A stretch of DNA of 64,000 nucleotides from Terriglobia bacterium (GTDB lineage Bacteria; Acidobacteriota; Terriglobia; Terriglobales; Acidobacteriaceae). The notes beneath the pieces were generated by a model, which saw only the letters and a list, made by a program, of their open reading frames with translations, made no database searches and was not told the DNA's origin. The number at the start of each line of letters is the position of its first letter. Position 1 is the stretch's first letter. The position numbers and the translations under genes were made by a program. Shown piece after piece: positions 1-64,000 of the stretch. The stretch is from contig JAIQFO010000010.1 in NCBI GenBank assembly GCA_020073215.1, positions 1 through 64,000 on the forward strand, written 5' to 3'.

Positions 1-1178
1 ATTGGGAATTCTTCCGCAAAGTCGCCCGCGAGATGCTGTGGCCGCGCATCGATCCCGAGTACCAGCAGGAAATACAGGGCATCGCGGACGGAGCCAAAGC
101 GCACGGAACCAACCTCGATGTGGATGACGTCGTCGCGCTCAACGCCTTCGAAGAAGTTCCCGACTACTACGTCCCCTGGCTCAACAAGCGAGAACACGCG
201 GTGAATTCACCCAAGCTGGTTGCACCCGGCAATTGCAGCGCCTTCATTGCCACCGGCAGCATGACCAGGGACCACCAGATCGTGATCGCGCACAACAATT
301 GGACTGGCTACGTAGCCGGTTCGCGCTGGGTCATGATGTTCGACATTGTTCCGGCGCGCGGCAATCGCATCCTGATGGATGGCTTCCCCGGAGTGATTAC
401 GAGCGACGACGACTTTGGCATCAATTCCGCCGGCATCATGATCGCCGAAACCACCATAACCCAGTTCGAAGGCTGGGATCCCAACGGCAAGCCCGAGTTC
501 ATGCGCTCCCGGAAAGCTCTGCAATACGCCAATTCAATCGATGACTATGTCCGTTTGATCAAGGAGGGTAACAACGGAGGCTATGCCAACGACTGGCTCA
601 TCGGAGATCGCAAGAGTGGCGAAATCGCTTACCTGGAACTCGGCCTGAAGAACACTCCGTTGTGGCGCACCAAAGATGGCTATTTCGTGAGTTCGAATTT
701 TGCGCGGGATGCCAAGGTGCTCGCCGAAGAAGCTCACGCGTTTGACACCAAGGATCTTTCTTCCTCTCCCAATGCGCGCCGCGTGCGCTGGGAGCAGTTG
801 ATGCTCGAGAACAAAGGCAAAATCGACGTCGAAATGGCGCAACAATTTCTCGCCGACCACGCCGACAGCTACGAGAAGAAGGAGCAGGCCAGCGAACGCT
901 CCTTGTGCGGTCACGTCGATACGTCGCCGCGAGGAGTGAAGGAATGGGAATGGGGACCCAACAATCCCGGCGGCGCCGTGCAAGGCAAGGCCACCGACAG
1001 CAGCATGGCCGGCAAGATGAGTCTTCGCGCCCGCGCCGGCCATCCCTGCGGAACCGACTTTCTGGCCAAAGATTTTCTCGACCGACATCTCGAGTATGAA
1101 TGGGAGAGGCCGGTTTTGCGCGACATGAAAGCAGGCCCTTGGACGACGTTTAAGTCGGGACAAAAGTCTCCCCACTGA
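1..1178 (+). CDS. C45-family autoproteolytic acyltransferase/hydrolase (5'-truncated)
   Basis: The frame is open to the left edge (codons W-E-F-F-R-K-V-A-R-E precede the first ATG at 33), so the true start is probably outside the window. The protein resembles the C45 / phospholipase-B-like Ntn-hydrolase family, in which a precursor cuts itself to expose an N-terminal Cys nucleophile. The likely cleavage site is the Asn-Cys in GNCSAF (Cys codon 234-236), followed by the family-typical IVIAHNNW segment and a GFPGVITSDDDFGINSAGI stretch. Substrates in the family are amides or small peptides; none can be assigned here. It is followed after 81 bp by an unrelated gene. Family assignment is fairly sure; function is inferred. 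Confidence 0.75.
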   Translation, partial: WEFFRKVAREMLWPRIDPEYQQEIQGIADGAKAHGTNLDVDDVVALNAFEEVPDYYVPWLNKREHAVNSPKLVAPGNCSAFIATGSMTRDHQIVIAHNNWTGYVAGSRWVMMFDIVPARGNRILMDGFPGVITSDDDFGINSAGIMIAETTITQFEGWDPNGKPEFMRSRKALQYANSIDDYVRLIKEGNNGGYANDWLIGDRKSGEIAYLELGLKNTPLWRTKDGYFVSSNFARDAKVLAEEAHAFDTKDLSSSPNARRVRWEQLMLENKGKIDVEMAQQFLADHADSYEKKEQASERSLCGHVDTSPRGVKEWEWGPNNPGGAVQGKATDSSMAGKMSLRARAGHPCGTDFLAKDFLDRHLEYEWERPVLRDMKAGPWTTFKSGQKSPH

Positions 1179-1259
1179 GTGTCTCCGTGAGTGGTGCTCT
1201 CATGTCCAACCCCCGGCTGCGGGCGTAAAATAGACATGGCAGTAGCGGGGAGGTCCTCC

Positions 1260-1733
1260 ATGATCGCTCTGCGTCTTGTACATCTCATTGAGTCACACTC
1301 CGAAGAACTAGCCGAAAGTCTTCTGCACAAATTGGAACGCTCCAACCGGGCGGCTGCCCTGCGAAAAGTTCCGCCGCAGGAAATCCGCGAACGCGCCCGC
1401 GAGATTTACCGCAATCTCAGCGATTGGCTGCTGACAAAGACTGACGACGATATTGAGCGCGTCTATGTGCCTCTCGGTCGTCGCCGCGCCAGCCAGGGAG
1501 TCACCATGAGTGCGCTCTGTTGGGCGCTCGTGATGACGGAACAGAATCTCTGGGATTTCCTGGAGTTGGAAGGCATGCGCGAAAAGCCTCTGGAAATTCT
1601 GGGAGGCTTCGAACTCTTGCGTCTGCTCGACCAGTTCTTCGATCAGGCCGTCTACTTTGCGACACTCGGACACGAAAGCTACGAGCGCGAAAAGCAGACA
1701 GAAGGGCACGAGCGTCTGGCACATTCTGCCTGA
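1260..1733 (+). CDS. RsbRD N-terminal-like domain protein
   Basis: An all-helical protein of about 157 residues beginning MIALRLVHLIESHSEELAES. The pattern of an N-terminal helix, a RAREIYRNLSDWL segment, then GRRRASQGVTMSALCWALVMTEQNLWDFLE resembles the RsbRD N-terminal sensor domain of stressosome-type co-antagonists, here without the C-terminal STAS domain. I chose the ATG at 1260 because GGGAGG lies just upstream; earlier in-frame ATGs (1236, and 1191 as a non-ATG start) have no clear ribosome site. It may be a free-standing sensory domain. The fold call is from pattern only. Confidence 0.6.
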   Translation: MIALRLVHLIESHSEELAESLLHKLERSNRAAALRKVPPQEIRERAREIYRNLSDWLLTKTDDDIERVYVPLGRRRASQGVTMSALCWALVMTEQNLWDFLELEGMREKPLEILGGFELLRLLDQFFDQAVYFATLGHESYEREKQTEGHERLAHSA

Positions 1734-2031
1734 CATTCGGCCCAACCTTGACGGTGAGGTGGTGTAACGGGTGCCAGCCAGAGGAATTCCCTGTGTTGGC
1801 AATCGCCGCTGGATACGCCGGCTTTCGAGCAGTTCCCGATTTGCTGTATCGAAAAAGCAGGAACGGACAGGGCAGGGCACGGCTTAGCAGCCCGCGGAAA
1901 GAACTCTGACTCGCGCAGCTTTTTGGGAAGGGCACACTTCAGTCGTGCCGTAAGTCGCTGACCGTACATTGCGCTTTAGCGCCCGGGGTCTTAGCCGCTG
2001 AGGGCAGGCACGACCGATCACGAAAGCCGCT
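1734..2031. other. Intergenic region with REP-like hairpins
   Basis: About 300 bp between convergent genes with no convincing gene. It holds GC-rich hairpin-forming sequence: GGCAC (1931-1935) pairs with GTGCC (1945-1949), and GCGC-TTTA-GCGC lies around 1971-1982, followed by another GGCAGGCACGAC stretch. This looks like a dispersed palindromic element and may double as a terminator for both flanking genes. Confidence 0.4.
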
Positions 2032-2598
2032 CTAGGGTTTCCCGGCGCCGGCCGCCCGAAACGTCATCTCCGTGGCCTTGCTGCGGGTCGCGCGTTTCCA
2101 GGAAAAGAAAAGCTCAGCATAAGTTTGGGTGATGTAGTCTGCGGGAGCAATGCCGAGTGCGCGTGCCGTGCGGTCGATCCAGCGACCCGGCCCCTCGATC
2201 TCGCCGAACCATCCAATCGGAGTCTCATCCAGCACCACATGGCCTGCGCCGTCGCTCCACTCAGCGCGATATTTTTCATAGCGGAATGTGGGCGCATAGC
2301 CGAGCGTGCGCAGAATCGCGTCCATCTGCTGGCCGTTCTCCACACGCGTTTCCAGTTCCACCCGCATCTTATGGCGGCCCGCCTTGCCCTTCGCCTTGTG
2401 GGTCAGCACCCAGGCGTCGCCGTATTCGCGCAGCCGCAGCAGTTTCCCTCGCTGGCGCAGCTTCTGGCCGGGCAGGTCGTAGAGTGAATTCATTTCGTGG
2501 GTGGAGCGCGTGAGCTGCTTGAAGCCCGCATGCTTCAGTGCCCGAGTCAGCGCGGGCGGATTCTCAATTCGAAACTTAATTTCGATTTCCTTCGGCAT
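2032..2598 (-). CDS. CYTH-domain protein (class IV adenylate cyclase/thiamine-triphosphatase-like)
   Basis: A 188-residue protein starting MPKEIEIKFRIENP; the ExExK signature EIEIK near the N-terminus is diagnostic of the CYTH tunnel fold, which binds triphosphates with Mg. Further charged strands typical of the tunnel are LRLREYGDAWVLTHKAK, HKMRVELETRVE and HVVLDETPIGWFGEIEG. Members hydrolyse inorganic or thiamine triphosphate or make cAMP; the exact activity cannot be told. The start at 2598 places ExExK at the usual position; the longer open frame to 2694 overlaps a repeat and adds 32 unlikely residues. Confidence 0.85.
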   Translation of the reverse strand: MPKEIEIKFRIENPPALTRALKHAGFKQLTRSTHEMNSLYDLPGQKLRQRGKLLRLREYGDAWVLTHKAKGKAGRHKMRVELETRVENGQQMDAILRTLGYAPTFRYEKYRAEWSDGAGHVVLDETPIGWFGEIEGPGRWIDRTARALGIAPADYITQTYAELFFSWKRATRSKATEMTFRAAGAGKP

Positions 2599-2634
2599 GC
2601 CGAAATCATAACCGCCGCGCCAGCAAAAAGCATG

Positions 2635-2667
2635 AACCGCGGAGGACGCAGAGAGCGCAGAGAAAAC
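2635..2667 (+). repeat. Dispersed 30-bp repeat, copy 1
   Basis: The core is AACCGCGGAGGACGCAGAGA followed by GCGCAGAGAAAA. It matches, with scattered mismatches, two other intergenic copies in opposite orientation (2747-2778 and 5828-5860). Shared consensus AACCNCNGAGGACGC then NNAGNNCGCNGAGNAA. It lies just upstream of the CYTH gene start. Confidence 0.55.
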
Positions 2668-2746
2668 AACGGGGACTTCAGAGTGAAGAAGCAATTGCTC
2701 CCATTCACGAAGCAGGATTATTCTGATGGGAAAATTGAGAACAAGC

Positions 2747-2778
2747 CTTTCTCCGCGTGCTTTGCGTCCTCTGTGGTT
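2747..2778 (-). repeat. Dispersed 30-bp repeat, copy 2
   Basis: Reverse complement begins AACCACAGAGGACGCAAAGC and continues ACGCGGAGAAAGG. It is inverted relative to copy 1, 80 bp away, and overlaps the stop codon of the XdhC-family gene. Confidence 0.5.
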
Positions 2779-3616
2779 ACGGGCTTTCTTTCGGTTCCAC
2801 TTCAGTCGGCCGCCGATGGAACCAACTCATGTGCGGCAGATCGCGCTCCACCTTTCGCCGTTTGGCGATCAATTCCGCCGCGATCGAAACGGCAATTTCT
2901 TCCGGCGTAATTGCCCCAATATCGAGCCCGACTGGGGCGTGGACGCGGTCAAACAAATGCGCGGCTAGGCCCTCCTCCTGCAGTTGCTTGAAGATGGCGA
3001 TCGTCTTCCGCTTCGACCCGATCATCCCAATGTAGCGCGCCGGAGTCTGCACCGCCCAGCGCAGCATGCGCATATCGTCGCGGTGTCCGCGAGTGACGAT
3101 CACGATGTACGAAAACTCGCTGGGCGCGAGCCGCGCCGCAGCTTTGTCGAAATCTTCCGCGATCACTTGCTCCGCCTCGGGAAAGCGTTCGCGGTTCGCA
3201 TAGGCTTCGCGATCATCCACCACGGTGACGTCGAACCCAGCGATGCGCGCAACCTTGTAAAGGCTTGCTGCTATGTGACCTGCGCCGAAAATATAAAGGT
3301 TTGCTGGAGGCAAGATCGGCTCCACGAAAATCTCCAGCGTTCCGCCGCACACCAGTCCGGTATCGTACTTCGGATCCTGATTCAGATTGAACGTCAGGGT
3401 CCGCGGCCTCTCCGATTCCATGACTTCGCGCGCCGCCTGCCACACCTCGGCCTCAACGCAGCCGCCGCCGATGGTGCCGGCAATCGACCCATCGTCCCGC
3501 ACCAGCATCTTCGCGGTTTTGAACGAAGGAATCGACCCGCGCACATTGACAATCGTGGCCACCGCGCCCCGGCGGCCGTCTTTTCGCAAGCGGACGATCT
3601 CCTCGTACACATCCAT
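2777..3616 (-). CDS. XdhC/CoxI-family protein
   Basis: A 279-residue protein with the XdhC N-terminal domain (VATIVNVRGSIPSFKTAKMLV, then GTIGGGCVEAEVW and TGLVCGGTLEIFVEP) and a C-terminal Rossmann-type domain (LYIFGAGHIAASLYKVARIAGFDVTVVDD). XdhC proteins help sulfurate or insert the molybdenum cofactor of xanthine-dehydrogenase-family enzymes. No xdhA/B-like gene is nearby, so its client is encoded elsewhere. I start at MDVYEEI (3616), where the family normally begins; an in-frame ATG at 3682 would add 22 residues including CARC. Neither start has a strong ribosome site. Confidence 0.85.
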   Translation of the reverse strand: MDVYEEIVRLRKDGRRGAVATIVNVRGSIPSFKTAKMLVRDDGSIAGTIGGGCVEAEVWQAAREVMESERPRTLTFNLNQDPKYDTGLVCGGTLEIFVEPILPPANLYIFGAGHIAASLYKVARIAGFDVTVVDDREAYANRERFPEAEQVIAEDFDKAAARLAPSEFSYIVIVTRGHRDDMRMLRWAVQTPARYIGMIGSKRKTIAIFKQLQEEGLAAHLFDRVHAPVGLDIGAITPEEIAVSIAAELIAKRRKVERDLPHMSWFHRRPTEVEPKESP

Positions 3617-3757
3617 GTCGATGATTATGGTGTGGCAGCGGGCGCAGGTCAATGGCGGTCGTCCGTGCACGAGCGTCAGCATCCCTACGCCAGGGCCTAG
3701 CCGTTTGTGCTAGTTTGTAGGGTTCAAATCCGTGGTCTGAAGTTGCAGGAGTTGCTC

Positions 3758-4792
3758 ATGAAAGCCGTCCGCATTCATCAGTTCGGTGGACCCGAAGTCC
3801 TCACCTACGAAGATGTCCCCGATCCGAAACCGCGTAAAGATCAAGTCCTCATCCACGTGCGAGCGTGCGGTCTCAACCACCTCGACCTCTGGGTGCGCAA
3901 AGGACTGCCCGGCGTCAACCTGCCGCACATCCTGGGCAGCGACGCCGCCGGCGAAATCGTCGAGGTAGGCGAGTACGTCACCGACCTCAAGCCCGGACAG
4001 CGCGTGCTGATCGCGCCCATGCATTTCTGTAATCACTGCGCCAAGTGCGTGGCGGGACTGCAGAATCAGTGCCGCCAGTTCACCGTGCTGGGCAACGGCG
4101 TGGACGGCAGCAATTGTGAACTGTTCGCCGTGCCCGCCGTGAACGTCATCTCCATCCCCGATTCGCTCGGTTTCAATGAGGCCGCCAGCGTTTCGCTAGT
4201 CTTTCTCACCGCGTGGCACATGCTTACGGGACGCGCCGCGATTCGCCAGGGCCAAACCGTGCTGATCCTGGGCGCGAATTCAGGGGTTGGGATAGCCGCC
4301 ATTCAGATCGCGAAAATGTTCCACGCTCGCGTCATAACCACCGCCGGCGACGAGCGCAAGATGGAGCGCGCCCGCGAACTCGGCGCCGATTTCGTGATCA
4401 ACCACTACCAGCAAAAGATTTCGCAGGAAGTTCGCAAAATTACCAACTCCGAAGGTGTCGACATCGTCATCGAGCACGTTGGACATGCGACCTGGGACGA
4501 GAGCGTGCGTTCTCTCAAGTCCGGAGGCACGCTCGTCACCTGCGGCGCGACCACGGGGCCGAAAGTGGAACTCGATCTGCGGTTTCTGTTCTCGCGCCAA
4601 CTGGCGTTGCTCGGTTCATACATGGGCACGATGAGCGAGCTCCACGAAGTGCTCGGCCACGTCTTCGCCGGACGCCTCAAGCCCGTCATCGACCATACGT
4701 TCCCTTTGAAGGAAATCCGTGCTGCCCACGAGTACATGGAGAAAAGCCAAATGTTCGGCAAGATTGTGCTGAACCAGCTTTCAGCGCTCTGA
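3758..4792 (+). CDS. Zinc-type alcohol dehydrogenase/quinone oxidoreductase-family protein
   Basis: A 344-residue medium-chain dehydrogenase. MKAVRIHQFGGPEVL is the quinone-oxidoreductase-like N-terminus; RACGLNHLDLWVRKG is the catalytic-zinc loop; HFCNHCAKCVAGLQNQC carries the four Cys of the structural zinc lobe; VLILGANSGVGIAAIQIAK is the NAD(P)-binding fingerprint. The usual GHE catalytic motif reads GSDAAG, as in many quinone-reductase-like members. AGGAG lies 8 nt before the ATG at 3758. It diverges from XdhC. Substrate unknown. Confidence 0.85.
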   Translation: MKAVRIHQFGGPEVLTYEDVPDPKPRKDQVLIHVRACGLNHLDLWVRKGLPGVNLPHILGSDAAGEIVEVGEYVTDLKPGQRVLIAPMHFCNHCAKCVAGLQNQCRQFTVLGNGVDGSNCELFAVPAVNVISIPDSLGFNEAASVSLVFLTAWHMLTGRAAIRQGQTVLILGANSGVGIAAIQIAKMFHARVITTAGDERKMERARELGADFVINHYQQKISQEVRKITNSEGVDIVIEHVGHATWDESVRSLKSGGTLVTCGATTGPKVELDLRFLFSRQLALLGSYMGTMSELHEVLGHVFAGRLKPVIDHTFPLKEIRAAHEYMEKSQMFGKIVLNQLSAL

Positions 4793-4846
4793 TAAGTGGT
4801 TAGGTCGGGCTATCGTTTCGAAGGACTGGGACCCTCGCCGCCGAGA

Positions 4847-4881
4847 GGCCCACTTCTCTCGCAAACAACGAAAAGTGGGCC
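4847..4881. terminator. Hairpin between convergent genes
   Basis: A perfect 9-bp inverted repeat, GGCCCACTT (4847-4855) and AAGTGGGCC (4873-4881), with a 17-nt loop. It lies between the convergent dehydrogenase and secreted-protein genes. There is no T-run, so it may be a dispersed palindrome rather than a Rho-independent terminator. Confidence 0.4.
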
Positions 4882-4897
4882 ATTCGCCCCGGCATTG

Positions 4898-5386
4898 CTA
4901 GAAACCGCTGACCGCCAGCCAGGCTCCGGTCGGAGTCGTAACAAAGACCATCGGAGCGAAGCACGGCTTGTGGAGACTTAGCGTTTGTTCAATAACGGCA
5001 TTCCCAGTTGTGGTAGCTGCGAAATTGCCCGTTCTAAGGTTGACGATCGATGGGTTGCCCAACGCATTGATGCTCTGGCAACTCAGCGTTGCGCGGAAGG
5101 TGGGCAAAGGATTTGTTCCATTCGCGCCCCCCGTACTGGGGTCATTCAGCACCAATCCCCGGACGGTTATTTGTAAGTTGCCGGCCGTGTCAAGCTCTGC
5201 TTTGGCCGAGGCGATCTTCCAGATCTTGCCGCCACCGGGGATTCCGCGGATCGGGTGAAGAGTGCCAACAAACGGGCCCTGAACTGGTTGCATTGCGTTG
5301 AACTGAAGCAGTTCAGGGAGCCCATCGGCCGACGCCCCAATTGCCAGCGCAAGGATGGTAGCCACCAACAATAGTTTTCTTTTCAT
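4898..5386 (-). CDS. Small secreted protein of unknown function
   Basis: A 162-residue protein with a clear signal peptide (MKRKLLLVATILALAIGASA, cleavage probably after ASA). The mature part is beta-rich with Gly/Thr/Asn-rich strands (LDTAGNLQITVRGLVLNDPS, LRTGNFAATTTGNAVIEQTL) and two Cys (SCQSIN, KPCFAP) that could form a disulfide. AGGAG stands about 8 nt before the ATG. I recognise no family; export to the periplasm or outside is the only supportable inference. Confidence 0.7.
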   Translation of the reverse strand: MKRKLLLVATILALAIGASADGLPELLQFNAMQPVQGPFVGTLHPIRGIPGGGKIWKIASAKAELDTAGNLQITVRGLVLNDPSTGGANGTNPLPTFRATLSCQSINALGNPSIVNLRTGNFAATTTGNAVIEQTLSLHKPCFAPMVFVTTPTGAWLAVSGF

Positions 5387-5870
5387 GAAAGTCTCCTGTT
5401 TTTTGGGTGCTCGCTCTTATGCCACGGTCCGGTGCATTCCGAAGCAGGTGTGGAAGCGAGATTGTCCGTCTACAAGTCACAGTGAGCCTATGTGCGATCT
5501 AGGTTGTCACGGAATTGTCCAAAAAAAGTCACTTCTTGTTGCCAACCTCCGGTCGAGAGTCGATGAGGGGGGCCTGCGAACATTAACCGCGTCGCCCTCC
5601 TTGCGGGTGTCTGCGGCTTCCGTTCGTTAAGTAAGACACGAGATCAGTCCGGCCCGGAACAGGAAATCTTTCCCACTGGTGGTGGCGGATGTCGAGGAGA
5701 ATCCTAACGGGTCGACCGCGGCTGGCCCACCTTTCCCCCAGACCAACCGCGGATGCCCTAAGCAGAAATCCGAAAACATGTCCGTGATGCGACATCCCAC
5801 ATCTTTCCGCGGTTGACGTGAAGATCGTTTCCTCTGCGCACTCGGCGTCCTCTCCGGTTAAAATAATCAC
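5387..5870. other. Intergenic region upstream of nuoB
   Basis: About 480 bp between the divergent secreted-protein gene and nuoB. I find no credible gene. It holds one copy of the dispersed repeat at its right end and several low-complexity GC-rich stretches. The promoters of both flanking genes must lie here, but I cannot identify -35/-10 boxes with confidence. Confidence 0.4.
5828..5860 (-). repeat. Dispersed 30-bp repeat, copy 3
   Basis: Reverse complement TAACCGGAGAGGACGCCGAG then TGCGCAGAGGAAA; same family as the copies at 2635 and 2747. It ends 10 bp before the nuoB start codon, so it forms part of the nuoB leader. Confidence 0.5.
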
Positions 5871-6443
5871 ATGGCGCAAGAACTCAGCTTCGGCCCCTAC
5901 GTTGACATCGAAAACGGCAAGCGGGTGGTCAAGGAACTCGTCTACGGAGACGGCGTGCCCGAAGGCATCGTTATGACCACCCTCGACTCGACGGTCAACT
6001 GGATGCGCAAGAATTCCATCTGGCCGATGACGTTTGGCCTCGCGTGCTGCGCCATTGAAATGATGTCGATGGGCGCGTCGCGCTTCGATATCGCGCGCTT
6101 CGGCGCCGAAGTGTTCCGCCCCTCGCCCCGCCAGTCAGACCTGATGATCATTGCCGGCCGCGTCTCGCAAAAAATGGCTCCCGTAATTCGCCAGCTCTGG
6201 GAGCAGATGCCGGAGCCGAAGTGGGTGATTTCGATGGGAGCGTGCGCAACGTCCGGCGGCGTCTTCAATAATTACGCGCTCGTGCAGAGTGTGAACCAGG
6301 TCATCCCCGTGGATATCTATGTCCCCGGTTGTCCGCCGCGTCCCGAGCAGTTGATTTACGCCATCACTCTGTTGCAGGAAAAGATCATGATCGAGCGGGG
6401 CTCGGTGAAGAAAGCGTTGAATCTCGTGGCCAGCGGCGAGTAA
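5871..6443 (+). CDS. nuoB: NADH-quinone oxidoreductase subunit B (orphan)
   Basis: A 190-residue NuoB homologue of normal length. It carries the ligands of the terminal N2 [4Fe-4S] cluster: tandem Cys59-Cys60 ([10 protein letters not shown]), Cys125 ([10 protein letters not shown]) and Cys154 (VPGCPPRPE). NuoB sits in the peripheral arm of complex I at the quinone site. None of its usual partners (nuoA, nuoC, nuoD) is adjacent, so this is a stand-alone copy; it could be the sole nuoB in a scattered complex I or a paralogue. Key residues are intact, so it is probably functional. Confidence 0.93.
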
Positions 6444-6565
6444 GGAAAGATCGGCCCGATTGTGCATTTGCGTAAAACGTGAAACTCACGTGCGTTAAAA
6501 GTCAATCACTTACTCCGATCGAGCCCAGAAAAGCTGAAATTTGATTACCGCATAAGCTGTAAGAT

Positions 6566-6817
6566 TCAGCGATGTCTTTCGCATATCCTGAAAGTTTCGT
6601 CAGCGCCGAAAGGCGCAAGTTCCGCGCCGCCATACATATTCCCGAGCGCCCGGGCGTAAACTTCCGGATTGCCACGAACCACAGCGTCGAATCCCGAAGG
6701 CACAGCCCCCTTTTCCTGTGTTTGGGCTGAAGCTCTCTGTGCTCCAATCAGGCGATACGAGCCCACAGCCAACGCCGAGAGAAGAACAAAGCCGACCACA
6801 ATCTTTAAGCTTTTCAA
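6566..6817 (-). CDS. Small exported or membrane-anchored protein, TTG start
   Basis: An 83-residue protein starting at TTG (6815-6817), supported by GAGGTGA about 6 nt upstream. The N-terminus MKSLKIVVGFVLLSALAVGSYRLI is a signal peptide or anchor; the rest (GFDAVVRGNPEVYARALGNMYGGAELAPFGADETFRICERHR) matches no family I know. It lies 126 bp behind the TonB receptor gene on the same strand, separated by a hairpin. Confidence 0.5.
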   Translation of the reverse strand: MKSLKIVVGFVLLSALAVGSYRLIGAQRASAQTQEKGAVPSGFDAVVRGNPEVYARALGNMYGGAELAPFGADETFRICERHR

Positions 6818-6902
6818 GAAGTCACCTCAAATGGAATCGCATTTCCCGCATGAGTTCCTGCAGGCTGGTACTGGCTAACGACTGGGGTGCGCCCAAGAGA
6901 AT

Positions 6903-6924
6903 GCGGGACCCTTTCGGGTCCCGC
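6903..6924 (-). terminator. Hairpin terminator after TonB receptor gene
   Basis: A perfect 9-bp stem, GCGGGACCC and GGGTCCCGC, closing a tetraloop that reads GAAA (GNRA type) on the minus strand. It is 20 bp beyond the stop codon of the receptor. There is no T-tract, so it may act as an mRNA-stabilising 3' end or a Rho-assisted terminator. Confidence 0.5.
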
Positions 6925-6943
6925 AAATTGAAACACGACTTTT

Positions 6944-9900
6944 CTAAAACTCCAGTTTGATTCCGAGCAGTAAGGTTCGACTGCCGCCACTAAACTGTTT
7001 TGCATTGAGAAAGTCGCCCGCGGTCACGTTGGCGTACGACGAACTCAGAGCGTTGTTCACCGTCCCACCACCGTTTTGAAATACGCTGGGCTGGGCTAGA
7101 GTGAAGTTCCGGTGATTGAAGGTGTTCAATGTCTCGACGCGGAACTGCATGTTTAACCTCTCCGTGAGTTTGGTGTTCTTGACCATGGACATGTTGAAGA
7201 GGTTCACTCCCGGAGACGTAAAAGTGTCGCGTCCGACAGTGACGAGTGCGCCGCTGTCTGCCAAAATGTAGCGTGCGCCGGGATTAACTGCAACATAGCC
7301 GACTGTATTGGCACTGTTGCAGGTGTTATTGTCCGGCACGACGACGCAAACGCTGGTGGATCCCGTGATCGGATCCCGCACGACCCAGTTAACCCCGGAC
7401 CCGCTGTTCGAAGTCCCATGCGGGTTAAACACTGCCCGGTCACCAGCGGAATCACCGTTCACATTGGCGTCGGTGCCCGACTGAATCGTAATCGGCTGGC
7501 CGGATTGCGCCAGATAGGTCCCGTTGTATTGCCAGCCGTCCAACATATAGTTGAAGAAGCGATTGTCGCTTTTTGACTTTGGCAGTTCATACGTCCAGCT
7601 GATGGCCAGCTTGTGCCTGACATCCAGCACCGATCGGCCACGGTCCTGGCCGAGGTTCTGCCAATCCTGTGGACGGCGTGGGTTCACAAGGCTGCTGAAC
7701 AGTTCGTTGGTGCTATTGTCAATATTCTTAGCGAAAGTGTAGTTAGTCCGCAGCGTCAATCCGCGGCTGTGACGGTGGATGAAGTCTACCGATCCGCCGT
7801 GGTAAATTCCCTGGCCGGCTGCTGGGAAAGCCGTCACCAGTCCACAGAAGCCGTCAGCAGCATGGATCAGGTATCCCCCGGGCAGGCAATTGTCACCGTT
7901 GTTCGCGAAAGTGTCGAAATCCCCTCGCGTCGGGATTCCGGTGAGGGGCACCGAGGCCGGGATGTCGGAAGAGCTGAAATAGGTTGGAAGCGGTTCGAGT
8001 CCTGCATCAAACGCACTGATCGTGTTCAAGCGGGACTGAACCACAAGGTGCTGACTGGACGTTCCCAGATAACGGAGCTCGATACTACTGTTCTTGAGGA
8101 GTTCATGCTGCACCCCCAGCGTCCAGGTAATTACTTTCGGCTGGACAGAGTCAACAATGATGGAACCGGTCGCCGCGCGAGCGTCGGCTTGGGTTACCGG
8201 AGGTACGTTTTCCTGGAGGAGTCCGCCGTAACGCAAGAAGCCTGTTCCCGGTCCCCCCGCGAGGTAACCAGGACACCAGGCAGGTGGGTTCGCTAGTGCA
8301 CAGGTGATGGCGGGGTTTTGCTCCGTCTGCAGTTGCGGGGGCAGTTGCAACAGTGTAAAGTTCTGCGCTGTCAGGTCGTAGGACACGCCAACCCCACCGC
8401 GGATAGCCCACTTCGCATTGCCCCAAGGATCCCAGGCAAAGCCGAACCGAGGAGCGTAGTTGTTCTTGTCCGATTTCGGGTTGCGAAACTCAAACACACC
8501 CGGCAGCGTGGAGATGGCGTTCAGTGTTTGTTTGCTTGCATCCGCCGGATTGCCAACCCACTCATACCGCAGACCAAGGTTCAGGGTCAGCCGAGGAGTC
8601 AATCTCAAGTCGTCCTGAGCAAACCAGTAGAATGCACTCTGATTCCCGTTGAAGAAACCGCTGCCCGCCCCGCGCAGGGCCCCGTTGCTTCCCGTTGGCA
8701 CAATGTCATTGATAAGCTGCGCCAGGTTAGCGTAATCCCACTCGCCGCGAGCCCGGGGGAGGAAGTTCGAAGGAGGAATGTAACGCCGTCCCTCCACCCC
8801 GAATTTGAGGGTGTGCTTGCCTCGAACGTAGCTGATGGAATCCGCAATCTGATAATTGTTTTGAACATAGCTTTGGGGTGAATTGCCCTCTGGGCCGATG
8901 TTCAAATTCAGATCGTCGATTTCCGCATTGGGGAAGTTACTGAAAGCAGACGGAACGGTATAGCCTTGGACAAAACGTGAATACCCTAACCGGAAGTCGT
9001 TTACCAGGTGATTCGAAATGGCCCAGGCATCGGTAACGATTGCCTTACGGTTGTCCGCTGTTAAGGCGCCGGTAAATTGAGCCTGAGGCATAGCCGGATT
9101 GACGTTCGGTTGCCGGATGCGGCTGTAGAGGAACCGCAAGCGGACTTGGTGCTTGCCCAAGTCGATGTCGCCGTTGGTGTTGAAATCGTGCTGATTCAGG
9201 TAGTTTGGCGCCGACGCCTGGAAGCAACCGGACTCAATCGCGGTCGTGTTGATCGAACCGATTGCGCAGCTGGCATTGGCTTGGCTCGCCGTTGGGAACT
9301 GGTCAAGAATGGCCAGCACCGGGGCATTGTCTCCCGCAAGGCCTTTCAAGGTCGCAAGGCCAGCGGCCGTCGGTGCAGTAGACTGAGTTGAAGAAGTTGC
9401 TAACCCTTGCCACTGGCGTTGATAGGCCCCGAAGAAAAAGACTTTGTCCTTCATGATCGGGCCGCCAAAGGTCCCGCCTGCGCGGTTATAGTCAACTCGG
9501 CGGGGCGCGGTCAGGCCGGCACCCTTTTCCAGGTTGTCCATCGCATTGAAGTCACGGTTGTTGTTGAACAGCCAGGCCGAACCATGAAACTTGTTGGTGC
9601 CTGACTTCGTGGTGATATTGAACTGCCCGCCAGCCGAGTGCCCGTATTCCGCGCTAAACTGGTTTGTCATCAAATTGAACTCAGATACCGCGTCCTGAAT
9701 GACTTCAGAAGTGTGACCGGTGACGTCGATCCGGTTATCATCCACGCCATCGATCGAGAAACTGTTCATGCGGGGCCGAGCGCCCCCAATCGACCCGCCT
9801 TCACCTAATACACCTCCTCCCTGTGTCGTAGTCCCAGGCGAGAGTATGGCCAGGTTCAGCGGCGAACCCTGGAGGCTGGTATTTGGAAGGGAGACCACTG

Positions 9901-10354
9901 ACATGGTGTTGAATTCGTTCGCCAGTTGGGAGGTTTGGGTCTGGATTACCTCGGCCCCAGCCGTCACCTCAACCACCTCGGATGCGGCGCCTAGGGTCAA
10001 AGTGACCAGAACTTCCGCTACCTGATTGGCGCTCACCGTCACACCACTGTTCAGGTAGCGCCGGAAGTGCTTGGCTTCTACCGTCACAGTGTACGTGCCG
10101 GGCAGAAGGTTCGGAAATATGTACGAACCGGAAGAAGTGGAGACCGTGGTCTGGGAAACGTTGGTGGCTGCGTTCGTGGCCGTTACCTTGGCTTCGGGGA
10201 CCATGGCACCAGTTTGATCCTTTATGTCGCCGCGAAGGGTGCCATCCAATCTCTGCGCCATCATCGGGCTTGCAAGAAACGTCGCTGCCATGATCAAGGT
10301 CAGCAGGAACCCGAGCGAAAATCGCTGGGTTCGAACATCAGGAAAGATATGCAT
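6944..10354 (-). CDS. TonB-dependent receptor, Oar-like, with carboxypeptidase-regulatory-like domain
   Basis: A 1136-residue outer-membrane receptor. A signal peptide (to about residue 33, SPMMAQ) is followed by a carboxypeptidase-regulatory-like domain (LRGDIKDQTGAMVPEAKVTATN ... GSYIFPNLLPGTYTVTVEAKHF), a plug region (MNSFSIDGVDDN, FNLMTNQFSAEYGHSAGGQFNITTKSGTNKFHGSAWLF) and a long beta-barrel ending in a terminal Phe (ILLLGIKLEF), typical of outer-membrane proteins. Such receptors are abundant in Acidobacteriota and probably import oligosaccharides or peptides; substrate unknown. AGGAGG lies 6 nt before the ATG. Confidence 0.92.
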   Translation of the reverse strand: MHIFPDVRTQRFSLGFLLTLIMAATFLASPMMAQRLDGTLRGDIKDQTGAMVPEAKVTATNAATNVSQTTVSTSSGSYIFPNLLPGTYTVTVEAKHFRRYLNSGVTVSANQVAEVLVTLTLGAASEVVEVTAGAEVIQTQTSQLANEFNTMSVVSLPNTSLQGSPLNLAILSPGTTTQGGGVLGEGGSIGGARPRMNSFSIDGVDDNRIDVTGHTSEVIQDAVSEFNLMTNQFSAEYGHSAGGQFNITTKSGTNKFHGSAWLFNNNRDFNAMDNLEKGAGLTAPRRVDYNRAGGTFGGPIMKDKVFFFGAYQRQWQGLATSSTQSTAPTAAGLATLKGLAGDNAPVLAILDQFPTASQANASCAIGSINTTAIESGCFQASAPNYLNQHDFNTNGDIDLGKHQVRLRFLYSRIRQPNVNPAMPQAQFTGALTADNRKAIVTDAWAISNHLVNDFRLGYSRFVQGYTVPSAFSNFPNAEIDDLNLNIGPEGNSPQSYVQNNYQIADSISYVRGKHTLKFGVEGRRYIPPSNFLPRARGEWDYANLAQLINDIVPTGSNGALRGAGSGFFNGNQSAFYWFAQDDLRLTPRLTLNLGLRYEWVGNPADASKQTLNAISTLPGVFEFRNPKSDKNNYAPRFGFAWDPWGNAKWAIRGGVGVSYDLTAQNFTLLQLPPQLQTEQNPAITCALANPPAWCPGYLAGGPGTGFLRYGGLLQENVPPVTQADARAATGSIIVDSVQPKVITWTLGVQHELLKNSSIELRYLGTSSQHLVVQSRLNTISAFDAGLEPLPTYFSSSDIPASVPLTGIPTRGDFDTFANNGDNCLPGGYLIHAADGFCGLVTAFPAAGQGIYHGGSVDFIHRHSRGLTLRTNYTFAKNIDNSTNELFSSLVNPRRPQDWQNLGQDRGRSVLDVRHKLAISWTYELPKSKSDNRFFNYMLDGWQYNGTYLAQSGQPITIQSGTDANVNGDSAGDRAVFNPHGTSNSGSGVNWVVRDPITGSTSVCVVVPDNNTCNSANTVGYVAVNPGARYILADSGALVTVGRDTFTSPGVNLFNMSMVKNTKLTERLNMQFRVETLNTFNHRNFTLAQPSVFQNGGGTVNNALSSSYANVTAGDFLNAKQFSGGSRTLLLGIKLEF

Positions 10355-10404
10355 GATTTCCTCCTTGGAGGTCTCCCGCTTGGGCAGGAGAAGTTGATGA
10401 GTGT

Positions 10405-10626
10405 TTATTTCTCGGCTCCGACCATCCTTAGCAATCGCAGGAAACGAAGCGCCGCATCTAGATCACGTCGCTCCTTTGTTTCCAGCGGGCCCACGTACCA
10501 CAACTCCCTGGCGCGGCGCCGAATCGCTGCGCTAGCCTCGTCAATCCGGGCAGGCAACCTGCCGCGTTCCGATTCCAATACCGCCTCTCGATAAAGCGCC
10601 GGCCAGTTTTTGCTTGTCTCTGACAT
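10405..10626 (-). CDS. Small conserved-looking protein upstream of the TonB receptor
   Basis: A 73-residue basic helical protein, MSETSKNWPALYREAVLESE..., with a well-placed AAGGAGGG before the ATG at 10624-10626. A longer open frame to 10839 adds a Ser/Pro/Arg-rich stretch without a ribosome site. It lies 50 bp upstream of the receptor gene on the same strand, so the two are probably co-transcribed. No recognised domain; cytoplasmic by composition. Confidence 0.6.
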   Translation of the reverse strand: MSETSKNWPALYREAVLESERGRLPARIDEASAAIRRRARELWYVGPLETKERRDLDAALRFLRLLRMVGAEK

Positions 10627-11208
10627 TGGATCCAGCCCTCCTTTTCTCGGTCTGCTGATGGGGCGCGCACCCTGGAAACGTTTTCGTAGGTGAGGTAGTA
10701 GCCGGAATTCACTAGCGGGTGTGAAGCTAACAGCGGAGCAGGCAGAAAGACTGGAGGTTCGAGGTGCAGTTCCGGGAACGAAGATCAAAAACGCCTTCTG
10801 CAGTGTGGCGGCGTGAGATCGTGGCTGTGCCCACTGCAACGATAACCTGGATCAAGGACGGCAGCTTGCCACGGGTGCTTGCGGGAATGGGACTGCGGTG
10901 TACAGTCAGAGTCATGGCAGGCGCATTTGCATCGTCACCATCATCGAGATTGACGATACCGAAAGCCGTGAGGAGCAGGCATGTAACTCCCGCCACTACG
11001 ATTGCTTTCCGAAGAATTACCATGAACCGGCCAAAAGTTGGATTCTCACCAGGTCGCTCGGGCGACCTGGGCCCTCCCATGCACGGACCCGTTCGTGACA
11101 GAGAAAGGCATTCGCGTGCGAGTCAACGCCAACGCTTCATTGATACGCTTGGGGGACGCGGTGCAGAAGTAGAAAATTTGAGAGCAATCGTTAGTTTTTA
11201 CAGAAGCA
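10627..11208. other. Mostly uninterpreted intergenic region
   Basis: About 580 bp behind the LysR gene and ahead of the small-protein/TonB pair. It must contain the promoter of that pair, but no clear -35/-10 is visible. Apart from one weak small-protein candidate at 10727-11023, I see no gene. Confidence 0.35.
10727..11023 (-). CDS. Possible small membrane protein (weak)
   Basis: A potential 98-residue protein starting MVILRKAIVVAGVTCLLLTAFGIVNLDD, one hydrophobic N-terminal segment then a Thr/Ser/Arg-rich tail. No ribosome site is visible before the ATG, and an open frame also covers this stretch on the other strand, so it may not be a gene. The hydrophobic N-terminus is the only argument for it. 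Confidence 0.25.
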   Translation of the reverse strand: MVILRKAIVVAGVTCLLLTAFGIVNLDDGDDANAPAMTLTVHRSPIPASTRGKLPSLIQVIVAVGTATISRRHTAEGVFDLRSRNCTSNLQSFCLLRC

Positions 11209-12147
11209 TCAGCCTCGCCGTGACTTTCTCTTCAGAGGCTGTTTGCCGCCGTTCACGCGCAGCATGGCATCGCGGGCCGTATCGCAAACGGCCACTACGG
11301 CAGGGTGCCGTACTTGTCGTTCGACCGTAATGGCATAAAAACTGACCGTGATAGCTCGGGTGCCGCCGATTCTGTGGAATCCAGCCCGCCGCATCTGTTC
11401 CTCCATCGCGGCCGGTACGGCAAAAGCGCCGAACGCCTCTTCGGCAAATATCCGGAGCAGCGCCAGATCGGCAAATTCTCCCATGACGGCGGGCCTCAGG
11501 TTATGGGAATGAAACCACTCATCCAGGTCGCGCCGCAGAGCAGTATTGCCCAGGGGAAGCAAGAAAGGAGCACCGTCCAGGGATCGAGGGAATCCCTTCT
11601 TCAGGAATGCGAATTGCTTGGGTGCGAAGAAAGTGACCCCGCAGGCTCCGAGCAAATGGTTGAAGGCGCGGATATTCGCGGAAGGACTGGCCGGAGCATC
11701 GGAAAGAACGACGTCGACGTCGTGCACCGCTAGATCGGCTAGCAAATGGTCTGGCCTGTCCTCACGGCAGATGAGATGAATGGGGGTACGCAGGTGCAAG
11801 GCCGGTTCGATCAGGCGAAAGGCAACGATTTTGGGTAACACATCGGCGATGCCCACACAAAATCTTACGGGGCGACCCGTCGGCCGTTCTTTCATGGTGC
11901 TGGTGAATTCCTGCCCCAGGGAAAAGATTTCTTCTGCGTAGCGCATCGCGATCCGTCCCATATCGGTGAGGACCAGCTTGCGACCGGAGCGGCGCAACAA
12001 CTCTTCGCCTAGATCGTCTTCCAGCTTGCGAATCTGATTGCTGATCGTCGGAGAGGCAAGCCGGAGTTCTTTACTGGCGGCGGAGATGCTGCCCGTCCGG
12101 GCCACCGTCCAGAAGTAGAGCAAGTGATGATAGTTAAGCCATTCCAT
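11209..12147 (-). CDS. LysR-family transcriptional regulator, NhaR-like
   Basis: A 312-residue regulator. The N-terminus MEWLNYHHLLYFWTVARTGSISAASKEL with SPTISNQIRKLEDDLGEELLRRSGRKLVLTDMGR is the NhaR-type LysR helix-turn-helix (the NYHHLLYFW lead-in is typical of NhaR). The rest is a two-lobe effector-binding domain (VRFCVGIADVLPKIVAFRLIEPAL). NhaR responds to Na+ in enterobacteria; no antiporter gene is near, so the effector here may differ. It diverges from the M48 protease gene across 113 bp, the usual LysR arrangement, suggesting control of that gene and perhaps of the long plus-strand run behind it. Confidence 0.88.
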   Translation of the reverse strand: MEWLNYHHLLYFWTVARTGSISAASKELRLASPTISNQIRKLEDDLGEELLRRSGRKLVLTDMGRIAMRYAEEIFSLGQEFTSTMKERPTGRPVRFCVGIADVLPKIVAFRLIEPALHLRTPIHLICREDRPDHLLADLAVHDVDVVLSDAPASPSANIRAFNHLLGACGVTFFAPKQFAFLKKGFPRSLDGAPFLLPLGNTALRRDLDEWFHSHNLRPAVMGEFADLALLRIFAEEAFGAFAVPAAMEEQMRRAGFHRIGGTRAITVSFYAITVERQVRHPAVVAVCDTARDAMLRVNGGKQPLKRKSRRG

Positions 12148-12184
12148 CCCCGAGGCACACTTTCATAAAAGCTACGACGACATC

Positions 12185-12204
12185 TTAAACTTTCTACTTT
12201 TCTA
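12185..12204 (+). promoter_or_regulatory. 20-bp motif in divergent promoter region, copy 1
   Basis: TTAAACTTTCTACTTTTCTA lies between the LysR and M48 genes, 56 bp before the M48 start. The same motif with one change occurs at 13340-13359 before the rubrerythrin gene in the same orientation. It may be a regulator site (possibly for the adjacent LysR protein) or a promoter element. Confidence 0.5.
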
Positions 12205-12260
12205 ATGCACGCCTCGAGTTTATGAGTAAATTGACCCTCGTAAATTGAGGGAGGTGCGCG

Positions 12261-13301
12261 ATGCGACACAGCGCCACCACCGTAGCAGCCACGCTGATGC
12301 TCCTCCTGTGTTTCACCCAAGCGGTCTCGGCCTGTCCGGAAGACGATCGTCGGACCGACCAGTCGCAGCGCCCGGCACAACCGCCCAAGGTGAAGGAAGG
12401 CGGCAAGGATGACATCGATGCCGTCGGTAACCGCGAGATCGGCGGCCGAGGGCTGGGAAACTGGTACTCACTGGAAACAGAGATTCGGATGGGCAGGGAA
12501 TATGCCCAAATGATCGACAGCACCGTGAAGTTGGTTCAGGACCCGGCCATAATTGAGTACGTGAACCGGGTCGGGCAAAACATCGTGCGCAACTCCGATG
12601 CGAAGGTGCCCTTTACCATCAGGGTGATTGATGCCAGTGAAGTGAACGCTTTTGCGCTGCCGGGTGGGTTCATGTACGTGAATTCGGGACTGCTGCTGGC
12701 TACCGATGAAGAAGCCGAATTGGCCGGAGTCATGGCGCACGAGATCGCTCACGTGGCCGCCCGTCATGCTGTCCGGCAAATGACGCGTGCCAATTTCGCG
12801 AATATCGCATCGATTCCCTTGATTTTTGTGGGTGGCGGAATAGGTTACGCAGCTTGGTCGGCTGCCGGCATCGGCGTGCCCATGACCTTCATGAAATTCT
12901 CCCGCGGATTCGAAGAGGAGGCAGATTACCTCGGACTGCAGTACATGTACAAGACGGGCTACGACCCGCAATCGTTTATGGTTTTCTTCGAGAAGATCCA
13001 GGCGAAAGAAAAGATCAAGCCGGGCACGATGTCGAAAATATTTGCCTCCCATCCGTCCATCGAGAGCCGGATCGCGAAGACCCAAAAGCAGATCGATACC
13101 AAACTTCCACCGTCCGTCCAATACGTGGTGACGAGATCGGAGTTTGACGAAGTGAGGACCCGCCTTGCCGTCGTGGAGAACCGGCACCGGATCACGGATG
13201 AGAAAAAAGACGACAAACCCAGTTTGCGGCGAGCGCCGAAGACCACCGACGATTCCGATACTGAAGATGATCGACCAACCCTCAAACGTCGAGAAAATTA
13301 G
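12261..13301 (+). CDS. M48-family metalloprotease, predicted lipoprotein
   Basis: A 346-residue protein with a signal peptide ending in a lipobox-like VSAC (Cys25), so probably membrane-anchored in the periplasm. The zinc site is HEIAH at 160-164 within GVMAHEIAHVAARHA, with the downstream glutamate in FEEEADYLGLQYM; the family hallmark HPSIESRI follows. This matches BepA/LoiP-type proteases that clear misassembled outer-membrane proteins. The C-terminal 60 residues are charged and low-complexity (DDKPSLRRAPKTTDDSDTEDD). GGGAGG precedes the ATG. It heads a plus-strand gene run and is divergent from the LysR gene. Confidence 0.9.
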   Translation: MRHSATTVAATLMLLLCFTQAVSACPEDDRRTDQSQRPAQPPKVKEGGKDDIDAVGNREIGGRGLGNWYSLETEIRMGREYAQMIDSTVKLVQDPAIIEYVNRVGQNIVRNSDAKVPFTIRVIDASEVNAFALPGGFMYVNSGLLLATDEEAELAGVMAHEIAHVAARHAVRQMTRANFANIASIPLIFVGGGIGYAAWSAAGIGVPMTFMKFSRGFEEEADYLGLQYMYKTGYDPQSFMVFFEKIQAKEKIKPGTMSKIFASHPSIESRIAKTQKQIDTKLPPSVQYVVTRSEFDEVRTRLAVVENRHRITDEKKDDKPSLRRAPKTTDDSDTEDDRPTLKRREN

Positions 13302-13339
13302 TGCCGGCTCGACACTTTCAGAAAACCTACCGATAGAGA

Positions 13340-13359
13340 TTAAACTTTGTACTTTTCTA
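13340..13359 (+). promoter_or_regulatory. 20-bp motif upstream of rubrerythrin gene, copy 2
   Basis: TTAAACTTTGTACTTTTCTA, 19 of 20 identical to the motif at 12185-12204 and in the same orientation, 114 bp before the rubrerythrin start. The shared motif suggests co-regulation of the M48 and rubrerythrin genes. Confidence 0.5.
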
Positions 13360-13473
13360 TGTGTCACCAGCGGTCTAACAATGAGCACGAATGCAACTAC
13401 AACCTTCGACATCAGGTTTCAAGAACCGATGTCATGAACCGCCCTCGCGATGAGGGCAGCCGGGAGAGGTCCA

Positions 13474-14103
13474 ATGCGAGCTTTGATATTAATTGGTTTC
13501 GTACTTTGCGTTCCAGCTTTGTTTACGACAATGAAGACCATGGCAACTGCTCAGAACGCCGCCCCCACCACCACTCTCGATAATTTGCAGGCAGCTTACA
13601 ACGGAGAAAGCAACGCCCACGCCCGTTATCTTGCCTTTGCTCAGAAGGCGGACACCGAGGATTATGGCAAGGTGGCGAGTCTGTTTCGTGCCGCGGCCCG
13701 GGCCGAGGAGATCCACGCCGGAAATCATGCTGTCGTGATCAAAAAGCTTGGAGGCACGCCCCTGGCCAAGGTGGAAACGCCGGTGGTGAAGTCTACGGCG
13801 GAGAATCTTGAGGCTGCAATTAAAGGCGAAAGCTACGAGCGCGACACGATGTATCCACAGTTTCTGAAGCAAGCCCGTGCCGAGCACAACCGAGATGCCG
13901 TCGAGACTTTCAATTTTGCCAAAACCGCAGAGGCCGAACACGCCCGGCTCTACACAACTGCGCTGAACAACCTGGCGGACATGCGAGGAACTGGGCAGAC
14001 CTACTACGTCTGTACGGTGTGCGGTTACACCACAACGAACTTGGATTTTGCCAAGTGCATTTCGTGCTTCAGTCCGAAGCACAAGTATCAGGCCGTGAGC
14101 TAA
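13474..14103 (+). CDS. Rubrerythrin-family protein with predicted signal peptide
   Basis: A 209-residue protein. After a hydrophobic N-terminus (MRALILIGFVLCVPALFTTMKTMATAQNA) comes a four-helix ferritin-like domain with diiron ligands (YNGESNAHARY, RAEEIHAGNH, KGESYERDTMY, EAEHARLY) and a C-terminal rubredoxin-like zinc/iron knuckle (YVCTVCGY ... KCISC). Rubrerythrins reduce peroxide. The apparent signal peptide is unusual, since most family members are cytoplasmic. Start at 13474 is supported by GGGAGAGG; an earlier ATG at 13450 adds 8 residues. DUF2231 and hibernation-factor genes follow closely. Confidence 0.87.
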   Translation: MRALILIGFVLCVPALFTTMKTMATAQNAAPTTTLDNLQAAYNGESNAHARYLAFAQKADTEDYGKVASLFRAAARAEEIHAGNHAVVIKKLGGTPLAKVETPVVKSTAENLEAAIKGESYERDTMYPQFLKQARAEHNRDAVETFNFAKTAEAEHARLYTTALNNLADMRGTGQTYYVCTVCGYTTTNLDFAKCISCFSPKHKYQAVS

Positions 14104-14133
14104 GGCGGCCAACACAACGGTGAGGAGGCTCCC

Positions 14134-14688
14134 ATGTTCTTAATGCCACCGATTCCGAGCTGGGACGCATTGCATCCGCTTATCATCCATTTCCCGATTG
14201 CCCTGCTCCTGGTAGTGCCGCTCTTCATCATTGTGGCGCTGCTGGTTTCGGCACCAAGGCGTCAAGCCTTCATGATTTCGGCGCTGGTGCTGATGATTCT
14301 AGGTACGGCCTCGGTGTACGTTGCCCTCTCGACCGGGGAAGCTGCGGGAAAACTCGCCGAGAGGACGACACAGGTCGACGTCGTCCTGGAACGTCACGAG
14401 AATCTCGCCGAGAGAACCCGCCTCACGTTTACGGTGTTGACGGTCATCCTGGCTGGGATGCTTACGGTTCCAAGTTTGGTGAAATGGGAACCCAGCCGTG
14501 CCATGTCAGCGATTATTTCTGTCGTCTTCTTAGTCCTCTACGGTGGAGCGGCTCAACTGATAATCAACACTGCCCATAACGGAGGACTGCTCGTCCACCA
14601 ATTTGGAGTCACAGCCATGGTCAACGCACCAACCACGGTGCCGGCTCCAGCGATTCAACCATCTGGAGCTGAAACCGATCGTGACTGA
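14134..14688 (+). CDS. DUF2231 membrane protein
   Basis: A 184-residue protein with the DUF2231 hallmark near the N-terminus (WDALHPLIIHFPIALLLVVPLF) and four predicted transmembrane helices. Family members often occur near cytochrome or heme-associated genes and have been proposed to be redox-linked; no biochemical role is established. A conserved His in HPLIIHF could be a metal or heme ligand. GAGGAGG lies before the ATG. It follows the rubrerythrin gene by 30 bp and is probably in one transcript with it. Confidence 0.8.
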   Translation: MFLMPPIPSWDALHPLIIHFPIALLLVVPLFIIVALLVSAPRRQAFMISALVLMILGTASVYVALSTGEAAGKLAERTTQVDVVLERHENLAERTRLTFTVLTVILAGMLTVPSLVKWEPSRAMSAIISVVFLVLYGGAAQLIINTAHNGGLLVHQFGVTAMVNAPTTVPAPAIQPSGAETDRD

Positions 14689-14711
14689 GATTCGGGACTA
14701 AGGGGGCTGAA

Positions 14712-15068
14712 ATGCAACTTGAGATTCGGGGAAGAGATGTAGACATCAGTGACAAGCTACGCGACCACATTGAGCGCCGGCTCGGCTTCGCACTCGGACG
14801 CTTCGCTCAACGAATCAAGAGAGTTCTGGTATGCGTCGGCGAATTGAACGGGCCTCGGGGTGACATTGATAAAGGCTGTCGTGTGGCGATTCTGTTGGCG
14901 CCCTCGACCACTGTGGTCATGGAAGAACGGGATTCGGATGTCTACGTTGCGATTGACCGCGTGGCTGGAAAGGCGGACCGGTATATCGGACGGAGGCTCA
15001 AGCGCCCACGGAGAAGCGGTTCGTCGATGAAAATCGCTGAACTGCTGTCCTCCGAAAATAGAGTCTGA
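14712..15068 (+). CDS. Short HPF/RaiA-type ribosome hibernation factor-like protein
   Basis: A 118-residue S30AE-domain protein: MQLEIRGRDVDISDKLRDHIERRLGFALGRFAQRIKRVLVCVGELNGPRG, then an acidic/basic core and YVAIDRVAGKADRYIGRRLKRPR, the usual end of the domain. Such factors bind the 30S decoding centre and hibernate or protect ribosomes. It lacks the long-form dimerisation domain. A GGGGG-containing ribosome site precedes the ATG. Its place beside rubrerythrin and Rnk-like genes fits a stress or stationary-phase transcript. Confidence 0.78.
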   Translation: MQLEIRGRDVDISDKLRDHIERRLGFALGRFAQRIKRVLVCVGELNGPRGDIDKGCRVAILLAPSTTVVMEERDSDVYVAIDRVAGKADRYIGRRLKRPRRSGSSMKIAELLSSENRV

Positions 15069-15103
15069 TGGCGGGCCCGCCAGCAACTGAGGAAATCGAG
15101 GCC

Positions 15104-15508
15104 ATGAAAACGACACGAAAGAAAGTTCTGATCGCGGACTGCCATGAGGAGGTCCTTATCGTTCTAGAGAGGATGCTGGAGGACGCGGGATTTGACACAA
15201 CTACCGCCTGGACCGCCAAAGACGCATTGCAGCTAGTTGATTCGCAAAGTTTCGATCTGGTGCTGGTCAACGAATACCTGCCGGATGCGGAATGCGAGGA
15301 TCTGCTGAAGGCATTGCGTAAGAGGGGTGCACAAATGCCTTTGATTGTCATGCAGCCGAGCGCGCCCGAAATTACGGACTTCACTGTTCTCCAGGCCTTG
15401 GGGGCCCGCGACATTGTTTGCAAGTATGCCTACGGACAGATCGTCGAGATTGTGAGCGAGTGTCTTGCTTTCGACCAAAAGGCCTCGCTGGTTGTGGGAG
15501 CGCATTGA
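15104..15508 (+). CDS. Receiver-domain protein with substituted phosphoacceptor
   Basis: A 134-residue single receiver domain (KKVLIADCHEEVLIVLERMLEDAGFDTTTAWTAKDAL). The residue aligned with the phosphorylated Asp is Asn (FDLVLVNEYLPD), one of the N-terminal acidic residues is also lost (ADCH), and the conserved Lys remains (VCKYAYGQ). It is therefore probably a phosphorylation-independent pseudo-receiver. I prefer ATG 15104 (GAGG nearby); an ATG at 15068 overlaps the previous stop codon by one base and would add 12 residues. Confidence 0.75.
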   Translation: MKTTRKKVLIADCHEEVLIVLERMLEDAGFDTTTAWTAKDALQLVDSQSFDLVLVNEYLPDAECEDLLKALRKRGAQMPLIVMQPSAPEITDFTVLQALGARDIVCKYAYGQIVEIVSECLAFDQKASLVVGAH

Positions 15509-15539
15509 TGCTTCAAGCCGCCTTCTTGGAGGTGTTGCC

Positions 15540-15842
15540 ATGGATCCCGTTTACATGCTCGCATGTGGAATCGTCTGGCAGAAGACCGCCGATCCGGACG
15601 CAGGTTGGGAATTGGTCGACGGCCTGGAGTCTTCTGACCCCTGCCTACGTTTGCTCGCATGGAATCTCCTGGTTGAAAACGGCGAGCAGTCCATGGACTT
15701 TCTGGAGAGTGCCGTCGCAACGGGACAAGTAAGTCCGCAGGTGGCGGGCCCGTTGATGGCTGAGATTCTGCGAAGCGGAGAAGCCGGACCAATAGGTGGA
15801 AAGACAGTTCAACAGCATTTGGGCGACGTGTGGGTCTGTTGA
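15540..15842 (+). CDS. Hypothetical small helical protein
   Basis: A 100-residue protein beginning MDPVYMLACGIVWQKTADPD, helical with a HEAT-repeat-like feel (ELVDGLESSDPCLRLLAWNLLVENGEQSMDFLESAVATG). The ATG at 15540 has TTGGAGG upstream; a longer open frame reaches 15465 but overlaps the receiver gene. No family recognised. It lies between the pseudo-receiver and a single-pass membrane protein gene, close enough to share their transcript. Confidence 0.6.
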   Translation: MDPVYMLACGIVWQKTADPDAGWELVDGLESSDPCLRLLAWNLLVENGEQSMDFLESAVATGQVSPQVAGPLMAEILRSGEAGPIGGKTVQQHLGDVWVC

Positions 15843-15887
15843 CGGTGACGTCCAGCAGACTGACAACGAGTAGCTGAAGGAGCCCTT

Positions 15888-16085
15888 ATGGATGCGGCAA
15901 TGATCATGGTATTGGTTCTGTGCGCGGGGGTTGCCGCTCTTCTTGTGTGGTTTGAAATCAACTCTCGCAGAAACGAAGCCAGGAAGAAGCAAACGGCGAC
16001 GCCCTCTCAATCCACGTTTGAGCCCTTGCCGAAGGAAGCCCAGACCAAGGTGGAATCCGAGATTGAGAAGACCAAGGCTGCATAG
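15888..16085 (+). CDS. Small single-pass membrane protein
   Basis: A 65-residue protein with one N-terminal transmembrane helix (MIMVLVLCAGVAALLVWFEI) and a charged cytoplasmic tail rich in Lys/Glu (NEARKKQ ... KEAQTKVESEIEKTKAA). GAAGGAG stands in front of the ATG. Too short for family assignment; spacing suggests co-transcription with its neighbours. Confidence 0.6.
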   Translation: MDAAMIMVLVLCAGVAALLVWFEINSRRNEARKKQTATPSQSTFEPLPKEAQTKVESEIEKTKAA

Positions 16086-16121
16086 GTGTGACTAAGAACG
16101 GGGATCGGGAAGGAGTTCATC

Positions 16122-16604
16122 ATGAAAAGCCGCTCTATTGTCGTTACTGATGATGATATGGACAGGCTCAGCCGTTTGGTTCAGGCTCTGAAGCACTCTC
16201 TTTTTCGAGATCAACTGCAACTCGAATCACTGGAGCAAACCTTGGCAAGCGCAGAGGTGGCGCCTGGGGAGCGCGTTGCGAGAGACGTGATCAGGATGAC
16301 CTCCACTATCCGTGTTCTGGATCTCGACACGCGAAAGAAAGAGCTGTACACGCTGGTTTTTCCGGACAACGCAGACATCTCCACAAGTCAAATTTCTGTT
16401 CTCGCGCCGGTAGGAATTGCGCTCCTCGGCCGCAGACAGGGAGATGTCATCGAGACGAAAGTGCCTGGAGGCGCCAGGAGGTTGAGAGTGGAGTGGGTAT
16501 CGCAAAGACCGCGAACCGCAAGAAGGAGAATTTGGCCCGATCGAACAAATCGACGAGAGCTTCATTCCGGTCGAACGATTCGAAGGACAATTCTCGCCGC
16601 CTAA
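16122..16604 (+). CDS. Rnk-like/GreA-GreB C-terminal-domain protein with apparent frameshift
   Basis: Residues 1-125 match Rnk, the regulator of nucleoside diphosphate kinase: a coiled-coil-like start, VARDVIRMTSTIRVLDLDTRKKELYTLVFPDNADISTSQISVLAPVGIALLGRRQGDVIETKVPGGARRLRVEW. From about 16497 the frame turns into an Arg-rich tail (SQRPRTARRRIWPDRTNRR). The +1 frame instead reads YRKDREPQEGEFGPIEQIDE and continues acidic to a TAA at 16618-16620, a far more natural ending. One extra G in the GGG at 16495-16497 would explain this. It lies directly upstream of the P-type ATPase. Confidence 0.7.
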   Translation: MKSRSIVVTDDDMDRLSRLVQALKHSLFRDQLQLESLEQTLASAEVAPGERVARDVIRMTSTIRVLDLDTRKKELYTLVFPDNADISTSQISVLAPVGIALLGRRQGDVIETKVPGGARRLRVEWVSQRPRTARRRIWPDRTNRRELHSGRTIRRTILAA

Positions 16605-16630
16605 TCCGACCGCGGTTTAATGTCTCAGCT

Positions 16631-19267
16631 ATGGATACTGGTTCTGTGCACCTACCAACGGCACCCGGGGCCCGTCTCGACCCCGGTAGCCCTTCTGCGC
16701 TCGAATTTGAAAATGAGTCCCAATTAGCCGGACTGTCTTCAGAGGAAGCAAGAGAGCGCCTGGAAATCGATGGGCCGAATGAACTGCCTTCGTCCAGGCC
16801 CCGAAACGTCGCTGCCATCGCATGGGACGTAGTGAAAGAGCCAATTTTTCTGCTTCTCGTTGCCTGTGGAACCATTTATCTAATTCTCGGCGATGTGCAG
16901 GAAGCGTTGATGCTGCTGGGTTTTGTGTTCGTGGTAACCGGCATTAGTTTCTACCAGGAACACAAGACCGAGCGCACGCTGGAAGCTCTGCGCGATCTCT
17001 CAAGCCCCCGTGCTTTGGTGATCCGCGACGGCAAGCCCACGCGCATCCCGGGTCGCGAAGTGGTCAAAGGCGATGTGGTTGTGCTTTCGGAAGGGGACCG
17101 AGTTCCCGCTGATTCCCGCGTGATCTCCAGCGTCAACTTGTCTTGTGACGAATCGTTGCTGACAGGAGAATCGGTGCCAGTTCGGAAATCTGCGAGTGCA
17201 GCACCGGCCGACGCCGTTCGCCCCGGGGGAGACGACTTGCCGTTTGTTTATTCCGGCAGCCTGGTGGTGCAAGGCCGCGGAATTGGAGTTGTAGAGGCGG
17301 TCGGGCTGCTTACCGAGATCGGTAAGATTGGCAAAGCGCTGCAGTCCGTACACCTCGAGAAAACACGCCTGCAGCGCGAAACCGCTCGTTGGGTCCGCAT
17401 CCTTGCGATCGCGGGCGGGTTGCTCTGTCTGCTCGTCGTTGTGCTCCACGGCCTTACGCGCGGCAGTTGGCTTAACGGAGTCTTGTCAGGCCTCACCCTG
17501 GCGATGGCCATTCTTCCGAACGAATTGCCGGTGGTGTTGACCATATTCATGGCTCTGGGCGCTTGGCGTATGTCCAAGCGGCATGTCCTTACTCGTCGCG
17601 TGCCAGTGGTCGAGACGCTAGGTTCGGCATCGGTCTTATGCGTGGACAAAACCGGCACTGTGACCATGAATCAGATGTCGGTCCAAAACCTATTTGCGGG
17701 CGGCGAATTTCACATCTGTACGAATTCGAATCTTTCGCTCCCGGAGAAGTTTCACAACCTGATCGAGTTCAGCATCCTGGCGAACCATCGCGATCCTTTT
17801 GATCCGATGGAACGGGCATTGAACGAGTTTGGGAAATCCAGACTGGCAAACACGGAGCACTTGCACGGCGACTGGGGCCTGGTACGCCAATATCCACTCT
17901 CGCCCGAACTGCTCGCGCTATCGCAGGTCTGGAGATCGCCAGTTGGACCGGATTTTGTGATTGCCTCGAAAGGCTCACCGGAAGCCATCGCCGACCTATG
18001 CCACCTCAAGCCTGAGCAGATGGACGTGCTGTTCAACCAGGTCGGCTCATTGGCCAATGAGGGACTGCGGGTGCTCGGCGTGGCCAGGGCCTACTTTCAG
18101 GAATCGCACTTGCCCCAGAAACAACACGACTTCGACTTCGAGTTCCTCGGCTTGGTGGGTTTGGCTGATCCGGTGCGTCCCGGCGTCGCGCAGGCTGTAA
18201 AGGAATGCTACTCGGCGGGCATCCAGGTCGTCATGATTACCGGGGACTACGCGGGAACTGCCACGAACATCGGACGACAGATTGGACTGAGAAATCCTGA
18301 TCAATGCCTCACCGGCCCCGATCTCGACTCGATGGAGGATGTGGAACTGCGGCGGCGGGTTTGTACCACGAACGTCTTTGCGCGAGTTGTTCCTGAACAA
18401 AAATTGCGACTCGTGCGTGCTTTCCGGGCAAACGGCGAGATCGTAGCCATGACAGGGGATGGGGTGAATGATGCCCCGGCACTAAAAGCTGCGGATATTG
18501 GCATCGCCATGGGTGGCCGTGGTACCGACGTAGCCCGCGAAGCCGCAGCCCTGGTATTGCTGGACGATGATTTCTCTTCGATCGTCCACGCCGTCAGGCT
18601 GGGCCGGAGGATTTTTGACAACCTTAAAAAAGCAATTGCCTATACTCTGGCCAGTCATCTTCCTATCATTGGCCTGACGCTGGTTCCGGTGATGATGAGA
18701 TGGCCTCTCATACTTTTGCCGTTTCACGTGGCCTTCCTGCATCTCATCATCGACCCAGCCTGTTCTATAGTGCTTGAGGCAGAGCGTGAAGAATCAACCG
18801 TGATGCAGCATCCTCCGCGGGCTGCCAACGAACCATTGTTCGGACGCCGGACCTTTGCCATCAGCATTCTCCAAGGTCTCAGCGTGTTAGGTGTGGTCTT
18901 GGCGGTCTTTGCCACAGCCCACTACGGCGGAAGAAGGGAACAGGAGGCACGCGCACTGACCTTCACCACGCTCGTGATGGCGAACCTGGCATTGATCTTC
19001 ACGAACCGCTCGTGGGCGAGGACGATTCTGGCCAGATTGCACTCCCCCAATCCCTCACTTTGGTGGGTTATTGGAGGGACTATAGGGTTCTTGGGGTTCG
19101 TCATCTTTGTGCCTTTTTTGCGGGATCTGTTTGGCTTCTCCGTACTACATCCGATCGATCTTGCGGTGTGTGCAGGTGCGGCAGCGTTCAGCGTCCTGTG
19201 GTTTGAAGCATTTAAGCTGTGGGAAGCGCACAGACCCAAACCTCAACTATCGGAGGGGAGAACTTAG
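16631..19267 (+). CDS. Cation-transporting P-type ATPase (P2-like)
   Basis: An 878-residue P-type ATPase: cation-ATPase N-terminal domain (GLSSEEARERLEIDGPNELPSSRP), actuator motif TGES (near 178-181), transmembrane ion-binding motif PNELP (near 296, where SERCA-type pumps have PEGLP), phosphorylation site DKTGTVT (Asp near 339), hinge MTGDGVNDAPALKAADIGIAMG, and a C-terminal transmembrane block. It probably exports or imports a divalent cation (Ca or Mn); the ion cannot be fixed. I start at ATG 16631: a longer open frame to 16493 overlaps the true 3' end of the Rnk-like gene and encodes nonsense. Confidence 0.9.
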   Translation: MDTGSVHLPTAPGARLDPGSPSALEFENESQLAGLSSEEARERLEIDGPNELPSSRPRNVAAIAWDVVKEPIFLLLVACGTIYLILGDVQEALMLLGFVFVVTGISFYQEHKTERTLEALRDLSSPRALVIRDGKPTRIPGREVVKGDVVVLSEGDRVPADSRVISSVNLSCDESLLTGESVPVRKSASAAPADAVRPGGDDLPFVYSGSLVVQGRGIGVVEAVGLLTEIGKIGKALQSVHLEKTRLQRETARWVRILAIAGGLLCLLVVVLHGLTRGSWLNGVLSGLTLAMAILPNELPVVLTIFMALGAWRMSKRHVLTRRVPVVETLGSASVLCVDKTGTVTMNQMSVQNLFAGGEFHICTNSNLSLPEKFHNLIEFSILANHRDPFDPMERALNEFGKSRLANTEHLHGDWGLVRQYPLSPELLALSQVWRSPVGPDFVIASKGSPEAIADLCHLKPEQMDVLFNQVGSLANEGLRVLGVARAYFQESHLPQKQHDFDFEFLGLVGLADPVRPGVAQAVKECYSAGIQVVMITGDYAGTATNIGRQIGLRNPDQCLTGPDLDSMEDVELRRRVCTTNVFARVVPEQKLRLVRAFRANGEIVAMTGDGVNDAPALKAADIGIAMGGRGTDVAREAAALVLLDDDFSSIVHAVRLGRRIFDNLKKAIAYTLASHLPIIGLTLVPVMMRWPLILLPFHVAFLHLIIDPACSIVLEAEREESTVMQHPPRAANEPLFGRRTFAISILQGLSVLGVVLAVFATAHYGGRREQEARALTFTTLVMANLALIFTNRSWARTILARLHSPNPSLWWVIGGTIGFLGFVIFVPFLRDLFGFSVLHPIDLAVCAGAAAFSVLWFEAFKLWEAHRPKPQLSEGRT

Positions 19268-19303
19268 ACCAGGGTGAACCTGGGCATTAAGGACTTGACA
19301 ACG

Positions 19304-19597
19304 ATGCAAACGAAAGCTAAGAAACTCGCCGCCCTGGTGCTCGGATGGAGCTTCGTTGCATTGGGGGTGATTGGTCTCTTCTTGCCCGTGCTGCAAGGAG
19401 TGCTTTTCCTGCTGATTGGTTTGTTCATCCTATCTTCGGAATATGTGTGGGCCCACCGGCTATTGGCAAAGATCCGAAATCGCTTCCCAACTTTGGGACT
19501 GCGATGCGAGAAGGCCTCGCGGAACGCGCGCAGTTGGCTGGCGAAAGTTTTCCGGCGGTTCGGCGGCGGCCAACACCATAACAGGATGGTCCCGTAA
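19304..19597 (+). CDS. PGPGW-like two-helix membrane protein
   Basis: A 97-residue protein with a hydrophobic hairpin (LAALVLGWSFVALGVIGLFLPVLQGVLFLLIGLFILSSEY) resembling the PGPGW transmembrane family, followed by a basic tail (RLLAKIRNRFPTLGLRCEKASRNARSWLAKVFRRFGG). I prefer ATG 19304 (AAGGA upstream) to a GTG at 19274. It follows the P-type ATPase by 36 bp. Function unknown. Confidence 0.6.
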   Translation: MQTKAKKLAALVLGWSFVALGVIGLFLPVLQGVLFLLIGLFILSSEYVWAHRLLAKIRNRFPTLGLRCEKASRNARSWLAKVFRRFGGGQHHNRMVP

Positions 19598-19899
19598 CAA
19601 TCTCGAAAAATCGCGCACATCACCGGGGCGACTGCCAGTGCCGGTTGGATGTCAATCAGTTGCGTTGGGTGGGACCTTTGCGAACTGTCGACCTAAGAAT
19701 TACTACAGACATACTCTCTTGGTGTGTGCTTGGTCGGCAGATATAGCAGAACACGGAAAAGGCGCAACTCAGCGACAGCGAAGTACATGTATCACCAGTC
19801 GATGTGCGCGCGGTCACATTGGTCCTCCATTACAGGGGCGACAATTGGATTAGCCTGCGAAAGAACGAAGAACAAGGAACAAGGAACAAGGAGGCGTCT
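19598..19899. other. Intergenic leader region of the glutamate dehydrogenase gene
   Basis: About 300 bp without a credible gene. It should hold the promoter of the dehydrogenase and the two downstream PEP/pyruvate-domain genes, but I see no confident -35/-10 pair. Its right end carries three perfect 7-bp repeats running into the Shine-Dalgarno. Confidence 0.4.
19870..19890 (+). repeat. Three tandem GAACAAG repeats abutting the Shine-Dalgarno
   Basis: GAACAAG occurs three times head to tail (19870, 19877, 19884) and runs straight into the AAGGAGG ribosome site of the glutamate dehydrogenase gene. Each repeat junction recreates a weaker AAGGA, so several Shine-Dalgarno-like sites are stacked. 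Confidence 0.6.
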
Positions 19900-21264
<1,365 letters not shown>

Positions 21265-21329
21265 CGAGCGTCGCTGGCTCTGATCTCGACGCGCGCGTTA
21301 CGGTCCGCTGGATGATGCGGGGAGGGTCT

Positions 21330-23108
21330 ATGAGCGTCCTGAAGCCTCCGGCTGCGGAGTTGCCCATCTTTGACCGCAAGTTCTGGGACGGTACCTTCCG
21401 CTGCACACAAATCGGCTCTGCATCCCTCGGCGGCAAGGCCAACGGATTGGTGTTCATCAAGGATTTGCTGGCCAAGCGCATCGATGCCAAGTCCTTTCCC
21501 GATGTTGATATCAACGTCCCAACCATGGCGGTCATCGCGACCGACCGTTTTGATCAATTCATCGCGCAGAACCGTCTGGCAGGGCTGCCCTTCGATGAAA
21601 TGCCGGACGATCGCATCGCTCACGCCTTTCAGAAGTGCGACCTCCCGGTTGAACTGGTCGGTGATCTGCGCGCGTTGATTATTCAGGTTAAAACTCCTCT
21701 GGCGATCCGCTCTTCGAGCTTGCTTGAGGACGCGTTGGAGCGTCCGTTTGCTGGCGTCTACGCGACCAAAATGATCCCTAACAACCAGCCCGATCCGGAC
21801 GCACGATTTCGCCGGCTGATGGAGGCCGTAAAGTTTGTGTACGCATCGACCTACTTCCGCGAAGCCCGAGACTATATCCGGACTACCGGGACCAAGCCTG
21901 GCGAAGAGAAGATGGCGGTCATCATTCAAGAAGTAGTTGGGCAGCGTAGAGGAGACCGCTTTTATCCGGACATTTCTGGCGTGGCACGGTCCTACAACTT
22001 CTATGCCTTTGAACCCGCGCGCCCGGAAGACGGCGTTGTAACGTTGGCACTGGGGTTGGGGAAGACGATTGTCGACGGCGGCATCGCCTGGACTTTTTCA
22101 CCCGCCTATCCGGAGAAGCCGCCCCCATTCGCGACAGTGCAGGAGTTGGTGAAGGGCACCCAAACGGAGTTTTGGGCAGTCAACATGGGCAAACCGCCCG
22201 CCTACGATCCGGTCAGTGAGACCGAATACATGGTGCATGGGAATCTGGCCGATGCTGAGGCCGACGAGGCCTTGTCACTGCTTGCCTCCACCTACGATCC
22301 GGAACGCGACCGAATCGTTCCTGGGATTGGATCTCGGGGACCGCGTATCCTGAATTTTGCTCCGATGCTGGTGCGCGACGAGTTTCCCCTGAACGACTTG
22401 GTGAAAGCTCTGCTTAAGGCATCGGAGAAGACCGTTAAGGCCAAGGTCGAGATCGAGTTCGCCGTAACGTTTCAAGGGCGGCGTGGGGAACGACCGCGAG
22501 CGCGGTTGGGGTTCCTGCAGGTTCGCTCCATGGTGGTTTCCGATCAGGTGGTCGACGTCAATCTATCCGATCCGCGCGCCATTGTTGGATCGGATATGGT
22601 GATGGGCAACGGCACTACGGATGACATACAGGATATTGTTTTCGTGCGGCTCGACAAATTTTCTCCATTGCACACGCCTGCCATCGCTCAGCAATTGGAG
22701 TCGGTGAACCGTGAACTGCGGCAACAGCACCGACCCTTCCTGCTGATTGGATTCGGCCGCTGGGGCAGTTCCCATCCATCGCTCGGCATCCCCGTCGACT
22801 GGAGCCAGATCTCTGGGGCGCGGGCGATCGTCGAGGCGACGCTGCCCGAGATGAATGTGGAGTTGAGCCAGGGCTCGCACTTTTTTCACAACTTGTCGAG
22901 CTTTCGGGCAAGTTACTTCATGGTGCAACACGGGAGCCGTCCTGGAATCAATTGGGATTGGCTGAACCGCCAGCCCTTGGTGTACGAAACGGAATTTATC
23001 CGCCATGTGCGTCCGACAGAGAGACTCTCAGTGCGCGTTGACGGGCGGACCGCCAAAGGAGTAATCCTGTCGCAGACCCGGGACAACGCGAGCCGAGCAA
23101 GAAAATGA
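21330..23108 (+). CDS. PEP/pyruvate-binding (PPDK_N-like) domain protein, short paralogue
   Basis: A 592-residue protein with the ATP-grasp N-terminal domain of PEP synthase/pyruvate phosphate dikinase: GSASLGGKANGLVFIKDLL, then LAIRSSSLLEDALERPFAGVYATK and MAVIIQEVVGQRRGDRFYPDISGVA. I see no phosphohistidine swivel domain or PEP-binding barrel. Instead, residues from about 480 carry FLLIGFGRWGSSHPSLGIPVDW and SQGSHFFHNLSSFRASYF, a segment shared with the next gene. The reaction is unknown. GGGGAGGG precedes ATG 21330. Its stop codon overlaps the next start as ATGA, implying coupled translation. Confidence 0.8.
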   Translation: MSVLKPPAAELPIFDRKFWDGTFRCTQIGSASLGGKANGLVFIKDLLAKRIDAKSFPDVDINVPTMAVIATDRFDQFIAQNRLAGLPFDEMPDDRIAHAFQKCDLPVELVGDLRALIIQVKTPLAIRSSSLLEDALERPFAGVYATKMIPNNQPDPDARFRRLMEAVKFVYASTYFREARDYIRTTGTKPGEEKMAVIIQEVVGQRRGDRFYPDISGVARSYNFYAFEPARPEDGVVTLALGLGKTIVDGGIAWTFSPAYPEKPPPFATVQELVKGTQTEFWAVNMGKPPAYDPVSETEYMVHGNLADAEADEALSLLASTYDPERDRIVPGIGSRGPRILNFAPMLVRDEFPLNDLVKALLKASEKTVKAKVEIEFAVTFQGRRGERPRARLGFLQVRSMVVSDQVVDVNLSDPRAIVGSDMVMGNGTTDDIQDIVFVRLDKFSPLHTPAIAQQLESVNRELRQQHRPFLLIGFGRWGSSHPSLGIPVDWSQISGARAIVEATLPEMNVELSQGSHFFHNLSSFRASYFMVQHGSRPGINWDWLNRQPLVYETEFIRHVRPTERLSVRVDGRTAKGVILSQTRDNASRARK

Positions 23109-26100
23109 AACCGGACGATACTCAATTCGGAACCATGCTCCACGCTCTGCAAGAGCGGGCCAAGGAATTGAATTGCCTGTACCGGGTAGGAGAACTTCTC
23201 AGTCGGTCGGATCAATCTCTCGAGCAGATTTTCCGCGGCATCATCGAAGTCCTGCCGCCAGGCTGGCAATACCCGCACGACTGTCAAGCTCGGATCCTCT
23301 TTGAGAACTTGACCATCCAGTCGCCGGATTTCCAGGCAACGCCATGGGTTCAGAAAGCCACCATCGTCGCGCAGGATGAGACGGTGGGGACGGTCGAGGT
23401 TTACTACCGGCGAGAGATGCCGAGATCGGACGAAGGCCCGTTTCTCAAAGAAGAGCGCAGGCTGATTGAGACGATTGCCGAGCGAATCGCAAGCGCGGTC
23501 ACGCAACGACGCCTGAGAACCGCATTCGAGGGCTGGGCAGCCGCGGATGCAGCAGCGACCGCTCAAGGGGAGTGGCGTGTCGTGCTCGAGTTCCTGCGCG
23601 AAACGGACCCTGCCTTGTTGAAGCGAATTTCGCGCAAATTGATCAATCATTTGAGCTGGAGCGGAGTCCAGGAGGCCAAGGAACTCCTGCGTCGCGGTGG
23701 GGCGACCTTGCCTGCCGAACCTGGCCTTTCCGCCGATGAGAATCGGCCTCTTCCTCAGGACGCTCCCGGCCATTCCTCCGACTTGACCACCCAGGCGCTC
23801 CGCATCGCCGGGGAGCATTTGAGCGACACCGAAATCCTCAATTGTGTGACTCGATGGATCAAAGAAGACAAGGCCAGCTTTTTGGTACGAGCGCTGGAAA
23901 ACCAGGACACTTCGCTGGGAGAGATTATGGAGTGTGTCGAGCGCTATCGGCACACCGGTGTCGAGGAGGACGAACTCTCGCTCTACACTCAGAAGGGTCT
24001 CCGGGTATCGTTGATCCGCCGCTTCTTTTCCGAAAGCCTCGACTTCATCAACGTGGCCAAGAACTTCATCGACGTTAAGGATTTCTATGATCTGTTAGGT
24101 AAGGTTATCTTCCCGCCTGGTTGCCACGGCAAGCTGGGCGGTAAGAGCGCGGGCTTGTTTCTGGCCAAGAAGATCATAGACAAGTCCCCGGAAGCGAGCG
24201 CCCTTCTGCACGAAGTCAAGGTGCCTCGAACCTGGTACCTCACCTCCGATTGGATTCAGAACTTCGTCCACCATAACGATCTGGAGGATGTTCTCAACCG
24301 GAAATACATGGAGATCGACCAGGTTCGGCAGGAATACCCGCATCTGGTCGCTCTGTTCAAGAGCTCGTCTGTCCCTTCGGAATTGGCCAAGGGACTCGCA
24401 CTCGCGCTCGAGGATCTCGGTGATGTTCCGCTGATTGTCCGCAGTTCGAGTTTACTGGAGGACCGCCCTGGCTCTGCTTTCTCCGGCAAGTACAAGAGTT
24501 TGTTCTTGGGCAACCGGGGGACTAAGGAAGAGCGACTCGCTGCCTTGATGGACGCGATCGCCGAGGTGTACGCCTCGATCTTCGGCCCGGACCCCACCGA
24601 ATACCGTGCCGAGCGAGGCCTGCTGGATGTCCACGAAGAGATGGGCATCATGATCCAGGAAGTTGTGGGCAAGGCCGTTGGCAAATACTTCCTGCCCGCG
24701 TGCTCTGGGGTCGCGTTCAGCAACAATGAGTTCCGCTGGTCCGCCCGCATCAAACGCGAGGATAGCCTCATACGTCTCGTGCCTGGGCTGGGAACACGTG
24801 CTGTGGATCGCGTCGCCGATGATTATCCCGTGCTGATCGCTCCAGGCCAGCCGAGTTTGCGAGTCAACGTTACCGCTGACGAAGTGCTGCGGTATTCACC
24901 CAAGCGGATTGATCTCATCAATCTGGAAACCAACGCTTTCGAGACCGTCGATGTGGCGGAACTCCTGCGCTATTCCGGCGCCACGTACCCACAAATTCGC
25001 AACCTGGTATCGCTCGTGAGCCGTGATCGGATCGAGCCAATCATCGGACCGCTGCCGGACTTCAGCGCTCAAGATGCGGTCTTCACCTTTGAAGGACTGA
25101 TCCGGAAGACTCCGTTTGTAACTTGTATCCGCGAATTGTTGGAACTGTTGCAATCCAAGCTCGCGACACCGGTAGACATTGAGTTCGCCTACGACGGGGA
25201 GGATTTCTATCTGCTTCAGTGCCGACCCCAGAGCTACGGCGCTGACGCGGTTCCGGTCGCGATCCCGCAGAACCTGCCGTCGGACAAGGTCATCTTTTCA
25301 GCTGCCCATTTTGTTTCGAATGGCAAGGTACCGGACATCACGCACATTGTGTACGTCGATCTCGAGGGCTACAGCCAGCTCTCAGATCAGACGGCCATGC
25401 GCGATGTCGGGCGTGCGGTCGGCAGACTCAATAAGCTGTTGCCGAAACGCCAGTTCATCCTGGTCGGGCCCGGACGCTGGGGTAGCCGCGGAGACATTAA
25501 ACTGGGCGTTCCGGTGACCTACTCCGATATCAACAACACGGCAATGTTAATCGAAGTAGCGCGCCAGCGAGGAAATTACCTGCCCGAACTGTCATTCGGG
25601 ACCCACTTCTTCCAGGACCTCGTAGAGGCCTCGATCCGCTACCTGCCGCTGTACCCCGACGATCCAACGACAGCGTTCAACGAAGTCTTCTTTCGAAGGT
25701 CACGCAATGTCCTTCAGGAATTGCTCCCAGAATTCGCGCACCTTGCGGAGACACTCCGGGTAACTGACGTACCGATGGAAACTGGTGGGCTCATCCTGCG
25801 GGTGCTCATGAACGCCGACTTGGACCAAGCGGTTGGGTTCCTGTCACCCCCGCAGCAGAAGATCGGATCCATCGAATCCGCGGTTGAGTCCATTGATCGG
25901 GGAACGAATGAGCACTGGCGCTGGCGTTTTCGCATGGCACAGAGCATTGCGGCAGATCTCGATCCACGAAAGTTTGGGGTGAAGGCCTTCTACCTTATCG
26001 GCAGCACCAAGAACGCCACCGCGGGGCCCGCCAGTGATATTGACATCCTGCTGCATTTTCAGGGAAGCGACGAACAGATGAAAGAACTGATGCTCTGGCT

Positions 26101-26284
26101 CGAAGGGTGGAGCCGCTGTCTTGCAGAAATCAACTTCTTGCGGACCGGGTATCGCTCTGACGGTCTTCTTGATGTGCACCTGGTCACGGATCGGGACATC
26201 GCAGAGCATTCGAGCTTCGCCGTCAAAATCGATGCCGTCACGGATCCCGCGCGTAAATTGCCGATGAAGGATTCTCAGGTTTGA
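23105..26284 (+). CDS. GAF-like / PPDK_N-like / nucleotidyltransferase fusion protein
   Basis: A 1059-residue multidomain protein. Residues 1-150 look like a sensory GAF domain (RAKELNCLYRVGELLSRS ... FLKEERRLIETIAERI). A helical linker follows, then a PPDK_N-type ATP-grasp domain from about 340 (GKLGGKSAGLFLAKKII, IVRSSSLLEDRPGSAFSGKYKSLF, MGIMIQEVVG, IEFAYDGEDFYLLQCRPQS ending near 705), and the segment shared with the upstream paralogue (FILVGPGRWGSRGDIKLGVPV near 790). The C-terminus carries a polymerase-beta-type nucleotidyltransferase core: GS at 966-967 and D-I-D at 978-980 (TAGPASDIDILL). No phosphohistidine domain is visible. Translationally coupled to the paralogue upstream. Probably a signal-responsive nucleotide-using enzyme; reaction unknown. 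Confidence 0.8.
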   Translation: MKPDDTQFGTMLHALQERAKELNCLYRVGELLSRSDQSLEQIFRGIIEVLPPGWQYPHDCQARILFENLTIQSPDFQATPWVQKATIVAQDETVGTVEVYYRREMPRSDEGPFLKEERRLIETIAERIASAVTQRRLRTAFEGWAAADAAATAQGEWRVVLEFLRETDPALLKRISRKLINHLSWSGVQEAKELLRRGGATLPAEPGLSADENRPLPQDAPGHSSDLTTQALRIAGEHLSDTEILNCVTRWIKEDKASFLVRALENQDTSLGEIMECVERYRHTGVEEDELSLYTQKGLRVSLIRRFFSESLDFINVAKNFIDVKDFYDLLGKVIFPPGCHGKLGGKSAGLFLAKKIIDKSPEASALLHEVKVPRTWYLTSDWIQNFVHHNDLEDVLNRKYMEIDQVRQEYPHLVALFKSSSVPSELAKGLALALEDLGDVPLIVRSSSLLEDRPGSAFSGKYKSLFLGNRGTKEERLAALMDAIAEVYASIFGPDPTEYRAERGLLDVHEEMGIMIQEVVGKAVGKYFLPACSGVAFSNNEFRWSARIKREDSLIRLVPGLGTRAVDRVADDYPVLIAPGQPSLRVNVTADEVLRYSPKRIDLINLETNAFETVDVAELLRYSGATYPQIRNLVSLVSRDRIEPIIGPLPDFSAQDAVFTFEGLIRKTPFVTCIRELLELLQSKLATPVDIEFAYDGEDFYLLQCRPQSYGADAVPVAIPQNLPSDKVIFSAAHFVSNGKVPDITHIVYVDLEGYSQLSDQTAMRDVGRAVGRLNKLLPKRQFILVGPGRWGSRGDIKLGVPVTYSDINNTAMLIEVARQRGNYLPELSFGTHFFQDLVEASIRYLPLYPDDPTTAFNEVFFRRSRNVLQELLPEFAHLAETLRVTDVPMETGGLILRVLMNADLDQAVGFLSPPQQKIGSIESAVESIDRGTNEHWRWRFRMAQSIAADLDPRKFGVKAFYLIGSTKNATAGPASDIDILLHFQGSDEQMKELMLWLEGWSRCLAEINFLRTGYRSDGLLDVHLVTDRDIAEHSSFAVKIDAVTDPARKLPMKDSQV

Positions 26285-26285
26285 A

Positions 26286-27143
26286 CTAAAGCAAATCCCG
26301 GGTAGCAGCCTCAGGTGATTCCAGATCAAAACGTACCAGTGCCAACTCCGGCCCATCGTGAGCGCCGTTGATGCAGATGGTGCGTCCGATCCGGATTTTC
26401 CACTCGCCGGTCAATCGCGCAGCCTCATGAACATGCCCGTGCAAGGTGAGCAGCGGCTGCCGCTCCTCGATAAATCGTTGGACCGCGATGCTGCCGACGT
26501 GGACATCCAGCGGAACGTGCTCATAAGTCTTCCCGTCCAGCGCCGCGCGGTCTAACGGCGTGTCGCACGGCGGCGTATGAAAGAGAAATACCGCGCGATC
26601 AAGCGGATCTTCGCCCACAAGTGAAGCTAGGTCTTTCTGGATTGTTGCCCATTTGATCTCGCTCTCTTCCGCCGGCACGCTCCTATAGCCCTCCTCCGGA
26701 GAAACACAGCCAGGAGGCACGTACCGGGAGACATCGTAATGCTCCCAGTCCTTCAGCATGAATGGAGTCGGAGGAACATAGGCGAGGCCATATACGGGAA
26801 AATCTCCCAAGAGAACCTTCCGTCCGTGGATGTAGTGCCAGATGCCATCGGTTGCTGCCGCGACGAAAGCTTCCTCTTCGCGTCGTGGGTCGTCGTTGCC
26901 CAGGATGAGGAAGATGTCAGGATAGTTGAAGTCCAGTGCGTCGCGGGTTCGAGCGAAAGTCGGGACTAGATAGTCGTGAACAAAATCAGCCTGTTCGGAT
27001 TGGATCGGAGAGTGTGCTGCACGAGGGAGCAAATCTCCACCGAGGAACACTGCACTGGGGCGATCCCTGATGATCGACGCGATGAGTTTGTCGTATCGGT
27101 CGGTATGTCCATGCAGATCCGTGGCGAAGAAGCAGGTCGGCAA
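26286..27143 (-). CDS. Calcineurin-like metallophosphoesterase
   Basis: A 285-residue phosphoesterase with the full metal-site set: DLHGH near the N-terminus, GGDLL, GNDD, a His in FLFHTPPCD, and HGHVHEA near the C-terminus. It starts at TTG (27141-27143), giving MPTCFFATDLHGH, with AAGGA about 10 nt upstream; the nearest ATG is out of frame. It ends one base from the end of the convergent nucleotidyltransferase fusion gene, with no room for a terminator. Substrate unknown; cytoplasmic by sequence. Confidence 0.85.
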   Translation of the reverse strand: MPTCFFATDLHGHTDRYDKLIASIIRDRPSAVFLGGDLLPRAAHSPIQSEQADFVHDYLVPTFARTRDALDFNYPDIFLILGNDDPRREEEAFVAAATDGIWHYIHGRKVLLGDFPVYGLAYVPPTPFMLKDWEHYDVSRYVPPGCVSPEEGYRSVPAEESEIKWATIQKDLASLVGEDPLDRAVFLFHTPPCDTPLDRAALDGKTYEHVPLDVHVGSIAVQRFIEERQPLLTLHGHVHEAARLTGEWKIRIGRTICINGAHDGPELALVRFDLESPEAATRDLL

Positions 27144-27527
27144 GCATGCGTCCTTTACATCCAGAGGGTCTGTTCCGACACCTTGTAGATTTCGCGTGTC
27201 AGTAAGGTGTTTCTCTATGTTAGGTAGGCCTCGAACCGAATTTTAATTTTACACCGATGTTGATCAGTCGCATGCAAGGTGAGCACACCGGCTAAGCGAG
27301 CACAGAACGTCAGCGGACCTGTCCCCAGCCAGCTCCATGGCTACAACACCGTCCTCTCAGGTACCGACTGGTATCGCGACCGGGGACCCGGATCGCGATG
27401 GGGAGACGACCTGTGCCTGATGGAAGCCGCTCAGGACCCTGAGCATCAGACTCCTGCTAAATCGGCTGCACGTAGAAGTGACTGTTTCCAGTCCACGAGG
27501 TGGAGTTGGTCGCTGCAAGCTTCACAG
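27144..27527. other. Gene-free region with two strong palindromes
   Basis: About 380 bp with no convincing gene. It holds a long hairpin at 27373-27399 (ATCGCGA paired with TCGCGAT, inner CCGGG/CCCGG, one bulge) and a 16-bp palindrome GCTCAGG-AC-CCTGAGC at 27429-27444. These could be the 3' end of the cytochrome operon or a small structured RNA. The left part is AT-rich around 27205-27260 and probably holds the phosphoesterase promoter. Confidence 0.45.
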
Positions 27528-28553
27528 TTATGGCCGGGCAGAGTAGGGGACAAGATACACTGCCGCGATTTCTTCCTCGGTGAAATACGGATAGGCGGGC
27601 ATCGTATCCCCTCCCGTCATTTTCATCGTGGCGCAAGAACCATATTGCACCTGATGAACGACGCCGCTGAGAGAGTGATCTCTGGGGATGCTGGCCAGCG
27701 ACGGTATGGTCCCTTGCGTCATGGCCGAATGCCCGCTTCCAGGACCGGTCGCGTCGTGACAGACATGGCAGGTTCCTCTCACGATGTGCTCTCCGACGCG
27801 GGCCGCTGATTCCGGGACCCGAAGTCCATCGCGCTTGGTGGGCGGGACCGACGCCAGCTTCTCCAGATAACCGAACAAAGCTTCCACCTCGTCGGCACGC
27901 AGGTATTCGAACGACGGCATGTTCTTTCCACCGTGTTGGAAGCGGTCACGCAGAGAGGCTTCCGCCAGTTCCGTCGTCTGTTGAATCACGTCATCATCCA
28001 CGTCGAGTCCCCTCGCCTCCATGCGCCTTCGCGACAGTACGGGGGAAGTCCCTTGCACCGGGCCAAGCACGGAGTTGATTTCCGGCGGCGCTCCTTGCCC
28101 ATCGGGCCCATGACACGACTGGCAATTCCAGCGGTACAGGTCGGCGCCCGATGCCGAGAAGTTTTCATTCAGGATTGCCCCAGCCTTTTCCGGGCTGGAG
28201 CGGAAGGTTGACAGAAAGCGTTGAATGAGCGAGTTCAAGTTGGCTGGCCCGGCAGGATCTCCGCCCGGCGGTTGCGGATTGACTTGCGGGTTGGCGGCGA
28301 GGGCGCCGGTTCCTCCCACCTGGCCCATGCGAGTTTGTGACACCGTGAGGCCGAGATGCTTAATACAGCTCGGCCCCTTGGCGGAGGGAATGGAATACTC
28401 ACGAACGGTTGCTTCCGAGACGGCTGTGGCCGTGGGCCGGAGCGCAATCCCGTGTTCCTTATTGGCGGTTACGTTCTGAGCGTAAACCGAAGCCAGCAGC
28501 CCAGCCACCGCCAGGGTTGCCGCGACTGCGAAAATAGCAAATGTCCGTTTCAT
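27528..28553 (-). CDS. Diheme cytochrome c, exported
   Basis: A 341-residue protein with a signal peptide (MKRTFAIFAVAATLAVAGLLASVYAQ) and two class-I cytochrome c domains: CQSCH at 144-148 (RWNCQSCHGPDGQG) and CHVCH at 262-266 (RGTCHVCHDATGPG). Possible Met ligands are in GGKNMPSFEYL and GGDTMPAYPYF. It is the last gene of the minus-strand electron-transfer operon, 77 bp behind the NrfD fusion gene, with GAGGGG before the ATG. It probably carries electrons in the periplasm from the membrane complex to an acceptor. Confidence 0.88.
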   Translation of the reverse strand: MKRTFAIFAVAATLAVAGLLASVYAQNVTANKEHGIALRPTATAVSEATVREYSIPSAKGPSCIKHLGLTVSQTRMGQVGGTGALAANPQVNPQPPGGDPAGPANLNSLIQRFLSTFRSSPEKAGAILNENFSASGADLYRWNCQSCHGPDGQGAPPEINSVLGPVQGTSPVLSRRRMEARGLDVDDDVIQQTTELAEASLRDRFQHGGKNMPSFEYLRADEVEALFGYLEKLASVPPTKRDGLRVPESAARVGEHIVRGTCHVCHDATGPGSGHSAMTQGTIPSLASIPRDHSLSGVVHQVQYGSCATMKMTGGDTMPAYPYFTEEEIAAVYLVPYSARP

Positions 28554-28630
28554 GGCGTGCCCCTCATTCGAATTACGGAATGGAATGACGAAATCACCTT
28601 CAAAATTTGGACCGCAAACCTCGGTGAATA

Positions 28631-30715
28631 TTAAGTACCCGTCGCGGCGGGCGCTGCCTTAACGTGAGCCGGAGCCGCCCCTTGGGAGAACTTGCGCATC
28701 TTAAACAAGATGAGGTATCCAAAAGCATAGATAAAAGCCGCCCACATCATGCCGTAAAACAGCAGAAACGGAGCGGCGATATACGGTGTGGCGTAAGGCG
28801 TGATCAACACGCCGGCCCGGGGCAGGGAAGGCGCCGGGCGCGCGCCAAAATCGACGGAGATATTGAAGGTTGCGGGAGCATACTCGTCGTCGCCGTGGAA
28901 GACGGCCTCGACGGGATAAGTGCCGTAGCGATGGTCCTTGATGACCAGTTGTGCTTTGCCGTCCGCGAGGGTGGGACGGCTGCCGAAGGACAGGGTACCG
29001 AGAGGTGTTTTGGCCGAAAACTCCACAGGCTTGAAGCTGATGGGCGCGCCGGTCGAGTCGCGCAAGGTGGCAGTGACAGAAACCGGCGGCGACGGTTTCA
29101 AGTCCTCTTCAGCGGGGTGGTCTGGGGACGTTTCCAGAGTGAACAGCCGGCCGGTGTACATGAAGGCGGGCGCGCGCGGTAGAAGAGACGTGCTTTCGTC
29201 GGTGGCAGATTCGCGGTTGGCCTGCGCCGCCGGAACGGTTTTCCATTCCACTGTAATCGCTGTTGGCTTCGGCGTTTTGGGCTTGGCAGGGCCAGCGGCG
29301 TTCGCGGATCTGCCATACAGCAACAGCGCCGCGACCGCCAGAATTGGAAACACCGCTCCCGGTTTCCACCAGCGCGAAGGCACGGACTCGTTGGGTAGGT
29401 CGGACACGGCAACCTCCTCCGGCTGTTCGCGCGTCTCCCAGATCGAAACGATGGGGAACAGCTTGACCATTAAGGTGTAGATCAGGGCAAAGCCGGCCAC
29501 CGCAGCCGCGGTTATCGACCACTCCACCCAGGTGGGATGGTAATGAGTCCATTCCCAAGGCAATCTCTGTCCCGAGGGCAGATAAGGGCTGCGCAGGGTG
29601 GGCACCACGATGATGTAGCGCTTAGCCCATGCGCCCACAATCACCAGTGCCGAAGAGAGCACCACGCCGGGGATGGTATAGCGGTGATAGCGCTTGAGGC
29701 CGAGCACAGCGATCATGAGGACTAGCGGAATAAACACGCACAGGCTCTGCGCGACCCAGAACAACACGGCGTAGTCGCCGACGAAGAGCCGCTGCATCAG
29801 CATGCGCTCGCTGCCCTCCAGCTTGTAGCCCGCCGTCAGATATTCGTTGATATTGAAATACAGATACATGAGCGAGAAGGCCAGCAGCAGCAGGCCAAGG
29901 TTGCGGAAGTGCAACTCTTCGACGTAGTCGTGCAGGTGAAAGACGCGCCGCAGCACGTACATGGAGAAGATCACGCCCGCGGTTCCGGAATAAATGGCGC
30001 CAATCACAAAGTAGGGACCAAAAATGCTGCTGTTCCATCCCGGCCGGAGAGTCATGGCGAAGATCCACGAGACCACGGTGTGAACGGAAACCGCCAGCGG
30101 GATGATGAAAATAGCCATGAAGGAAATGGCTTTCTCGAGCAAGGCTTTCTGCTGTGGCGTTCCGGTCCAGCCGATGGCCAGCGTGCTGTAGAGGCGGCGG
30201 CGCCAGGAAGCAAGCCGCGGTTGCTCGGCCAGGAAGGCCAGATCCGGGATCATCGGGATATAGAAATACAGGATGCAGCCGGTCAGGTAGGTGCTCACGC
30301 CCAGCACGTCCCAGATGATGGGCGACTGGATACGGCCGTAGCGGAACAGGTTGAGCATGCGGTCGGGCCGCCCCATATCGATCATGACCATGGGGCCGCC
30401 GATGCAGAGGGCAAACACGGTGATGGCCTCGGCCATGCGCGTAATCGGGGTGCGCCACGCGGTGTCGGTGACGCGCAGGATGGCCGAGATCAGAGTGCCG
30501 GCGTGGCTGATACCGATGAAGAAGACGAAATTAGTGATGTACAGTCCCCAGGAAATCTGGTCGCGCATGCCGGTGACGATGAGCCCGTTCCGCAGTTGCT
30601 GGATGTAGGCGTAGAGCCCCCAGAGGAGGACGACGATCAGGAATCCCACCCAGACATAGAACCGCCAGGTGTTCTCCAGCACAGAACGCAACAGGTTCTG
30701 CTCACGAGCTTCCAT
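28631..30715 (-). CDS. NrfD-family membrane subunit fused to a C-terminal Ig-like domain
   Basis: A 694-residue protein. Residues 1 to about 440 are an NrfD/PsrC-type quinol-interacting membrane subunit with 8-10 transmembrane helices (WGLYITNFVFFIGISHAGTLISAILRV; GGPMVMIDMGRPDRMLNLFRYGR; SWIFAMTLRPGWNSSIFGPYF). A further helix and a Pro/Lys-rich linker lead to a periplasmic-looking Ig-like domain (about 540-640: VSVTATLRDSTGAPISFKPVEFSAKTPLG ... GTYPVEAVFHGDDEYAPATFNISV), then a last transmembrane helix. NrfD subunits oxidise or reduce quinones for partner Fe-S subunits; the Ig extension is unusual. ATG 30715 has GAGAGG upstream. Confidence 0.85.
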   Translation of the reverse strand: MEAREQNLLRSVLENTWRFYVWVGFLIVVLLWGLYAYIQQLRNGLIVTGMRDQISWGLYITNFVFFIGISHAGTLISAILRVTDTAWRTPITRMAEAITVFALCIGGPMVMIDMGRPDRMLNLFRYGRIQSPIIWDVLGVSTYLTGCILYFYIPMIPDLAFLAEQPRLASWRRRLYSTLAIGWTGTPQQKALLEKAISFMAIFIIPLAVSVHTVVSWIFAMTLRPGWNSSIFGPYFVIGAIYSGTAGVIFSMYVLRRVFHLHDYVEELHFRNLGLLLLAFSLMYLYFNINEYLTAGYKLEGSERMLMQRLFVGDYAVLFWVAQSLCVFIPLVLMIAVLGLKRYHRYTIPGVVLSSALVIVGAWAKRYIIVVPTLRSPYLPSGQRLPWEWTHYHPTWVEWSITAAAVAGFALIYTLMVKLFPIVSIWETREQPEEVAVSDLPNESVPSRWWKPGAVFPILAVAALLLYGRSANAAGPAKPKTPKPTAITVEWKTVPAAQANRESATDESTSLLPRAPAFMYTGRLFTLETSPDHPAEEDLKPSPPVSVTATLRDSTGAPISFKPVEFSAKTPLGTLSFGSRPTLADGKAQLVIKDHRYGTYPVEAVFHGDDEYAPATFNISVDFGARPAPSLPRAGVLITPYATPYIAAPFLLFYGMMWAAFIYAFGYLILFKMRKFSQGAAPAHVKAAPAATGT

Positions 30716-30736
30716 GCGCACCTCTCATCATCAGTA

Positions 30737-31579
30737 TCAGTGCTCCATTCCCGGCATTGCGGCTTGGGCGGTTTCGGTTTGCGCCTTCTCGTCCGGAGAC
30801 GGGTATTTGCGGCTGGCCGGAGGCAGATAGTAAACGCTGGGCTCCGTTCCCAGTTCTTCCATCAGCCGGAAACTGGCCCCGCGCTTGGCGATCTTGGTGA
30901 ACTGGATGGTCTCGCCCTTGCCGTTGGTCACCGCATCATCCAATTTGTCGCCAAAATAGATCGCGCCCATCTTGCAGGTCGCGGCACAGGCGGGAAGCTT
31001 GCCCATGCGGAGATGTTCGGGGCAGAAGATGCACTTTTCTACCGTGCCTTTGCGGTGCGGGTAGTTGTATTCCACGTTGTAAGGACGCGCGAATTCTTCG
31101 CGCGTGTGCGGTGGCTCTCCCCAGTTGAACGAGCGCGCCGAGTACGGGCATTGCGCGATGCAATTGCGGCAGCCGATGCAGCGATCGTCATCCTGGATGA
31201 CAACGCCGTCGGTGCGTTTGTAGGTGGCGCCCACGGGACAACCGCGCACGCACGGCGGGTTGTCGCACTGCATACAGGGACGGGGCAGAAAGTAAGGCCC
31301 GGCCGCCTCGTTGTCGGTGATTTCAAAAACCTTGATCCACTCCTGCATGGGCGGAACGAAGTGCATCGCGGTGCAGGCCTTGGTGCAGTCGCGGCAGCCA
31401 TCGCACTTGGCCAGGTCAATCACCATCACCCATTTCTGGTTGCCGGGAGCCAGCGACCGGGAAGGCAGCACCTCGCGAAACACCTTCGAGACGCTTGCCT
31501 TCCAGGCCACGCCCACCGCCACGGCGGCCCCTGTCCCCCGTGCCAGAAAGTGCACGAACCCGCGCCGCGTTATTGTCAT
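30737..31579 (-). CDS. Four-cluster ferredoxin-type electron-transfer subunit with Tat-like signal
   Basis: A 280-residue HybA/NrfC/DmsB-type subunit. The N-terminus has a twin-arginine motif (MTITRRGFVHFLARG, Arg5-Arg6), pointing to Tat export. Four [4Fe-4S] motifs follow: CDGCRDCTKAC, CMQCDNPPCVRGC, CIGCRNCIAQC, and CIFC with a spaced CAATC. It would wire electrons between the NrfD subunit and the periplasmic cytochromes or cupredoxin. Downstream NrfD gene starts 21 bp away. No molybdopterin catalytic subunit accompanies it. GGGGTGAG precedes the ATG. Confidence 0.92.
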   Translation of the reverse strand: MTITRRGFVHFLARGTGAAVAVGVAWKASVSKVFREVLPSRSLAPGNQKWVMVIDLAKCDGCRDCTKACTAMHFVPPMQEWIKVFEITDNEAAGPYFLPRPCMQCDNPPCVRGCPVGATYKRTDGVVIQDDDRCIGCRNCIAQCPYSARSFNWGEPPHTREEFARPYNVEYNYPHRKGTVEKCIFCPEHLRMGKLPACAATCKMGAIYFGDKLDDAVTNGKGETIQFTKIAKRGASFRLMEELGTEPSVYYLPPASRKYPSPDEKAQTETAQAAMPGMEH

Positions 31580-31607
31580 GGCTCACCCCACGAAGGTTTG
31601 TGTTTGC

Positions 31608-32039
31608 TCACGGTATGACGACCAGCCTCATCTTCATGTCGTCGTGGCCTTGGCCGCATTTGACCGTACACTCCACCACATAACTGCCCGGCTCCGCGGG
31701 AGCCACCAGAGTGAAGTCCTGCGTGCCTTCCTTCAGGCGCAGATCCCAGCCCTGGTCCTTGAGCGCATTGACGGTGAAGGTATGGACGGTGCCATCCTTG
31801 TCCCACTCGGTGCTCTTGTTGGCGGTGATGCGCAGGTGCACCACCTCGTTGACCTTCAAGGTGATCACCGGGAGCTTCTGGCCGGCGATTTTGTACCGGT
31901 TGTCCTTGTCGGCGACCACGGTGATCAGCCGCGGTGCGGCGCCTGCGATGGCGAGCGGAGACAGGATACCCAGCACACAGGCAAACACGACTGGCAGCAG
32001 AATTCGATTTGTTCTTGACAAGGCCCACCTCTCCTTCAT
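31608..32039 (-). CDS. CuA-type cupredoxin, exported
   Basis: A 143-residue protein with a signal peptide or anchor (to about residue 35) and one cupredoxin domain. The ligand set is that of the dinuclear CuA site of cytochrome oxidase subunit II: His86 (GTVHTFTV) and Cys124-x3-Cys128-x3-His132-x2-Met135 (VECTVKCGQGHDDM). The Glu usual between the Cys residues is Val. There is no oxidase subunit I gene, so it probably acts as a free or membrane-anchored electron carrier within this operon. ATG 32039 is chosen because GGAGGTGG lies 6 nt upstream. Confidence 0.85.
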   Translation of the reverse strand: MKERWALSRTNRILLPVVFACVLGILSPLAIAGAAPRLITVVADKDNRYKIAGQKLPVITLKVNEVVHLRITANKSTEWDKDGTVHTFTVNALKDQGWDLRLKEGTQDFTLVAPAEPGSYVVECTVKCGQGHDDMKMRLVVIP

Positions 32040-32227
32040 GTCGGTCCACCTCCGCTGATGCAATCCGGAATCCAGTCCGCTGTCGAAAACTCTTTACTCG
32101 CCCGGACCAGCGCCAAATGCCTGCAAACTCATACCGGAACGGCGCTGGCAGGGCGAAGTTTGGGGTGGGCGAGATGAGGGTGTACAGATTTCTGCCGCGC
32201 GGTTGCGGAAGGGGATCGGACAGTTTG

Positions 32228-32244
32228 TGTCCGATACTCGGACA
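32228..32244. promoter_or_regulatory. 17-bp palindrome, putative activator site, copy 2
   Basis: TGTCCGATACTCGGACA, a perfect 6-bp inverted repeat with a 5-bp spacer, preceded by another CGGACA half-site (32217-32222). It sits just after the tetraheme gene stop codon and about 190 bp before the cupredoxin start. It matches the palindrome at 33609-33625, so the NtrC-type regulator encoded nearby may also act here. Confidence 0.55.
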
Positions 32245-32246
32245 GG

Positions 32247-33479
32247 TTAGCGCTGCTCTTCCGGCGGCGAGTTCAGGAAGGCAAGCAAATCGCCGACATC
32301 GCTTTCCTCCAGCGTAGGCCAGCCAATGCCTACCGACTGCGTCTCCGTGTTCATCTGCTGGCCGTGGCGCCAGAGCGCAACCGACAAATTGATGGAGTTG
32401 TAAGTACGTCCTCGGAGCCCGGGCGCGCGCGCGGTCCCTTCGGCATTTTCACCATGACAGCGGCTGCAACCTCGCCACTTGAACACGCTGGCTCCAACAT
32501 GCGGCGAACCGGCCGGATCAACGTAGCGAAGGCTGTAGAGGAACGCAAAAACATCGGTCATCTCTTGTGCTGACAGTTGCGGGCGCGCGATGCCTTGCCG
32601 CGTCATCGCCTGTTCCATGAGCGGAGAATGGCTGACCATGGTGCCGCCCAGTTCGGTAAAGGTCTCGGGCAAGGGCTGCTCCGGCCCAAGGTTTGGTCCC
32701 TCCATCTGGTCCGCGGCGCGAATCGAGTGACACCCGGTGCAGGACTTCTGCTGAAATACCTGCCATCCGCGCGCGGGATCGCCATGTGGAACCGGGCCGT
32801 GCGGGCTGTTTTGCCGCACGAACGCATACAGGTCCCGCAGCTCATGACCCTGAAATTGCGGCCAGGCAATGCCTTCGCGCTCGGCGGCCTGACGCATGCC
32901 CGAGGCGTGATTCCAGAGGGCTTCGGTCCACTCCATGGGCCCGGTCAGATCGCTAGCCGCCGTCAGGTCGGGCCCGATCCTCCCGCCCACTCCGTCCGCG
33001 GCATGGCAACGTATGCAGCCTTTGCTGGTAAAGAGCTCGTGCCCGCGCGCCGGATCTCCCGGATCATCCACGTGGCGGGACATGTAAAGGTAGGCGAGCA
33101 GCTGGGCGACGTCGTCGTAGCTGAGATCGGGGTAGGAAACCCCGTCGGCGTGCATGCGTTCCCACATCCGGGGCGCGTGATTCCACATGGCCGTGACCAG
33201 CTGGGGCAGACTTGATTGCGCGGGTCTCTTGCGGCCCAGGTCGGGCCCCACTTTGCCGCCCTCGCCATTGACCGAGTGGCATCGCACGCAGCCTTTGTCG
33301 CGGAACACTACGCTGCCTTGTTGGGGGCTGCCCTCCAGAAAAGCGGACCAGCGTTCGCGCGCGCGCCGGCTTTGGGTAACGACGGCTCCGGTGAAGGCAA
33401 GGACGGCGACTGCAGCCAGCAGCGTCCACACCATCAACGGAAGCGGCAGGCGCCCATCGGAACCCTCGCTACGTGACAC
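32247..33479 (-). CDS. Membrane-anchored tetraheme cytochrome c with four tandem domains
   Basis: A 410-residue protein: short N-terminus, one transmembrane anchor (MVWTLLAAVAVLAFTGAVV), then four cytochrome c repeats with CVRCH (64-68), CIRCH (155-159), CTGCH (247-251) and CSRCH (338-342). Each repeat has a WNHAxxM-like segment that may supply the axial Met (AMWNHAPRM, ALWNHASGM, TMVSHSPLM, ALWRHGQQM). I start at GTG 33479: GGAGG lies 6 nt upstream and a sigma-54-type promoter ends about 25 bp upstream; in-frame starts at 33530-33533 would lie outside such a transcript. First gene of the electron-transfer operon. Confidence 0.88.
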   Translation of the reverse strand: MSRSEGSDGRLPLPLMVWTLLAAVAVLAFTGAVVTQSRRARERWSAFLEGSPQQGSVVFRDKGCVRCHSVNGEGGKVGPDLGRKRPAQSSLPQLVTAMWNHAPRMWERMHADGVSYPDLSYDDVAQLLAYLYMSRHVDDPGDPARGHELFTSKGCIRCHAADGVGGRIGPDLTAASDLTGPMEWTEALWNHASGMRQAAEREGIAWPQFQGHELRDLYAFVRQNSPHGPVPHGDPARGWQVFQQKSCTGCHSIRAADQMEGPNLGPEQPLPETFTELGGTMVSHSPLMEQAMTRQGIARPQLSAQEMTDVFAFLYSLRYVDPAGSPHVGASVFKWRGCSRCHGENAEGTARAPGLRGRTYNSINLSVALWRHGQQMNTETQSVGIGWPTLEESDVGDLLAFLNSPPEEQR

Positions 33480-33503
33480 AGTCAGCCTCCGGTGGAAAAC
33501 TCC

Positions 33504-33519
33504 CGCAATCGCTTGGCCA
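33504..33519 (-). promoter_or_regulatory. Sigma-54-type -24/-12 promoter of the electron-transfer operon
   Basis: On the minus strand: TGGCCAAGCGATTGCG, matching TGGC-N8-TTGC with the invariant GG and GC exactly 10 bp apart. Transcription would start near 33493, just ahead of the GGAGG (33486-33490) and GTG start of the tetraheme gene. The adjacent activator gene has the sigma-54-contacting GAFTGA loop. Confidence 0.7.
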
Positions 33520-33608
33520 CAGCTGGACATCAACGTATTTCCAACCTCTGATCATGGAGGCATTTAGTGGTAGCGGTGGTGAACCGCGGCTGGCCTGGCT
33601 CCGGTACC

Positions 33609-33625
33609 TGTCAGAAAATCGGACA
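33609..33625. promoter_or_regulatory. 17-bp palindrome, putative upstream activator site, copy 1
   Basis: TGTCAGAAAATCGGACA, an inverted repeat with one mismatch, centred about 105 bp upstream of the -24/-12 element, the usual range for an NtrC-type activator. The shared consensus with 32228-32244 is TGTCNGANANTCGGACA. Confidence 0.6.
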
Positions 33626-33640
33626 GTTCCCGGGCCCGTG

Positions 33641-35017
33641 CTAGGTCTCGGTTCGATACTCCTTTAGCTTCCGATAAAGCGTGTCGCGAGAAATACCCAG
33701 CAGGGCTGCGGCCTTGCTCCGATTTCCTTCCGCGATCCGGAGCGCCCGCTCGATCGCCATCCGCTCCAGCGGTTCAATGGCTAAGGTCTGTTCGACACCC
33801 TTGGCGGGTAGGTCTGCCAGCCCAGCCGGATCGAGCAGAGGCCACAGGTCTTTTTCCGTGATGGTCTGCGGATTGTCGTGCGACAACGCGGCCAGACTTT
33901 CGAGCAGATTCTCCAGTTCACGGACGTTGCCCGGAAACGAGTACCGCAACAGCAGTTCCATGGCGCCACGCTGGAGGGCGATCGCCCGTTCGTAGCGTTG
34001 TTCGAGCTTCTGCAATGTGTGTTGAGTCAACACCAGAATGTCCTCGGGACGAGCGCGCAATGGAGGAATTTCGATGACTACCGTGGCGATTCGAAAATAG
34101 AAATCCTGGCGAAGCTGATCGCTGCGAAGCTCGGCGTTGGTGTGATTGGTTGCGGCGACGATTCGCACATCCACGGGAATTGCCCGAGTGCCGCCCACCG
34201 GCCGCACCTCTTTATCCTGCAGCACGCGCAACAGCTTCGCCTGAACCTCTTTCGGCATCTCGCCGACCTCGTCGAGGAACAATGTCCCCCGTGCCGCGGA
34301 AGCAAAGATGCCCACTCCGTCCGCGAACGCGCCGGTGAAAGCGCCGCGGCGATAGCCAAACAGTTCGCTCTCGACCAGCTCTCGCGGCAAGGCAGCGCAA
34401 TTCACCGGAACGAACTGGTTCGCCGCGCGCCCACTGGCGGCATGAATGGCGCGCGCCAGCAGTTCTTTCCCGGTGCCGGTCTCTCCCAATACGAGGACCG
34501 GCGAATCCGACTCCGCGACGGTTCGTGCCTTCTCTACCACCCGCTGCATCACTGGCGACACGTACACGAGCGAGTCAAACGACGGGCAGTAGCGATGCAG
34601 ATTGCTCTCCAGTTGCGAGACGCGGCTGCGCAACCGGAATACCTCCAAGATTCTCCCCACCTTCTTCTTCACCGCATCGGGTTCCAGCGGCTTGGTCAGA
34701 TAGTCTTCGGCTCCGCGCTTGATGGCCTCGACCGCGGTTTCAATCGTGCCGAAGCCGGTCATGATCATCACCGGCAGATCAGGATTCTGGCGGCGCAACT
34801 GCTCCATCAGCGTGATTCCGTCGGTCGCGGGCATCATCAGATCCAACAGCGCCAGGCAAATGCCGGGGTTTCTCTGCTGGATGGCCAACGCCTGCTCGCC
34901 ATCATGCGCAGTTTCGACCTCGTATCCCTCTTCCACCAGGAACTCCTTCAGGGTCCGGGTGAGGCTGGGATCGTCGTCCACCACCAGCACCGTGCACTTT
35001 GTCGCCGCTTCGCTCAT
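33641..35017 (-). CDS. NtrC-family sigma-54-dependent response regulator
   Basis: A 458-residue regulator with three domains: receiver (VLVVDDDPSLTRTL, phosphoacceptor Asp59 in LALLDLMMPATDG, Lys in LTKPLEP), AAA+ domain (Walker A GETGTGKE at 178-185, sigma-54 loop GAFTGA at 225-230, Walker B GTLFLDEVGEM), and a Fis-type helix-turn-helix at the C-terminus (NRSKAAALLGISRDTLYRKLKEY). Its start overlaps the kinase stop codon as ATGA. It lies directly upstream of the electron-transfer operon, which carries a matching promoter and palindromes, so that operon is its likely target. Confidence 0.95.
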   Translation of the reverse strand: MSEAATKCTVLVVDDDPSLTRTLKEFLVEEGYEVETAHDGEQALAIQQRNPGICLALLDLMMPATDGITLMEQLRRQNPDLPVMIMTGFGTIETAVEAIKRGAEDYLTKPLEPDAVKKKVGRILEVFRLRSRVSQLESNLHRYCPSFDSLVYVSPVMQRVVEKARTVAESDSPVLVLGETGTGKELLARAIHAASGRAANQFVPVNCAALPRELVESELFGYRRGAFTGAFADGVGIFASAARGTLFLDEVGEMPKEVQAKLLRVLQDKEVRPVGGTRAIPVDVRIVAATNHTNAELRSDQLRQDFYFRIATVVIEIPPLRARPEDILVLTQHTLQKLEQRYERAIALQRGAMELLLRYSFPGNVRELENLLESLAALSHDNPQTITEKDLWPLLDPAGLADLPAKGVEQTLAIEPLERMAIERALRIAEGNRSKAAALLGISRDTLYRKLKEYRTET

Positions 35018-36330
35018 GCCATAACCTTCTCTGTAGCCGCCGCTTGCCGCGAGAGCGGCAACTCGATTCGCACCGCCGTTCCCTGGTTCGGCACGCTATC
35101 GATCCGAATGGAGCCTTCGTGCTCCTGCAAGATGGTTGCGGCAATCGACAAGCCCAACCCCGTGCCTTTGCCCACTGGCTTGGTGGTGAAAAACGGCTCG
35201 AAAATGTGCGGCAAGTTCTCCGGCCCAATCCCGCAGCCGTCGTCTTCCACGGAGATGTGAACCCGATCATCTGTCGGGTGGCAGCGAACCGTGATATTTC
35301 CCTTCGGCGGAACGGCGTCCAGGGCGTTCGTGATAAGAATCAGGAACAAAGCCTCAATCTGGTTGCGATCGGCCATGACCGCACACCCGTTCGCCGGATC
35401 CATATCGAGCGTCAGGTGGATCTGCTTCGCCATCAGTTGCGGGCTCAGGAAACTTAAGACCGAATCAAGTGTGTCTGTGATTGCTTCCACACGCCGGGTT
35501 AGTTGTGGCCGGCGGCTGAAGTCCAACAACCGGCGGACAAACTGCTGGCAGTAACGAATGCTGCTCTCCAGATCGCCAAGATCGGCGTCCACGCCGGCGT
35601 TCTGGGCATGCTTGCGCGCGAGCTCCACCCGCAAGAGCATGGAGGCCAGCGGCGTATTCAGGTGGTGCGCCGTGCCAGCCGCCATCTGGCCCATGGTGGT
35701 CAGTTTCTCGACCTGCAGCAACGTTTGCCGCAGACGGATCCGTTCCCGAATATCCGTGCTGACCTCCAGGAAGTAACGTCCGGGCTCTTCTTCGTGGTAG
35801 GGAAGCACGTTGGTTTGCACGTCAACCAGGGTGCCCTGCTTGGTCGAATGTCGGGTCTCGACATCCAGCACCGGCTTGCCTTGGGAGGCTTGCGCGAGAA
35901 ACCCCTGCATCTCGCTTTGCTTTTCGGCGGGGATGGTCGGCAGCATGTTCCCCAACACTTCCGCGCGCGTGTAGCCGTAGAGATCCTCAGCCGCGGCGTT
36001 CCATTCCACGACCCTGAGGTCGGAGTCGAAAAGCGCGATGGCCGCGGGAGAGCAATTGAGAATTCCGCGATAGCGTGCCCGCGATCGCCGGAGCTGCCGC
36101 TCGCTGGCACGGCGCGCCCGCAACACGAACCAGGCGGCCCAGAACGCCAGCAGTAACGAGGAAACCACGCCCCGGCTCACGTACAGGTAGTGCAGAGTGA
36201 GGTAATCCACATCGCGGAAGAAATGGGATTCCAGCAGTTCCCAGACCGCGAACACAAGTCCGATAATGCTGATGCTGGAAAGCGCCAGCGTGGCCCAAAA
36301 CCACCGCCGCTCAGGAATGTCGTCGCTCAT
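35014..36330 (-). CDS. Membrane sensor histidine kinase with PAS domain
   Basis: A 438-residue kinase: two transmembrane helices (about 11-30 and 52-70) around a short loop, a PAS domain (ILNCSPAAIALFDSDLRVVEWNAAAEDLYGYTRAEVLG), an H-box MGQMAAGTAHHLNTPLASM with the phosphorylated His222, and an HATPase domain (ITNALDAVPPKGNITV, DDGCGIGPENLPHIFEPFFTTK, GTGLGLSIAATI). It is coupled by a 4-bp overlap to the sigma-54 activator gene. The short periplasmic loop suggests sensing in or near the membrane, or through PAS. A CRP/FNR-type box lies upstream. Confidence 0.95.
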   Translation of the reverse strand: MSDDIPERRWFWATLALSSISIIGLVFAVWELLESHFFRDVDYLTLHYLYVSRGVVSSLLLAFWAAWFVLRARRASERQLRRSRARYRGILNCSPAAIALFDSDLRVVEWNAAAEDLYGYTRAEVLGNMLPTIPAEKQSEMQGFLAQASQGKPVLDVETRHSTKQGTLVDVQTNVLPYHEEEPGRYFLEVSTDIRERIRLRQTLLQVEKLTTMGQMAAGTAHHLNTPLASMLLRVELARKHAQNAGVDADLGDLESSIRYCQQFVRRLLDFSRRPQLTRRVEAITDTLDSVLSFLSPQLMAKQIHLTLDMDPANGCAVMADRNQIEALFLILITNALDAVPPKGNITVRCHPTDDRVHISVEDDGCGIGPENLPHIFEPFFTTKPVGKGTGLGLSIAATILQEHEGSIRIDSVPNQGTAVRIELPLSRQAAATEKVMA

Positions 36331-36406
36331 GAATCCATCGTGTCGCGGCGGCCCCAGGTTCCCCCGTCCGATGGCGGAAATCGTATCCGGCCCGGAAACA
36401 TCTCGC

Positions 36407-36422
36407 TGTGATCAAGATCACA
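36407..36422. promoter_or_regulatory. CRP/FNR-type binding site before the histidine kinase gene
   Basis: TGTGATCAAGATCACA is a perfect TGTGA-N6-TCACA palindrome with 7-bp arms. On the kinase strand a TACGAT (36380-36385) could be the -10 box; the transcript would then start near 36374, placing the site at about -41, the class II activator position. Confidence 0.65.
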
Positions 36423-36800
36423 ATGGCGGATTATGTGGGGCACCGAAGCCCCGATCCAATTCAAAGCTTAGTCCACTCTGGCGGGGTCGCTCTGTTACCA
36501 GGCCGCATGATCGAGAGCCGGGCGGCGCAGATTTGTGGGTTCGGCTTGGCAGCCTCCAAGTTCCCTCGCTGGCGCCTTCACGGCTCTTTTCTCAGAGCGG
36601 TTTGACACAACAAAACACAGTCACCGTAAACCGGATCGCGTCCCTCGCAAAATCACCGGCTCGCTACGAAAATGTCAACCAGCTTCCTCCAAAATCCCGC
36701 TTATTAAATTGTTTCAATAGCACGTTATACGATTTTCCATAGTGCGAAATCCGCTCTCCGTAAGTTGGTAGCCGCTCCTTGTGGGTATCCGAAAAATATC

Positions 36801-36830
36801 TTGACAAAGAGGGCGGCCCTACACTATAAG
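36801..36830 (+). promoter_or_regulatory. Sigma-70-type promoter of the second TonB receptor
   Basis: TTGACA (36801-36806), 18-bp spacer, TATAAG (36825-36830). Predicted start near 36837 gives a leader of about 125 nt before the ATG at 36961. Confidence 0.65.
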
Positions 36831-36960
36831 CCCTTGATCAGGAATAAGCGGTTAGATTTGTTTTGTGCGCGGCGGGGGCGGCCGCGAAAGCTACAAGAGG
36901 TCGGCGGGAACCCGGGCGTTGCACGGCGACGCCCCAGGGGCCGCATTTCGGAGGGGGGAT

Positions 36961-39900
36961 ATGCACCTGACACGGTGGAATCGGCGGGAAAGCATTCTGG
37001 TATTGGCGGTCGTGCTGCTGGTGTGCGGGCAGGTATTCGCCGGCGTGACGGCCAGCATTTCGGGAACGGTGAAAGACACGAGCGGGGCTGCGATCGCAGG
37101 CGCGACCGTAACCGCGACGAATGTCGAAACTGCTATCGCACTGACCCAGACCTCGAACAGCCAAGGGTTCTATTCCTTCCAGTCTTTGCCCTTGGGGAAA
37201 TACACCATTGATGTGGCACAGAAGGGTTTTAAGATCTATCGGCAGACTGGCGTCGCGCTGGATGTGAACGCTGCACTGACCGTGGACGCGACGTTGCAGG
37301 TGGGACAAATGACTGAAAAGGTCGAGGTCTCCGCCGACATGCTGCACGTGGAAACGATTTCCTCGCAAATGGGAGAGGTGATCGAAGGCAAGCGGATAAC
37401 GGATGTACCGCTAATCTCCAGAAGTTACACGGACCTGTTGGCCCTCCAGCCAGGAGTAGTTCCATCTGCCTCACCGATGAGCGGAGCTTATGGGGGACCG
37501 TTCATTTCCGCCGGGTTCACCGTGCCGCTCGTATCGGGTGACTTGGGCTCGGGAGCACTCTCCGTCAACGGAATGCGCGAATCGGCGAATGGGTTCATCT
37601 TAAACGGCATCCTTGTTCAAGAAATCGGCTATTCGGGGGCGGGAGCGATACCGAACCTGGACTCGATTGACGAATTTCGAATTCTGACCAACAACGTCGA
37701 TGCCGAATACGGCAACTATGCCGGAGCCCAAATCAACGTCGTGACCAAGTCGGGCACGAACCAGTGGCACGGCAACCTCTTCGAGTTTGTTCGTAACACT
37801 AGCTTGAACGCGCGAAACTATTTCGATCAGCCCGGAGTAAAGGGGGCTTATCACGAGAACCAGTTTGGCGGAACATTCGGTGGCCCCATCGTTCGGGACA
37901 AAATGTTCTTCTTTGCGGATTACCAGGGCGATCGAGTCATTCAAGCGAAACCCCAAACGATTACGGGTGCACCGACTACGGCCATGGAATCGGGCGATTT
38001 CTCGGGGATTATTGCAGAAAGTCTGACTGGAGTTGTGAGTGGACCCGCATGGGCGACGCAATTGACCTCACAGCTAGGCCAGACTGTGACCGCGGGCGAG
38101 CATTACTACGTTGCGGGCTGCACGACATCTGCGCAGTGTGTGTTCCCGAATGCACAGTTGTCACCCCTTGCGTTTTCGTTTATTTCACAGAAGCTCCTGC
38201 AATACATCGTGCCCGGTCCCGATTCTTCCATCGATCCTACAACGGGCTTGACTACGTTTTCGACGAGTGCGGGCAAGGTCAATATCCACGATAACAAGTT
38301 CAGTGGACGACTGGACGCCAACTCACGGTTTGGTTTGTTGAGTGGATATTACTACTTTGACCGTTTCGATCGAGTTGACCCTTATTGGCCAGGAAATGCT
38401 CCGGTCTATCCGGGATTCGCCATCGAGGGAAAAGGTCAGACTCACAACATCAACCTGGGCGCCACAAAAACCCTGAGCGCGGCATCGGTGAACGAACTGC
38501 GCATCGGTTACTTCCGGTTGAACACAACTCTGAATCAGCCGCTGGGCGGCACGAATACGAAACTTTCGGATCTTGGCTTCGACTCTGGCGCTGGTGGAGC
38601 TCCCGGCATCTTTGTTGGAACACCGAGCGTCGAAGGCGTCCCAGAAATTGATTTTAACAATTTCATCATCGGGGTGCCGAGCCGCCCCAATCAACTGATC
38701 GACAATATCTACCAGGTTTCCGACGGCTTCAGTAAGGTGATTGGCACGCACACGATCAAGTTTGGCGGACAATTTCACTTTAACCAGCTCGAAGAGAATC
38801 TTTCCAACGTCGCGAATGGAAATTTCTTCTTTGGCCCGAATTTCAGTGGCCAGGCGAGCGAAACCGGGAGCGACTTCGTGGACTTCCTGCTTGGGGCTCC
38901 TGCTTCCTATGTACAGGGACAGTCCTATCCCTCTTACGGGCGCAGCTTCTACATGGGGTTCTACGGCCAGGACAGCTGGCGTGCGCGTCCGAATCTGACC
39001 TTGAACTTCGGGCTGCGTTACGACGTCAGCTCTCCCTGGTGGGAGAAGTTCAATGAAATTCAAACCTTGATTCCGGGCGAACAATCCGTTGTATTTCCTG
39101 GCTCTCCGAAAGGCTGGGTTTTTCCTGGCGACCCGCATGTGCCTCGTACTCTGGCTCCCACCCGCTGGAATAACTTTGCCCCTCGGATCGGGCTGGCCTA
39201 TTCGTTCGGAGATCACGACGGGGCGATGGGCAAGATCCTCGGCAAGTCGGGTTCCTCAAGTATTCGTGCCGGTTACACAATTTCGTACTCCGCCTTCGAG
39301 GGCGCGACCGACTTCAATGAAATCGGAGACGCACCCTTTGGCAACTACACCGGACAGAACGAATCAAGGTTTGCGGCACCGTTCACAAACCGGGCGAGCG
39401 GGACGTCGATTCAGAATCTGTTCCCGGTCGCTCCTCCGCCAAAGCACTTCTCAGCGAGCCACCCGGCGAGCGGTCCCCCATATGACACACTTCCTGAGTT
39501 CTTTACGGCCTTTGGGACAATCGGCAGCTCTCCGGCTTTCTTCAATGGAAATCGGTTGCCGTACGCGGAGAACTACGAGCTCTCTTTGCAAAGGCAGATC
39601 AGCGCAAAGGATTTGCTAACGGTGAGTTATGTGGGGACTCAGGGACATCGGCTCTTGTCTTCGAGGTCGGCGAATCCAGGCAGCCCCGCGCTATGTAAAC
39701 AACTCGCGACTGAAGGTGCCATTGTCGTTGGATCAAATCCCCCCACCACTTGTGGCGCAGGCCTCGAAAACGCGGTCTATCAACTTCCGGACGGTAGCTT
39801 TCAGCCTGGAACACGCCTGGCGTTTCCTGGGGTCATAGATCCAACACTTGGCGCAATCGTGCCGTTTGGGAACGACTCCTACTTCATCACCTCGGGCAAG

Positions 39901-40641
39901 TCTTCCTACAATTCCGCTCAAGTGAATTTCCGGCACACGTCAACCCGTTCGCAGGTACTTCTCGGTTACACCTACAGCAAGGCTCTGGATAACGCCTCTG
40001 GCTATGGCGAGCAGATGAATCCGGTGAATCCAAGCCTCAGCCGCGGGCTGGCAGCTTTTGATACAAGACACAATTTTGTTGTGAGCTACACCTATGTCCT
40101 CCCTATCGACCGGCTAGGGGGGCCAAAACGCCTGACGAACGGCTGGTCAATCAGCGGTGTAACCACTCTTGCCACCGGGCTTCCGATCACCTTGGTTGAA
40201 ACCGATGATCATTCTCTGTTGGGCACAGCCTTTGGTGGTCCCATTGTTCAATCGGTAGATACCCCGGACCAAATTGGTCCACTTCACATCATGGACCCAC
40301 GAAAAACAAGCAACCATCTGTATTTCGACACAACTGCCTTTCAGACCTCTACGATCGGTGTGGAAGGAAATGCTAGGCGGAGGTTCTTTAGTGGTCCTGG
40401 AATCAACAACTGGAATATGGCTTTCCACAAGGACACTGCGCTTACGGAGCGAGTAAACCTTCAATTCCGGGCAGATTTCTTCAATTTCTTCAACCACGCG
40501 CAGTTCGCGACACCTCTTGGCCTCTGCGGGGGGCCCCCTACAAGCGTGGTCAACTGCTCGACCTCGGGCAATTTCGGCCAAGTAACGTCAACTTCATTGC
40601 TGCCTCGCACCGGCCAGCTCTCGCTGAAGTTGAGCTTCTAG
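36961..40641 (+). CDS. TonB-dependent receptor, Oar-like, second copy
   Basis: A 1226-residue outer-membrane receptor: signal peptide (ILVLAVVLLVCGQVFA), carboxypeptidase-regulatory-like domain (ASISGTVKDTSGAAIAGATVTATNVET ... SLPLGKYTIDVAQKGF), plug (LSVNGMRESANGFILNGI, FRILTNNVDAEYGNYAGAQINVVTKSGTNQWHGNLF), beta-barrel, terminal LSLKLSF. GGAGGGG precedes ATG 36961; an open frame to 36865 adds 32 Gly/Arg-rich residues that are untranslated leader. It precedes the inositol-type cluster on the same strand, so it might import a cyclitol glycoside, but a hairpin separates them and this is only inference. Confidence 0.92.
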   Translation: MHLTRWNRRESILVLAVVLLVCGQVFAGVTASISGTVKDTSGAAIAGATVTATNVETAIALTQTSNSQGFYSFQSLPLGKYTIDVAQKGFKIYRQTGVALDVNAALTVDATLQVGQMTEKVEVSADMLHVETISSQMGEVIEGKRITDVPLISRSYTDLLALQPGVVPSASPMSGAYGGPFISAGFTVPLVSGDLGSGALSVNGMRESANGFILNGILVQEIGYSGAGAIPNLDSIDEFRILTNNVDAEYGNYAGAQINVVTKSGTNQWHGNLFEFVRNTSLNARNYFDQPGVKGAYHENQFGGTFGGPIVRDKMFFFADYQGDRVIQAKPQTITGAPTTAMESGDFSGIIAESLTGVVSGPAWATQLTSQLGQTVTAGEHYYVAGCTTSAQCVFPNAQLSPLAFSFISQKLLQYIVPGPDSSIDPTTGLTTFSTSAGKVNIHDNKFSGRLDANSRFGLLSGYYYFDRFDRVDPYWPGNAPVYPGFAIEGKGQTHNINLGATKTLSAASVNELRIGYFRLNTTLNQPLGGTNTKLSDLGFDSGAGGAPGIFVGTPSVEGVPEIDFNNFIIGVPSRPNQLIDNIYQVSDGFSKVIGTHTIKFGGQFHFNQLEENLSNVANGNFFFGPNFSGQASETGSDFVDFLLGAPASYVQGQSYPSYGRSFYMGFYGQDSWRARPNLTLNFGLRYDVSSPWWEKFNEIQTLIPGEQSVVFPGSPKGWVFPGDPHVPRTLAPTRWNNFAPRIGLAYSFGDHDGAMGKILGKSGSSSIRAGYTISYSAFEGATDFNEIGDAPFGNYTGQNESRFAAPFTNRASGTSIQNLFPVAPPPKHFSASHPASGPPYDTLPEFFTAFGTIGSSPAFFNGNRLPYAENYELSLQRQISAKDLLTVSYVGTQGHRLLSSRSANPGSPALCKQLATEGAIVVGSNPPTTCGAGLENAVYQLPDGSFQPGTRLAFPGVIDPTLGAIVPFGNDSYFITSGKSSYNSAQVNFRHTSTRSQVLLGYTYSKALDNASGYGEQMNPVNPSLSRGLAAFDTRHNFVVSYTYVLPIDRLGGPKRLTNGWSISGVTTLATGLPITLVETDDHSLLGTAFGGPIVQSVDTPDQIGPLHIMDPRKTSNHLYFDTTAFQTSTIGVEGNARRRFFSGPGINNWNMAFHKDTALTERVNLQFRADFFNFFNHAQFATPLGLCGGPPTSVVNCSTSGNFGQVTSTSLLPRTGQLSLKLSF

Positions 40642-40669
40642 AGAGCTGCAGAACAACAGGAAAACACCA

Positions 40670-40689
40670 CGGGGGACTGCGGTTCCCCG
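40670..40689 (+). terminator. Hairpin terminator after second TonB receptor
   Basis: CGGGGGAC-TGCG-GTTCCCCG forms an 8-bp stem (one G-U pair) with a 4-nt loop, followed by AAATTTTC, 28 bp after the receptor stop codon. Confidence 0.6.
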
Positions 40690-40755
40690 AAATTTTCTGA
40701 GAGAGTGGTTCAGACAGCGCACGCACTCTGGCGATAAGGAAACGAGTTCCCGAGT

Positions 40756-41916
40756 ATGTCGGCCCAGACCGTGCTCGCGGCGACCCTGGTAGAACCCGGA
40801 CACTACGAAATCCGCGAGTATCCGTTGCCCGCTCCTGCGCCCGGGTGCTTGCTGGTGAAGATGGAGGTGTCGGGAATTTGCGGGACCGACAAGCATACCT
40901 ACCAGGGTTATGTCGGGCAGTATGGCGGGACGGGGACGCCGCGGACCGTTCCGTTTCCGATTATTCAGGGACACGAGAACGTGGGCACGATTGCCGCGAT
41001 CGGCGGCGACGGGCGGTATACGGATTTCGAAGGCGTCGCGCTCAAGGTCGGGGACCGGGTCGTGGTCGGCCCCAATGTCAGTTGCGGGACTTGCTATTAC
41101 TGCCGCCATGATTTTCCCTACTACTGTTGTGAGAACACAGTTGACTATGGGAACAACATCAGCGCCAAGGATCCTCCGCACCTTTTTGGCGGATGGTCGC
41201 AATACCTTTATGTGGTGCCCGGCAGTTTCCTGGTGAAAGTGCCCGGCGAACTGCCATCGGAAATTGCGGTGCTGACCGAGATCATGGCGGTGACGGTCGG
41301 GCTCGATCGCGCCAAGCAGATCTCGGCGTTCCCGAACGAGTCGTTCCGCTTCGACGACTCGGTGGTGGTGCTGGGAGCGGGGCCGCTGGGCATGTGCTTC
41401 GTGATGAAAGCGCGCATGCTGGGCGCCGGCACCATCATTGCCGTGGACTTGTCGGACTATCGACTGGACTTTGCGCGAAAGCTGGGTGCGGACCATACCA
41501 TTCACGCCGGAAAGACCACGGAAGCCGAGCGACTGGCGCAGATTCGTGACTTGACGCAGGGCCGCAGGGCGGATGTAGTCGTTGAGTGCGCGGGAGTACC
41601 CGGAGCAGTGCGCGAGGCGCTGGAAATCTTGCGTGTCGGCGGGCTCCTGGTCGAGGCGGGAAATTTTTCGGATATGGGAGAGATTTCGATCAGCCCGCAT
41701 CGGCATTTGTGTGCGAAGAATGTACGGATTCTGGGCGTCGGTGGAGAAGAGCCCGCGGCCTATGGTCCGAGTATGCGGCAGATGGCGCGCTACATGCGGC
41801 ATTATCCACTGGTAGAGTTTGTGACTCACCGCTTTGGATTGACGCAGGTCGAGGCGGCGATGAAGAAGTCGATGGCCGCGGATTCGATGAAAGTAGTGAT
41901 CGATCCGTGGTCGTGA
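40756..41916 (+). CDS. Zinc-dependent alcohol/polyol dehydrogenase
   Basis: A 386-residue medium-chain dehydrogenase. Catalytic zinc residues lie in SGICGTDKHTYQG and IIQGHENVG; the structural zinc lobe is SCGTCYYCRHDFPYYCC; the nucleotide fingerprint is VVVLGAGPLGMCFVMKARMLGAG. The sorbitol/inositol-dehydrogenase-like shape and its place at the head of an inositol-type cluster suggest it oxidises a polyol or cyclitol. The next gene follows after 42 bp. Exact substrate unknown. Confidence 0.82.
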   Translation: MSAQTVLAATLVEPGHYEIREYPLPAPAPGCLLVKMEVSGICGTDKHTYQGYVGQYGGTGTPRTVPFPIIQGHENVGTIAAIGGDGRYTDFEGVALKVGDRVVVGPNVSCGTCYYCRHDFPYYCCENTVDYGNNISAKDPPHLFGGWSQYLYVVPGSFLVKVPGELPSEIAVLTEIMAVTVGLDRAKQISAFPNESFRFDDSVVVLGAGPLGMCFVMKARMLGAGTIIAVDLSDYRLDFARKLGADHTIHAGKTTEAERLAQIRDLTQGRRADVVVECAGVPGAVREALEILRVGGLLVEAGNFSDMGEISISPHRHLCAKNVRILGVGGEEPAAYGPSMRQMARYMRHYPLVEFVTHRFGLTQVEAAMKKSMAADSMKVVIDPWS

Positions 41917-41958
41917 GTTGATTGCAAGTTAGAAATAATCTAATTCGAGGTGAGCTCT

Positions 41959-42897
41959 ATGAATGATGTGTCATCACGTTTTCATTTTGCTTGCGCGCCC
42001 GATAGCTGGGGCGTGCTGGATTATCCCGGGCCCTCGTGGGATCAGTCCTACGAGAAGATGCTGGACGAGATGGTTTGGGCAGGATATACGGGAACAGAAC
42101 TGGGGCCGTATGGATTTTTTCCGACTGATCCGGCGGTGCTCAAGCCGCAACTCGACAAGCGAAAGCTCAAACTGCTCGGATCCTTTGTTCCAGTGGTGCT
42201 CAGCGATCCGGCGTCGGCGGGGGTTGCGGTCGAGCACATTCGGAAGGTTGGCGATCTGCTGGCAACGTTGAAGGCGCCATTTCTGGTGCTGGCCGACGCG
42301 CAATCGGATGAGCGGAACCGGATCTCCGGACGCGTCCCCAGAGATGGAAGCGCCGGACTCACGGCCGCCCAGTGGAAAAATGTTGCGCACGTGGTGGAGG
42401 AAGCGGCGAAAGTTTCGGCCGAGTTCGGGTTGGACCTGGTGTTCCATCCGCATGTGGCCACCTACGTCGAGACGCCGGAAGAGTGCGAGCGGTTCTTCGA
42501 TGTAACGTCGCATACCGGAATTGGATTGTGCCTCGACACCGGACACTGCGAATACGGGCATGGCGACACGGTGACCGAGGCGGCGAAGTTCGCGAGTGTG
42601 TTGCGGTTCCTGCACATCAAGGATGTGGACAAGAAGATCCTGGAAGAATCGCGGCGGAAGAAACTCAGGTTCGAAGAAGCGATCGAAGACAAAGTGTTCA
42701 CGATCATCGGACAGGGATCGATAGATTTTCCCGGGCTGTTCCGGCTGCTGGAAAAGAATAACTACTCCGGTTGGATGGTGATCGAGCAGGACGTGAAGTT
42801 TGGAGCCACGGTCACCCCACCCTCGGAGAGCGTGGCCGCCAGCTTGCGCTATCTGAACGCAGTGGTGGCCGAAATGGCCGGTGCCGCATCACGCTAA
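41959..42897 (+). CDS. iolE: IolE-like TIM-barrel protein (2-keto-myo-inositol dehydratase family)
   Basis: A 312-residue sugar isomerase/epimerase-type barrel. FACAPDSWGVLDY at the N-terminus, LVFHPHVATYVETPEE, LCLDTGHCEYG and LHIKDV are the metal-binding signatures of the IolE/AP-endonuclease-2 family. IolE dehydrates 2-keto-myo-inositol to the substrate of IolD. ATG 41959 with GAGGTGAG upstream is better than GTG 41950. Occurrence with IolG-like, IolD and IolB genes makes the IolE role likely, though related epimerases exist. Confidence 0.7.
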   Translation: MNDVSSRFHFACAPDSWGVLDYPGPSWDQSYEKMLDEMVWAGYTGTELGPYGFFPTDPAVLKPQLDKRKLKLLGSFVPVVLSDPASAGVAVEHIRKVGDLLATLKAPFLVLADAQSDERNRISGRVPRDGSAGLTAAQWKNVAHVVEEAAKVSAEFGLDLVFHPHVATYVETPEECERFFDVTSHTGIGLCLDTGHCEYGHGDTVTEAAKFASVLRFLHIKDVDKKILEESRRKKLRFEEAIEDKVFTIIGQGSIDFPGLFRLLEKNNYSGWMVIEQDVKFGATVTPPSESVAASLRYLNAVVAEMAGAASR

Positions 42898-42946
42898 TGG
42901 CGGACACAGTTGACATGTCCACACCTGGGATCGGGATGGTTCTCGC

Positions 42947-44386
42947 TTGAGTACGGAAACCGAGACGGTTGTCGCACAATCCGGGCACGAACACGGCCGG
43001 TTGCCGCGACGGCTGAATCTGGTCAATGCCATTTCGATCAACATGTCGAACATGGTCGGAACCGGGCCGTTCATTACGGTGCCGGCGATCCTGGCGACGC
43101 TCGGCGGTCCGCAGTCGCTGATCGCCTGGGGCGTAGGCGCGCTCCTCGCCATTGCTGATGGTTTGGTCTTCGCGGAGTTGGGCGCTTCGATTCCGGCTTC
43201 GGGAGGGTCGTACAGCTTCTTGCGCGAATGTCTCGGCCGCAAGGACTGGGGCCACATGATGGCGTGGATCTTCGTGTGGCAGTTCTTGTTCAGCGGCACG
43301 CTCGAGATTGCCACCAGCAGTATTGGCATGGCCGAGTACGCGGGCTTTCTCTGGCCGAAGTTGCTGGCGCACCCGTGGGGAATGAAGTTCCTGGCGGCGG
43401 GCATCACCGCCCTCGCCCTGGTGGCTCTCTATCGCAAAATTCAGGATATTGCGCGCCTGATGCTCGTGCTCTGGATCGGCATGCTGGTGACCGCGGGTTG
43501 GGTGATTGTGACCGGGGCGATGCACGTTCATCCCAAAATGCTGGTCGATTTCCCGCCCGGAGCGTGGCACATCGGCTTGCCGTTCCTGTTGGGACTGGGC
43601 AACGGAACCATGCTGGTGATGTTCAATTTTCTCGGCTATTACCAGATTTGTTACCTGGGGGACGAAGTGAAACGGCCGGAGCGGACCATTCCCTATGGCG
43701 TGATTATCTCGATTCTGCTGGTGACTGTGATCGACTTTCTGATTTCGGTGAGCTTCGTTGGAGTTGTGCCGTGGCGGGAGATGATTCGGCCGGGAACGCA
43801 GGCATTCAACGCCATCGGCTCGGTGTACATGGAAAGAATCAGCGGGCATTGGGCGTCGGCGCTGATGACCTTCATGGTCGAGTTTACGGCGTTTGCCGCG
43901 ACCTACGCGATGATCCTGGGTTACTCGCGGATCCCGTACGCGGCGGCGCTCGATGGAGCCTTCTTCCGCTGGTTCGGTGAACTGCATCCGACCAAGCGCT
44001 TTCCCCACCGCTCGTTACTGTTGGTGGGCTTCCTGGTGATTGGAGCGTGCTTCTTTGACCTGGTGCAGATCATCACGGCGCTGATCCTGGCGCGTATCTT
44101 CTCGATGTTCGTGGCGCAGATTATCGGACTGCTCGTCTATCGCAAGTACCAGCCCGATGCTCCCCGGCCGTTCCGGATGTGGCTGTATCCGCTGCCCGCA
44201 CTGTTTGCCCTGGTGGGATGGCTGGGAGTGTTCGTAACTCCCGCGCTGCAACCCGGGGGCTGGGAGTTTATGGCCTACGCCTTTGGCACGATCGGGATGG
44301 GTTTCACCGCGTACTTGATTCTGGCGTGGCGGAAGCGGGATTGGCCCTTCGCGCAGCAAGCAAAGCCGTCCGATCTAATCGGTTAG
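42947..44386 (+). CDS. APC-family amino acid/polyamine permease
   Basis: A 479-residue permease with about 12 transmembrane helices and the APC first-helix signature (LNLVNAISINMSNMVGTGPFITVPAILATLGG). It starts at TTG 42947 (MSTETETVVAQ). It lies inside the inositol-type cluster, where a sugar or cyclitol transporter would be expected; an amino-compound permease fits the aminotransferase gene downstream and suggests an amine-bearing substrate such as an inosamine. That is inference. Confidence 0.85.
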   Translation: MSTETETVVAQSGHEHGRLPRRLNLVNAISINMSNMVGTGPFITVPAILATLGGPQSLIAWGVGALLAIADGLVFAELGASIPASGGSYSFLRECLGRKDWGHMMAWIFVWQFLFSGTLEIATSSIGMAEYAGFLWPKLLAHPWGMKFLAAGITALALVALYRKIQDIARLMLVLWIGMLVTAGWVIVTGAMHVHPKMLVDFPPGAWHIGLPFLLGLGNGTMLVMFNFLGYYQICYLGDEVKRPERTIPYGVIISILLVTVIDFLISVSFVGVVPWREMIRPGTQAFNAIGSVYMERISGHWASALMTFMVEFTAFAATYAMILGYSRIPYAAALDGAFFRWFGELHPTKRFPHRSLLLVGFLVIGACFFDLVQIITALILARIFSMFVAQIIGLLVYRKYQPDAPRPFRMWLYPLPALFALVGWLGVFVTPALQPGGWEFMAYAFGTIGMGFTAYLILAWRKRDWPFAQQAKPSDLIG

Positions 44387-44550
44387 CAGATATGCAGTTT
44401 CTCCTATGCATTTGTCGGAATCAATGGATTTGTGGATTTCGGGCCTTGTTGATAGAATCGCTGCTGCTTTAGGACATTCTGATCATTCGGCCAGCTACCC
44501 GCAATGGCTGGTCTTCGGTCAAAGCGGTAAGAAAATAATGGAGGAATGAC

Positions 44551-45606
44551 GTGGCGAAGCTCGGAGTCGGCGTGCTTGGGGTTGGGGAGATGGGAAGGCG
44601 TCATGCGGAGAACCTGCGCCGCCTTGTTCCTGAGGCCCGTCTGGTCGCCGTCGCCGACGTGGCCGCCGATCGGGCCCGGCAAGCCGCCGAGGAACTCGAG
44701 ATCGACAAGTCGTTTCGCAGCCTGGAAGAAATGCTGGCGTGTAAAGAAGTCGATGCGGTGCTGATCGCCACCCCCGATAAGTTTCATGCGAAAGCGATTG
44801 AAACTGCCGCAGGCGCCGGCAAAGACATTCTTTGCGAGAAACCACTGGCCATCACTCGCACGGATGCCCATAGCGCTCTTCGGGCGGTCGCGAACGCTGG
44901 GGTTCGTCTGCAGATCGGCTTTATGCGCCGCTACGACCCCGCCTACGAGGCCGCTATGAAGAGAGTCGACGCGGGCGAGATTGGCGAGCCGGTACTGTTC
45001 AAATCCATTGGCCGTGACAAAGATGTTCCGCCCATCGCCGCCTATCAATCCAACATCAACGGCATGTTGTTTTACAACAACACGATTCATGACTTCGACC
45101 TGGCCCGCTGGCTCATGCGCGATGAGGTCGCGGAAGTTCAGGCGTACACGACCGTGGCGATCCGCCCCGAAGTGGCGCAATACGGAGATGTGGTCGCGAG
45201 TGTGGTGAATCTGAAATACGCCCATGGCGCGATCGGTAACGTCGAATCGTATGTGCAGGCCATTTACGGGTATGACGTCCGCACGGAGATTGTGGGCTCG
45301 AAGGGGTCGATTTTTGTCGGGAGCCTTGAGAAAACACCGGCAACGTTTCTGAGCGCCGCCGGCGGCGCCACCATTCTCGCCGATCATTTCCTTAGTCGCT
45401 TTGCTGACGCATATCTGGGCGAGGTGCGAGATTTCGTTCACAACATGCTGCACGATCGTGCGCCCCGCGTCACTGGAGACGATGGAATGCGGGCGCTGGA
45501 AATTGCGATCGCAGCGGAAGAATCACATCTGCAAGGCACACCACGGAAAGTCGAGACCACTGATGTGGAGCTGCTTCGCGCGGCAGAAACCCGCAGCGGA
45601 GATTGA
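44551..45606 (+). CDS. iolG: Gfo/Idh/MocA oxidoreductase, inositol 2-dehydrogenase-like
   Basis: A 351-residue protein: NAD-binding VGVLGVGEMGRRHAENL, catalytic-lysine motif CEKPLAI, then RLQIGFMRRYDPAYEAAMKRV, NNTIHDFDLARWLM and RFADAYLGEVRDFV, all typical of IolG-type dehydrogenases. IolG oxidises myo-inositol to 2-keto-myo-inositol with NAD. It starts at GTG 44551 with GGAGG upstream. The neighbourhood supports the role; specificity within the superfamily is hard to fix from sequence. Confidence 0.72.
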   Translation: MAKLGVGVLGVGEMGRRHAENLRRLVPEARLVAVADVAADRARQAAEELEIDKSFRSLEEMLACKEVDAVLIATPDKFHAKAIETAAGAGKDILCEKPLAITRTDAHSALRAVANAGVRLQIGFMRRYDPAYEAAMKRVDAGEIGEPVLFKSIGRDKDVPPIAAYQSNINGMLFYNNTIHDFDLARWLMRDEVAEVQAYTTVAIRPEVAQYGDVVASVVNLKYAHGAIGNVESYVQAIYGYDVRTEIVGSKGSIFVGSLEKTPATFLSAAGGATILADHFLSRFADAYLGEVRDFVHNMLHDRAPRVTGDDGMRALEIAIAAEESHLQGTPRKVETTDVELLRAAETRSGD

Positions 45607-45670
45607 CTGTCTCGCGGCCCGCTTCGTAGCGCACCGCAACCTGTGTGGCTGATATCGACGGGAGGAGCAT

Positions 45671-46768
45671 ATGAATCGCACGACGGCTGTCGCTTATAAG
45701 AGCCCTCTGCATGAGATGACCCAGTCCACTCCGACGTGCCTGTGGAACGATTCCGCTTCCATTCAGGAGCTGACCTACTCAATCGAACACGGCGCAACCG
45801 GAGCAACCTGCAATCCGGTCATTGTGCTCGCTGTCCTCAAGAAGGAGATGAGCCAATGGAAAGAGCGGATCCACGCGCTGATTAACGAACGCCCCACGGC
45901 AACCGAAGACGAAATTGCCTGGCAGCTGGTGCGGGAGGTTTCGATCAGAGGTGCAGCCTTGCTGCGGCCGATCTTCGATGCGCAGCGCGGCAGAAATGGG
46001 AGGCTTTCCATACAAACCGATCCCCGGCTGTTTCGCGATACGCAGGCGATCGTCGAACAGGCGGTGGAATTCAGCCGGCTTGCGCCGAACATGATCGTGA
46101 AGATCCCGGTCACGCGCGCCGGTATTCCCGCGATTGAGGAAGCGACCTACCGCGGAGTCAGCATTAACGCGACCGTTTCTTTCTCTCTGCCGCAATGTGT
46201 CGCCGTGGCGGAGGCCGTCGAACGCGGATTGAAGCGGCGCGAGCGCGAGGGCAGGGAAGTTGCCAGTATGGGCCCTGTGTGCACCATCATGGTCGGGCGG
46301 CTCGATGATTGGCTCAAGGTGCTCGTCGAAAAAGAGAACATCGCCATCGACCCGGGATATCTGGAGTGGGCAGGCGTAGCTGTGTTCAAGAAAACCTACC
46401 AGCTCTTTCGCGAGCGGGGATACAGGTTGCGCCTGTTATCGGCGGCGTTTCGCAATCACATGCATTGGAGCGAGATGATCGGAGGCGAGGTCGTGATTTC
46501 TCCGCCCTACTCCTGGCAGGTGCGCTTCAATGCCAGCGATATCGAGGTACGAAACCGGATCGATGATCCCGTCGATCCCAAGATGGTCGACGAGTTGACC
46601 CGCAAATTTAAGGATTTCCGGCGCGCGAACACGGAAGGAGGCCTGGCCATCGAAGAGTTCGATTCGTTTGGCCCGACGCGCCGCACGCTGCGGCAGTTTG
46701 TCGCGGCCTGCCATGATCTGGATGGGCTGGTGCGAGAGTTTCTGATTCCGAACCCGGACACGAATTGA
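45671..46768 (+). CDS. Transaldolase-family protein
   Basis: A 365-residue class I aldolase of the transaldolase family: LWNDSASIQELTYSIEHGATGATCNPVIVL (N-terminal family motif), MIVKIPVTRAGIPAIEEATYRGVSINATVSFSL with the Schiff-base Lys144. It may cleave or transfer a carbon unit in the lower part of the pathway, where the usual iolJ aldolase is missing; that is a hypothesis. GGGAGGAG precedes the ATG. Confidence 0.8.
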   Translation: MNRTTAVAYKSPLHEMTQSTPTCLWNDSASIQELTYSIEHGATGATCNPVIVLAVLKKEMSQWKERIHALINERPTATEDEIAWQLVREVSIRGAALLRPIFDAQRGRNGRLSIQTDPRLFRDTQAIVEQAVEFSRLAPNMIVKIPVTRAGIPAIEEATYRGVSINATVSFSLPQCVAVAEAVERGLKRREREGREVASMGPVCTIMVGRLDDWLKVLVEKENIAIDPGYLEWAGVAVFKKTYQLFRERGYRLRLLSAAFRNHMHWSEMIGGEVVISPPYSWQVRFNASDIEVRNRIDDPVDPKMVDELTRKFKDFRRANTEGGLAIEEFDSFGPTRRTLRQFVAACHDLDGLVREFLIPNPDTN

Positions 46769-46832
46769 CGAGCAGCCGCTATGGCAGCGGCTTTGGCTTG
46801 CACTGCAATCTTTCTATAGGAGGCCTGCGCAC

Positions 46833-48131
46833 GTGGGCAAGCTCGCGATTACAGGCGGTAAAGCGTTACGAAAAACTCCTTTTACCCAGTGGCCGTATGG
46901 AGGCGTCGAAGAAAAGCGCGCTCTCGCGGACGTCTTGACCAGTTCGAAGTGGGGAGGCCAGCCGTTTCCCGGCAAGCATTCCATGGCGTTTGCCAGGAAA
47001 TTTGCGAAACTGCACACCGCAAAATACGCGCAATGCGTAAACACCGGGACGGTTGCGATTCAGGCGGCGCTGAAGGCAATCGAGATCCAGCCCGGCGATG
47101 AAGTCATCGCTCCCGCCTACACGTGGGAGGGAACGGTTGGTCCGGTGCTGCTGCTGAATGCTGTGCCGGTGTTCGTTGACGTTGATCCCGATACCTATTG
47201 CCTGGATGCGCGAAAGATCGAGCAGGCAATCACGCCAAAAACCAAGGCGATTCTCCCGGTTCATCTCGGGATGCGGTTCGCGGACATGGATGAGATCCTG
47301 CGCATCGCGGCCAAGCACAATTTGAAAGTCATCGAGGACTGCGCCCACGCCCACGGCGGAATGTGGAAGGGCAAGGGTGCCGGCTCGATGGGCGACTTGG
47401 GAGCGTTCAGCTTCCAGTCGAGCAAACTGCTTACCTGCGGAGAGGGCGGGGCCGTCATTACCAACAATTTGGAATACATGGAGAAAGTGCAGAGTTACAT
47501 CAACGCCGGTCGCGCCAGCGTGACCGACCAGTTCCATCATCGCATCATCGGTTTTAACTACCGACTGGGGGAATTCCAGGCGGCGGTGCTCGGGGCCCAG
47601 ATCGACAGGTTGCCGGCCCAGGCAAAGGTGCGTGCCAAGAACATGGCGTACTTTGAGTCGCGCCTGAAGAATATGCCGGAGATCGGGCTGCTGAAGCCTG
47701 ATCCGCGCATTACGCGCCTCGCACCGTACGGCTACGTAATCAAATATTTTGCCGTACGGGCGAAAGACATTCCTAGAGCCGCGTTCGTCGGGGCCCTGCA
47801 GTTGGAAGGAATTCCCTGCGACGGTCTGTTCTACGAACCCGTCTACAAGAGTTCTCTCTTCCCGTTGAACCCCTGCGATTTCCCCGCACTGTGCTGGGGA
47901 CGCGAGAAGCCTCTCGATTTGCGGAAGATATCATCGTGTCCCGAGGCCGAGCGGGCTGCTTATCACGAGGCGGTGTGGTTCCCGCATCAGCTTTTCCTCG
48001 GGAGCCAGAAGGATGTGGACGCGATTGCCGAAGCGATCCAAAAAGTGCTGGCGAATATCGAAGAGCTGCGCGGACTGGATCACAAGGCGATTCGGAACCA
48101 GCGCCTGAGCCGCGCGGACCGCGAGAGTTAG
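46833..48131 (+). CDS. DegT/DnrJ/EryC1 aminotransferase, scyllo-inosamine-type
   Basis: A 432-residue PLP enzyme with PLP-lysine in GAFSFQSSKLLTCGEGGAV (Lys198), nucleotide-sugar-aminotransferase fold motifs (GTVAIQAALKAIEIQPGDEVIAPAYTW, IEDCAHAHGGMWKGK). The N-terminus (LAITGGKALRKTPF) and C-terminus (CPEAERAAYHEAVWFPHQLFLG) resemble glutamine:scyllo-inosose aminotransferases of aminoglycoside pathways. In this catabolic cluster it may run in reverse, converting an inosamine to an inosose. GTG start with AGGAGG upstream. Confidence 0.8.
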   Translation: MGKLAITGGKALRKTPFTQWPYGGVEEKRALADVLTSSKWGGQPFPGKHSMAFARKFAKLHTAKYAQCVNTGTVAIQAALKAIEIQPGDEVIAPAYTWEGTVGPVLLLNAVPVFVDVDPDTYCLDARKIEQAITPKTKAILPVHLGMRFADMDEILRIAAKHNLKVIEDCAHAHGGMWKGKGAGSMGDLGAFSFQSSKLLTCGEGGAVITNNLEYMEKVQSYINAGRASVTDQFHHRIIGFNYRLGEFQAAVLGAQIDRLPAQAKVRAKNMAYFESRLKNMPEIGLLKPDPRITRLAPYGYVIKYFAVRAKDIPRAAFVGALQLEGIPCDGLFYEPVYKSSLFPLNPCDFPALCWGREKPLDLRKISSCPEAERAAYHEAVWFPHQLFLGSQKDVDAIAEAIQKVLANIEELRGLDHKAIRNQRLSRADRES

Positions 48132-48132
48132 G

Positions 48133-49158
48133 GTGAAGGCGGCGAGAATTGGCGTCGCGGTTGTGGGGTTGGGCAGCATTGCCCAGGGTTCAATTCTGCC
48201 CGCTTTCGCGAACTGCAAGCGAGCGAAGCTCACGGCGCTGGTCAGCCGTGATAAGGGCAAGGCCGCGCGGATTGCGCGGATGTTCAAGGGCGCTGCGTAC
48301 CGCAACGACGAGTACGCGGATTGCCTGGCCAACCCGGAGGTGGCGGCCGTTTATATCGCGACTCCGCCCGGCGAGCACGCTGGATTTGCAGTGCAGGCGG
48401 CCGAGGCCGGCAGGCATGTTCTCTGCGAGAAGCCGCTTGCAGCCACCGTCGAGCAGTCTGGAGAAATGGTAAAGGCTTGCCGCCGGAATGGCGTGGTTTT
48501 GATGACGGCCTACCGGAAGTATTTCGAGCCGGCCGCGCGTTATTTGAAGAAGCTGATTCGCGATGGGGACCTGGGCCGCATCGATGTAATTCACACCGCA
48601 TTCAGCGAGTTGTATGTGCCGAATATTTCAGCGCAATGGCTGCTCGATAAAAGTCTGGCCGGCGGAGGTCCGCTCATGGATTTGGGCGTCTACTGCGTGA
48701 ACACCTGTCGCTGGCTTGTCGATGAGGACCCGGTTGAGGTTTCGGCGCAGCTGTGGCGAAACCATGCTATTCGGTTCCGCAAGGTGGAAGAGGGCGTCGC
48801 CTTTCGAATGAATTTCGCAAGCGGCGTGGTCGTGCAAGGAAGTTCGAGTTATGGAGCATCCGCCTCTTCGTTCATCACTGTGCAGGGAACGAAAGGATGG
48901 GCGTCCCTGAACCCCGCGTTCCCATTTGAAGAAGAGCGCAGGCTGACAGGGAAGATACGTGGGCGCTGGATCGAGCGAGTCTTCCCTGTGATCGATGAGT
49001 TCGCGCTGGAACTGGATGCCTTCGCAACGGCAGTCCAGCGCGGCGACAACGTAGAACCTGACGGCGAGCAAGGACACCGGGATGTTGAGATCATGAGCGC
49101 GATTTATGAGTCCGGCAGGAGCGGGAAAGCGGTCGCGGTAAATTACCGATACGATTGA
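48133..49158 (+). CDS. Gfo/Idh/MocA-family oxidoreductase
   Basis: A 341-residue NAD(P)-dependent oxidoreductase (VAVVGLGSIAQGSILPAFANC, HVLCEKPLAATVEQS, YRKYFEPAARYLKKL) resembling glucose-fructose-oxidoreductase-type members. It starts at GTG 48133, one base after the aminotransferase stop codon, so the two are tightly co-translated and may act in sequence on the same cyclitol. Confidence 0.82.
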   Translation: MKAARIGVAVVGLGSIAQGSILPAFANCKRAKLTALVSRDKGKAARIARMFKGAAYRNDEYADCLANPEVAAVYIATPPGEHAGFAVQAAEAGRHVLCEKPLAATVEQSGEMVKACRRNGVVLMTAYRKYFEPAARYLKKLIRDGDLGRIDVIHTAFSELYVPNISAQWLLDKSLAGGGPLMDLGVYCVNTCRWLVDEDPVEVSAQLWRNHAIRFRKVEEGVAFRMNFASGVVVQGSSSYGASASSFITVQGTKGWASLNPAFPFEEERRLTGKIRGRWIERVFPVIDEFALELDAFATAVQRGDNVEPDGEQGHRDVEIMSAIYESGRSGKAVAVNYRYD

Positions 49159-49170
49159 GAAGTAGAAGGT

Positions 49171-50253
49171 ATGTCACCTCGCCAAAATAACCGTCAGAAA
49201 GCTGGAAAGGCCGCGAGCATTTACGATGTCGCCCGCGAATCGGGCGTATCGGTCTTTACTGTCTCCGCCGTCGTCAACAACAAGAGCCATGTGGGCAAGA
49301 AGCTGCGGGAGCGCGTGGAAGAAGCGATCCGCAAGCTGAAGTACAGGCCTAATCTGATTGCGCGCAGCCTGGCCAAACAGCGCACCCACACCATCGGAAT
49401 GATCGTTCCCGACATCGCCAATCCATTTTTTCCGATGGTCGTTCGCGGCGCCGAGGATGCCGCGCAGAAGCACGGATACAACTTATTACTGTGTAACAGC
49501 GATGACAGCCTCGATAAAGAGGAACAAGCGATCGAAGTGCTGTTATCCAAACGAGTGGACGGAATCCTGCTGACCAAAGCGGCGGAGGACTTCCGCCCCC
49601 CGCTGCGCCAAATGATCAAAGAAGCCGGCGTTCCGTTTGTGCTGGTGATGCGCACCTACCCGAAGCTTACGAAAGATGCCGTCATCACCGACGACTACCA
49701 GGGTGCTTACGACGCCGTATGCCATCTTGCACGAGCCGGCCGGCGGCGCATTGGGCTGATCAGCGGCCCGTTGAAAGTGAGCAATGCCATGGCGCGTTGG
49801 CAGGGGTTTCACGACGCGCTCAAGGCAAAAGGTCTCCCTTTTGAAAAGGAGCTGATGGTCGAGGGAGATTACCGGATCGAATCGGGGTTTCGCGCCGGTC
49901 ATGCGCTGCTTTCGCACCGGCCCGATGGGGTGTACGTCGCCAACCATCTCATGACGGTGGGTTTGCTGAGGGCGGCCGAGGAAATGGGGCTGACATGTCC
50001 GGACGATTTCGGGCTGGTGAGCTTTGATGACTATCCCTGGCTGGGCGTCTTCCGCCCGAAGCTGACCACCGTGGAGTTGCCCAAGCATCAGCTTGGAAGT
50101 GAAGCCGCGGAATTGCTGATTGCACGCATGTCCGGCAGCCGCCAGAAGGCGGTAGTCAGAAAACTGCAGCCGGAACTGCGGATCCGGGAATCGTGCGGGT
50201 TTGCGCTTCACGTGTCGAAAGCGCAGGCGGAAGAACGTTCCGCGAACAATTGA
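49171..50253 (+). CDS. LacI-family transcriptional regulator
   Basis: A 360-residue regulator: N-terminal LacI helix-turn-helix and hinge (SIYDVARESGVSVFTVSAVVNNKSHVGKKLRERVEEAIRKLKYRPNLIARSLA) and a periplasmic-binding-protein-like effector domain (IGMIVPDIANPFFPMVVRGAEDAAQ). It is the last plus-strand gene of the cluster, ending 14 bp from the convergent IolD gene, and probably represses the catabolic genes in the absence of a cyclitol-derived inducer. Confidence 0.92.
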   Translation: MSPRQNNRQKAGKAASIYDVARESGVSVFTVSAVVNNKSHVGKKLRERVEEAIRKLKYRPNLIARSLAKQRTHTIGMIVPDIANPFFPMVVRGAEDAAQKHGYNLLLCNSDDSLDKEEQAIEVLLSKRVDGILLTKAAEDFRPPLRQMIKEAGVPFVLVMRTYPKLTKDAVITDDYQGAYDAVCHLARAGRRRIGLISGPLKVSNAMARWQGFHDALKAKGLPFEKELMVEGDYRIESGFRAGHALLSHRPDGVYVANHLMTVGLLRAAEEMGLTCPDDFGLVSFDDYPWLGVFRPKLTTVELPKHQLGSEAAELLIARMSGSRQKAVVRKLQPELRIRESCGFALHVSKAQAEERSANN

Positions 50254-50267
50254 TCTGGCGATTGTTC

Positions 50268-52118
50268 TTAGAACGCCCGCTGTTTCTTTCTCGCCTCTAC
50301 GTACTTTGCCCGAGCTTCTTGCACTGATTTGATTTCAGAAACCTCCGAGATCGGAACGTCCCACCACGATTCATATCCCGGAACCCGCTGGGCATAGGCT
50401 GTTTCGATCACCACGACCGACGTCTTGGAATTCTTCCGGGCGTCGACTAGAGCCTGCCGGAGATCGTCGCGGGTCTTAGCGCGAACCACCTCGGCGCCAA
50501 GACTCTTGGCGTTGGCGGCAAAATCGACTGCGATCACCTCGCCGTTCAGTTTGCCGTTGCTGCGGTAGCGATACTCGGTGCCCATGCCTTGGTTGCCGCA
50601 GGCGCGGCTGAGTCCGCCAATGCTCGAGAATCCATGATTGTCGAGCACGATGATGTTCAGCTTGTAACCTTCCTGCAGGGAAGTCACGATCTCCTGCGCC
50701 ATCATCAAGTAGGAGCCGTCCCCGACCATGACATACACTTCGCGATCGGGAGCGGCCATTTTCACGCCCAATCCGCCGCTGATTTCATAGCCCATGCACG
50801 AGTAGCCATACTCGAGGTGGTATCCCTTCGGATCGCGCGTCCGCCACAGCTTGTGCAGGTCGCCAGGAAGACTGCCGGCGGCGCAGACCAGAACGTCGCG
50901 AGCAGCGGAAACTTCGTTGACCACGCCAATCACTTCTCCCTGGCTGATCGGCGGACCCCAGTTCAGGTGATAGAGGCGATCCACTTCCTTCTCCCATTCC
51001 TCGCGGAACGATTGCATGCGAGCCGCGTACGCTGCGTCGACGGCGTAGCCTTCGAGCGCCTTGGCAGTCTCCTGCAAAGTAGCCCGCGCATCGCCCGTCA
51101 ATGGCAAGGCCAGTTGTTTGCCGGCATCGAACTCGCTCACGTTGATATTGATGAACCTGGCAGCCGGGTTCTGAAAGGCGGTTTGGGAGGCCGTAGTGAA
51201 ATCGGAGTAGCGGGTGCCGACTCCAAGAATCAAATCAGCCTCACGCGCCAGGACGTTGGCCCCGGGGGTGCCGGTCACACCCATGGCGCCGAGTGCTTGC
51301 GGGTGATCGTATTTCAGAGAACCCTTGCCTGCCTGCGTTTCGACCACCGGGATTCCCGTTTGCGATGCGAAAGCTGCCAGCGCCGAGGTGGCTTCCGAAT
51401 AAATCACTCCTCCGCCGGCGATAAGCAGTGGCTTGCGCGCGGAGCGGATCCATTGCACCGCTTGCGCAAGAAGGTTGCTGTCACACCGGGCACGCGGAAT
51501 CGTCCAGACGCGCTTTTCGAAGAACTGGGCCGGAAAATCAAACGCTTCGGGTTGGACGTCTTGCGGCAGCGAGAGAACGACCGCGCCGGTTTCCGCGGGC
51601 GAAGTCAATATGCGCATGGCCGCGGGCAACGAGGTCAAAATTTGCTCTGGACGCTCGATGCGGTCCCAGTAACGAGCGACCGGCTTAAAGCAATCGTTCA
51701 CAGAGATGTCCTGCGTAACAGCCGATTCCAGTTGCTGCAGGACAGGCGCAACGTTGCGGCGCGCGAAAATATCGCCGGGCAGAAGCAGAACGGGCAAGCG
51801 GTTAACTGTAGCGACTGCGGCCCCCGTGACCATGTTGGTGGCGCCCGGTCCGATGGAACTGGTGCAGGCCAGGCAGCGAAGCCGATTGCTCATTTTCGCG
51901 AATGCCGCGGCGGCGTGCACCATCGCTTGCTCATTGCGGAACAGGTAATACGGCAGGCCGGAATCCTGCTCCAGGGCCTGTCCCAGCCCGGCAACATTGC
52001 CGTGGCCGAAAATTCCCAGGCATCCTTCAAACAGACGGTGCTCGGAGCCGTCCCGTTCGGAATATTGATGCCTGAGAAACGAAATGATGGCTTGGGCGAC
52101 GGTGAGTCGAGTTGTCAT
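50268..52118 (-). CDS. iolD: 3D-(3,5/4)-trihydroxycyclohexane-1,2-dione hydrolase
   Basis: A 616-residue thiamine-diphosphate enzyme of the acetolactate-synthase fold that matches IolD: an N-terminal pyrimidine-binding domain (HRLFEGCLGIFGHGNVAGLGQALEQ), CTSSIGPGATNMVTGAA, and a PP-binding domain (YSCMGYEISGGLGVKMAAPDREVYVMVGDGSYLMMAQEI). IolD opens the cyclitol ring to give 5-deoxy-glucuronate, the substrate of the downstream IolB. AGGAG precedes the ATG. Confidence 0.92.
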   Translation of the reverse strand: MTTRLTVAQAIISFLRHQYSERDGSEHRLFEGCLGIFGHGNVAGLGQALEQDSGLPYYLFRNEQAMVHAAAAFAKMSNRLRCLACTSSIGPGATNMVTGAAVATVNRLPVLLLPGDIFARRNVAPVLQQLESAVTQDISVNDCFKPVARYWDRIERPEQILTSLPAAMRILTSPAETGAVVLSLPQDVQPEAFDFPAQFFEKRVWTIPRARCDSNLLAQAVQWIRSARKPLLIAGGGVIYSEATSALAAFASQTGIPVVETQAGKGSLKYDHPQALGAMGVTGTPGANVLAREADLILGVGTRYSDFTTASQTAFQNPAARFININVSEFDAGKQLALPLTGDARATLQETAKALEGYAVDAAYAARMQSFREEWEKEVDRLYHLNWGPPISQGEVIGVVNEVSAARDVLVCAAGSLPGDLHKLWRTRDPKGYHLEYGYSCMGYEISGGLGVKMAAPDREVYVMVGDGSYLMMAQEIVTSLQEGYKLNIIVLDNHGFSSIGGLSRACGNQGMGTEYRYRSNGKLNGEVIAVDFAANAKSLGAEVVRAKTRDDLRQALVDARKNSKTSVVVIETAYAQRVPGYESWWDVPISEVSEIKSVQEARAKYVEARKKQRAF

Positions 52119-52207
52119 GAAACGTCACTCCTGGAGCGGTCGGCAACGCATCTGGATCGAAGCGGCCGCAACCTGTCTAAGCGATTAGCAAGGTCCCTGC
52201 CGCACCG

Positions 52208-53053
52208 TCATTTCACAAGAGGCAGCCGGGGGTCGGTTTCTTTCCAGGTTGACCGGATCCAGACATGCTTCGTATCTTCGGTTACGGCCAGGGCGCGGGC
52301 CGATCCGGCAAGAAGATTCAAATAGTAGACGTCGTATCCCGGTCCTGCAACCACGGGATGAAAACCGCTCCGCACCAGGACGGCATCTCCGTTGCGGGCC
52401 TTCACCGTCCGTTCCGGTCCGCCATCGCCGGAGTAGAGATGCTGAAAGGCAAACCCTTCGGGCTGCTGAATCCGGTAATAGTAAATTTCGTCCAGGTCGA
52501 CCTCTGCCGGCGGGTTGTGCACGTCGTGCTTGTGAGGCGGATAGCTGGACCAGTTGCCGCCGGGCGTGTACACCTCAATCACCATCAGCTTGTCGGCCGG
52601 AAATGACGGCGGCATGATGTCGACGATCTGCCGCGAGACGTTGCCCCCGCCGCGCAAGCCCGTGGCTACACCTTCCGGCGTAATCAAGCGAGGCTCAAAC
52701 CGCGCCTCCGAAGGCACCCTGCACTCGGCGATCTCACAGCAGGTTTCCGCGGTGAAGGTGACGCTATGCCCGGCCGGCAGGTAGAGAGTGTAAGGCAAGC
52801 CATCAAAAACGTTCTTTCGCTGCCCAATTTTCTGCGCGCCCTGTCCCCAGTCAGCACGACATTTCCCGCCGAGCAGCACGAAGGCGGCTTCCTCATGTTC
52901 GGTGGACGAACGATAGGACTCGCCCGGCTGCAGCCGCCGGACAAAAAAACTCATCCACTCCCATCGCGCTTCAGTCCGAGGCAGCGACAGGAGTTCGCCG
53001 GAATCATTCGCTGGTAAATCTCGGGAATGGACCAGACTTTCGCGTTCGCTCAT
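52208..53053 (-). CDS. iolB: 5-deoxy-glucuronate isomerase
   Basis: A 281-residue bicupin matching IolB: RLQPGESYRSSTEHEEAAFVLLGG in the N-terminal cupin and the metal site of the C-terminal cupin in YPPHKHDVHNPPAEVDLDEIYYYRI, then FQHLYSGDGGPERTVKARNGDAVLVRSGFHPVVAGPGYDVYYLNLLAG. It isomerises 5-deoxy-glucuronate to 2-deoxy-5-keto-gluconate. I start at MSERESLVH (53053); an upstream in-frame start at 53149 would run into the terminator and operator region. It precedes iolD on the minus strand. Confidence 0.9.
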   Translation of the reverse strand: MSERESLVHSRDLPANDSGELLSLPRTEARWEWMSFFVRRLQPGESYRSSTEHEEAAFVLLGGKCRADWGQGAQKIGQRKNVFDGLPYTLYLPAGHSVTFTAETCCEIAECRVPSEARFEPRLITPEGVATGLRGGGNVSRQIVDIMPPSFPADKLMVIEVYTPGGNWSSYPPHKHDVHNPPAEVDLDEIYYYRIQQPEGFAFQHLYSGDGGPERTVKARNGDAVLVRSGFHPVVAGPGYDVYYLNLLAGSARALAVTEDTKHVWIRSTWKETDPRLPLVK

Positions 53054-53114
53054 GGATGCTTGTGGCGGCACCTGGACGGGGCCAGTAAAACCGGGTTTTT
53101 GCCCGTCTAACCGC

Positions 53115-53131
53115 TTTGACACTATGGCAAA
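53115..53131. promoter_or_regulatory. Candidate LacI-type operator before iolB
   Basis: TTTGACACTATGGCAAA is a 17-bp inverted repeat with one mismatch, 62 bp upstream of the iolB start and adjacent to the upstream gene's terminator. A LacI-family regulator is encoded in the cluster. The neighbouring GTCAAAGCGGTTAG (minus strand) recurs as GTCAAAGCGGTAAG before the IolG-like gene. Confidence 0.4.
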
Positions 53132-53154
53132 AACGCGATTTCTTGTCAATCGCG
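53130..53154 (-). terminator. Rho-independent terminator of the aldo/keto reductase gene
   Basis: On the minus strand CGCGATT and AATCGCG form a perfect 7-bp stem (53134-53154) with a 7-nt loop, directly followed by TTTTT. It starts 7 bp after the reductase stop codon. Confidence 0.75.
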
Positions 53155-53161
53155 ATCCTCG

Positions 53162-54145
53162 CTACCAGCGATTCTCGACCTGCGGCCGGATCCGTTCGGC
53201 GTAGATGCGGCGTACCCCCTCCATGAGCGCAGGCGAGAGCGCCGGCAAGTCCGAGGCGTGGCAGTTCTCGGTAATCTGCGCCGAACGCTTGCCGCCGGGT
53301 ATGGCGCACGTGACAGCGTCAAACATCAGGATCCATCGCAAGGCCAGTTGAGTCATGGTCATGCCCTGCGGGAGGAGTTTGCGAATTTCCTCAACCGCTT
53401 CCAGACCTGCCTGATAATCCACCCCGGAAAAAGTCTCTCCCACGTCGAAGGCCTCTCCCTGGCGATTGAAGTTGCGGTGGTCATCGGCCGCAAAGGTAGA
53501 ATCCGGGCGGAATTTGCCGGTAAGCAAGCCGCTTGCCAAGGGCACCCGTGCGAGAATTCCCACTTGTTTCTGCCGGGCTCGCGCAAAAAATACATCAGCG
53601 GGGCGTTGGCGAAAACAATTGAAGATGATCTGGACCGTTTGCACGTTGGGATACTCGATCGCTTTCAGTGCCTCGTCGACCTTCTCCACGCTCACGCCGT
53701 AATAGCAGAGCTTCCCGGCCTTGACCAGGTCATCCAGCATGCCAAAGATCTCGGCGTGATCGTAAAGCGCCATGGGCGGACAGTGCAGTTGCAGCAGGTC
53801 AAGAGTGTCGGTCGCAAGGTTGCGCAGGCTGTCCTCAACCCAGGCAGTCAAGTTCTGGCGGCTGTAACCTTCGACGGTCTGGCGTGGAAGGCGGCGGCCC
53901 GCCTTGGTCGCCACCACGATCTCTTCTCTACGGTCTTTCGTCAGACGAGCGATCAGACGTTCGCTCCGGCCATCCCCGTAAACATCCGCGGTGTCAATGA
54001 AGTTGACGCCGCAATCGACGGCGCGGTTGAGAGCGGCCAGCGATTCCTCGTCCGAGACTTGTCCCCACGCTCCGCCGATCGCCCAAGCTCCAAAGCTGAT
54101 GTCCGAGACTTTCCAAGGTGTGCGTCCGAGTTGGCGATAGTGCAT
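53162..54145 (-). CDS. Aldo/keto reductase
   Basis: A 327-residue AKR barrel: MHYRQLGRTPWKVSDISFGAWAIGG, the catalytic Asp/Tyr in NFIDTADVYGDGRSE, Lys in VVATKAGRR and His in DLLQLHCPP, and the cofactor-binding AIPGGKRSAQITENC. It probably uses NADP(H). Location next to iolB suggests a role in redox steps of cyclitol or deoxy-ketogluconate metabolism; substrate unknown. A terminator follows the gene and GAAGGTGAG precedes it. Confidence 0.9.
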   Translation of the reverse strand: MHYRQLGRTPWKVSDISFGAWAIGGAWGQVSDEESLAALNRAVDCGVNFIDTADVYGDGRSERLIARLTKDRREEIVVATKAGRRLPRQTVEGYSRQNLTAWVEDSLRNLATDTLDLLQLHCPPMALYDHAEIFGMLDDLVKAGKLCYYGVSVEKVDEALKAIEYPNVQTVQIIFNCFRQRPADVFFARARQKQVGILARVPLASGLLTGKFRPDSTFAADDHRNFNRQGEAFDVGETFSGVDYQAGLEAVEEIRKLLPQGMTMTQLALRWILMFDAVTCAIPGGKRSAQITENCHASDLPALSPALMEGVRRIYAERIRPQVENRW

Positions 54146-54319
54146 GCGTTCTCACCTTCGTTGAAAGTAGGGAATATGATAGCTGAGCAAACGGTTCGTG
54201 CAGGCGTAATCCTCGGATGGTGACGGAGGAAGGCTCTATTCCGTTCCCACTGCTCTCGAAGAAATAATCCCTAATGAATCCTACCGACGACCTGCGGATC
54301 AAATCGACGAGGAGGCCAG

Positions 54320-55312
54320 ATGCCGAAGATTGTGCGTTTTCATGAGTTAGGTGGACCGGAAGTCTTAAAGATCGAAGATCTTCCCTCCCGGGAGCCCGGC
54401 AAGGGCGAAGTGCGGTTAAAGGTGCAGGCGATTGGGCTGAACCGCGCAGAGTCCATGTTCTTCCACGGGCAGTACCTGGAGGCCCCGCAACTTCCAGCGC
54501 GCCTCGGCTATGAGGCTGCAGGCGTGGTAGAGGCCGTAGGCCCGGGTGTAGACAAAAGCTGGCTGGGAAGGCAGGTCGCTACCATTCCTGCCTTTTCGAT
54601 GAATGCCTATGGCGTCTTAGGTGAGGAAGCTCTTTCTCCGGTGGCTGCGTTGGGTGAGTATCCGGCCAGGTTGTCCCCGGTGGAAGGCGCTGCAATATGG
54701 ATGCAATATCTGACCGCGTATGGCGCGCTGATGGAATTTGGCCGGTTGCAGAAGGGCGACTTTGTTCTCATCACGGCAGCGTCGAGCAGCGTAGGCATTG
54801 CAGCAATCGAGATTGCGCGGGCCGAGGGCGCCATCACGATCGCGACGACGCGGACCAGCAGCAAGAGAAAAGAGATCATCGAATTGGGGGCTGATCACGT
54901 GATTGCTACCCAAGAAGAAGACCTGGCGGCGCGCGTAAAGGAAATAACCGAAGGCCAAGGCGTGCGTATTATCTTCGATCCGGTGGCCGGACCAATGCTG
55001 GAGACGCTGGCCGAGGCTGCGGCGCCGCATGGAATTATCTTCGAGTATGGCGCTCTTGCCGGTCAGCCCACGCCGTTCCCGCTCTTCGCAGCGCTCTCCA
55101 AGTGGCTAACGATTCGCGGTTATACCCTGATGGAAATCACCAGCGTTCCCGAGAAACTTGCGGTCGCCAGGAAGTACGTTTATGACCGGCTGCAGGATGG
55201 GCGCTTCCGTCCGAGGCTCGCAAAAATATTCTCCTTTTCGCAGACGGTGGATGCTTACAAGTACCTCGAGTCCAATGCGCAAGTGGGCAAGATTGTGATT
55301 ACGGTTCCATAA
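54320..55312 (+). CDS. Quinone-oxidoreductase-like medium-chain dehydrogenase (zinc-free)
   Basis: A 330-residue protein of the quinone reductase branch: PKIVRFHELGGPEVLKIEDLPSREPGKGEVRLKVQAIGLNRAESMFFHG, LGYEAAGVVEAVGPGVD, and FVLITAASSSVGIAAIEIARAEGA for NADPH. The Cys-rich zinc lobe is absent. GAGGAGG precedes the ATG. It is divergent from the aldo/keto reductase and followed by the FAH-family gene. Substrate unknown. Confidence 0.87.
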   Translation: MPKIVRFHELGGPEVLKIEDLPSREPGKGEVRLKVQAIGLNRAESMFFHGQYLEAPQLPARLGYEAAGVVEAVGPGVDKSWLGRQVATIPAFSMNAYGVLGEEALSPVAALGEYPARLSPVEGAAIWMQYLTAYGALMEFGRLQKGDFVLITAASSSVGIAAIEIARAEGAITIATTRTSSKRKEIIELGADHVIATQEEDLAARVKEITEGQGVRIIFDPVAGPMLETLAEAAAPHGIIFEYGALAGQPTPFPLFAALSKWLTIRGYTLMEITSVPEKLAVARKYVYDRLQDGRFRPRLAKIFSFSQTVDAYKYLESNAQVGKIVITVP

Positions 55313-55416
55313 GCGGTATGGGAACCACGACATGGTTGCAACTCCTGTGGACAACGCGCGGGCGGGAGCAATAAACTCTTAAGATTCGCGGTCGCCCGCC
55401 GCGAACCCTTCTTCTC

Positions 55417-56448
55417 ATGAGACTCGTGACCTTTGAAAACACTGTCCGCCAGCCGCGGATTGGCGCCATGACGCGCGACGGCCGGATCGTCGACCTGAAT
55501 TCCGCCGCCGCTCTCTACTTGCGTGACGTCCGCCACGAGGGAGCCTATGCCAGATTAGCGGACGCCCTCGTACCTGCCTGCATGCGCGCGCTGTTTGAGG
55601 GCGGTGACTCGAGTCTTGACGCTGCCCGTCTGGCATTTGAGCACGCCTTGGACCAGAAGGACAACCTGGTCGGAGTGCACGGCGAGCCTGTGTTCTACAC
55701 TGCCTCCGAGGTTCGGTTGAAGGCGCCCATCATCCCCAAGAAGTTCTTTCATACCGCAGGCAATTTTCGAGAGCACCACGAAGAGGCCACCAAGGCAGGA
55801 TTCTCCCATCCCGTGATGCCCTGGATTGTGTTCTTTCAGAACGTCGACGCCATCATTGGCCACGAAGAACCGGTGGTTTATCCGGAGCAACTCACGCAGG
55901 AACTCGACTATGAACTGGAACTGGCCGTGGTGTTGAAGAAAGCCGGCAAGCACTTCACGCCGGAGGAAGCCGGCAGCTACGTTGGCGGCTATGTCATTTT
56001 CAACGACATCACGGCACGGGACATCCAGCGGCGCGAGATGAAATCCGGCGTCTTCAGCTTCTGCAAAGGCATTGACACGTTCTGCCCTCTGGGGCCCTGG
56101 ATCGTCACGGCCGACGAAATCCCCGATCCGCACAACCTGGCCATGGAACTGCGCGTCAATGGTGAACCGCGCCAGCGCTCTCATTCAAGCAAGATGTCGG
56201 TGAAGATCCCCGAAATCCTTTCCCATTACTCGCCCATGGGATATAGCGCCGGAGACGTCGTGTCGACCGGCACCGTCTCAGGCGTGGCCGCTTTCAGCGG
56301 CGATCCCAAGGCCTGGTACCTGAAGGTGGGGGACGTGATGGAATGCGAGATTGAGAAGATCGGGGTCCTGCGCAATCGGGTTATTTCCTGGGAAGAGGCC
56401 TACGGTCACAAGCCGGAAGCCATGGCGACGCAGGAGACATTAAGGTAG
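55417..56448 (+). CDS. Fumarylacetoacetate hydrolase-family protein
   Basis: A 343-residue FAH-family protein: HTAGNFREHHEEA, DYELELAVVLKKAGKHF (metal-binding Glu pair), GGYVIFNDITARDIQRREM (Asp ligand and catalytic region) and FCPLGPWIVTADEI, STGTVSGVA. Such enzymes cleave or decarboxylate 2,4-dioxo acids. The homocitrate-synthase-family gene follows by 11 bp, so the two probably act on linked oxo-acids. No strong ribosome site is visible. Confidence 0.88.
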   Translation: MRLVTFENTVRQPRIGAMTRDGRIVDLNSAAALYLRDVRHEGAYARLADALVPACMRALFEGGDSSLDAARLAFEHALDQKDNLVGVHGEPVFYTASEVRLKAPIIPKKFFHTAGNFREHHEEATKAGFSHPVMPWIVFFQNVDAIIGHEEPVVYPEQLTQELDYELELAVVLKKAGKHFTPEEAGSYVGGYVIFNDITARDIQRREMKSGVFSFCKGIDTFCPLGPWIVTADEIPDPHNLAMELRVNGEPRQRSHSSKMSVKIPEILSHYSPMGYSAGDVVSTGTVSGVAAFSGDPKAWYLKVGDVMECEIEKIGVLRNRVISWEEAYGHKPEAMATQETLR

Positions 56449-56459
56449 GGAACCTCACG

Positions 56460-57665
56460 ATGGCGAGCGCTGGTAAGGATCAAGTCTGGGTCAGCGAACT
56501 GAATGCGCGGCCGGAAATTCGCTCTGCTTTTCCGAGTGGCACCGTGCGCTTCTATGACACGACTCTGCGGGACGGAGAGCAGACGGTCGGAGTCGTGCTT
56601 TCCCCGCAGCAGAAACTGGAAATCGCCCGCCACCTGGATACTCTGGGCGTGAGCCGCATCGAAGCCGGCTTTCCCAAGGTCTCTCCCGACGATGTCGAAG
56701 CCATTCAACTCATGCAGGCCGCGGGACTGAAGGCCGAGCTTTGGGGCTTTTCGCGAGCGGTGCGAGGGGACGTGGAAGAATTGGTTCGGCTTGGGCTACG
56801 CGCCTCGGTGATCGAAGCGCCGACCAGCGACATCAAACTCAAGGCCTATGGGATCACGCGCGACGAGGTCGTCCGCCGTGTCTCAGAGGCCGTATCCTTC
56901 GCCAAAGCGAACGCTATCACCGTTGCCTTCTTCGCGGTCGACGGCACCCGGACGGACCTCGATTTCCTGAGGAAGATCTATCTGACTGCGTTGGAAGCGG
57001 GGGCGGCGGAGATCGTTGTCGTAGACACGATTGGCGCGTGCGGGCCGGAAGCGGTGGAGTTCCTTGTTCGCCAAACTCGCGAGTGGGTTGGACCCTCGGT
57101 TCCAGTGCACTTTCACGGACACAACGATTTTGGAGTGGCGACCGCCTGCGCGGTCGCAGCCGTGCGCGCGGGCGCTTCGTGGATCCAGGGCACGATCAAC
57201 GGCATGGGCGAACGCGCCGGAAACGCGGACATCTGCGAGATCGCACTGGCGCTTCGCTGCCTCTACGATGTGCCCGTGGCTTTGGATCTTGCCAAGGTTC
57301 GCGAGGTCTCCGAGGTTGTCCAGAAGGCGGGCGGTTACCGGCTCGAAGCCTGGAAGCCCCTGGTCGGCGAGAATCTCTTCACCCGCGAGAGTGGAGCCGT
57401 GGCAAGCCAGTTTCATATTCCCGAAGCGATCGAGCCGTATTCCTCCGAACTCGTAGGCGCTGATCGGCGCATCGTGCTGGGGAAAAAGAGCGGCCTCGAC
57501 AGCATTGATCTCAAGGCGAAAGAACTGGGGGTGGCGATTGCCCAGGAGCAGCGCGGACCAATCCTGGCCGCGGTCAAAAAGCGGGCAATCGCGAAGCGCG
57601 GCCTGCTTTCAGATGAGGAATTCCTTCAGATCGTCAAATCGGCGAGCGCAGTGGCTATTTCCTGA
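56460..57665 (+). CDS. Homocitrate/2-isopropylmalate synthase-family protein
   Basis: A 401-residue HMGL-like aldol-condensing enzyme: FYDTTLRDGEQTVGVVLSPQQKLEIARHLDTLGVSRIEAGFP, VHFHGHNDFGVATACAVAAVRAGASWIQGTINGMGERAGN, and HIPEAIEPYSSELVG with GKKSG. It would condense acetyl-CoA with a 2-oxo acid. It lacks the C-terminal LeuA regulatory domain and so resembles NifV/homocitrate-type enzymes. Its 3' end overlaps the convergent LLM gene by 11 bp. Confidence 0.87.
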   Translation: MASAGKDQVWVSELNARPEIRSAFPSGTVRFYDTTLRDGEQTVGVVLSPQQKLEIARHLDTLGVSRIEAGFPKVSPDDVEAIQLMQAAGLKAELWGFSRAVRGDVEELVRLGLRASVIEAPTSDIKLKAYGITRDEVVRRVSEAVSFAKANAITVAFFAVDGTRTDLDFLRKIYLTALEAGAAEIVVVDTIGACGPEAVEFLVRQTREWVGPSVPVHFHGHNDFGVATACAVAAVRAGASWIQGTINGMGERAGNADICEIALALRCLYDVPVALDLAKVREVSEVVQKAGGYRLEAWKPLVGENLFTRESGAVASQFHIPEAIEPYSSELVGADRRIVLGKKSGLDSIDLKAKELGVAIAQEQRGPILAAVKKRAIAKRGLLSDEEFLQIVKSASAVAIS

Positions 57666-58722
57666 AATGCGGCAGCACTGCTTCGCCGAATAGCTTGGCC
57701 TGCCCGGTGCGGTCATCGCCCCAAATTTCAAGCATGATGTGAGTACAACCAGCGGCCCGATATTCCTCAATTTGCTGAATGCACTCCTCCGGCGTCCCGG
57801 CGATGGCACATACTTTGCGGAGGATCTCGTCGGTAACGGCTTTGGCAGCGGCTTTTCGGCCGCCCTTTTCCATTGCGTCCGCGATGGGCTGAAGCTCCTC
57901 AAAAGTCAGGCCCGCACTCTGAAGCAGAACGTCCGCTGCGCCCTTGATGTTCTGCACCTTGTTGGCCAAGTACATCGCAGCTTGTTCGCGAGCGCCTTCT
58001 TTGCCTTTCGCCGAGTCCCGGCCAATACTGCCCACGATTACCGAGCCTAAGATCAGATTGCTGGGATCCTTCCCGGCCTTTCTTGCTCCTTCTTCCATGT
58101 TCTTGCGCGAATAGCGGACGAACGCCGGCGTGGTGATGCTGGCGGTCAGCAGACCGTCGCTGATCGAGCCGGACATCTTCTGCAGGACGGGGCCGGTTCC
58201 GGCAACATAAATCGGTGGAATTCCGCGCGGCGTGTGCGCTTCGGGCTTGAGGGGTGGGACGCTTGCCTGAAACACTTTGCCTTCATACTGAAATGCTTCC
58301 CCTCGTAGAACGCCCTTCACGATCTCGATGCTTTCGCGCATGACCGTTGCCGGGCCCACTTTCTCGCCTTCGCCCTCGCCGATTTCCTTCATAAAGATTT
58401 TGGAGGCGCCCAGGCCCAACATGAAGCGATCGCCGGCCAAATCCTGCATCACCCGCGCTTCCATGGCGATCTGCACGGGGTGGCGGGTGTAGGGCGAGAT
58501 GATTCCCCAGCCCAGCTGGATGCGCCGCGTTTCCGCCGCGATCACGGCCAGCACCGCCGTGGAGGAGCGCGCCTCGAAGCCGTGTTTCCGCCACCACGGA
58601 TAAGCCTCCGCAATCCAGAAAGCGTCAAAGCCCGCCTGCTCACAGGCTCTCGCCATGGCAACTGTCTCGCGTACCGGTTCCATGCTCAGTTGCAACACGC
58701 CGATGTTGAAGGGATTGGTCAT
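57655..58722 (-). CDS. LLM-class flavin-dependent oxidoreductase
   Basis: A 355-residue luciferase-like barrel (FNIGVLQLSMEPVRETVAMARACEQAGFDAFWIAEAYPWW, LGWGIISPYTRHPVQIAMEARVMQDLAGDRFMLGLGAS, IPPIYVAGTGPVLQKMSGSISDGLLT), close to the F420- or FMN-dependent MER-like group. It is the last gene of the minus-strand peptidase/ketopantoate-reductase operon. Substrate unknown. Confidence 0.88.
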   Translation of the reverse strand: MTNPFNIGVLQLSMEPVRETVAMARACEQAGFDAFWIAEAYPWWRKHGFEARSSTAVLAVIAAETRRIQLGWGIISPYTRHPVQIAMEARVMQDLAGDRFMLGLGASKIFMKEIGEGEGEKVGPATVMRESIEIVKGVLRGEAFQYEGKVFQASVPPLKPEAHTPRGIPPIYVAGTGPVLQKMSGSISDGLLTASITTPAFVRYSRKNMEEGARKAGKDPSNLILGSVIVGSIGRDSAKGKEGAREQAAMYLANKVQNIKGAADVLLQSAGLTFEELQPIADAMEKGGRKAAAKAVTDEILRKVCAIAGTPEECIQQIEEYRAAGCTHIMLEIWGDDRTGQAKLFGEAVLPHFRK

Positions 58723-58778
58723 GTCTGTACCACTCGCTCCTATTTATGTTTGAAGATCGTTTGTGTTTGATCGAGAGC

Positions 58779-59702
58779 TCAATCTGGATCGGTCCAGGCG
58801 TGTTCCAGTCCTTTGACCAGCTCCCACATTGCGCGATTGAGGGGCGTGGGGACGCCGAGTTGATCACCCCAGCGAACAATCGCCCCGTTCATGAAATCGA
58901 CCTCGGTTGGACGCTTGGCCAGCACATCCTGCAGCATGCTGGCGCGATGTTTGCCAGGTGCGTTCGCGCCCTTTTGCACCATGTGCCGGGGATCTCCATG
59001 CAACTCGATGCTCATCGCTTTCGCTACGGCTTCACCTTCCGCAATCAGATCCTCAAACAGTTTTCCAGTCGCGGGGAAACGTGTTGCCGCTCCGTGATGA
59101 AGCTGGGTCAGCGCGCCCACCGGATTCGTCGAGGCATTGAAGATGAGCTTGGTCCATTGCGCCCCGCGGGCATCGGCCAGGGCGATCGTGTTCATGCCCG
59201 CCCGCGACATCAGGCCGGCAAGCTCTTCCACTTTGTTCATCGGCGTCCGGGTCGGCTCGAACGGCCCAATCCAGGTATCGCCCTTGATGTCGTACCCGAT
59301 GTGTCCGGGAGCAATCGGATGACCCGCCGGAAATGTCGTGCCTCGAATCACGTACTTCACATGCTCCGCGAGAATCTCTTCATTCCCCACCCCGTTCTGG
59401 ACGGAACACACCGCCGAGGCATCCCCAAAAGCATGAGCCGTTTGCGCAATGGCGTGGCGGGTGTGAATGGCTTTGGTAGCTACGATTCCATAGTCGCACC
59501 GCGGCAACTCCCCGGGATCGCTGGTGGCATTGACCTTGGCCGTGAACTCAGCCGCGCCAGAGAGTTTCAAACCATTCCTGCGAATCGCATCGGTATGATC
59601 TTTCCAGACATCGTAGGCCCAGACCTCCGCCTCTCCGGCTTTGGCCAGGTGCGCCGCGAACAGGCTTCCTACCGCTCCGCATCCTACGATGCAAATCCTC
59701 AT
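58779..59702 (-). CDS. Ketopantoate reductase-family protein (PanE/ApbA-like), paralogue 1
   Basis: A 307-residue protein with Rossmann motif MRICIVGCGAVGSLFAAHLAKAG, VQNGVGNEEILAEHV, and the C-terminal helical domain around the catalytic-Lys region (QWTKLIFNASTNPVGALTQL) and RASMLQDVLAKRPTEVDFMNGAIV. PanE reduces 2-oxopantoate, but many paralogues act on other 2-oxo acids; operon context with peptidases suggests the latter. GAGGAG precedes the ATG. A second copy begins the operon. Confidence 0.88.
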   Translation of the reverse strand: MRICIVGCGAVGSLFAAHLAKAGEAEVWAYDVWKDHTDAIRRNGLKLSGAAEFTAKVNATSDPGELPRCDYGIVATKAIHTRHAIAQTAHAFGDASAVCSVQNGVGNEEILAEHVKYVIRGTTFPAGHPIAPGHIGYDIKGDTWIGPFEPTRTPMNKVEELAGLMSRAGMNTIALADARGAQWTKLIFNASTNPVGALTQLHHGAATRFPATGKLFEDLIAEGEAVAKAMSIELHGDPRHMVQKGANAPGKHRASMLQDVLAKRPTEVDFMNGAIVRWGDQLGVPTPLNRAMWELVKGLEHAWTDPD

Positions 59703-59732
59703 GCGAAAAGCTCCTCTTCGTCTTCGTCCCTT

Positions 59733-60905
59733 TCACGCGCTTACGGTTTCAGGAGTCTCCTGCCCGGCAAAGAAACGCCACGGGACATCCGCCAGGCACT
59801 CGCCTTCTGTTTTGCCAACGCGATACGTGTCCTGCGTGTAGAGACAGACCTTGCCGTCAAGATCCACAACCTGCGGGTGGAGGGAGAAGATCATGTTCTC
59901 CTCGAGCGGGACGTCGGTGTTAGCGCCGATCGCGGGATATTCGAGCATGGTGGTGCCGATGGAGTGTCCCGACAGGTGTCCCAACGCGAAGCCGTGCTTC
60001 CCAAAAGTCTCGGCTACCGCGCGATGTACATTGCTGGCCAATTCGCCCGCATTCATAGCCTTGCGAGCCTTTTCGAGGGCCAGGGGGTAGGCGTCTGCCA
60101 TCTTTTGCGTGGTCGCGCTGGGCTTGCCTTGCAGCAAGGGGCGTGAAAACTCCACCCAGTATCCGCCGGCTCCGGTTACTTCGAGGGAGTACAGCAGGAG
60201 GTCGTTCGCTTCGACCACTCGATGACCAGGAACCTTGAAGAATGCGTCCGCCTGGCCGTGCTCACCCGAGAGGAGAATATTCATCATGCGCGGACCAGCG
60301 CCCCGGGCGAAAAACCGTTCGACCGCAGGCGCCATGATTTGCGCCTCGGTCTTGCCCGCTTGGTAGGCCCCAACCAGCGCCCAGAATCCGTCGAGAATAA
60401 TGTCCATCGCGTCGCGCACTTCCGCGAGTTCTTCTGCGCTCTTGACGGCGCGAGCCAGGTCGAACTGCTTGTCGAATGGAACCAGTTCCACCGATCCGCG
60501 AGCGAGTTCCCGGTAATCGCGCACGGCCATCACAAAATCCATGCCGTAAACGCCTAGTCGCTTCCATCGCCGTTCGATGGCCTTGTCCCGAATCCATTGG
60601 CCGGGGGAGTCGGGCCATACCTGGTCCCTCACCCACGGCTTGCCTTTGTCGCCAATCCAGCGTGCCTCTCGTGGAAACACCAGTGTGGGTTCGCCCTCCA
60701 GCGGAAACAAGACGTACACATAGCGATGGACGATTTCAAACCCCGACATATAGAGAACCGCGCCTTCGAAACCTGCATATTGGTTTCCGCACACGAGCAG
60801 CGCGTCCAGGCCATCCTTCTCCATGCGCGACCGGACGTTCTTGTACCGCAGTTCAATTTCTTGCTTGCTTGGCAAATGCGACCTCGGGGGCCAATCGGCC
60901 GTCAT
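59733..60905 (-). CDS. M24-fold (Xaa-Pro peptidase/creatinase-like) protein without metal ligands
   Basis: A 390-residue creatinase-fold protein. The metal-binding residues of M24 peptidases are mostly replaced: the first Asp region reads LLLYSLEVTGAGGYWVEFSRP (no Asp at either site), the first Glu site reads MIFSLHPQVV and the second reads CLYTQDTYRV; only the His region SGHSIGTTMLEYP is kept. It is therefore probably a metal-independent amidohydrolase like creatinase, or a non-catalytic partner. ATG 60905 overlaps the M20 stop codon as ATGA, indicating coupled translation. Confidence 0.82.
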   Translation of the reverse strand: MTADWPPRSHLPSKQEIELRYKNVRSRMEKDGLDALLVCGNQYAGFEGAVLYMSGFEIVHRYVYVLFPLEGEPTLVFPREARWIGDKGKPWVRDQVWPDSPGQWIRDKAIERRWKRLGVYGMDFVMAVRDYRELARGSVELVPFDKQFDLARAVKSAEELAEVRDAMDIILDGFWALVGAYQAGKTEAQIMAPAVERFFARGAGPRMMNILLSGEHGQADAFFKVPGHRVVEANDLLLYSLEVTGAGGYWVEFSRPLLQGKPSATTQKMADAYPLALEKARKAMNAGELASNVHRAVAETFGKHGFALGHLSGHSIGTTMLEYPAIGANTDVPLEENMIFSLHPQVVDLDGKVCLYTQDTYRVGKTEGECLADVPWRFFAGQETPETVSA

Positions 60906-62176
60906 GAATCGATTCCGCAAAGTTCCGCGGCAGTCAGTGCATAAATCCTGGTGATGTCGACCAGCGTCTGAATCTTTACCTTCTCGCCTTCTTTGTCCCG
61001 GGGACCGCTGGAAGGCCCGTAGTTCACCGTTTCAACGCCGTAACGACTGAGCACGCTCGCATCCGAACACCAGGTAACCACCTCGCGCTCGGGAGGCTTG
61101 CCCATGATCCGTTCATGATTCGCATCGATAGCACGGATCATTTCGTGCCGCTCGTCGATTCGAGCGCCCGGAACGGAAACGTAGGTTTCAAACTCCAGCC
61201 CCCAGTCCGGATGCTGCTTCTCCAATTCCAGAAACAGGCTTTGTACTTCCCGGCGCGCGTCGCTCATGGAAATTGTCGGCGGGACGCGCACATCCAGGAA
61301 CAGGTCCGTCTTTTCCGGCGTGCGACTCGCGCGCCAGGCGTGGCCGCCGCGAATCCCGCCCAGGTTGACGATCGCCTTCTTCCCTCCATAGGACGCCTTG
61401 CTTTCCCAGCCAGCGATCCATTTCAGAATCGGCTCCATCAGCGCATGCATCCGGCGAATGGAGTTCATCTCTTCCCGGCCTTCACAGAACGCGGTGTGTA
61501 CGTAGATACCGATGCACGAGATACGAACCCACATGGATCCGAAGTGCTCGAGGACGAGGTGCATATCCGTGGGCTCCCCGAGAATGCACATATCCGGCAG
61601 GATTCCGTGGTTCACCAAATAGTGGGTGCCGAAACCGTAGCCGCGATATTCCTTACCCTTGAACTCGCCCCACTGCGTCTTTTCGATTTCACCGGCGACT
61701 GCCGCAATGATTACATCGCCCTTCAGCCGGACGCCCGCTCTCTGCAATGCTTTCACTGCATGCGTGTAGCAGACCAGGGCTCCCTTCATGTTGTAGATTC
61801 CGAGTCCGTAGATGAATCCATTCTTGACCACCGCGTTCGGCTTGTAGCCGAGGCCGGTCAGGAAATCTTCGCGGCCGGTGTTCGACGTATCCATGTGGCC
61901 GTTAAACATGAGGTTCTTTCCGCCACCGCCGCCGAGCCAACGCCCCACCACGTTCGCGCGACTGTCTTCCACCTCCTGCCACGTGACCTGCAAGCCGATC
62001 TGCTCGAGCGCACTCCGCATGTACTGCGCCATCTGCAGTTCTTCGCCGGTGGGGCTGGGGATGTTGATCACGTCGCACGCCATCGCGACGATCTCCTCTT
62101 CCTTCACCTCGGCAAGAACCTTTTTGACCAGCTTCGCGTCCAGGCTCGAGCTTGGTTCTTTGTTCACTGTGGGCAA
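60902..62176 (-). CDS. M20-family metallopeptidase/deacylase
   Basis: A 424-residue protein of the ArgE/DapE/M20 family: metal His in MFNGHMDTSNTG, catalytic-Glu region AAVAGEIEKTQWG, Glu ligand in CILGEPTDM, dimerisation domain around RISCIGIYVHTAF, and VTWCSDASVLSRYGVETVNYGPS. The bridging Asp position reads IYNMKGAL (Asn). I start at TTG 62176, with GAAGG upstream; an ATG at 62245 would overlap the preceding gene by 43 bp. Coupled to the M24-fold gene behind it. Substrate probably an N-acyl or amide compound. Confidence 0.82.
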   Translation of the reverse strand: MPTVNKEPSSSLDAKLVKKVLAEVKEEEIVAMACDVINIPSPTGEELQMAQYMRSALEQIGLQVTWQEVEDSRANVVGRWLGGGGGKNLMFNGHMDTSNTGREDFLTGLGYKPNAVVKNGFIYGLGIYNMKGALVCYTHAVKALQRAGVRLKGDVIIAAVAGEIEKTQWGEFKGKEYRGYGFGTHYLVNHGILPDMCILGEPTDMHLVLEHFGSMWVRISCIGIYVHTAFCEGREEMNSIRRMHALMEPILKWIAGWESKASYGGKKAIVNLGGIRGGHAWRASRTPEKTDLFLDVRVPPTISMSDARREVQSLFLELEKQHPDWGLEFETYVSVPGARIDERHEMIRAIDANHERIMGKPPEREVVTWCSDASVLSRYGVETVNYGPSSGPRDKEGEKVKIQTLVDITRIYALTAAELCGIDS

Positions 62177-62202
62177 GACTCTACCTTCACTTTTCCTAAT
62201 GC

Positions 62203-63390
62203 TCAATGTTTGTAGGCCAGGCGAAAATCGTCTGGATCGGAGCAAAGCTTTTCGTTGCCGCCGGCGGTGATGTAGAAGTTGTCTTCCAGGCGCAAGCCGC
62301 CGCCGCCGGGCCAGTAGATTCCGGGCTCGATGGCCAGCACCATTCCTTTTTTCATCGTGCCCGTGCCCGCCTGGTGTGCGTACGGGGGCTCATGCGCCCG
62401 CGCTCCAACCCCATGACAGATGGGATGGGAGGGCTGTCCGGGATAGCCGCCTTCCGCAATACGAGCGCGGACCAGGCGGTCCAACTCCGGGAAGCTGGCA
62501 CCATCCCGCGAGAACGCTACCGCCGCGTTGAACACCTTCAACAACAAATCCAACAGCTTCTGATACACCGGAGTGAGTTCGCCCGGACAAGCATTCTTGG
62601 TCAGGTCGGTCCAGTAGCCGTCGGCGCACACCCATATTTCAAACAGTGTCGGCTCATTCTTCTGAATCGGGCGATCCCCGGTGGCGGTAAAGGTCGCAAT
62701 CCCTTTCCCCGACCATACGAGCGTGAACGCACGCGCCATCTCGACCTTGCCTTTGTAGCCCACGCCCAGACCATGGACGAAGCCCTCGTACATGCCGCCG
62801 ACTTCACTTTCCTTCATGCCCGGCTTCATGTGTTCGCGCGTATAGTCCATGGCCAGCGCCGCCAGTTCGTTCGCCAAGCGCATGCGCTCAATTTCCTGGG
62901 GAGTCTTGATGGCCCGGGCTTCGCTCAGCAGAGGAGTAGCGTCCACCACCTGCCCGGAAACCTCGCGGAAGGCGTCGAAAAAAAACTGCGTCGGGGTGGT
63001 TGGCTCGCCGACCATGCGATCGGCACTCTGAGTTCCCATGTTGAGTTCGACCGCCACTTTATCCGTCAAGCCACGGCTCTTCAGAACGTCGAGAGCAAGG
63101 TCGAGCGACCGGAAGTACGGCGGACGGGGATCTCGCTCGTCATATCCTTTGAACAAGAGCAGGTTCTTGGTCCAGGAGTTGCGCTGCGCATCCGCCAGCT
63201 GGGGTTCCAGCACGATGAGGGTCGGGTCTCCCTCACGCGGAAACACGACCGCGTCGTAGCCCTTCATACACCAGTAGTTCGTGAGGTAAAGAACGTTGTC
63301 GGGCGCGCGGACGACGAGCGCGCTGACGTCCTGTTCCTTCATCATGCCACGTACCCGATTCAGCTTCGACTCATCGATTGGCCACGCCAT
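62203..63390 (-). CDS. M24-family aminopeptidase (Xaa-Pro peptidase-like)
   Basis: A 395-residue M24 peptidase with most metal ligands present: EIWVCADGYWTDLTKN (second Asp kept, first Asp replaced by Glu), ICHGVGARAHEPPY (His), VLAIEPGIYW (Glu) and LRLEDNFYIT (Glu). It would remove N-terminal residues next to Pro or cleave a related amide. ATG 63390 has GGAGA upstream; an earlier in-frame start at 63414 adds 8 residues. It lies in the operon between the second ketopantoate-reductase gene and the M20 gene. Confidence 0.87.
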   Translation of the reverse strand: MAWPIDESKLNRVRGMMKEQDVSALVVRAPDNVLYLTNYWCMKGYDAVVFPREGDPTLIVLEPQLADAQRNSWTKNLLLFKGYDERDPRPPYFRSLDLALDVLKSRGLTDKVAVELNMGTQSADRMVGEPTTPTQFFFDAFREVSGQVVDATPLLSEARAIKTPQEIERMRLANELAALAMDYTREHMKPGMKESEVGGMYEGFVHGLGVGYKGKVEMARAFTLVWSGKGIATFTATGDRPIQKNEPTLFEIWVCADGYWTDLTKNACPGELTPVYQKLLDLLLKVFNAAVAFSRDGASFPELDRLVRARIAEGGYPGQPSHPICHGVGARAHEPPYAHQAGTGTMKKGMVLAIEPGIYWPGGGGLRLEDNFYITAGGNEKLCSDPDDFRLAYKH

Positions 63391-63429
63391 AATTGTCTCC
63401 GCGCCCACACACACGGCGCCGCTCGCAAA

Positions 63430-64000
63430 TCAGTTCTTTCCAGCGTTCTCGTGCGCGACCACCGGCTGGTTCTCGTCCTTGAAGGTCCAACCAGCCTCCT
63501 TCCCTCGAATCAGGCGATAAATTGCCGCGTGTAAGGGGGCCGGCACACCCGCGCGCTCTGCCTCGCGTGCAATCGCGCCGCTGAGGAAATCCGCCTCGGT
63601 GCGCGACTGCTGGCGCACATCGGTCAGCATCGACGTTGGATGATTTGTCATTGCGCCAATCTTGTTCATCTCCCAGGGGTCGTCGTGGAGCTCGATCCCG
63701 GCCGCCGCGGCCACTCGCTTTCCTTCATCCATCAACGCGTGCAGCAAGTGTCCCAGGTCGGCGAACTCCTTCTCCGCCGCAAAATGGGGTGAATGCGGAA
63801 GCCCGGTCAGCGCCGACACGCCATTGACCGACGCGTTGAAAATGAGCTTCGACCATTGCGCCGGACGCGCGTCCTGGAGCGCCTCCGCTTTCAGTCCACT
63901 CTTCACCAGCAAGTCCGCAGCTTCCTCCACCACGGCGAATGGTGTCTGCCGTGGTTCAAAGGGTCCAAGCCATGTGGCCGTGTTCAGTTCGTATTGGACG
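63430..64000 (-). CDS. Ketopantoate reductase-family protein, paralogue 2 (5'-truncated by window)
   Basis: The C-terminal 190 residues of a second PanE/ApbA-like protein; the frame is open to the window edge (NTATWLGPFEPRQTPFA just inside it, matching DTWIGPFEPTRTPM of paralogue 1). It has QWSKLIFNASVNGVSALTGL, HDDPWEMNKIGAM, and SMLTDVRQQSRTEADFLSGAIARE. It is the most upstream gene visible of the minus-strand operon. True start is beyond the window. Confidence 0.87.
   Translation of the reverse strand, partial: VQYELNTATWLGPFEPRQTPFAVVEEAADLLVKSGLKAEALQDARPAQWSKLIFNASVNGVSALTGLPHSPHFAAEKEFADLGHLLHALMDEGKRVAAAAGIELHDDPWEMNKIGAMTNHPTSMLTDVRQQSRTEADFLSGAIAREAERAGVPAPLHAAIYRLIRGKEAGWTFKDENQPVVAHENAGKN

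Follow-up and report, generated by a model that had tools for sequence, protein, structure and literature searches.

The closest described counterparts of the proteins considered here are pyruvate phosphate dikinase (PPDK) and PEP synthase, rifampin phosphotransferase (RPH), the two-component small-molecule dikinases HpeHI, CreHI and PpsAB, the nucleotidyltransferases GlnE and GlnD, which modify glutamine synthetase and PII, and the MntA-type (HEPN-MNT) adenylyltransferase antitoxins. In the HpeHI system the ATP-grasp protein HpeI is able to work as a separate subunit, the swivel histidine domain being contributed by its partner HpeH (PMC12167813); and the close fold relatives of our proteins phosphorylate small molecules (PMC4844700, PMC12167813). 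The locus reported here encodes two neighbouring proteins, one short and one long, that share with PPDK and PEP synthase the ATP-grasp fold and the conserved ATP-site motifs, but have no recognisable swivel phosphohistidine domain or PEP/pyruvate barrel; they carry instead a segment without a known relative and are tied to glutamate dehydrogenase (GDH). RPH (5hv3) and HpeI (9goj) provide the best fold matches, but an HpeH-like partner, judged by neighbour families, is not apparent among the recurrent neighbours in the best 80 of at least 589 loci, which are GDH, a metallophosphoesterase and response regulators. GlnE and GlnD are comparable in that a nucleotidyltransferase is associated with an enzyme central to ammonia assimilation; here, however, the domain is minimal and MNT-like, an ATP-grasp domain is present and the partner is GDH, and the GlnE/GlnD families were absent from the Pfam matches of the long protein and of 18 long proteins from other loci. 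The domain resembles MntA-type antitoxins in a fold match (8xeh_E) and a weak family match (NF047752), but the latter scores 18.9 bits against a family cut-off of 60, and it is here fused to an ATP-grasp protein encoded beside GDH.

The features of the locus are listed in table 1, with positions referring to the window, i.e. the whole 64,000-nucleotide stretch of DNA that was analysed. A first-pass annotation of this DNA had described two neighbouring reading frames with an ATGA overlap and a GDH gene directly upstream, and all of these are indeed present, with 65 bp separating the end of the GDH gene from the short gene's ATG. We count the short protein from this ATG; the mechanically called ORF opens at a GTG at position 21240. 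Both ELFV domains were recognized by Pfam in the upstream GDH (ELFV_dehydrog, 231.1 bits; ELFV_dehydrog_N, 179.6 bits). AlphaFold2 models were obtained with a pLDDT of 87.8 and a pTM of 0.87 for the short protein, and 83.4 and 0.70, respectively, for the long one.

Table 1. Features of the GDH-linked locus, with the basis of each assignment.
Feature	Position	Strand	Basis
Glutamate dehydrogenase, 454 aa, archaeal-type ELFV	19900..21264	+	Pfam; start set from homologues
Short PPDK_N protein, 592 aa, ATP-grasp and shared C-terminal segment	21330..23108	+	ORF, Pfam, alignment (n=36)
ATP-grasp (PPDK_N) domain, short protein	21423..22550	+	Pfam, E 7.9e-33
Shared C-terminal segment, short protein (GFGRWGS ... 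GSHFF)	22551..23105	+	Profile comparison, invariant residues, no Pfam family
ATGA overlap, short stop / long start	23105..23108	+	ORF coordinates
Long protein, 1059 aa: GAF-like sensor, helical region, ATP-grasp, shared segment, nucleotidyltransferase	23105..26284	+	ORF, Pfam
Putative GAF-like sensor, long protein residues 1-150	23105..23554	+	Weak Pfam GAF, fold matches
ATP-grasp (PPDK_N) domain, long protein	24131..25264	+	Pfam, E 2.0e-57; fold
Shared C-terminal segment, long protein (GPGRWGS ... FGTHFF)	25265..25864	+	Profile comparison, invariant residues, no Pfam family
Nucleotidyltransferase domain, long protein (G966 S967, D978, D980, D1023)	25907..26281	+	Pfam, fold
Calcineurin-like metallophosphoesterase	26286..27143	-	Convergent, 1 bp past long gene; Metallophos 25.8 bits (cut-off 21.5)

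The PPDK_N domain is readily identified in both proteins, with 113.5 bits over residues 32-407 of the short protein and 192.1 bits over residues 343-720 of the long one (cut-off 27). Its ATP-site residues are invariant in all 36 aligned short proteins (GGK, R127, E374/E376, Q397 and R399) and in all 63 aligned long ones (GGK, R446, D691/E693, Q705 and R707). Fold searches place RPH first for both the long (E 5.9e-14) and the short protein (E 1.8e-13); HpeI is matched by the short protein (E 6.1e-10), and PEP synthase appears among the matches of the long one. Families of the phosphohistidine domain (PF00391) or the PEP barrel were reported neither in the pair itself at E≤1 nor in the 36 short and 18 long proteins at E≤0.1, and none appeared in 34 C-terminal segments at E≤10, a setting at which the HMMER filters lose most matches above about 0.1. 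The fold searches thus agree with the initial description of a PPDK/PEP-synthase-type ATP-grasp protein, and the Pfam results with the lack of recognisable partner domains of this kind; the standard domains whose presence had been set in advance against that description were not detected in any of the scanned proteins. Separate proteins combining PPDK_N with PF00391 occur in the window's own genome.

The two proteins are paralogues that share more than the ATP-grasp domain, as originally proposed: a profile comparison of the two families gave a probability of 100% (long-protein residues 340-856), and the C-terminal segment alone still gave 99.4% (E 6.7e-22). This segment had been singled out as unfamiliar for PPDK, and no Pfam family or PDB relative was recognized for it. 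In the long proteins N776, GxGRWGS, E817 and SxGTHFF are invariant, and residues 795-801, directly following GxGRWGS, are modelled with a confidence below 50. We tried the segment as a divergent phosphohistidine domain, but comparison with 20 such domains yielded profile probabilities of 0.5% and 0.2%, a weak test because 19 of these 20 domains (caught by a motif search in 30 loci) belong to one PPDK type, and Pfam and PDB lent the idea no support; the segment may still conceivably be such a domain. According to DSSP, the models show a pattern of a β-strand, GSH at a helix start and another β-strand that is somewhat swivel-like. A Rossmann-like GxGxxG start of the segment was also entertained and dropped, its sole basis being one PDB match with an E value of 0.26.

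At the C-terminus of the long protein, the proposed minimal nucleotidyltransferase core (G966 S967 and D978-I-D980) is supported by Pfam (NTP_transf_2, 22.4 bits, cut-off 21) and by a fold match to the HEPN-MNT protein 8xeh_E (E 0.014, Foldseek probability 1.00); the protein also has D1023 as a third carboxylate. NTP_transf_2 was seen in all 18 long proteins at E≤0.1, and 56 of 63 retain the full catalytic set, which is altered in the remaining seven. The N-terminus of the long protein had been called a GAF-like sensor, and GAF structures do occur among its fold matches with E about 0.1, but the sequence score of 16.1 bits lies below the curated cut-off of 22.4 and GAF was seen in four of the 18 long proteins at E≤0.1, so that by sequence the assignment is weak. 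Relatives differ in their N-terminal domains (GAF-like, receiver-like or none), the ATP-grasp domain and the shared segment being constant. This GAF-like domain occurs also in histidine kinases near the cluster at six other loci (L081, L087, L091, L114, L124 and L133).

The genomic context was surveyed in the best 80 of at least 589 stretches retrieved with the patterns SFGTHFFQ and IVRSSSLLE, a selection that leans towards close relatives because only the best 80 were kept. The long-protein alignment and tree (A3, n=63) comprise 62 of the 80 loci and the window; since the same patterns served in the scan, motif conservation in this alignment is partly selected, and the 36 short and 18 long (A2) proteins were gathered independently of them. 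Left out of A3 were the near-copies L057 and L059, three loci without a usable long ORF (L078, L097 and L112), and L062, L066, L073, L074, L091, L102, L110, L113, L115, L125, L130, L132 and L134, owing to a contig-edge cut, a broken frame, a paralogue merger or an end before the nucleotidyltransferase. The short-protein alignment (A4, n=36) contains 35 of 47 adjoining short genes and the window, and the G003 copy was omitted from alignment A1 for an in-frame stop.

Within this set, the coupling to GDH claimed earlier is conserved across phyla: a same-strand GDH gene lies at most 3.7 kb upstream of the long gene in 70 of the 80 loci, and in all 51 whose upstream sequence exceeds 4.5 kb; the tree of 63 long proteins spans 19 phylum labels. 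In three loci (L098, L128 and L135) GDH is absent from the 1.6-2 kb of upstream sequence that they contain. Counted by loci, the commonest neighbour families in these 80 are the proteins' own family (77), GDH (60) and the phosphoesterase (31), followed by one at 12, and no further pathway gene is conserved. The short gene is inserted between GDH and the long gene in 42 of the 80, and a metallophosphoesterase relative follows the long gene in 34. A genome survey had been foreseen as a check on the conservation of the pair, and its outcome was divided: the two genes are often together, but no short gene directly precedes the long one in 33 of the 80 loci (some at contig edges). The short gene is not part of the core, because 28 of these 33 retain GDH at most 2.3 kb upstream. 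In the cultured Oligosphaera ethanolica (L129), for example, the locus holds GDH and the long gene, and no short gene was found in it. The core unit thus consists of GDH and the long protein, to which a short partner and a nucleotidyltransferase domain may or may not be added. The distance matrices of GDHs and long proteins are correlated (r 0.49 for 56 loci; largest of 999 permutations, 0.22), which is not decisive for co-inheritance because species history alone yields correlation. The genetic link between the long protein and GDH is strong; such adjacency implies a shared role and does not specify its nature.

A sample of 396 genomes of the window's phylum (Acidobacteriota) links the long protein to a particular GDH subfamily. 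Among the matches listed, a long-type gene occurs no further than 8 kb from at least 60 of the 81 GDHs that reach ≥60% identity, as compared with two of 42 less similar GDHs checked, these 42 being part of a longer listing; nine of the 81 belong to genomes without a long-type gene among the matches listed. The nucleotidyltransferase fusion is not essential either, as 26 of the 60 such GDHs face a long-type gene whose aligned range stops before this domain (among the matches listed), in addition to the seven of 63 altered catalytic sets. GDHs paired with the long gene have in common an insertion in the coenzyme domain (around W270, where the 20 less similar GDHs compared all show a gap). Its tyrosine Y278 was considered as a nucleotidyltransferase target and rejected, because all 21 GDHs whose long-protein partner lacks the nucleotidyltransferase retain it. 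Five other positions (Q148, M175, H180, N396 and D434) are conserved among GDHs paired with long-type genes (94-100% in a set of 68, 20 or 21 sequences in a set of 21), and are altered in at least three of four same-subfamily GDHs without a nearby long-type gene (among the matches listed); as candidate contact positions they constitute weak evidence, because three of the four unpaired GDHs come from one family.

A related form of about 1000 amino acids, with a receiver-like N-terminus, has an E. coli-type gdhA no more than 8 kb away in 15 of the 31 instances, the other 16 being on contigs without a gdhA match; the family is thus linked to two different GDH families. The arrangement also occurs in the window's own genome and in Parabacteroides distasonis. 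In a Prevotella record (L179) gdhA was not found within 7 kb of this form, and in 10 of 50 genomes gdhA is present and the gene for the ~1000-aa form absent.

We propose, with a probability of roughly 0.48, that the long protein is devoted to GDH, being an enzyme under sensor control that uses ATP and alters GDH activity, most likely through covalent modification. A signal would be sensed by the GAF-like domain (or by the receiver-like domain of the ~1000-aa relatives), and the ATP-grasp domain would phosphorylate either GDH or a small ligand bound in the shared segment, where the invariant histidine of GTHFF/GSHFF is a candidate for a phosphoryl relay. A further modification, of the NMP type, might come from the nucleotidyltransferase in those proteins that have one. 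The short paralogue might be a copy with an auxiliary role or under different control, and the metallophosphoesterase may undo the modification. Varying N-terminal domains over a constant ATP-grasp domain and segment are what would be expected of a regulated effector. Nitrogen metabolism or dormancy had been suggested initially as the setting; no result obtained here hints at dormancy. A bolder and more tentative version, which we consider possible, is that this is an undescribed regulatory system found in many phyla and serving two GDH families, in which a sensor-ATP-grasp protein, its segment being a novel catalytic one and perhaps a phosphohistidine carrier of a new kind, phosphorylates GDH, the fused nucleotidyltransferase provides a second switch in one large branch and the phosphoesterase acts as an eraser, the whole being a GDH counterpart of GlnE/GlnD control. 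No description of an ATP-grasp–GDH link was encountered in the open-access literature, to which the search was confined.

ATP-grasp enzymes commonly yield phosphorylated or ligated small molecules, and the long protein could alternatively be a metabolic kinase or ligase whose own substrate, bound in the segment, is consumed or made by GDH (glutamate, 2-oxoglutarate or ammonia), the cluster then forming a short pathway. The invariant residues of the segment speak for this explanation, the low-confidence stretch 795-801 would fit a loop closing on a ligand, and small-molecule phosphorylation is the activity of the close fold relatives (PMC4844700, PMC12167813). We nevertheless regard this explanation as less likely, as several kinds of N-terminal domain and an extra nucleotidyltransferase suit regulation better, the best 80 of at least 589 loci hold no additional conserved pathway gene, and the family is tied to two different GDH families.

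The conserved gene order and the five candidate contact positions kept in paired GDHs would also be consistent with an ATP-, ADP- or AMP-sensing subunit or an assembly factor that binds GDH allosterically and performs no chemistry on it. Pure binding, however, does not require invariant ATP-grasp positions, nor does it sit well with a nucleotidyltransferase set intact in 56 of 63 proteins, and with the contact positions being as weak as stated above we consider this explanation quite improbable. That the proteins are ordinary PEP synthases or PPDKs, or remnants thereof, with incidental neighbours is suggested by the PPDK_N domain and by the automatic annotation of a relative as a PEP/pyruvate-binding protein, but is hardly credible given the lack of phosphohistidine and PEP domains in the scanned proteins, the existence of separate PPDK_N–PF00391 proteins in the same genome, and the survey, which contradicts it with GDH adjacent in all 51 loci with enough sequence (among the best 80 of at least 589).

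GDH connects carbon metabolism with nitrogen metabolism, and for many anaerobes and uncultured bacteria we know of no switch by which it is turned between making and burning glutamate. A protein that neighbours GDH through 19 phylum labels and combines an ATP site, a segment with invariant residues, a sensor-like domain and often a nucleotidyltransferase is a strong candidate for such a switch. If the proposed role in GDH control is correct, the shared segment would count as an enzyme domain of a new kind, and some of the proteins named only 'PEP/pyruvate-binding domain-containing protein' would gain a function. That name is given to more distant proteins, too, that have no GDH in their vicinity: in two plasmid records, from Haladaptatus and Ilyobacter, the protein annotated as PEP/pyruvate-binding stands without an annotated GDH close by. 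With the gdhA-adjoining relative of P. distasonis, a test in a culturable member of Bacteroidales looks possible. At one locus (L148), the ~1000-aa form and a long-type gene occur together, flanked by three GDH genes.

The glutamate dehydrogenase (GDH) heading the cluster in the window is a constant companion of the long gene in other genomes. An alignment of 18 long proteins served as query for a scan covering one genome per species; we retained the best 80 loci of at least 589 stretches and located the neighbours in these loci by tblastn with the GDH, the short protein and the phosphoesterase. The closest named locus, from a Terriglobia MAG, encodes a long protein 91% identical to that of the window. 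GDH was found in 70 of the 80 loci, in all 70 upstream of the long gene, at most 3.7 kb away and on the same strand; it is present in every one of the 51 loci with more than 4.5 kb of upstream sequence, and all ten loci without it have less than 2.8 kb. Other genes occupy the expected GDH place in two loci (L128 and L135), and a third (L098) has neither GDH nor the short gene within its 2 kb upstream. In 47 loci the short gene immediately precedes the long gene, with GDH ahead of both in 42; 28 of the 33 loci without a short gene there have GDH within 2.3 kb. The phosphoesterase follows the long gene in 34 loci, always within 400 bp (27 convergent, seven in the same direction). When neighbouring ORFs of the 80 loci were clustered, no family beyond these and the long-protein family itself occurred in more than 12 loci (response regulators), one cluster in 11 loci being an artefact of antisense frames. 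A tree of 63 long proteins carries 19 phylum labels, as given by submitters, with 28 changes between them and nine rows unlabelled.

Features of the cluster in the window and proteins near related clusters with the N-terminal sensor domain of the long protein
Feature	Position	Description	Basis
GDH, short (592 aa) and long (1059 aa) genes	window 19900-26284	all in the same direction	ORFs and Pfam
ATGA overlap	between short and long genes		ORF coordinates
Metallophosphoesterase	window 26286-27143	tail to tail with long gene	ORFs and Pfam
Sensor-domain protein	L081 2578-3750	histidine kinase	
Sensor-domain protein	L087 911-2776	histidine kinase	
Sensor-domain protein	L114 3199-4497	histidine kinase	
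Sensor-domain protein	L124 2567-4201	histidine kinase	
Sensor-domain protein	L133 1535-3238	histidine kinase	
Sensor-domain protein	L144 3180-4337		
Sensor-domain protein	L091		

The same picture emerges closer to the host (Acidobacteriota; genome of 5.6 Mb in 111 contigs). Within its genus the long gene occurs in seven of 24 genomes, each time behind GDH and the short gene, and the phosphoesterase accompanies it in six of the seven (the window and L029-L033), none having been found at the remaining locus, L034. One same-genus genome (G003:C151; L014, L033) has an in-frame TAG stop in the long gene, which is intact in the six others, the window's genome included. Across the phylum (396 genomes) we found 81 GDHs at least 60% identical to that of the window; a long-type gene lies within 8 kb of at least 60 of them, and at least 72 belong to a genome having one, versus two of 42 less identical GDHs near such a gene among the matches listed. 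For 34 of the paired GDHs, the long-type gene nearby is labelled with a nucleotidyltransferase (some partial, at contig edges). Because the other 26 (23 distinct genes) face one whose aligned range stops before this domain, the constant unit, judged from the sequences, is GDH plus the helical region, ATP-grasp and shared segment, without the nucleotidyltransferase.

A second GDH family is linked to a related form of about 1000 aa, which carries the ATP-grasp and shared segment behind a receiver-like N-terminus (24.7 and 28.2 bits against Response_reg, just missing the cut-off of 30.2) and to which the short protein is closer (34-49% identity) than to the long proteins (27-32%). Fifty of the 80 genomes yielded 31 such genes; 15 have an E. 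coli-type gdhA within 8 kb, 12 of these within 450 bp as measured from estimated gene starts. The contigs of the other 16 gave no gdhA match, and for two of these none was found elsewhere in the genome; ten of the 50 genomes have gdhA and no gene of this form. The window's own genome has both (G000:C16; L035 209-3178 and 6837-8219), about 3.7 kb apart on the same strand. In Parabacteroides distasonis an annotated 'PEP/pyruvate-binding domain-containing protein' adjoins gdhA divergently, and another GDH gene lies 3.5 kb farther along; a Prevotella record (L179) shows no gdhA within 7 kb of its ~1000-aa gene. One locus (L148; G101:C162:8000-22000) combines both systems in the order GDH, ~1000-aa gene, long-type gene without nucleotidyltransferase, gdhA, GDH, its three GDHs being two archaeal-type and one E. 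coli-type.

The long protein's N-terminal sensor domain (RAKELNCLY-like) also occurs in other proteins whose genes lie close to the cluster, at six of the 80 loci and in L144 (see the table). The histidine-kinase assignment covers five scanned proteins (L081, L087, L114, L124 and L133), and by eye a response-regulator-like gene follows each in the ORF list. Since kinases with the same sensor and apparent response regulators lie near the cluster, one signal may act on transcription as well as on the long protein.

Both PPDK-like proteins contain, according to Pfam, the ATP-grasp of PEP synthase and pyruvate phosphate dikinase (PPDK); Pfam detected no phosphohistidine or PEP-binding domain in the pair, in 36 short and 18 long proteins or in 34 isolated C-terminal segments. 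The structure models (mean pLDDT 87.8 and pTM 0.87 for the short protein, 83.4 and 0.70 for the long) best matched rifampin phosphotransferase, HpeI and PPDK, and rifampin phosphotransferase, PEP synthase and PPDK, respectively. The long model also matched MNT nucleotidyltransferases (8xeh_E, E 0.014, probability 1.00) and GAF domains (e.g. 8jrc_B, E 0.13, probability 1.00). No fold match from either model stood for the shared segment, whose profile found nothing better than E 0.26 in the PDB. Within this segment N776, GxGRWGS (788-794), E817 and SxGTHFF (830-836) are conserved at the listed positions in 63 of 63 long proteins, a set found partly through the patterns SFGTHFFQ and IVRSSSLLE, so that conservation of these motifs is partly selected; the equivalents occur in 34 to 36 of 36 short proteins, except for a Ser/Thr swap at position 480 (25/11). 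The ATP-site residues GGK, R446, D691/E693, Q705 and R707 are invariant (63/63 long; equivalents 36/36 short). In the nucleotidyltransferase, G966 S967, D978, D980 and D1023 are complete in 56 of 63 long proteins, with one change in six and most lost in L105. According to PMC4844700, drug phosphorylation by rifampin phosphotransferase requires Lys22 and Arg117, the Mg-binding Glu297 being dispensable for it; by motif position, we take Lys22 and Arg117 as putative counterparts of conserved ATP-site positions.

Given the linkage to two GDH families, the exchangeable N-terminal domains and the conserved ATP site, the long protein is most likely a regulator acting on GDH. We are highly confident that it works with GDH, and moderately confident that it acts by covalent modification. 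In characterised dikinases with such an ATP-grasp, as described in PMC4844700 and PMC12167813, the phosphoryl group passes to a swivel-domain histidine, with the context GGxxxH (PMC12167813). The obvious candidate acceptor here would be the shared segment's invariant histidine, which lacks this context, and profile comparison of the segment with a narrow set of 20 phosphohistidine domains gave no support. In the branch that has a nucleotidyltransferase, this domain could provide a second modification.

Two sets of paired GDHs, 68 from beside long genes and 21 from beside long genes without nucleotidyltransferase, were compared with 20 GDHs of lower similarity. The paired GDHs have in common an insertion that follows strand 2 of the coenzyme domain (W270 in 96% of the 68 and in 21/21), its position being a gap in 20/20 of the less similar ones; a second lies near A306 (a gap in 17/20), and other positions are also common to them. 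NAD/NADP preference is usually set at this site, and given the insertion the coenzyme, even the substrate, of the window GDH might differ from those of ordinary GDH. W270 is also kept in four GDHs that belong to this subfamily but have no long gene nearby; Q148, M175, H180 and D434 are changed in three of them and N396 in all four. These five positions are only candidate contacts, because three of the four sequences share one family and the other stems from a fragmentary genome.

Beyond its single domains, the GDH-linked ATP-grasp system matches none of the known families compared; neither Pfam nor the PDB yielded a relative of the shared segment, and a search of the open-access literature returned no account of the system. 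The remaining parts are known folds, save the helical stretch that separates the sensor from the ATP-grasp.

Upstream of the cluster (13450-19267), three neighbouring products could be named from the ORF list: presumably a rubrerythrin-like protein, a small protein that we take to resemble a ribosome hibernation factor (14712-15068) and what we assume to be a P-type cation ATPase (16493-19267). On the minus strand at 27528-33533, a row of what we take to be cytochrome c, NrfD-like membrane, 4Fe-4S ferredoxin-like and cupredoxin-like genes likely encodes a respiratory complex.
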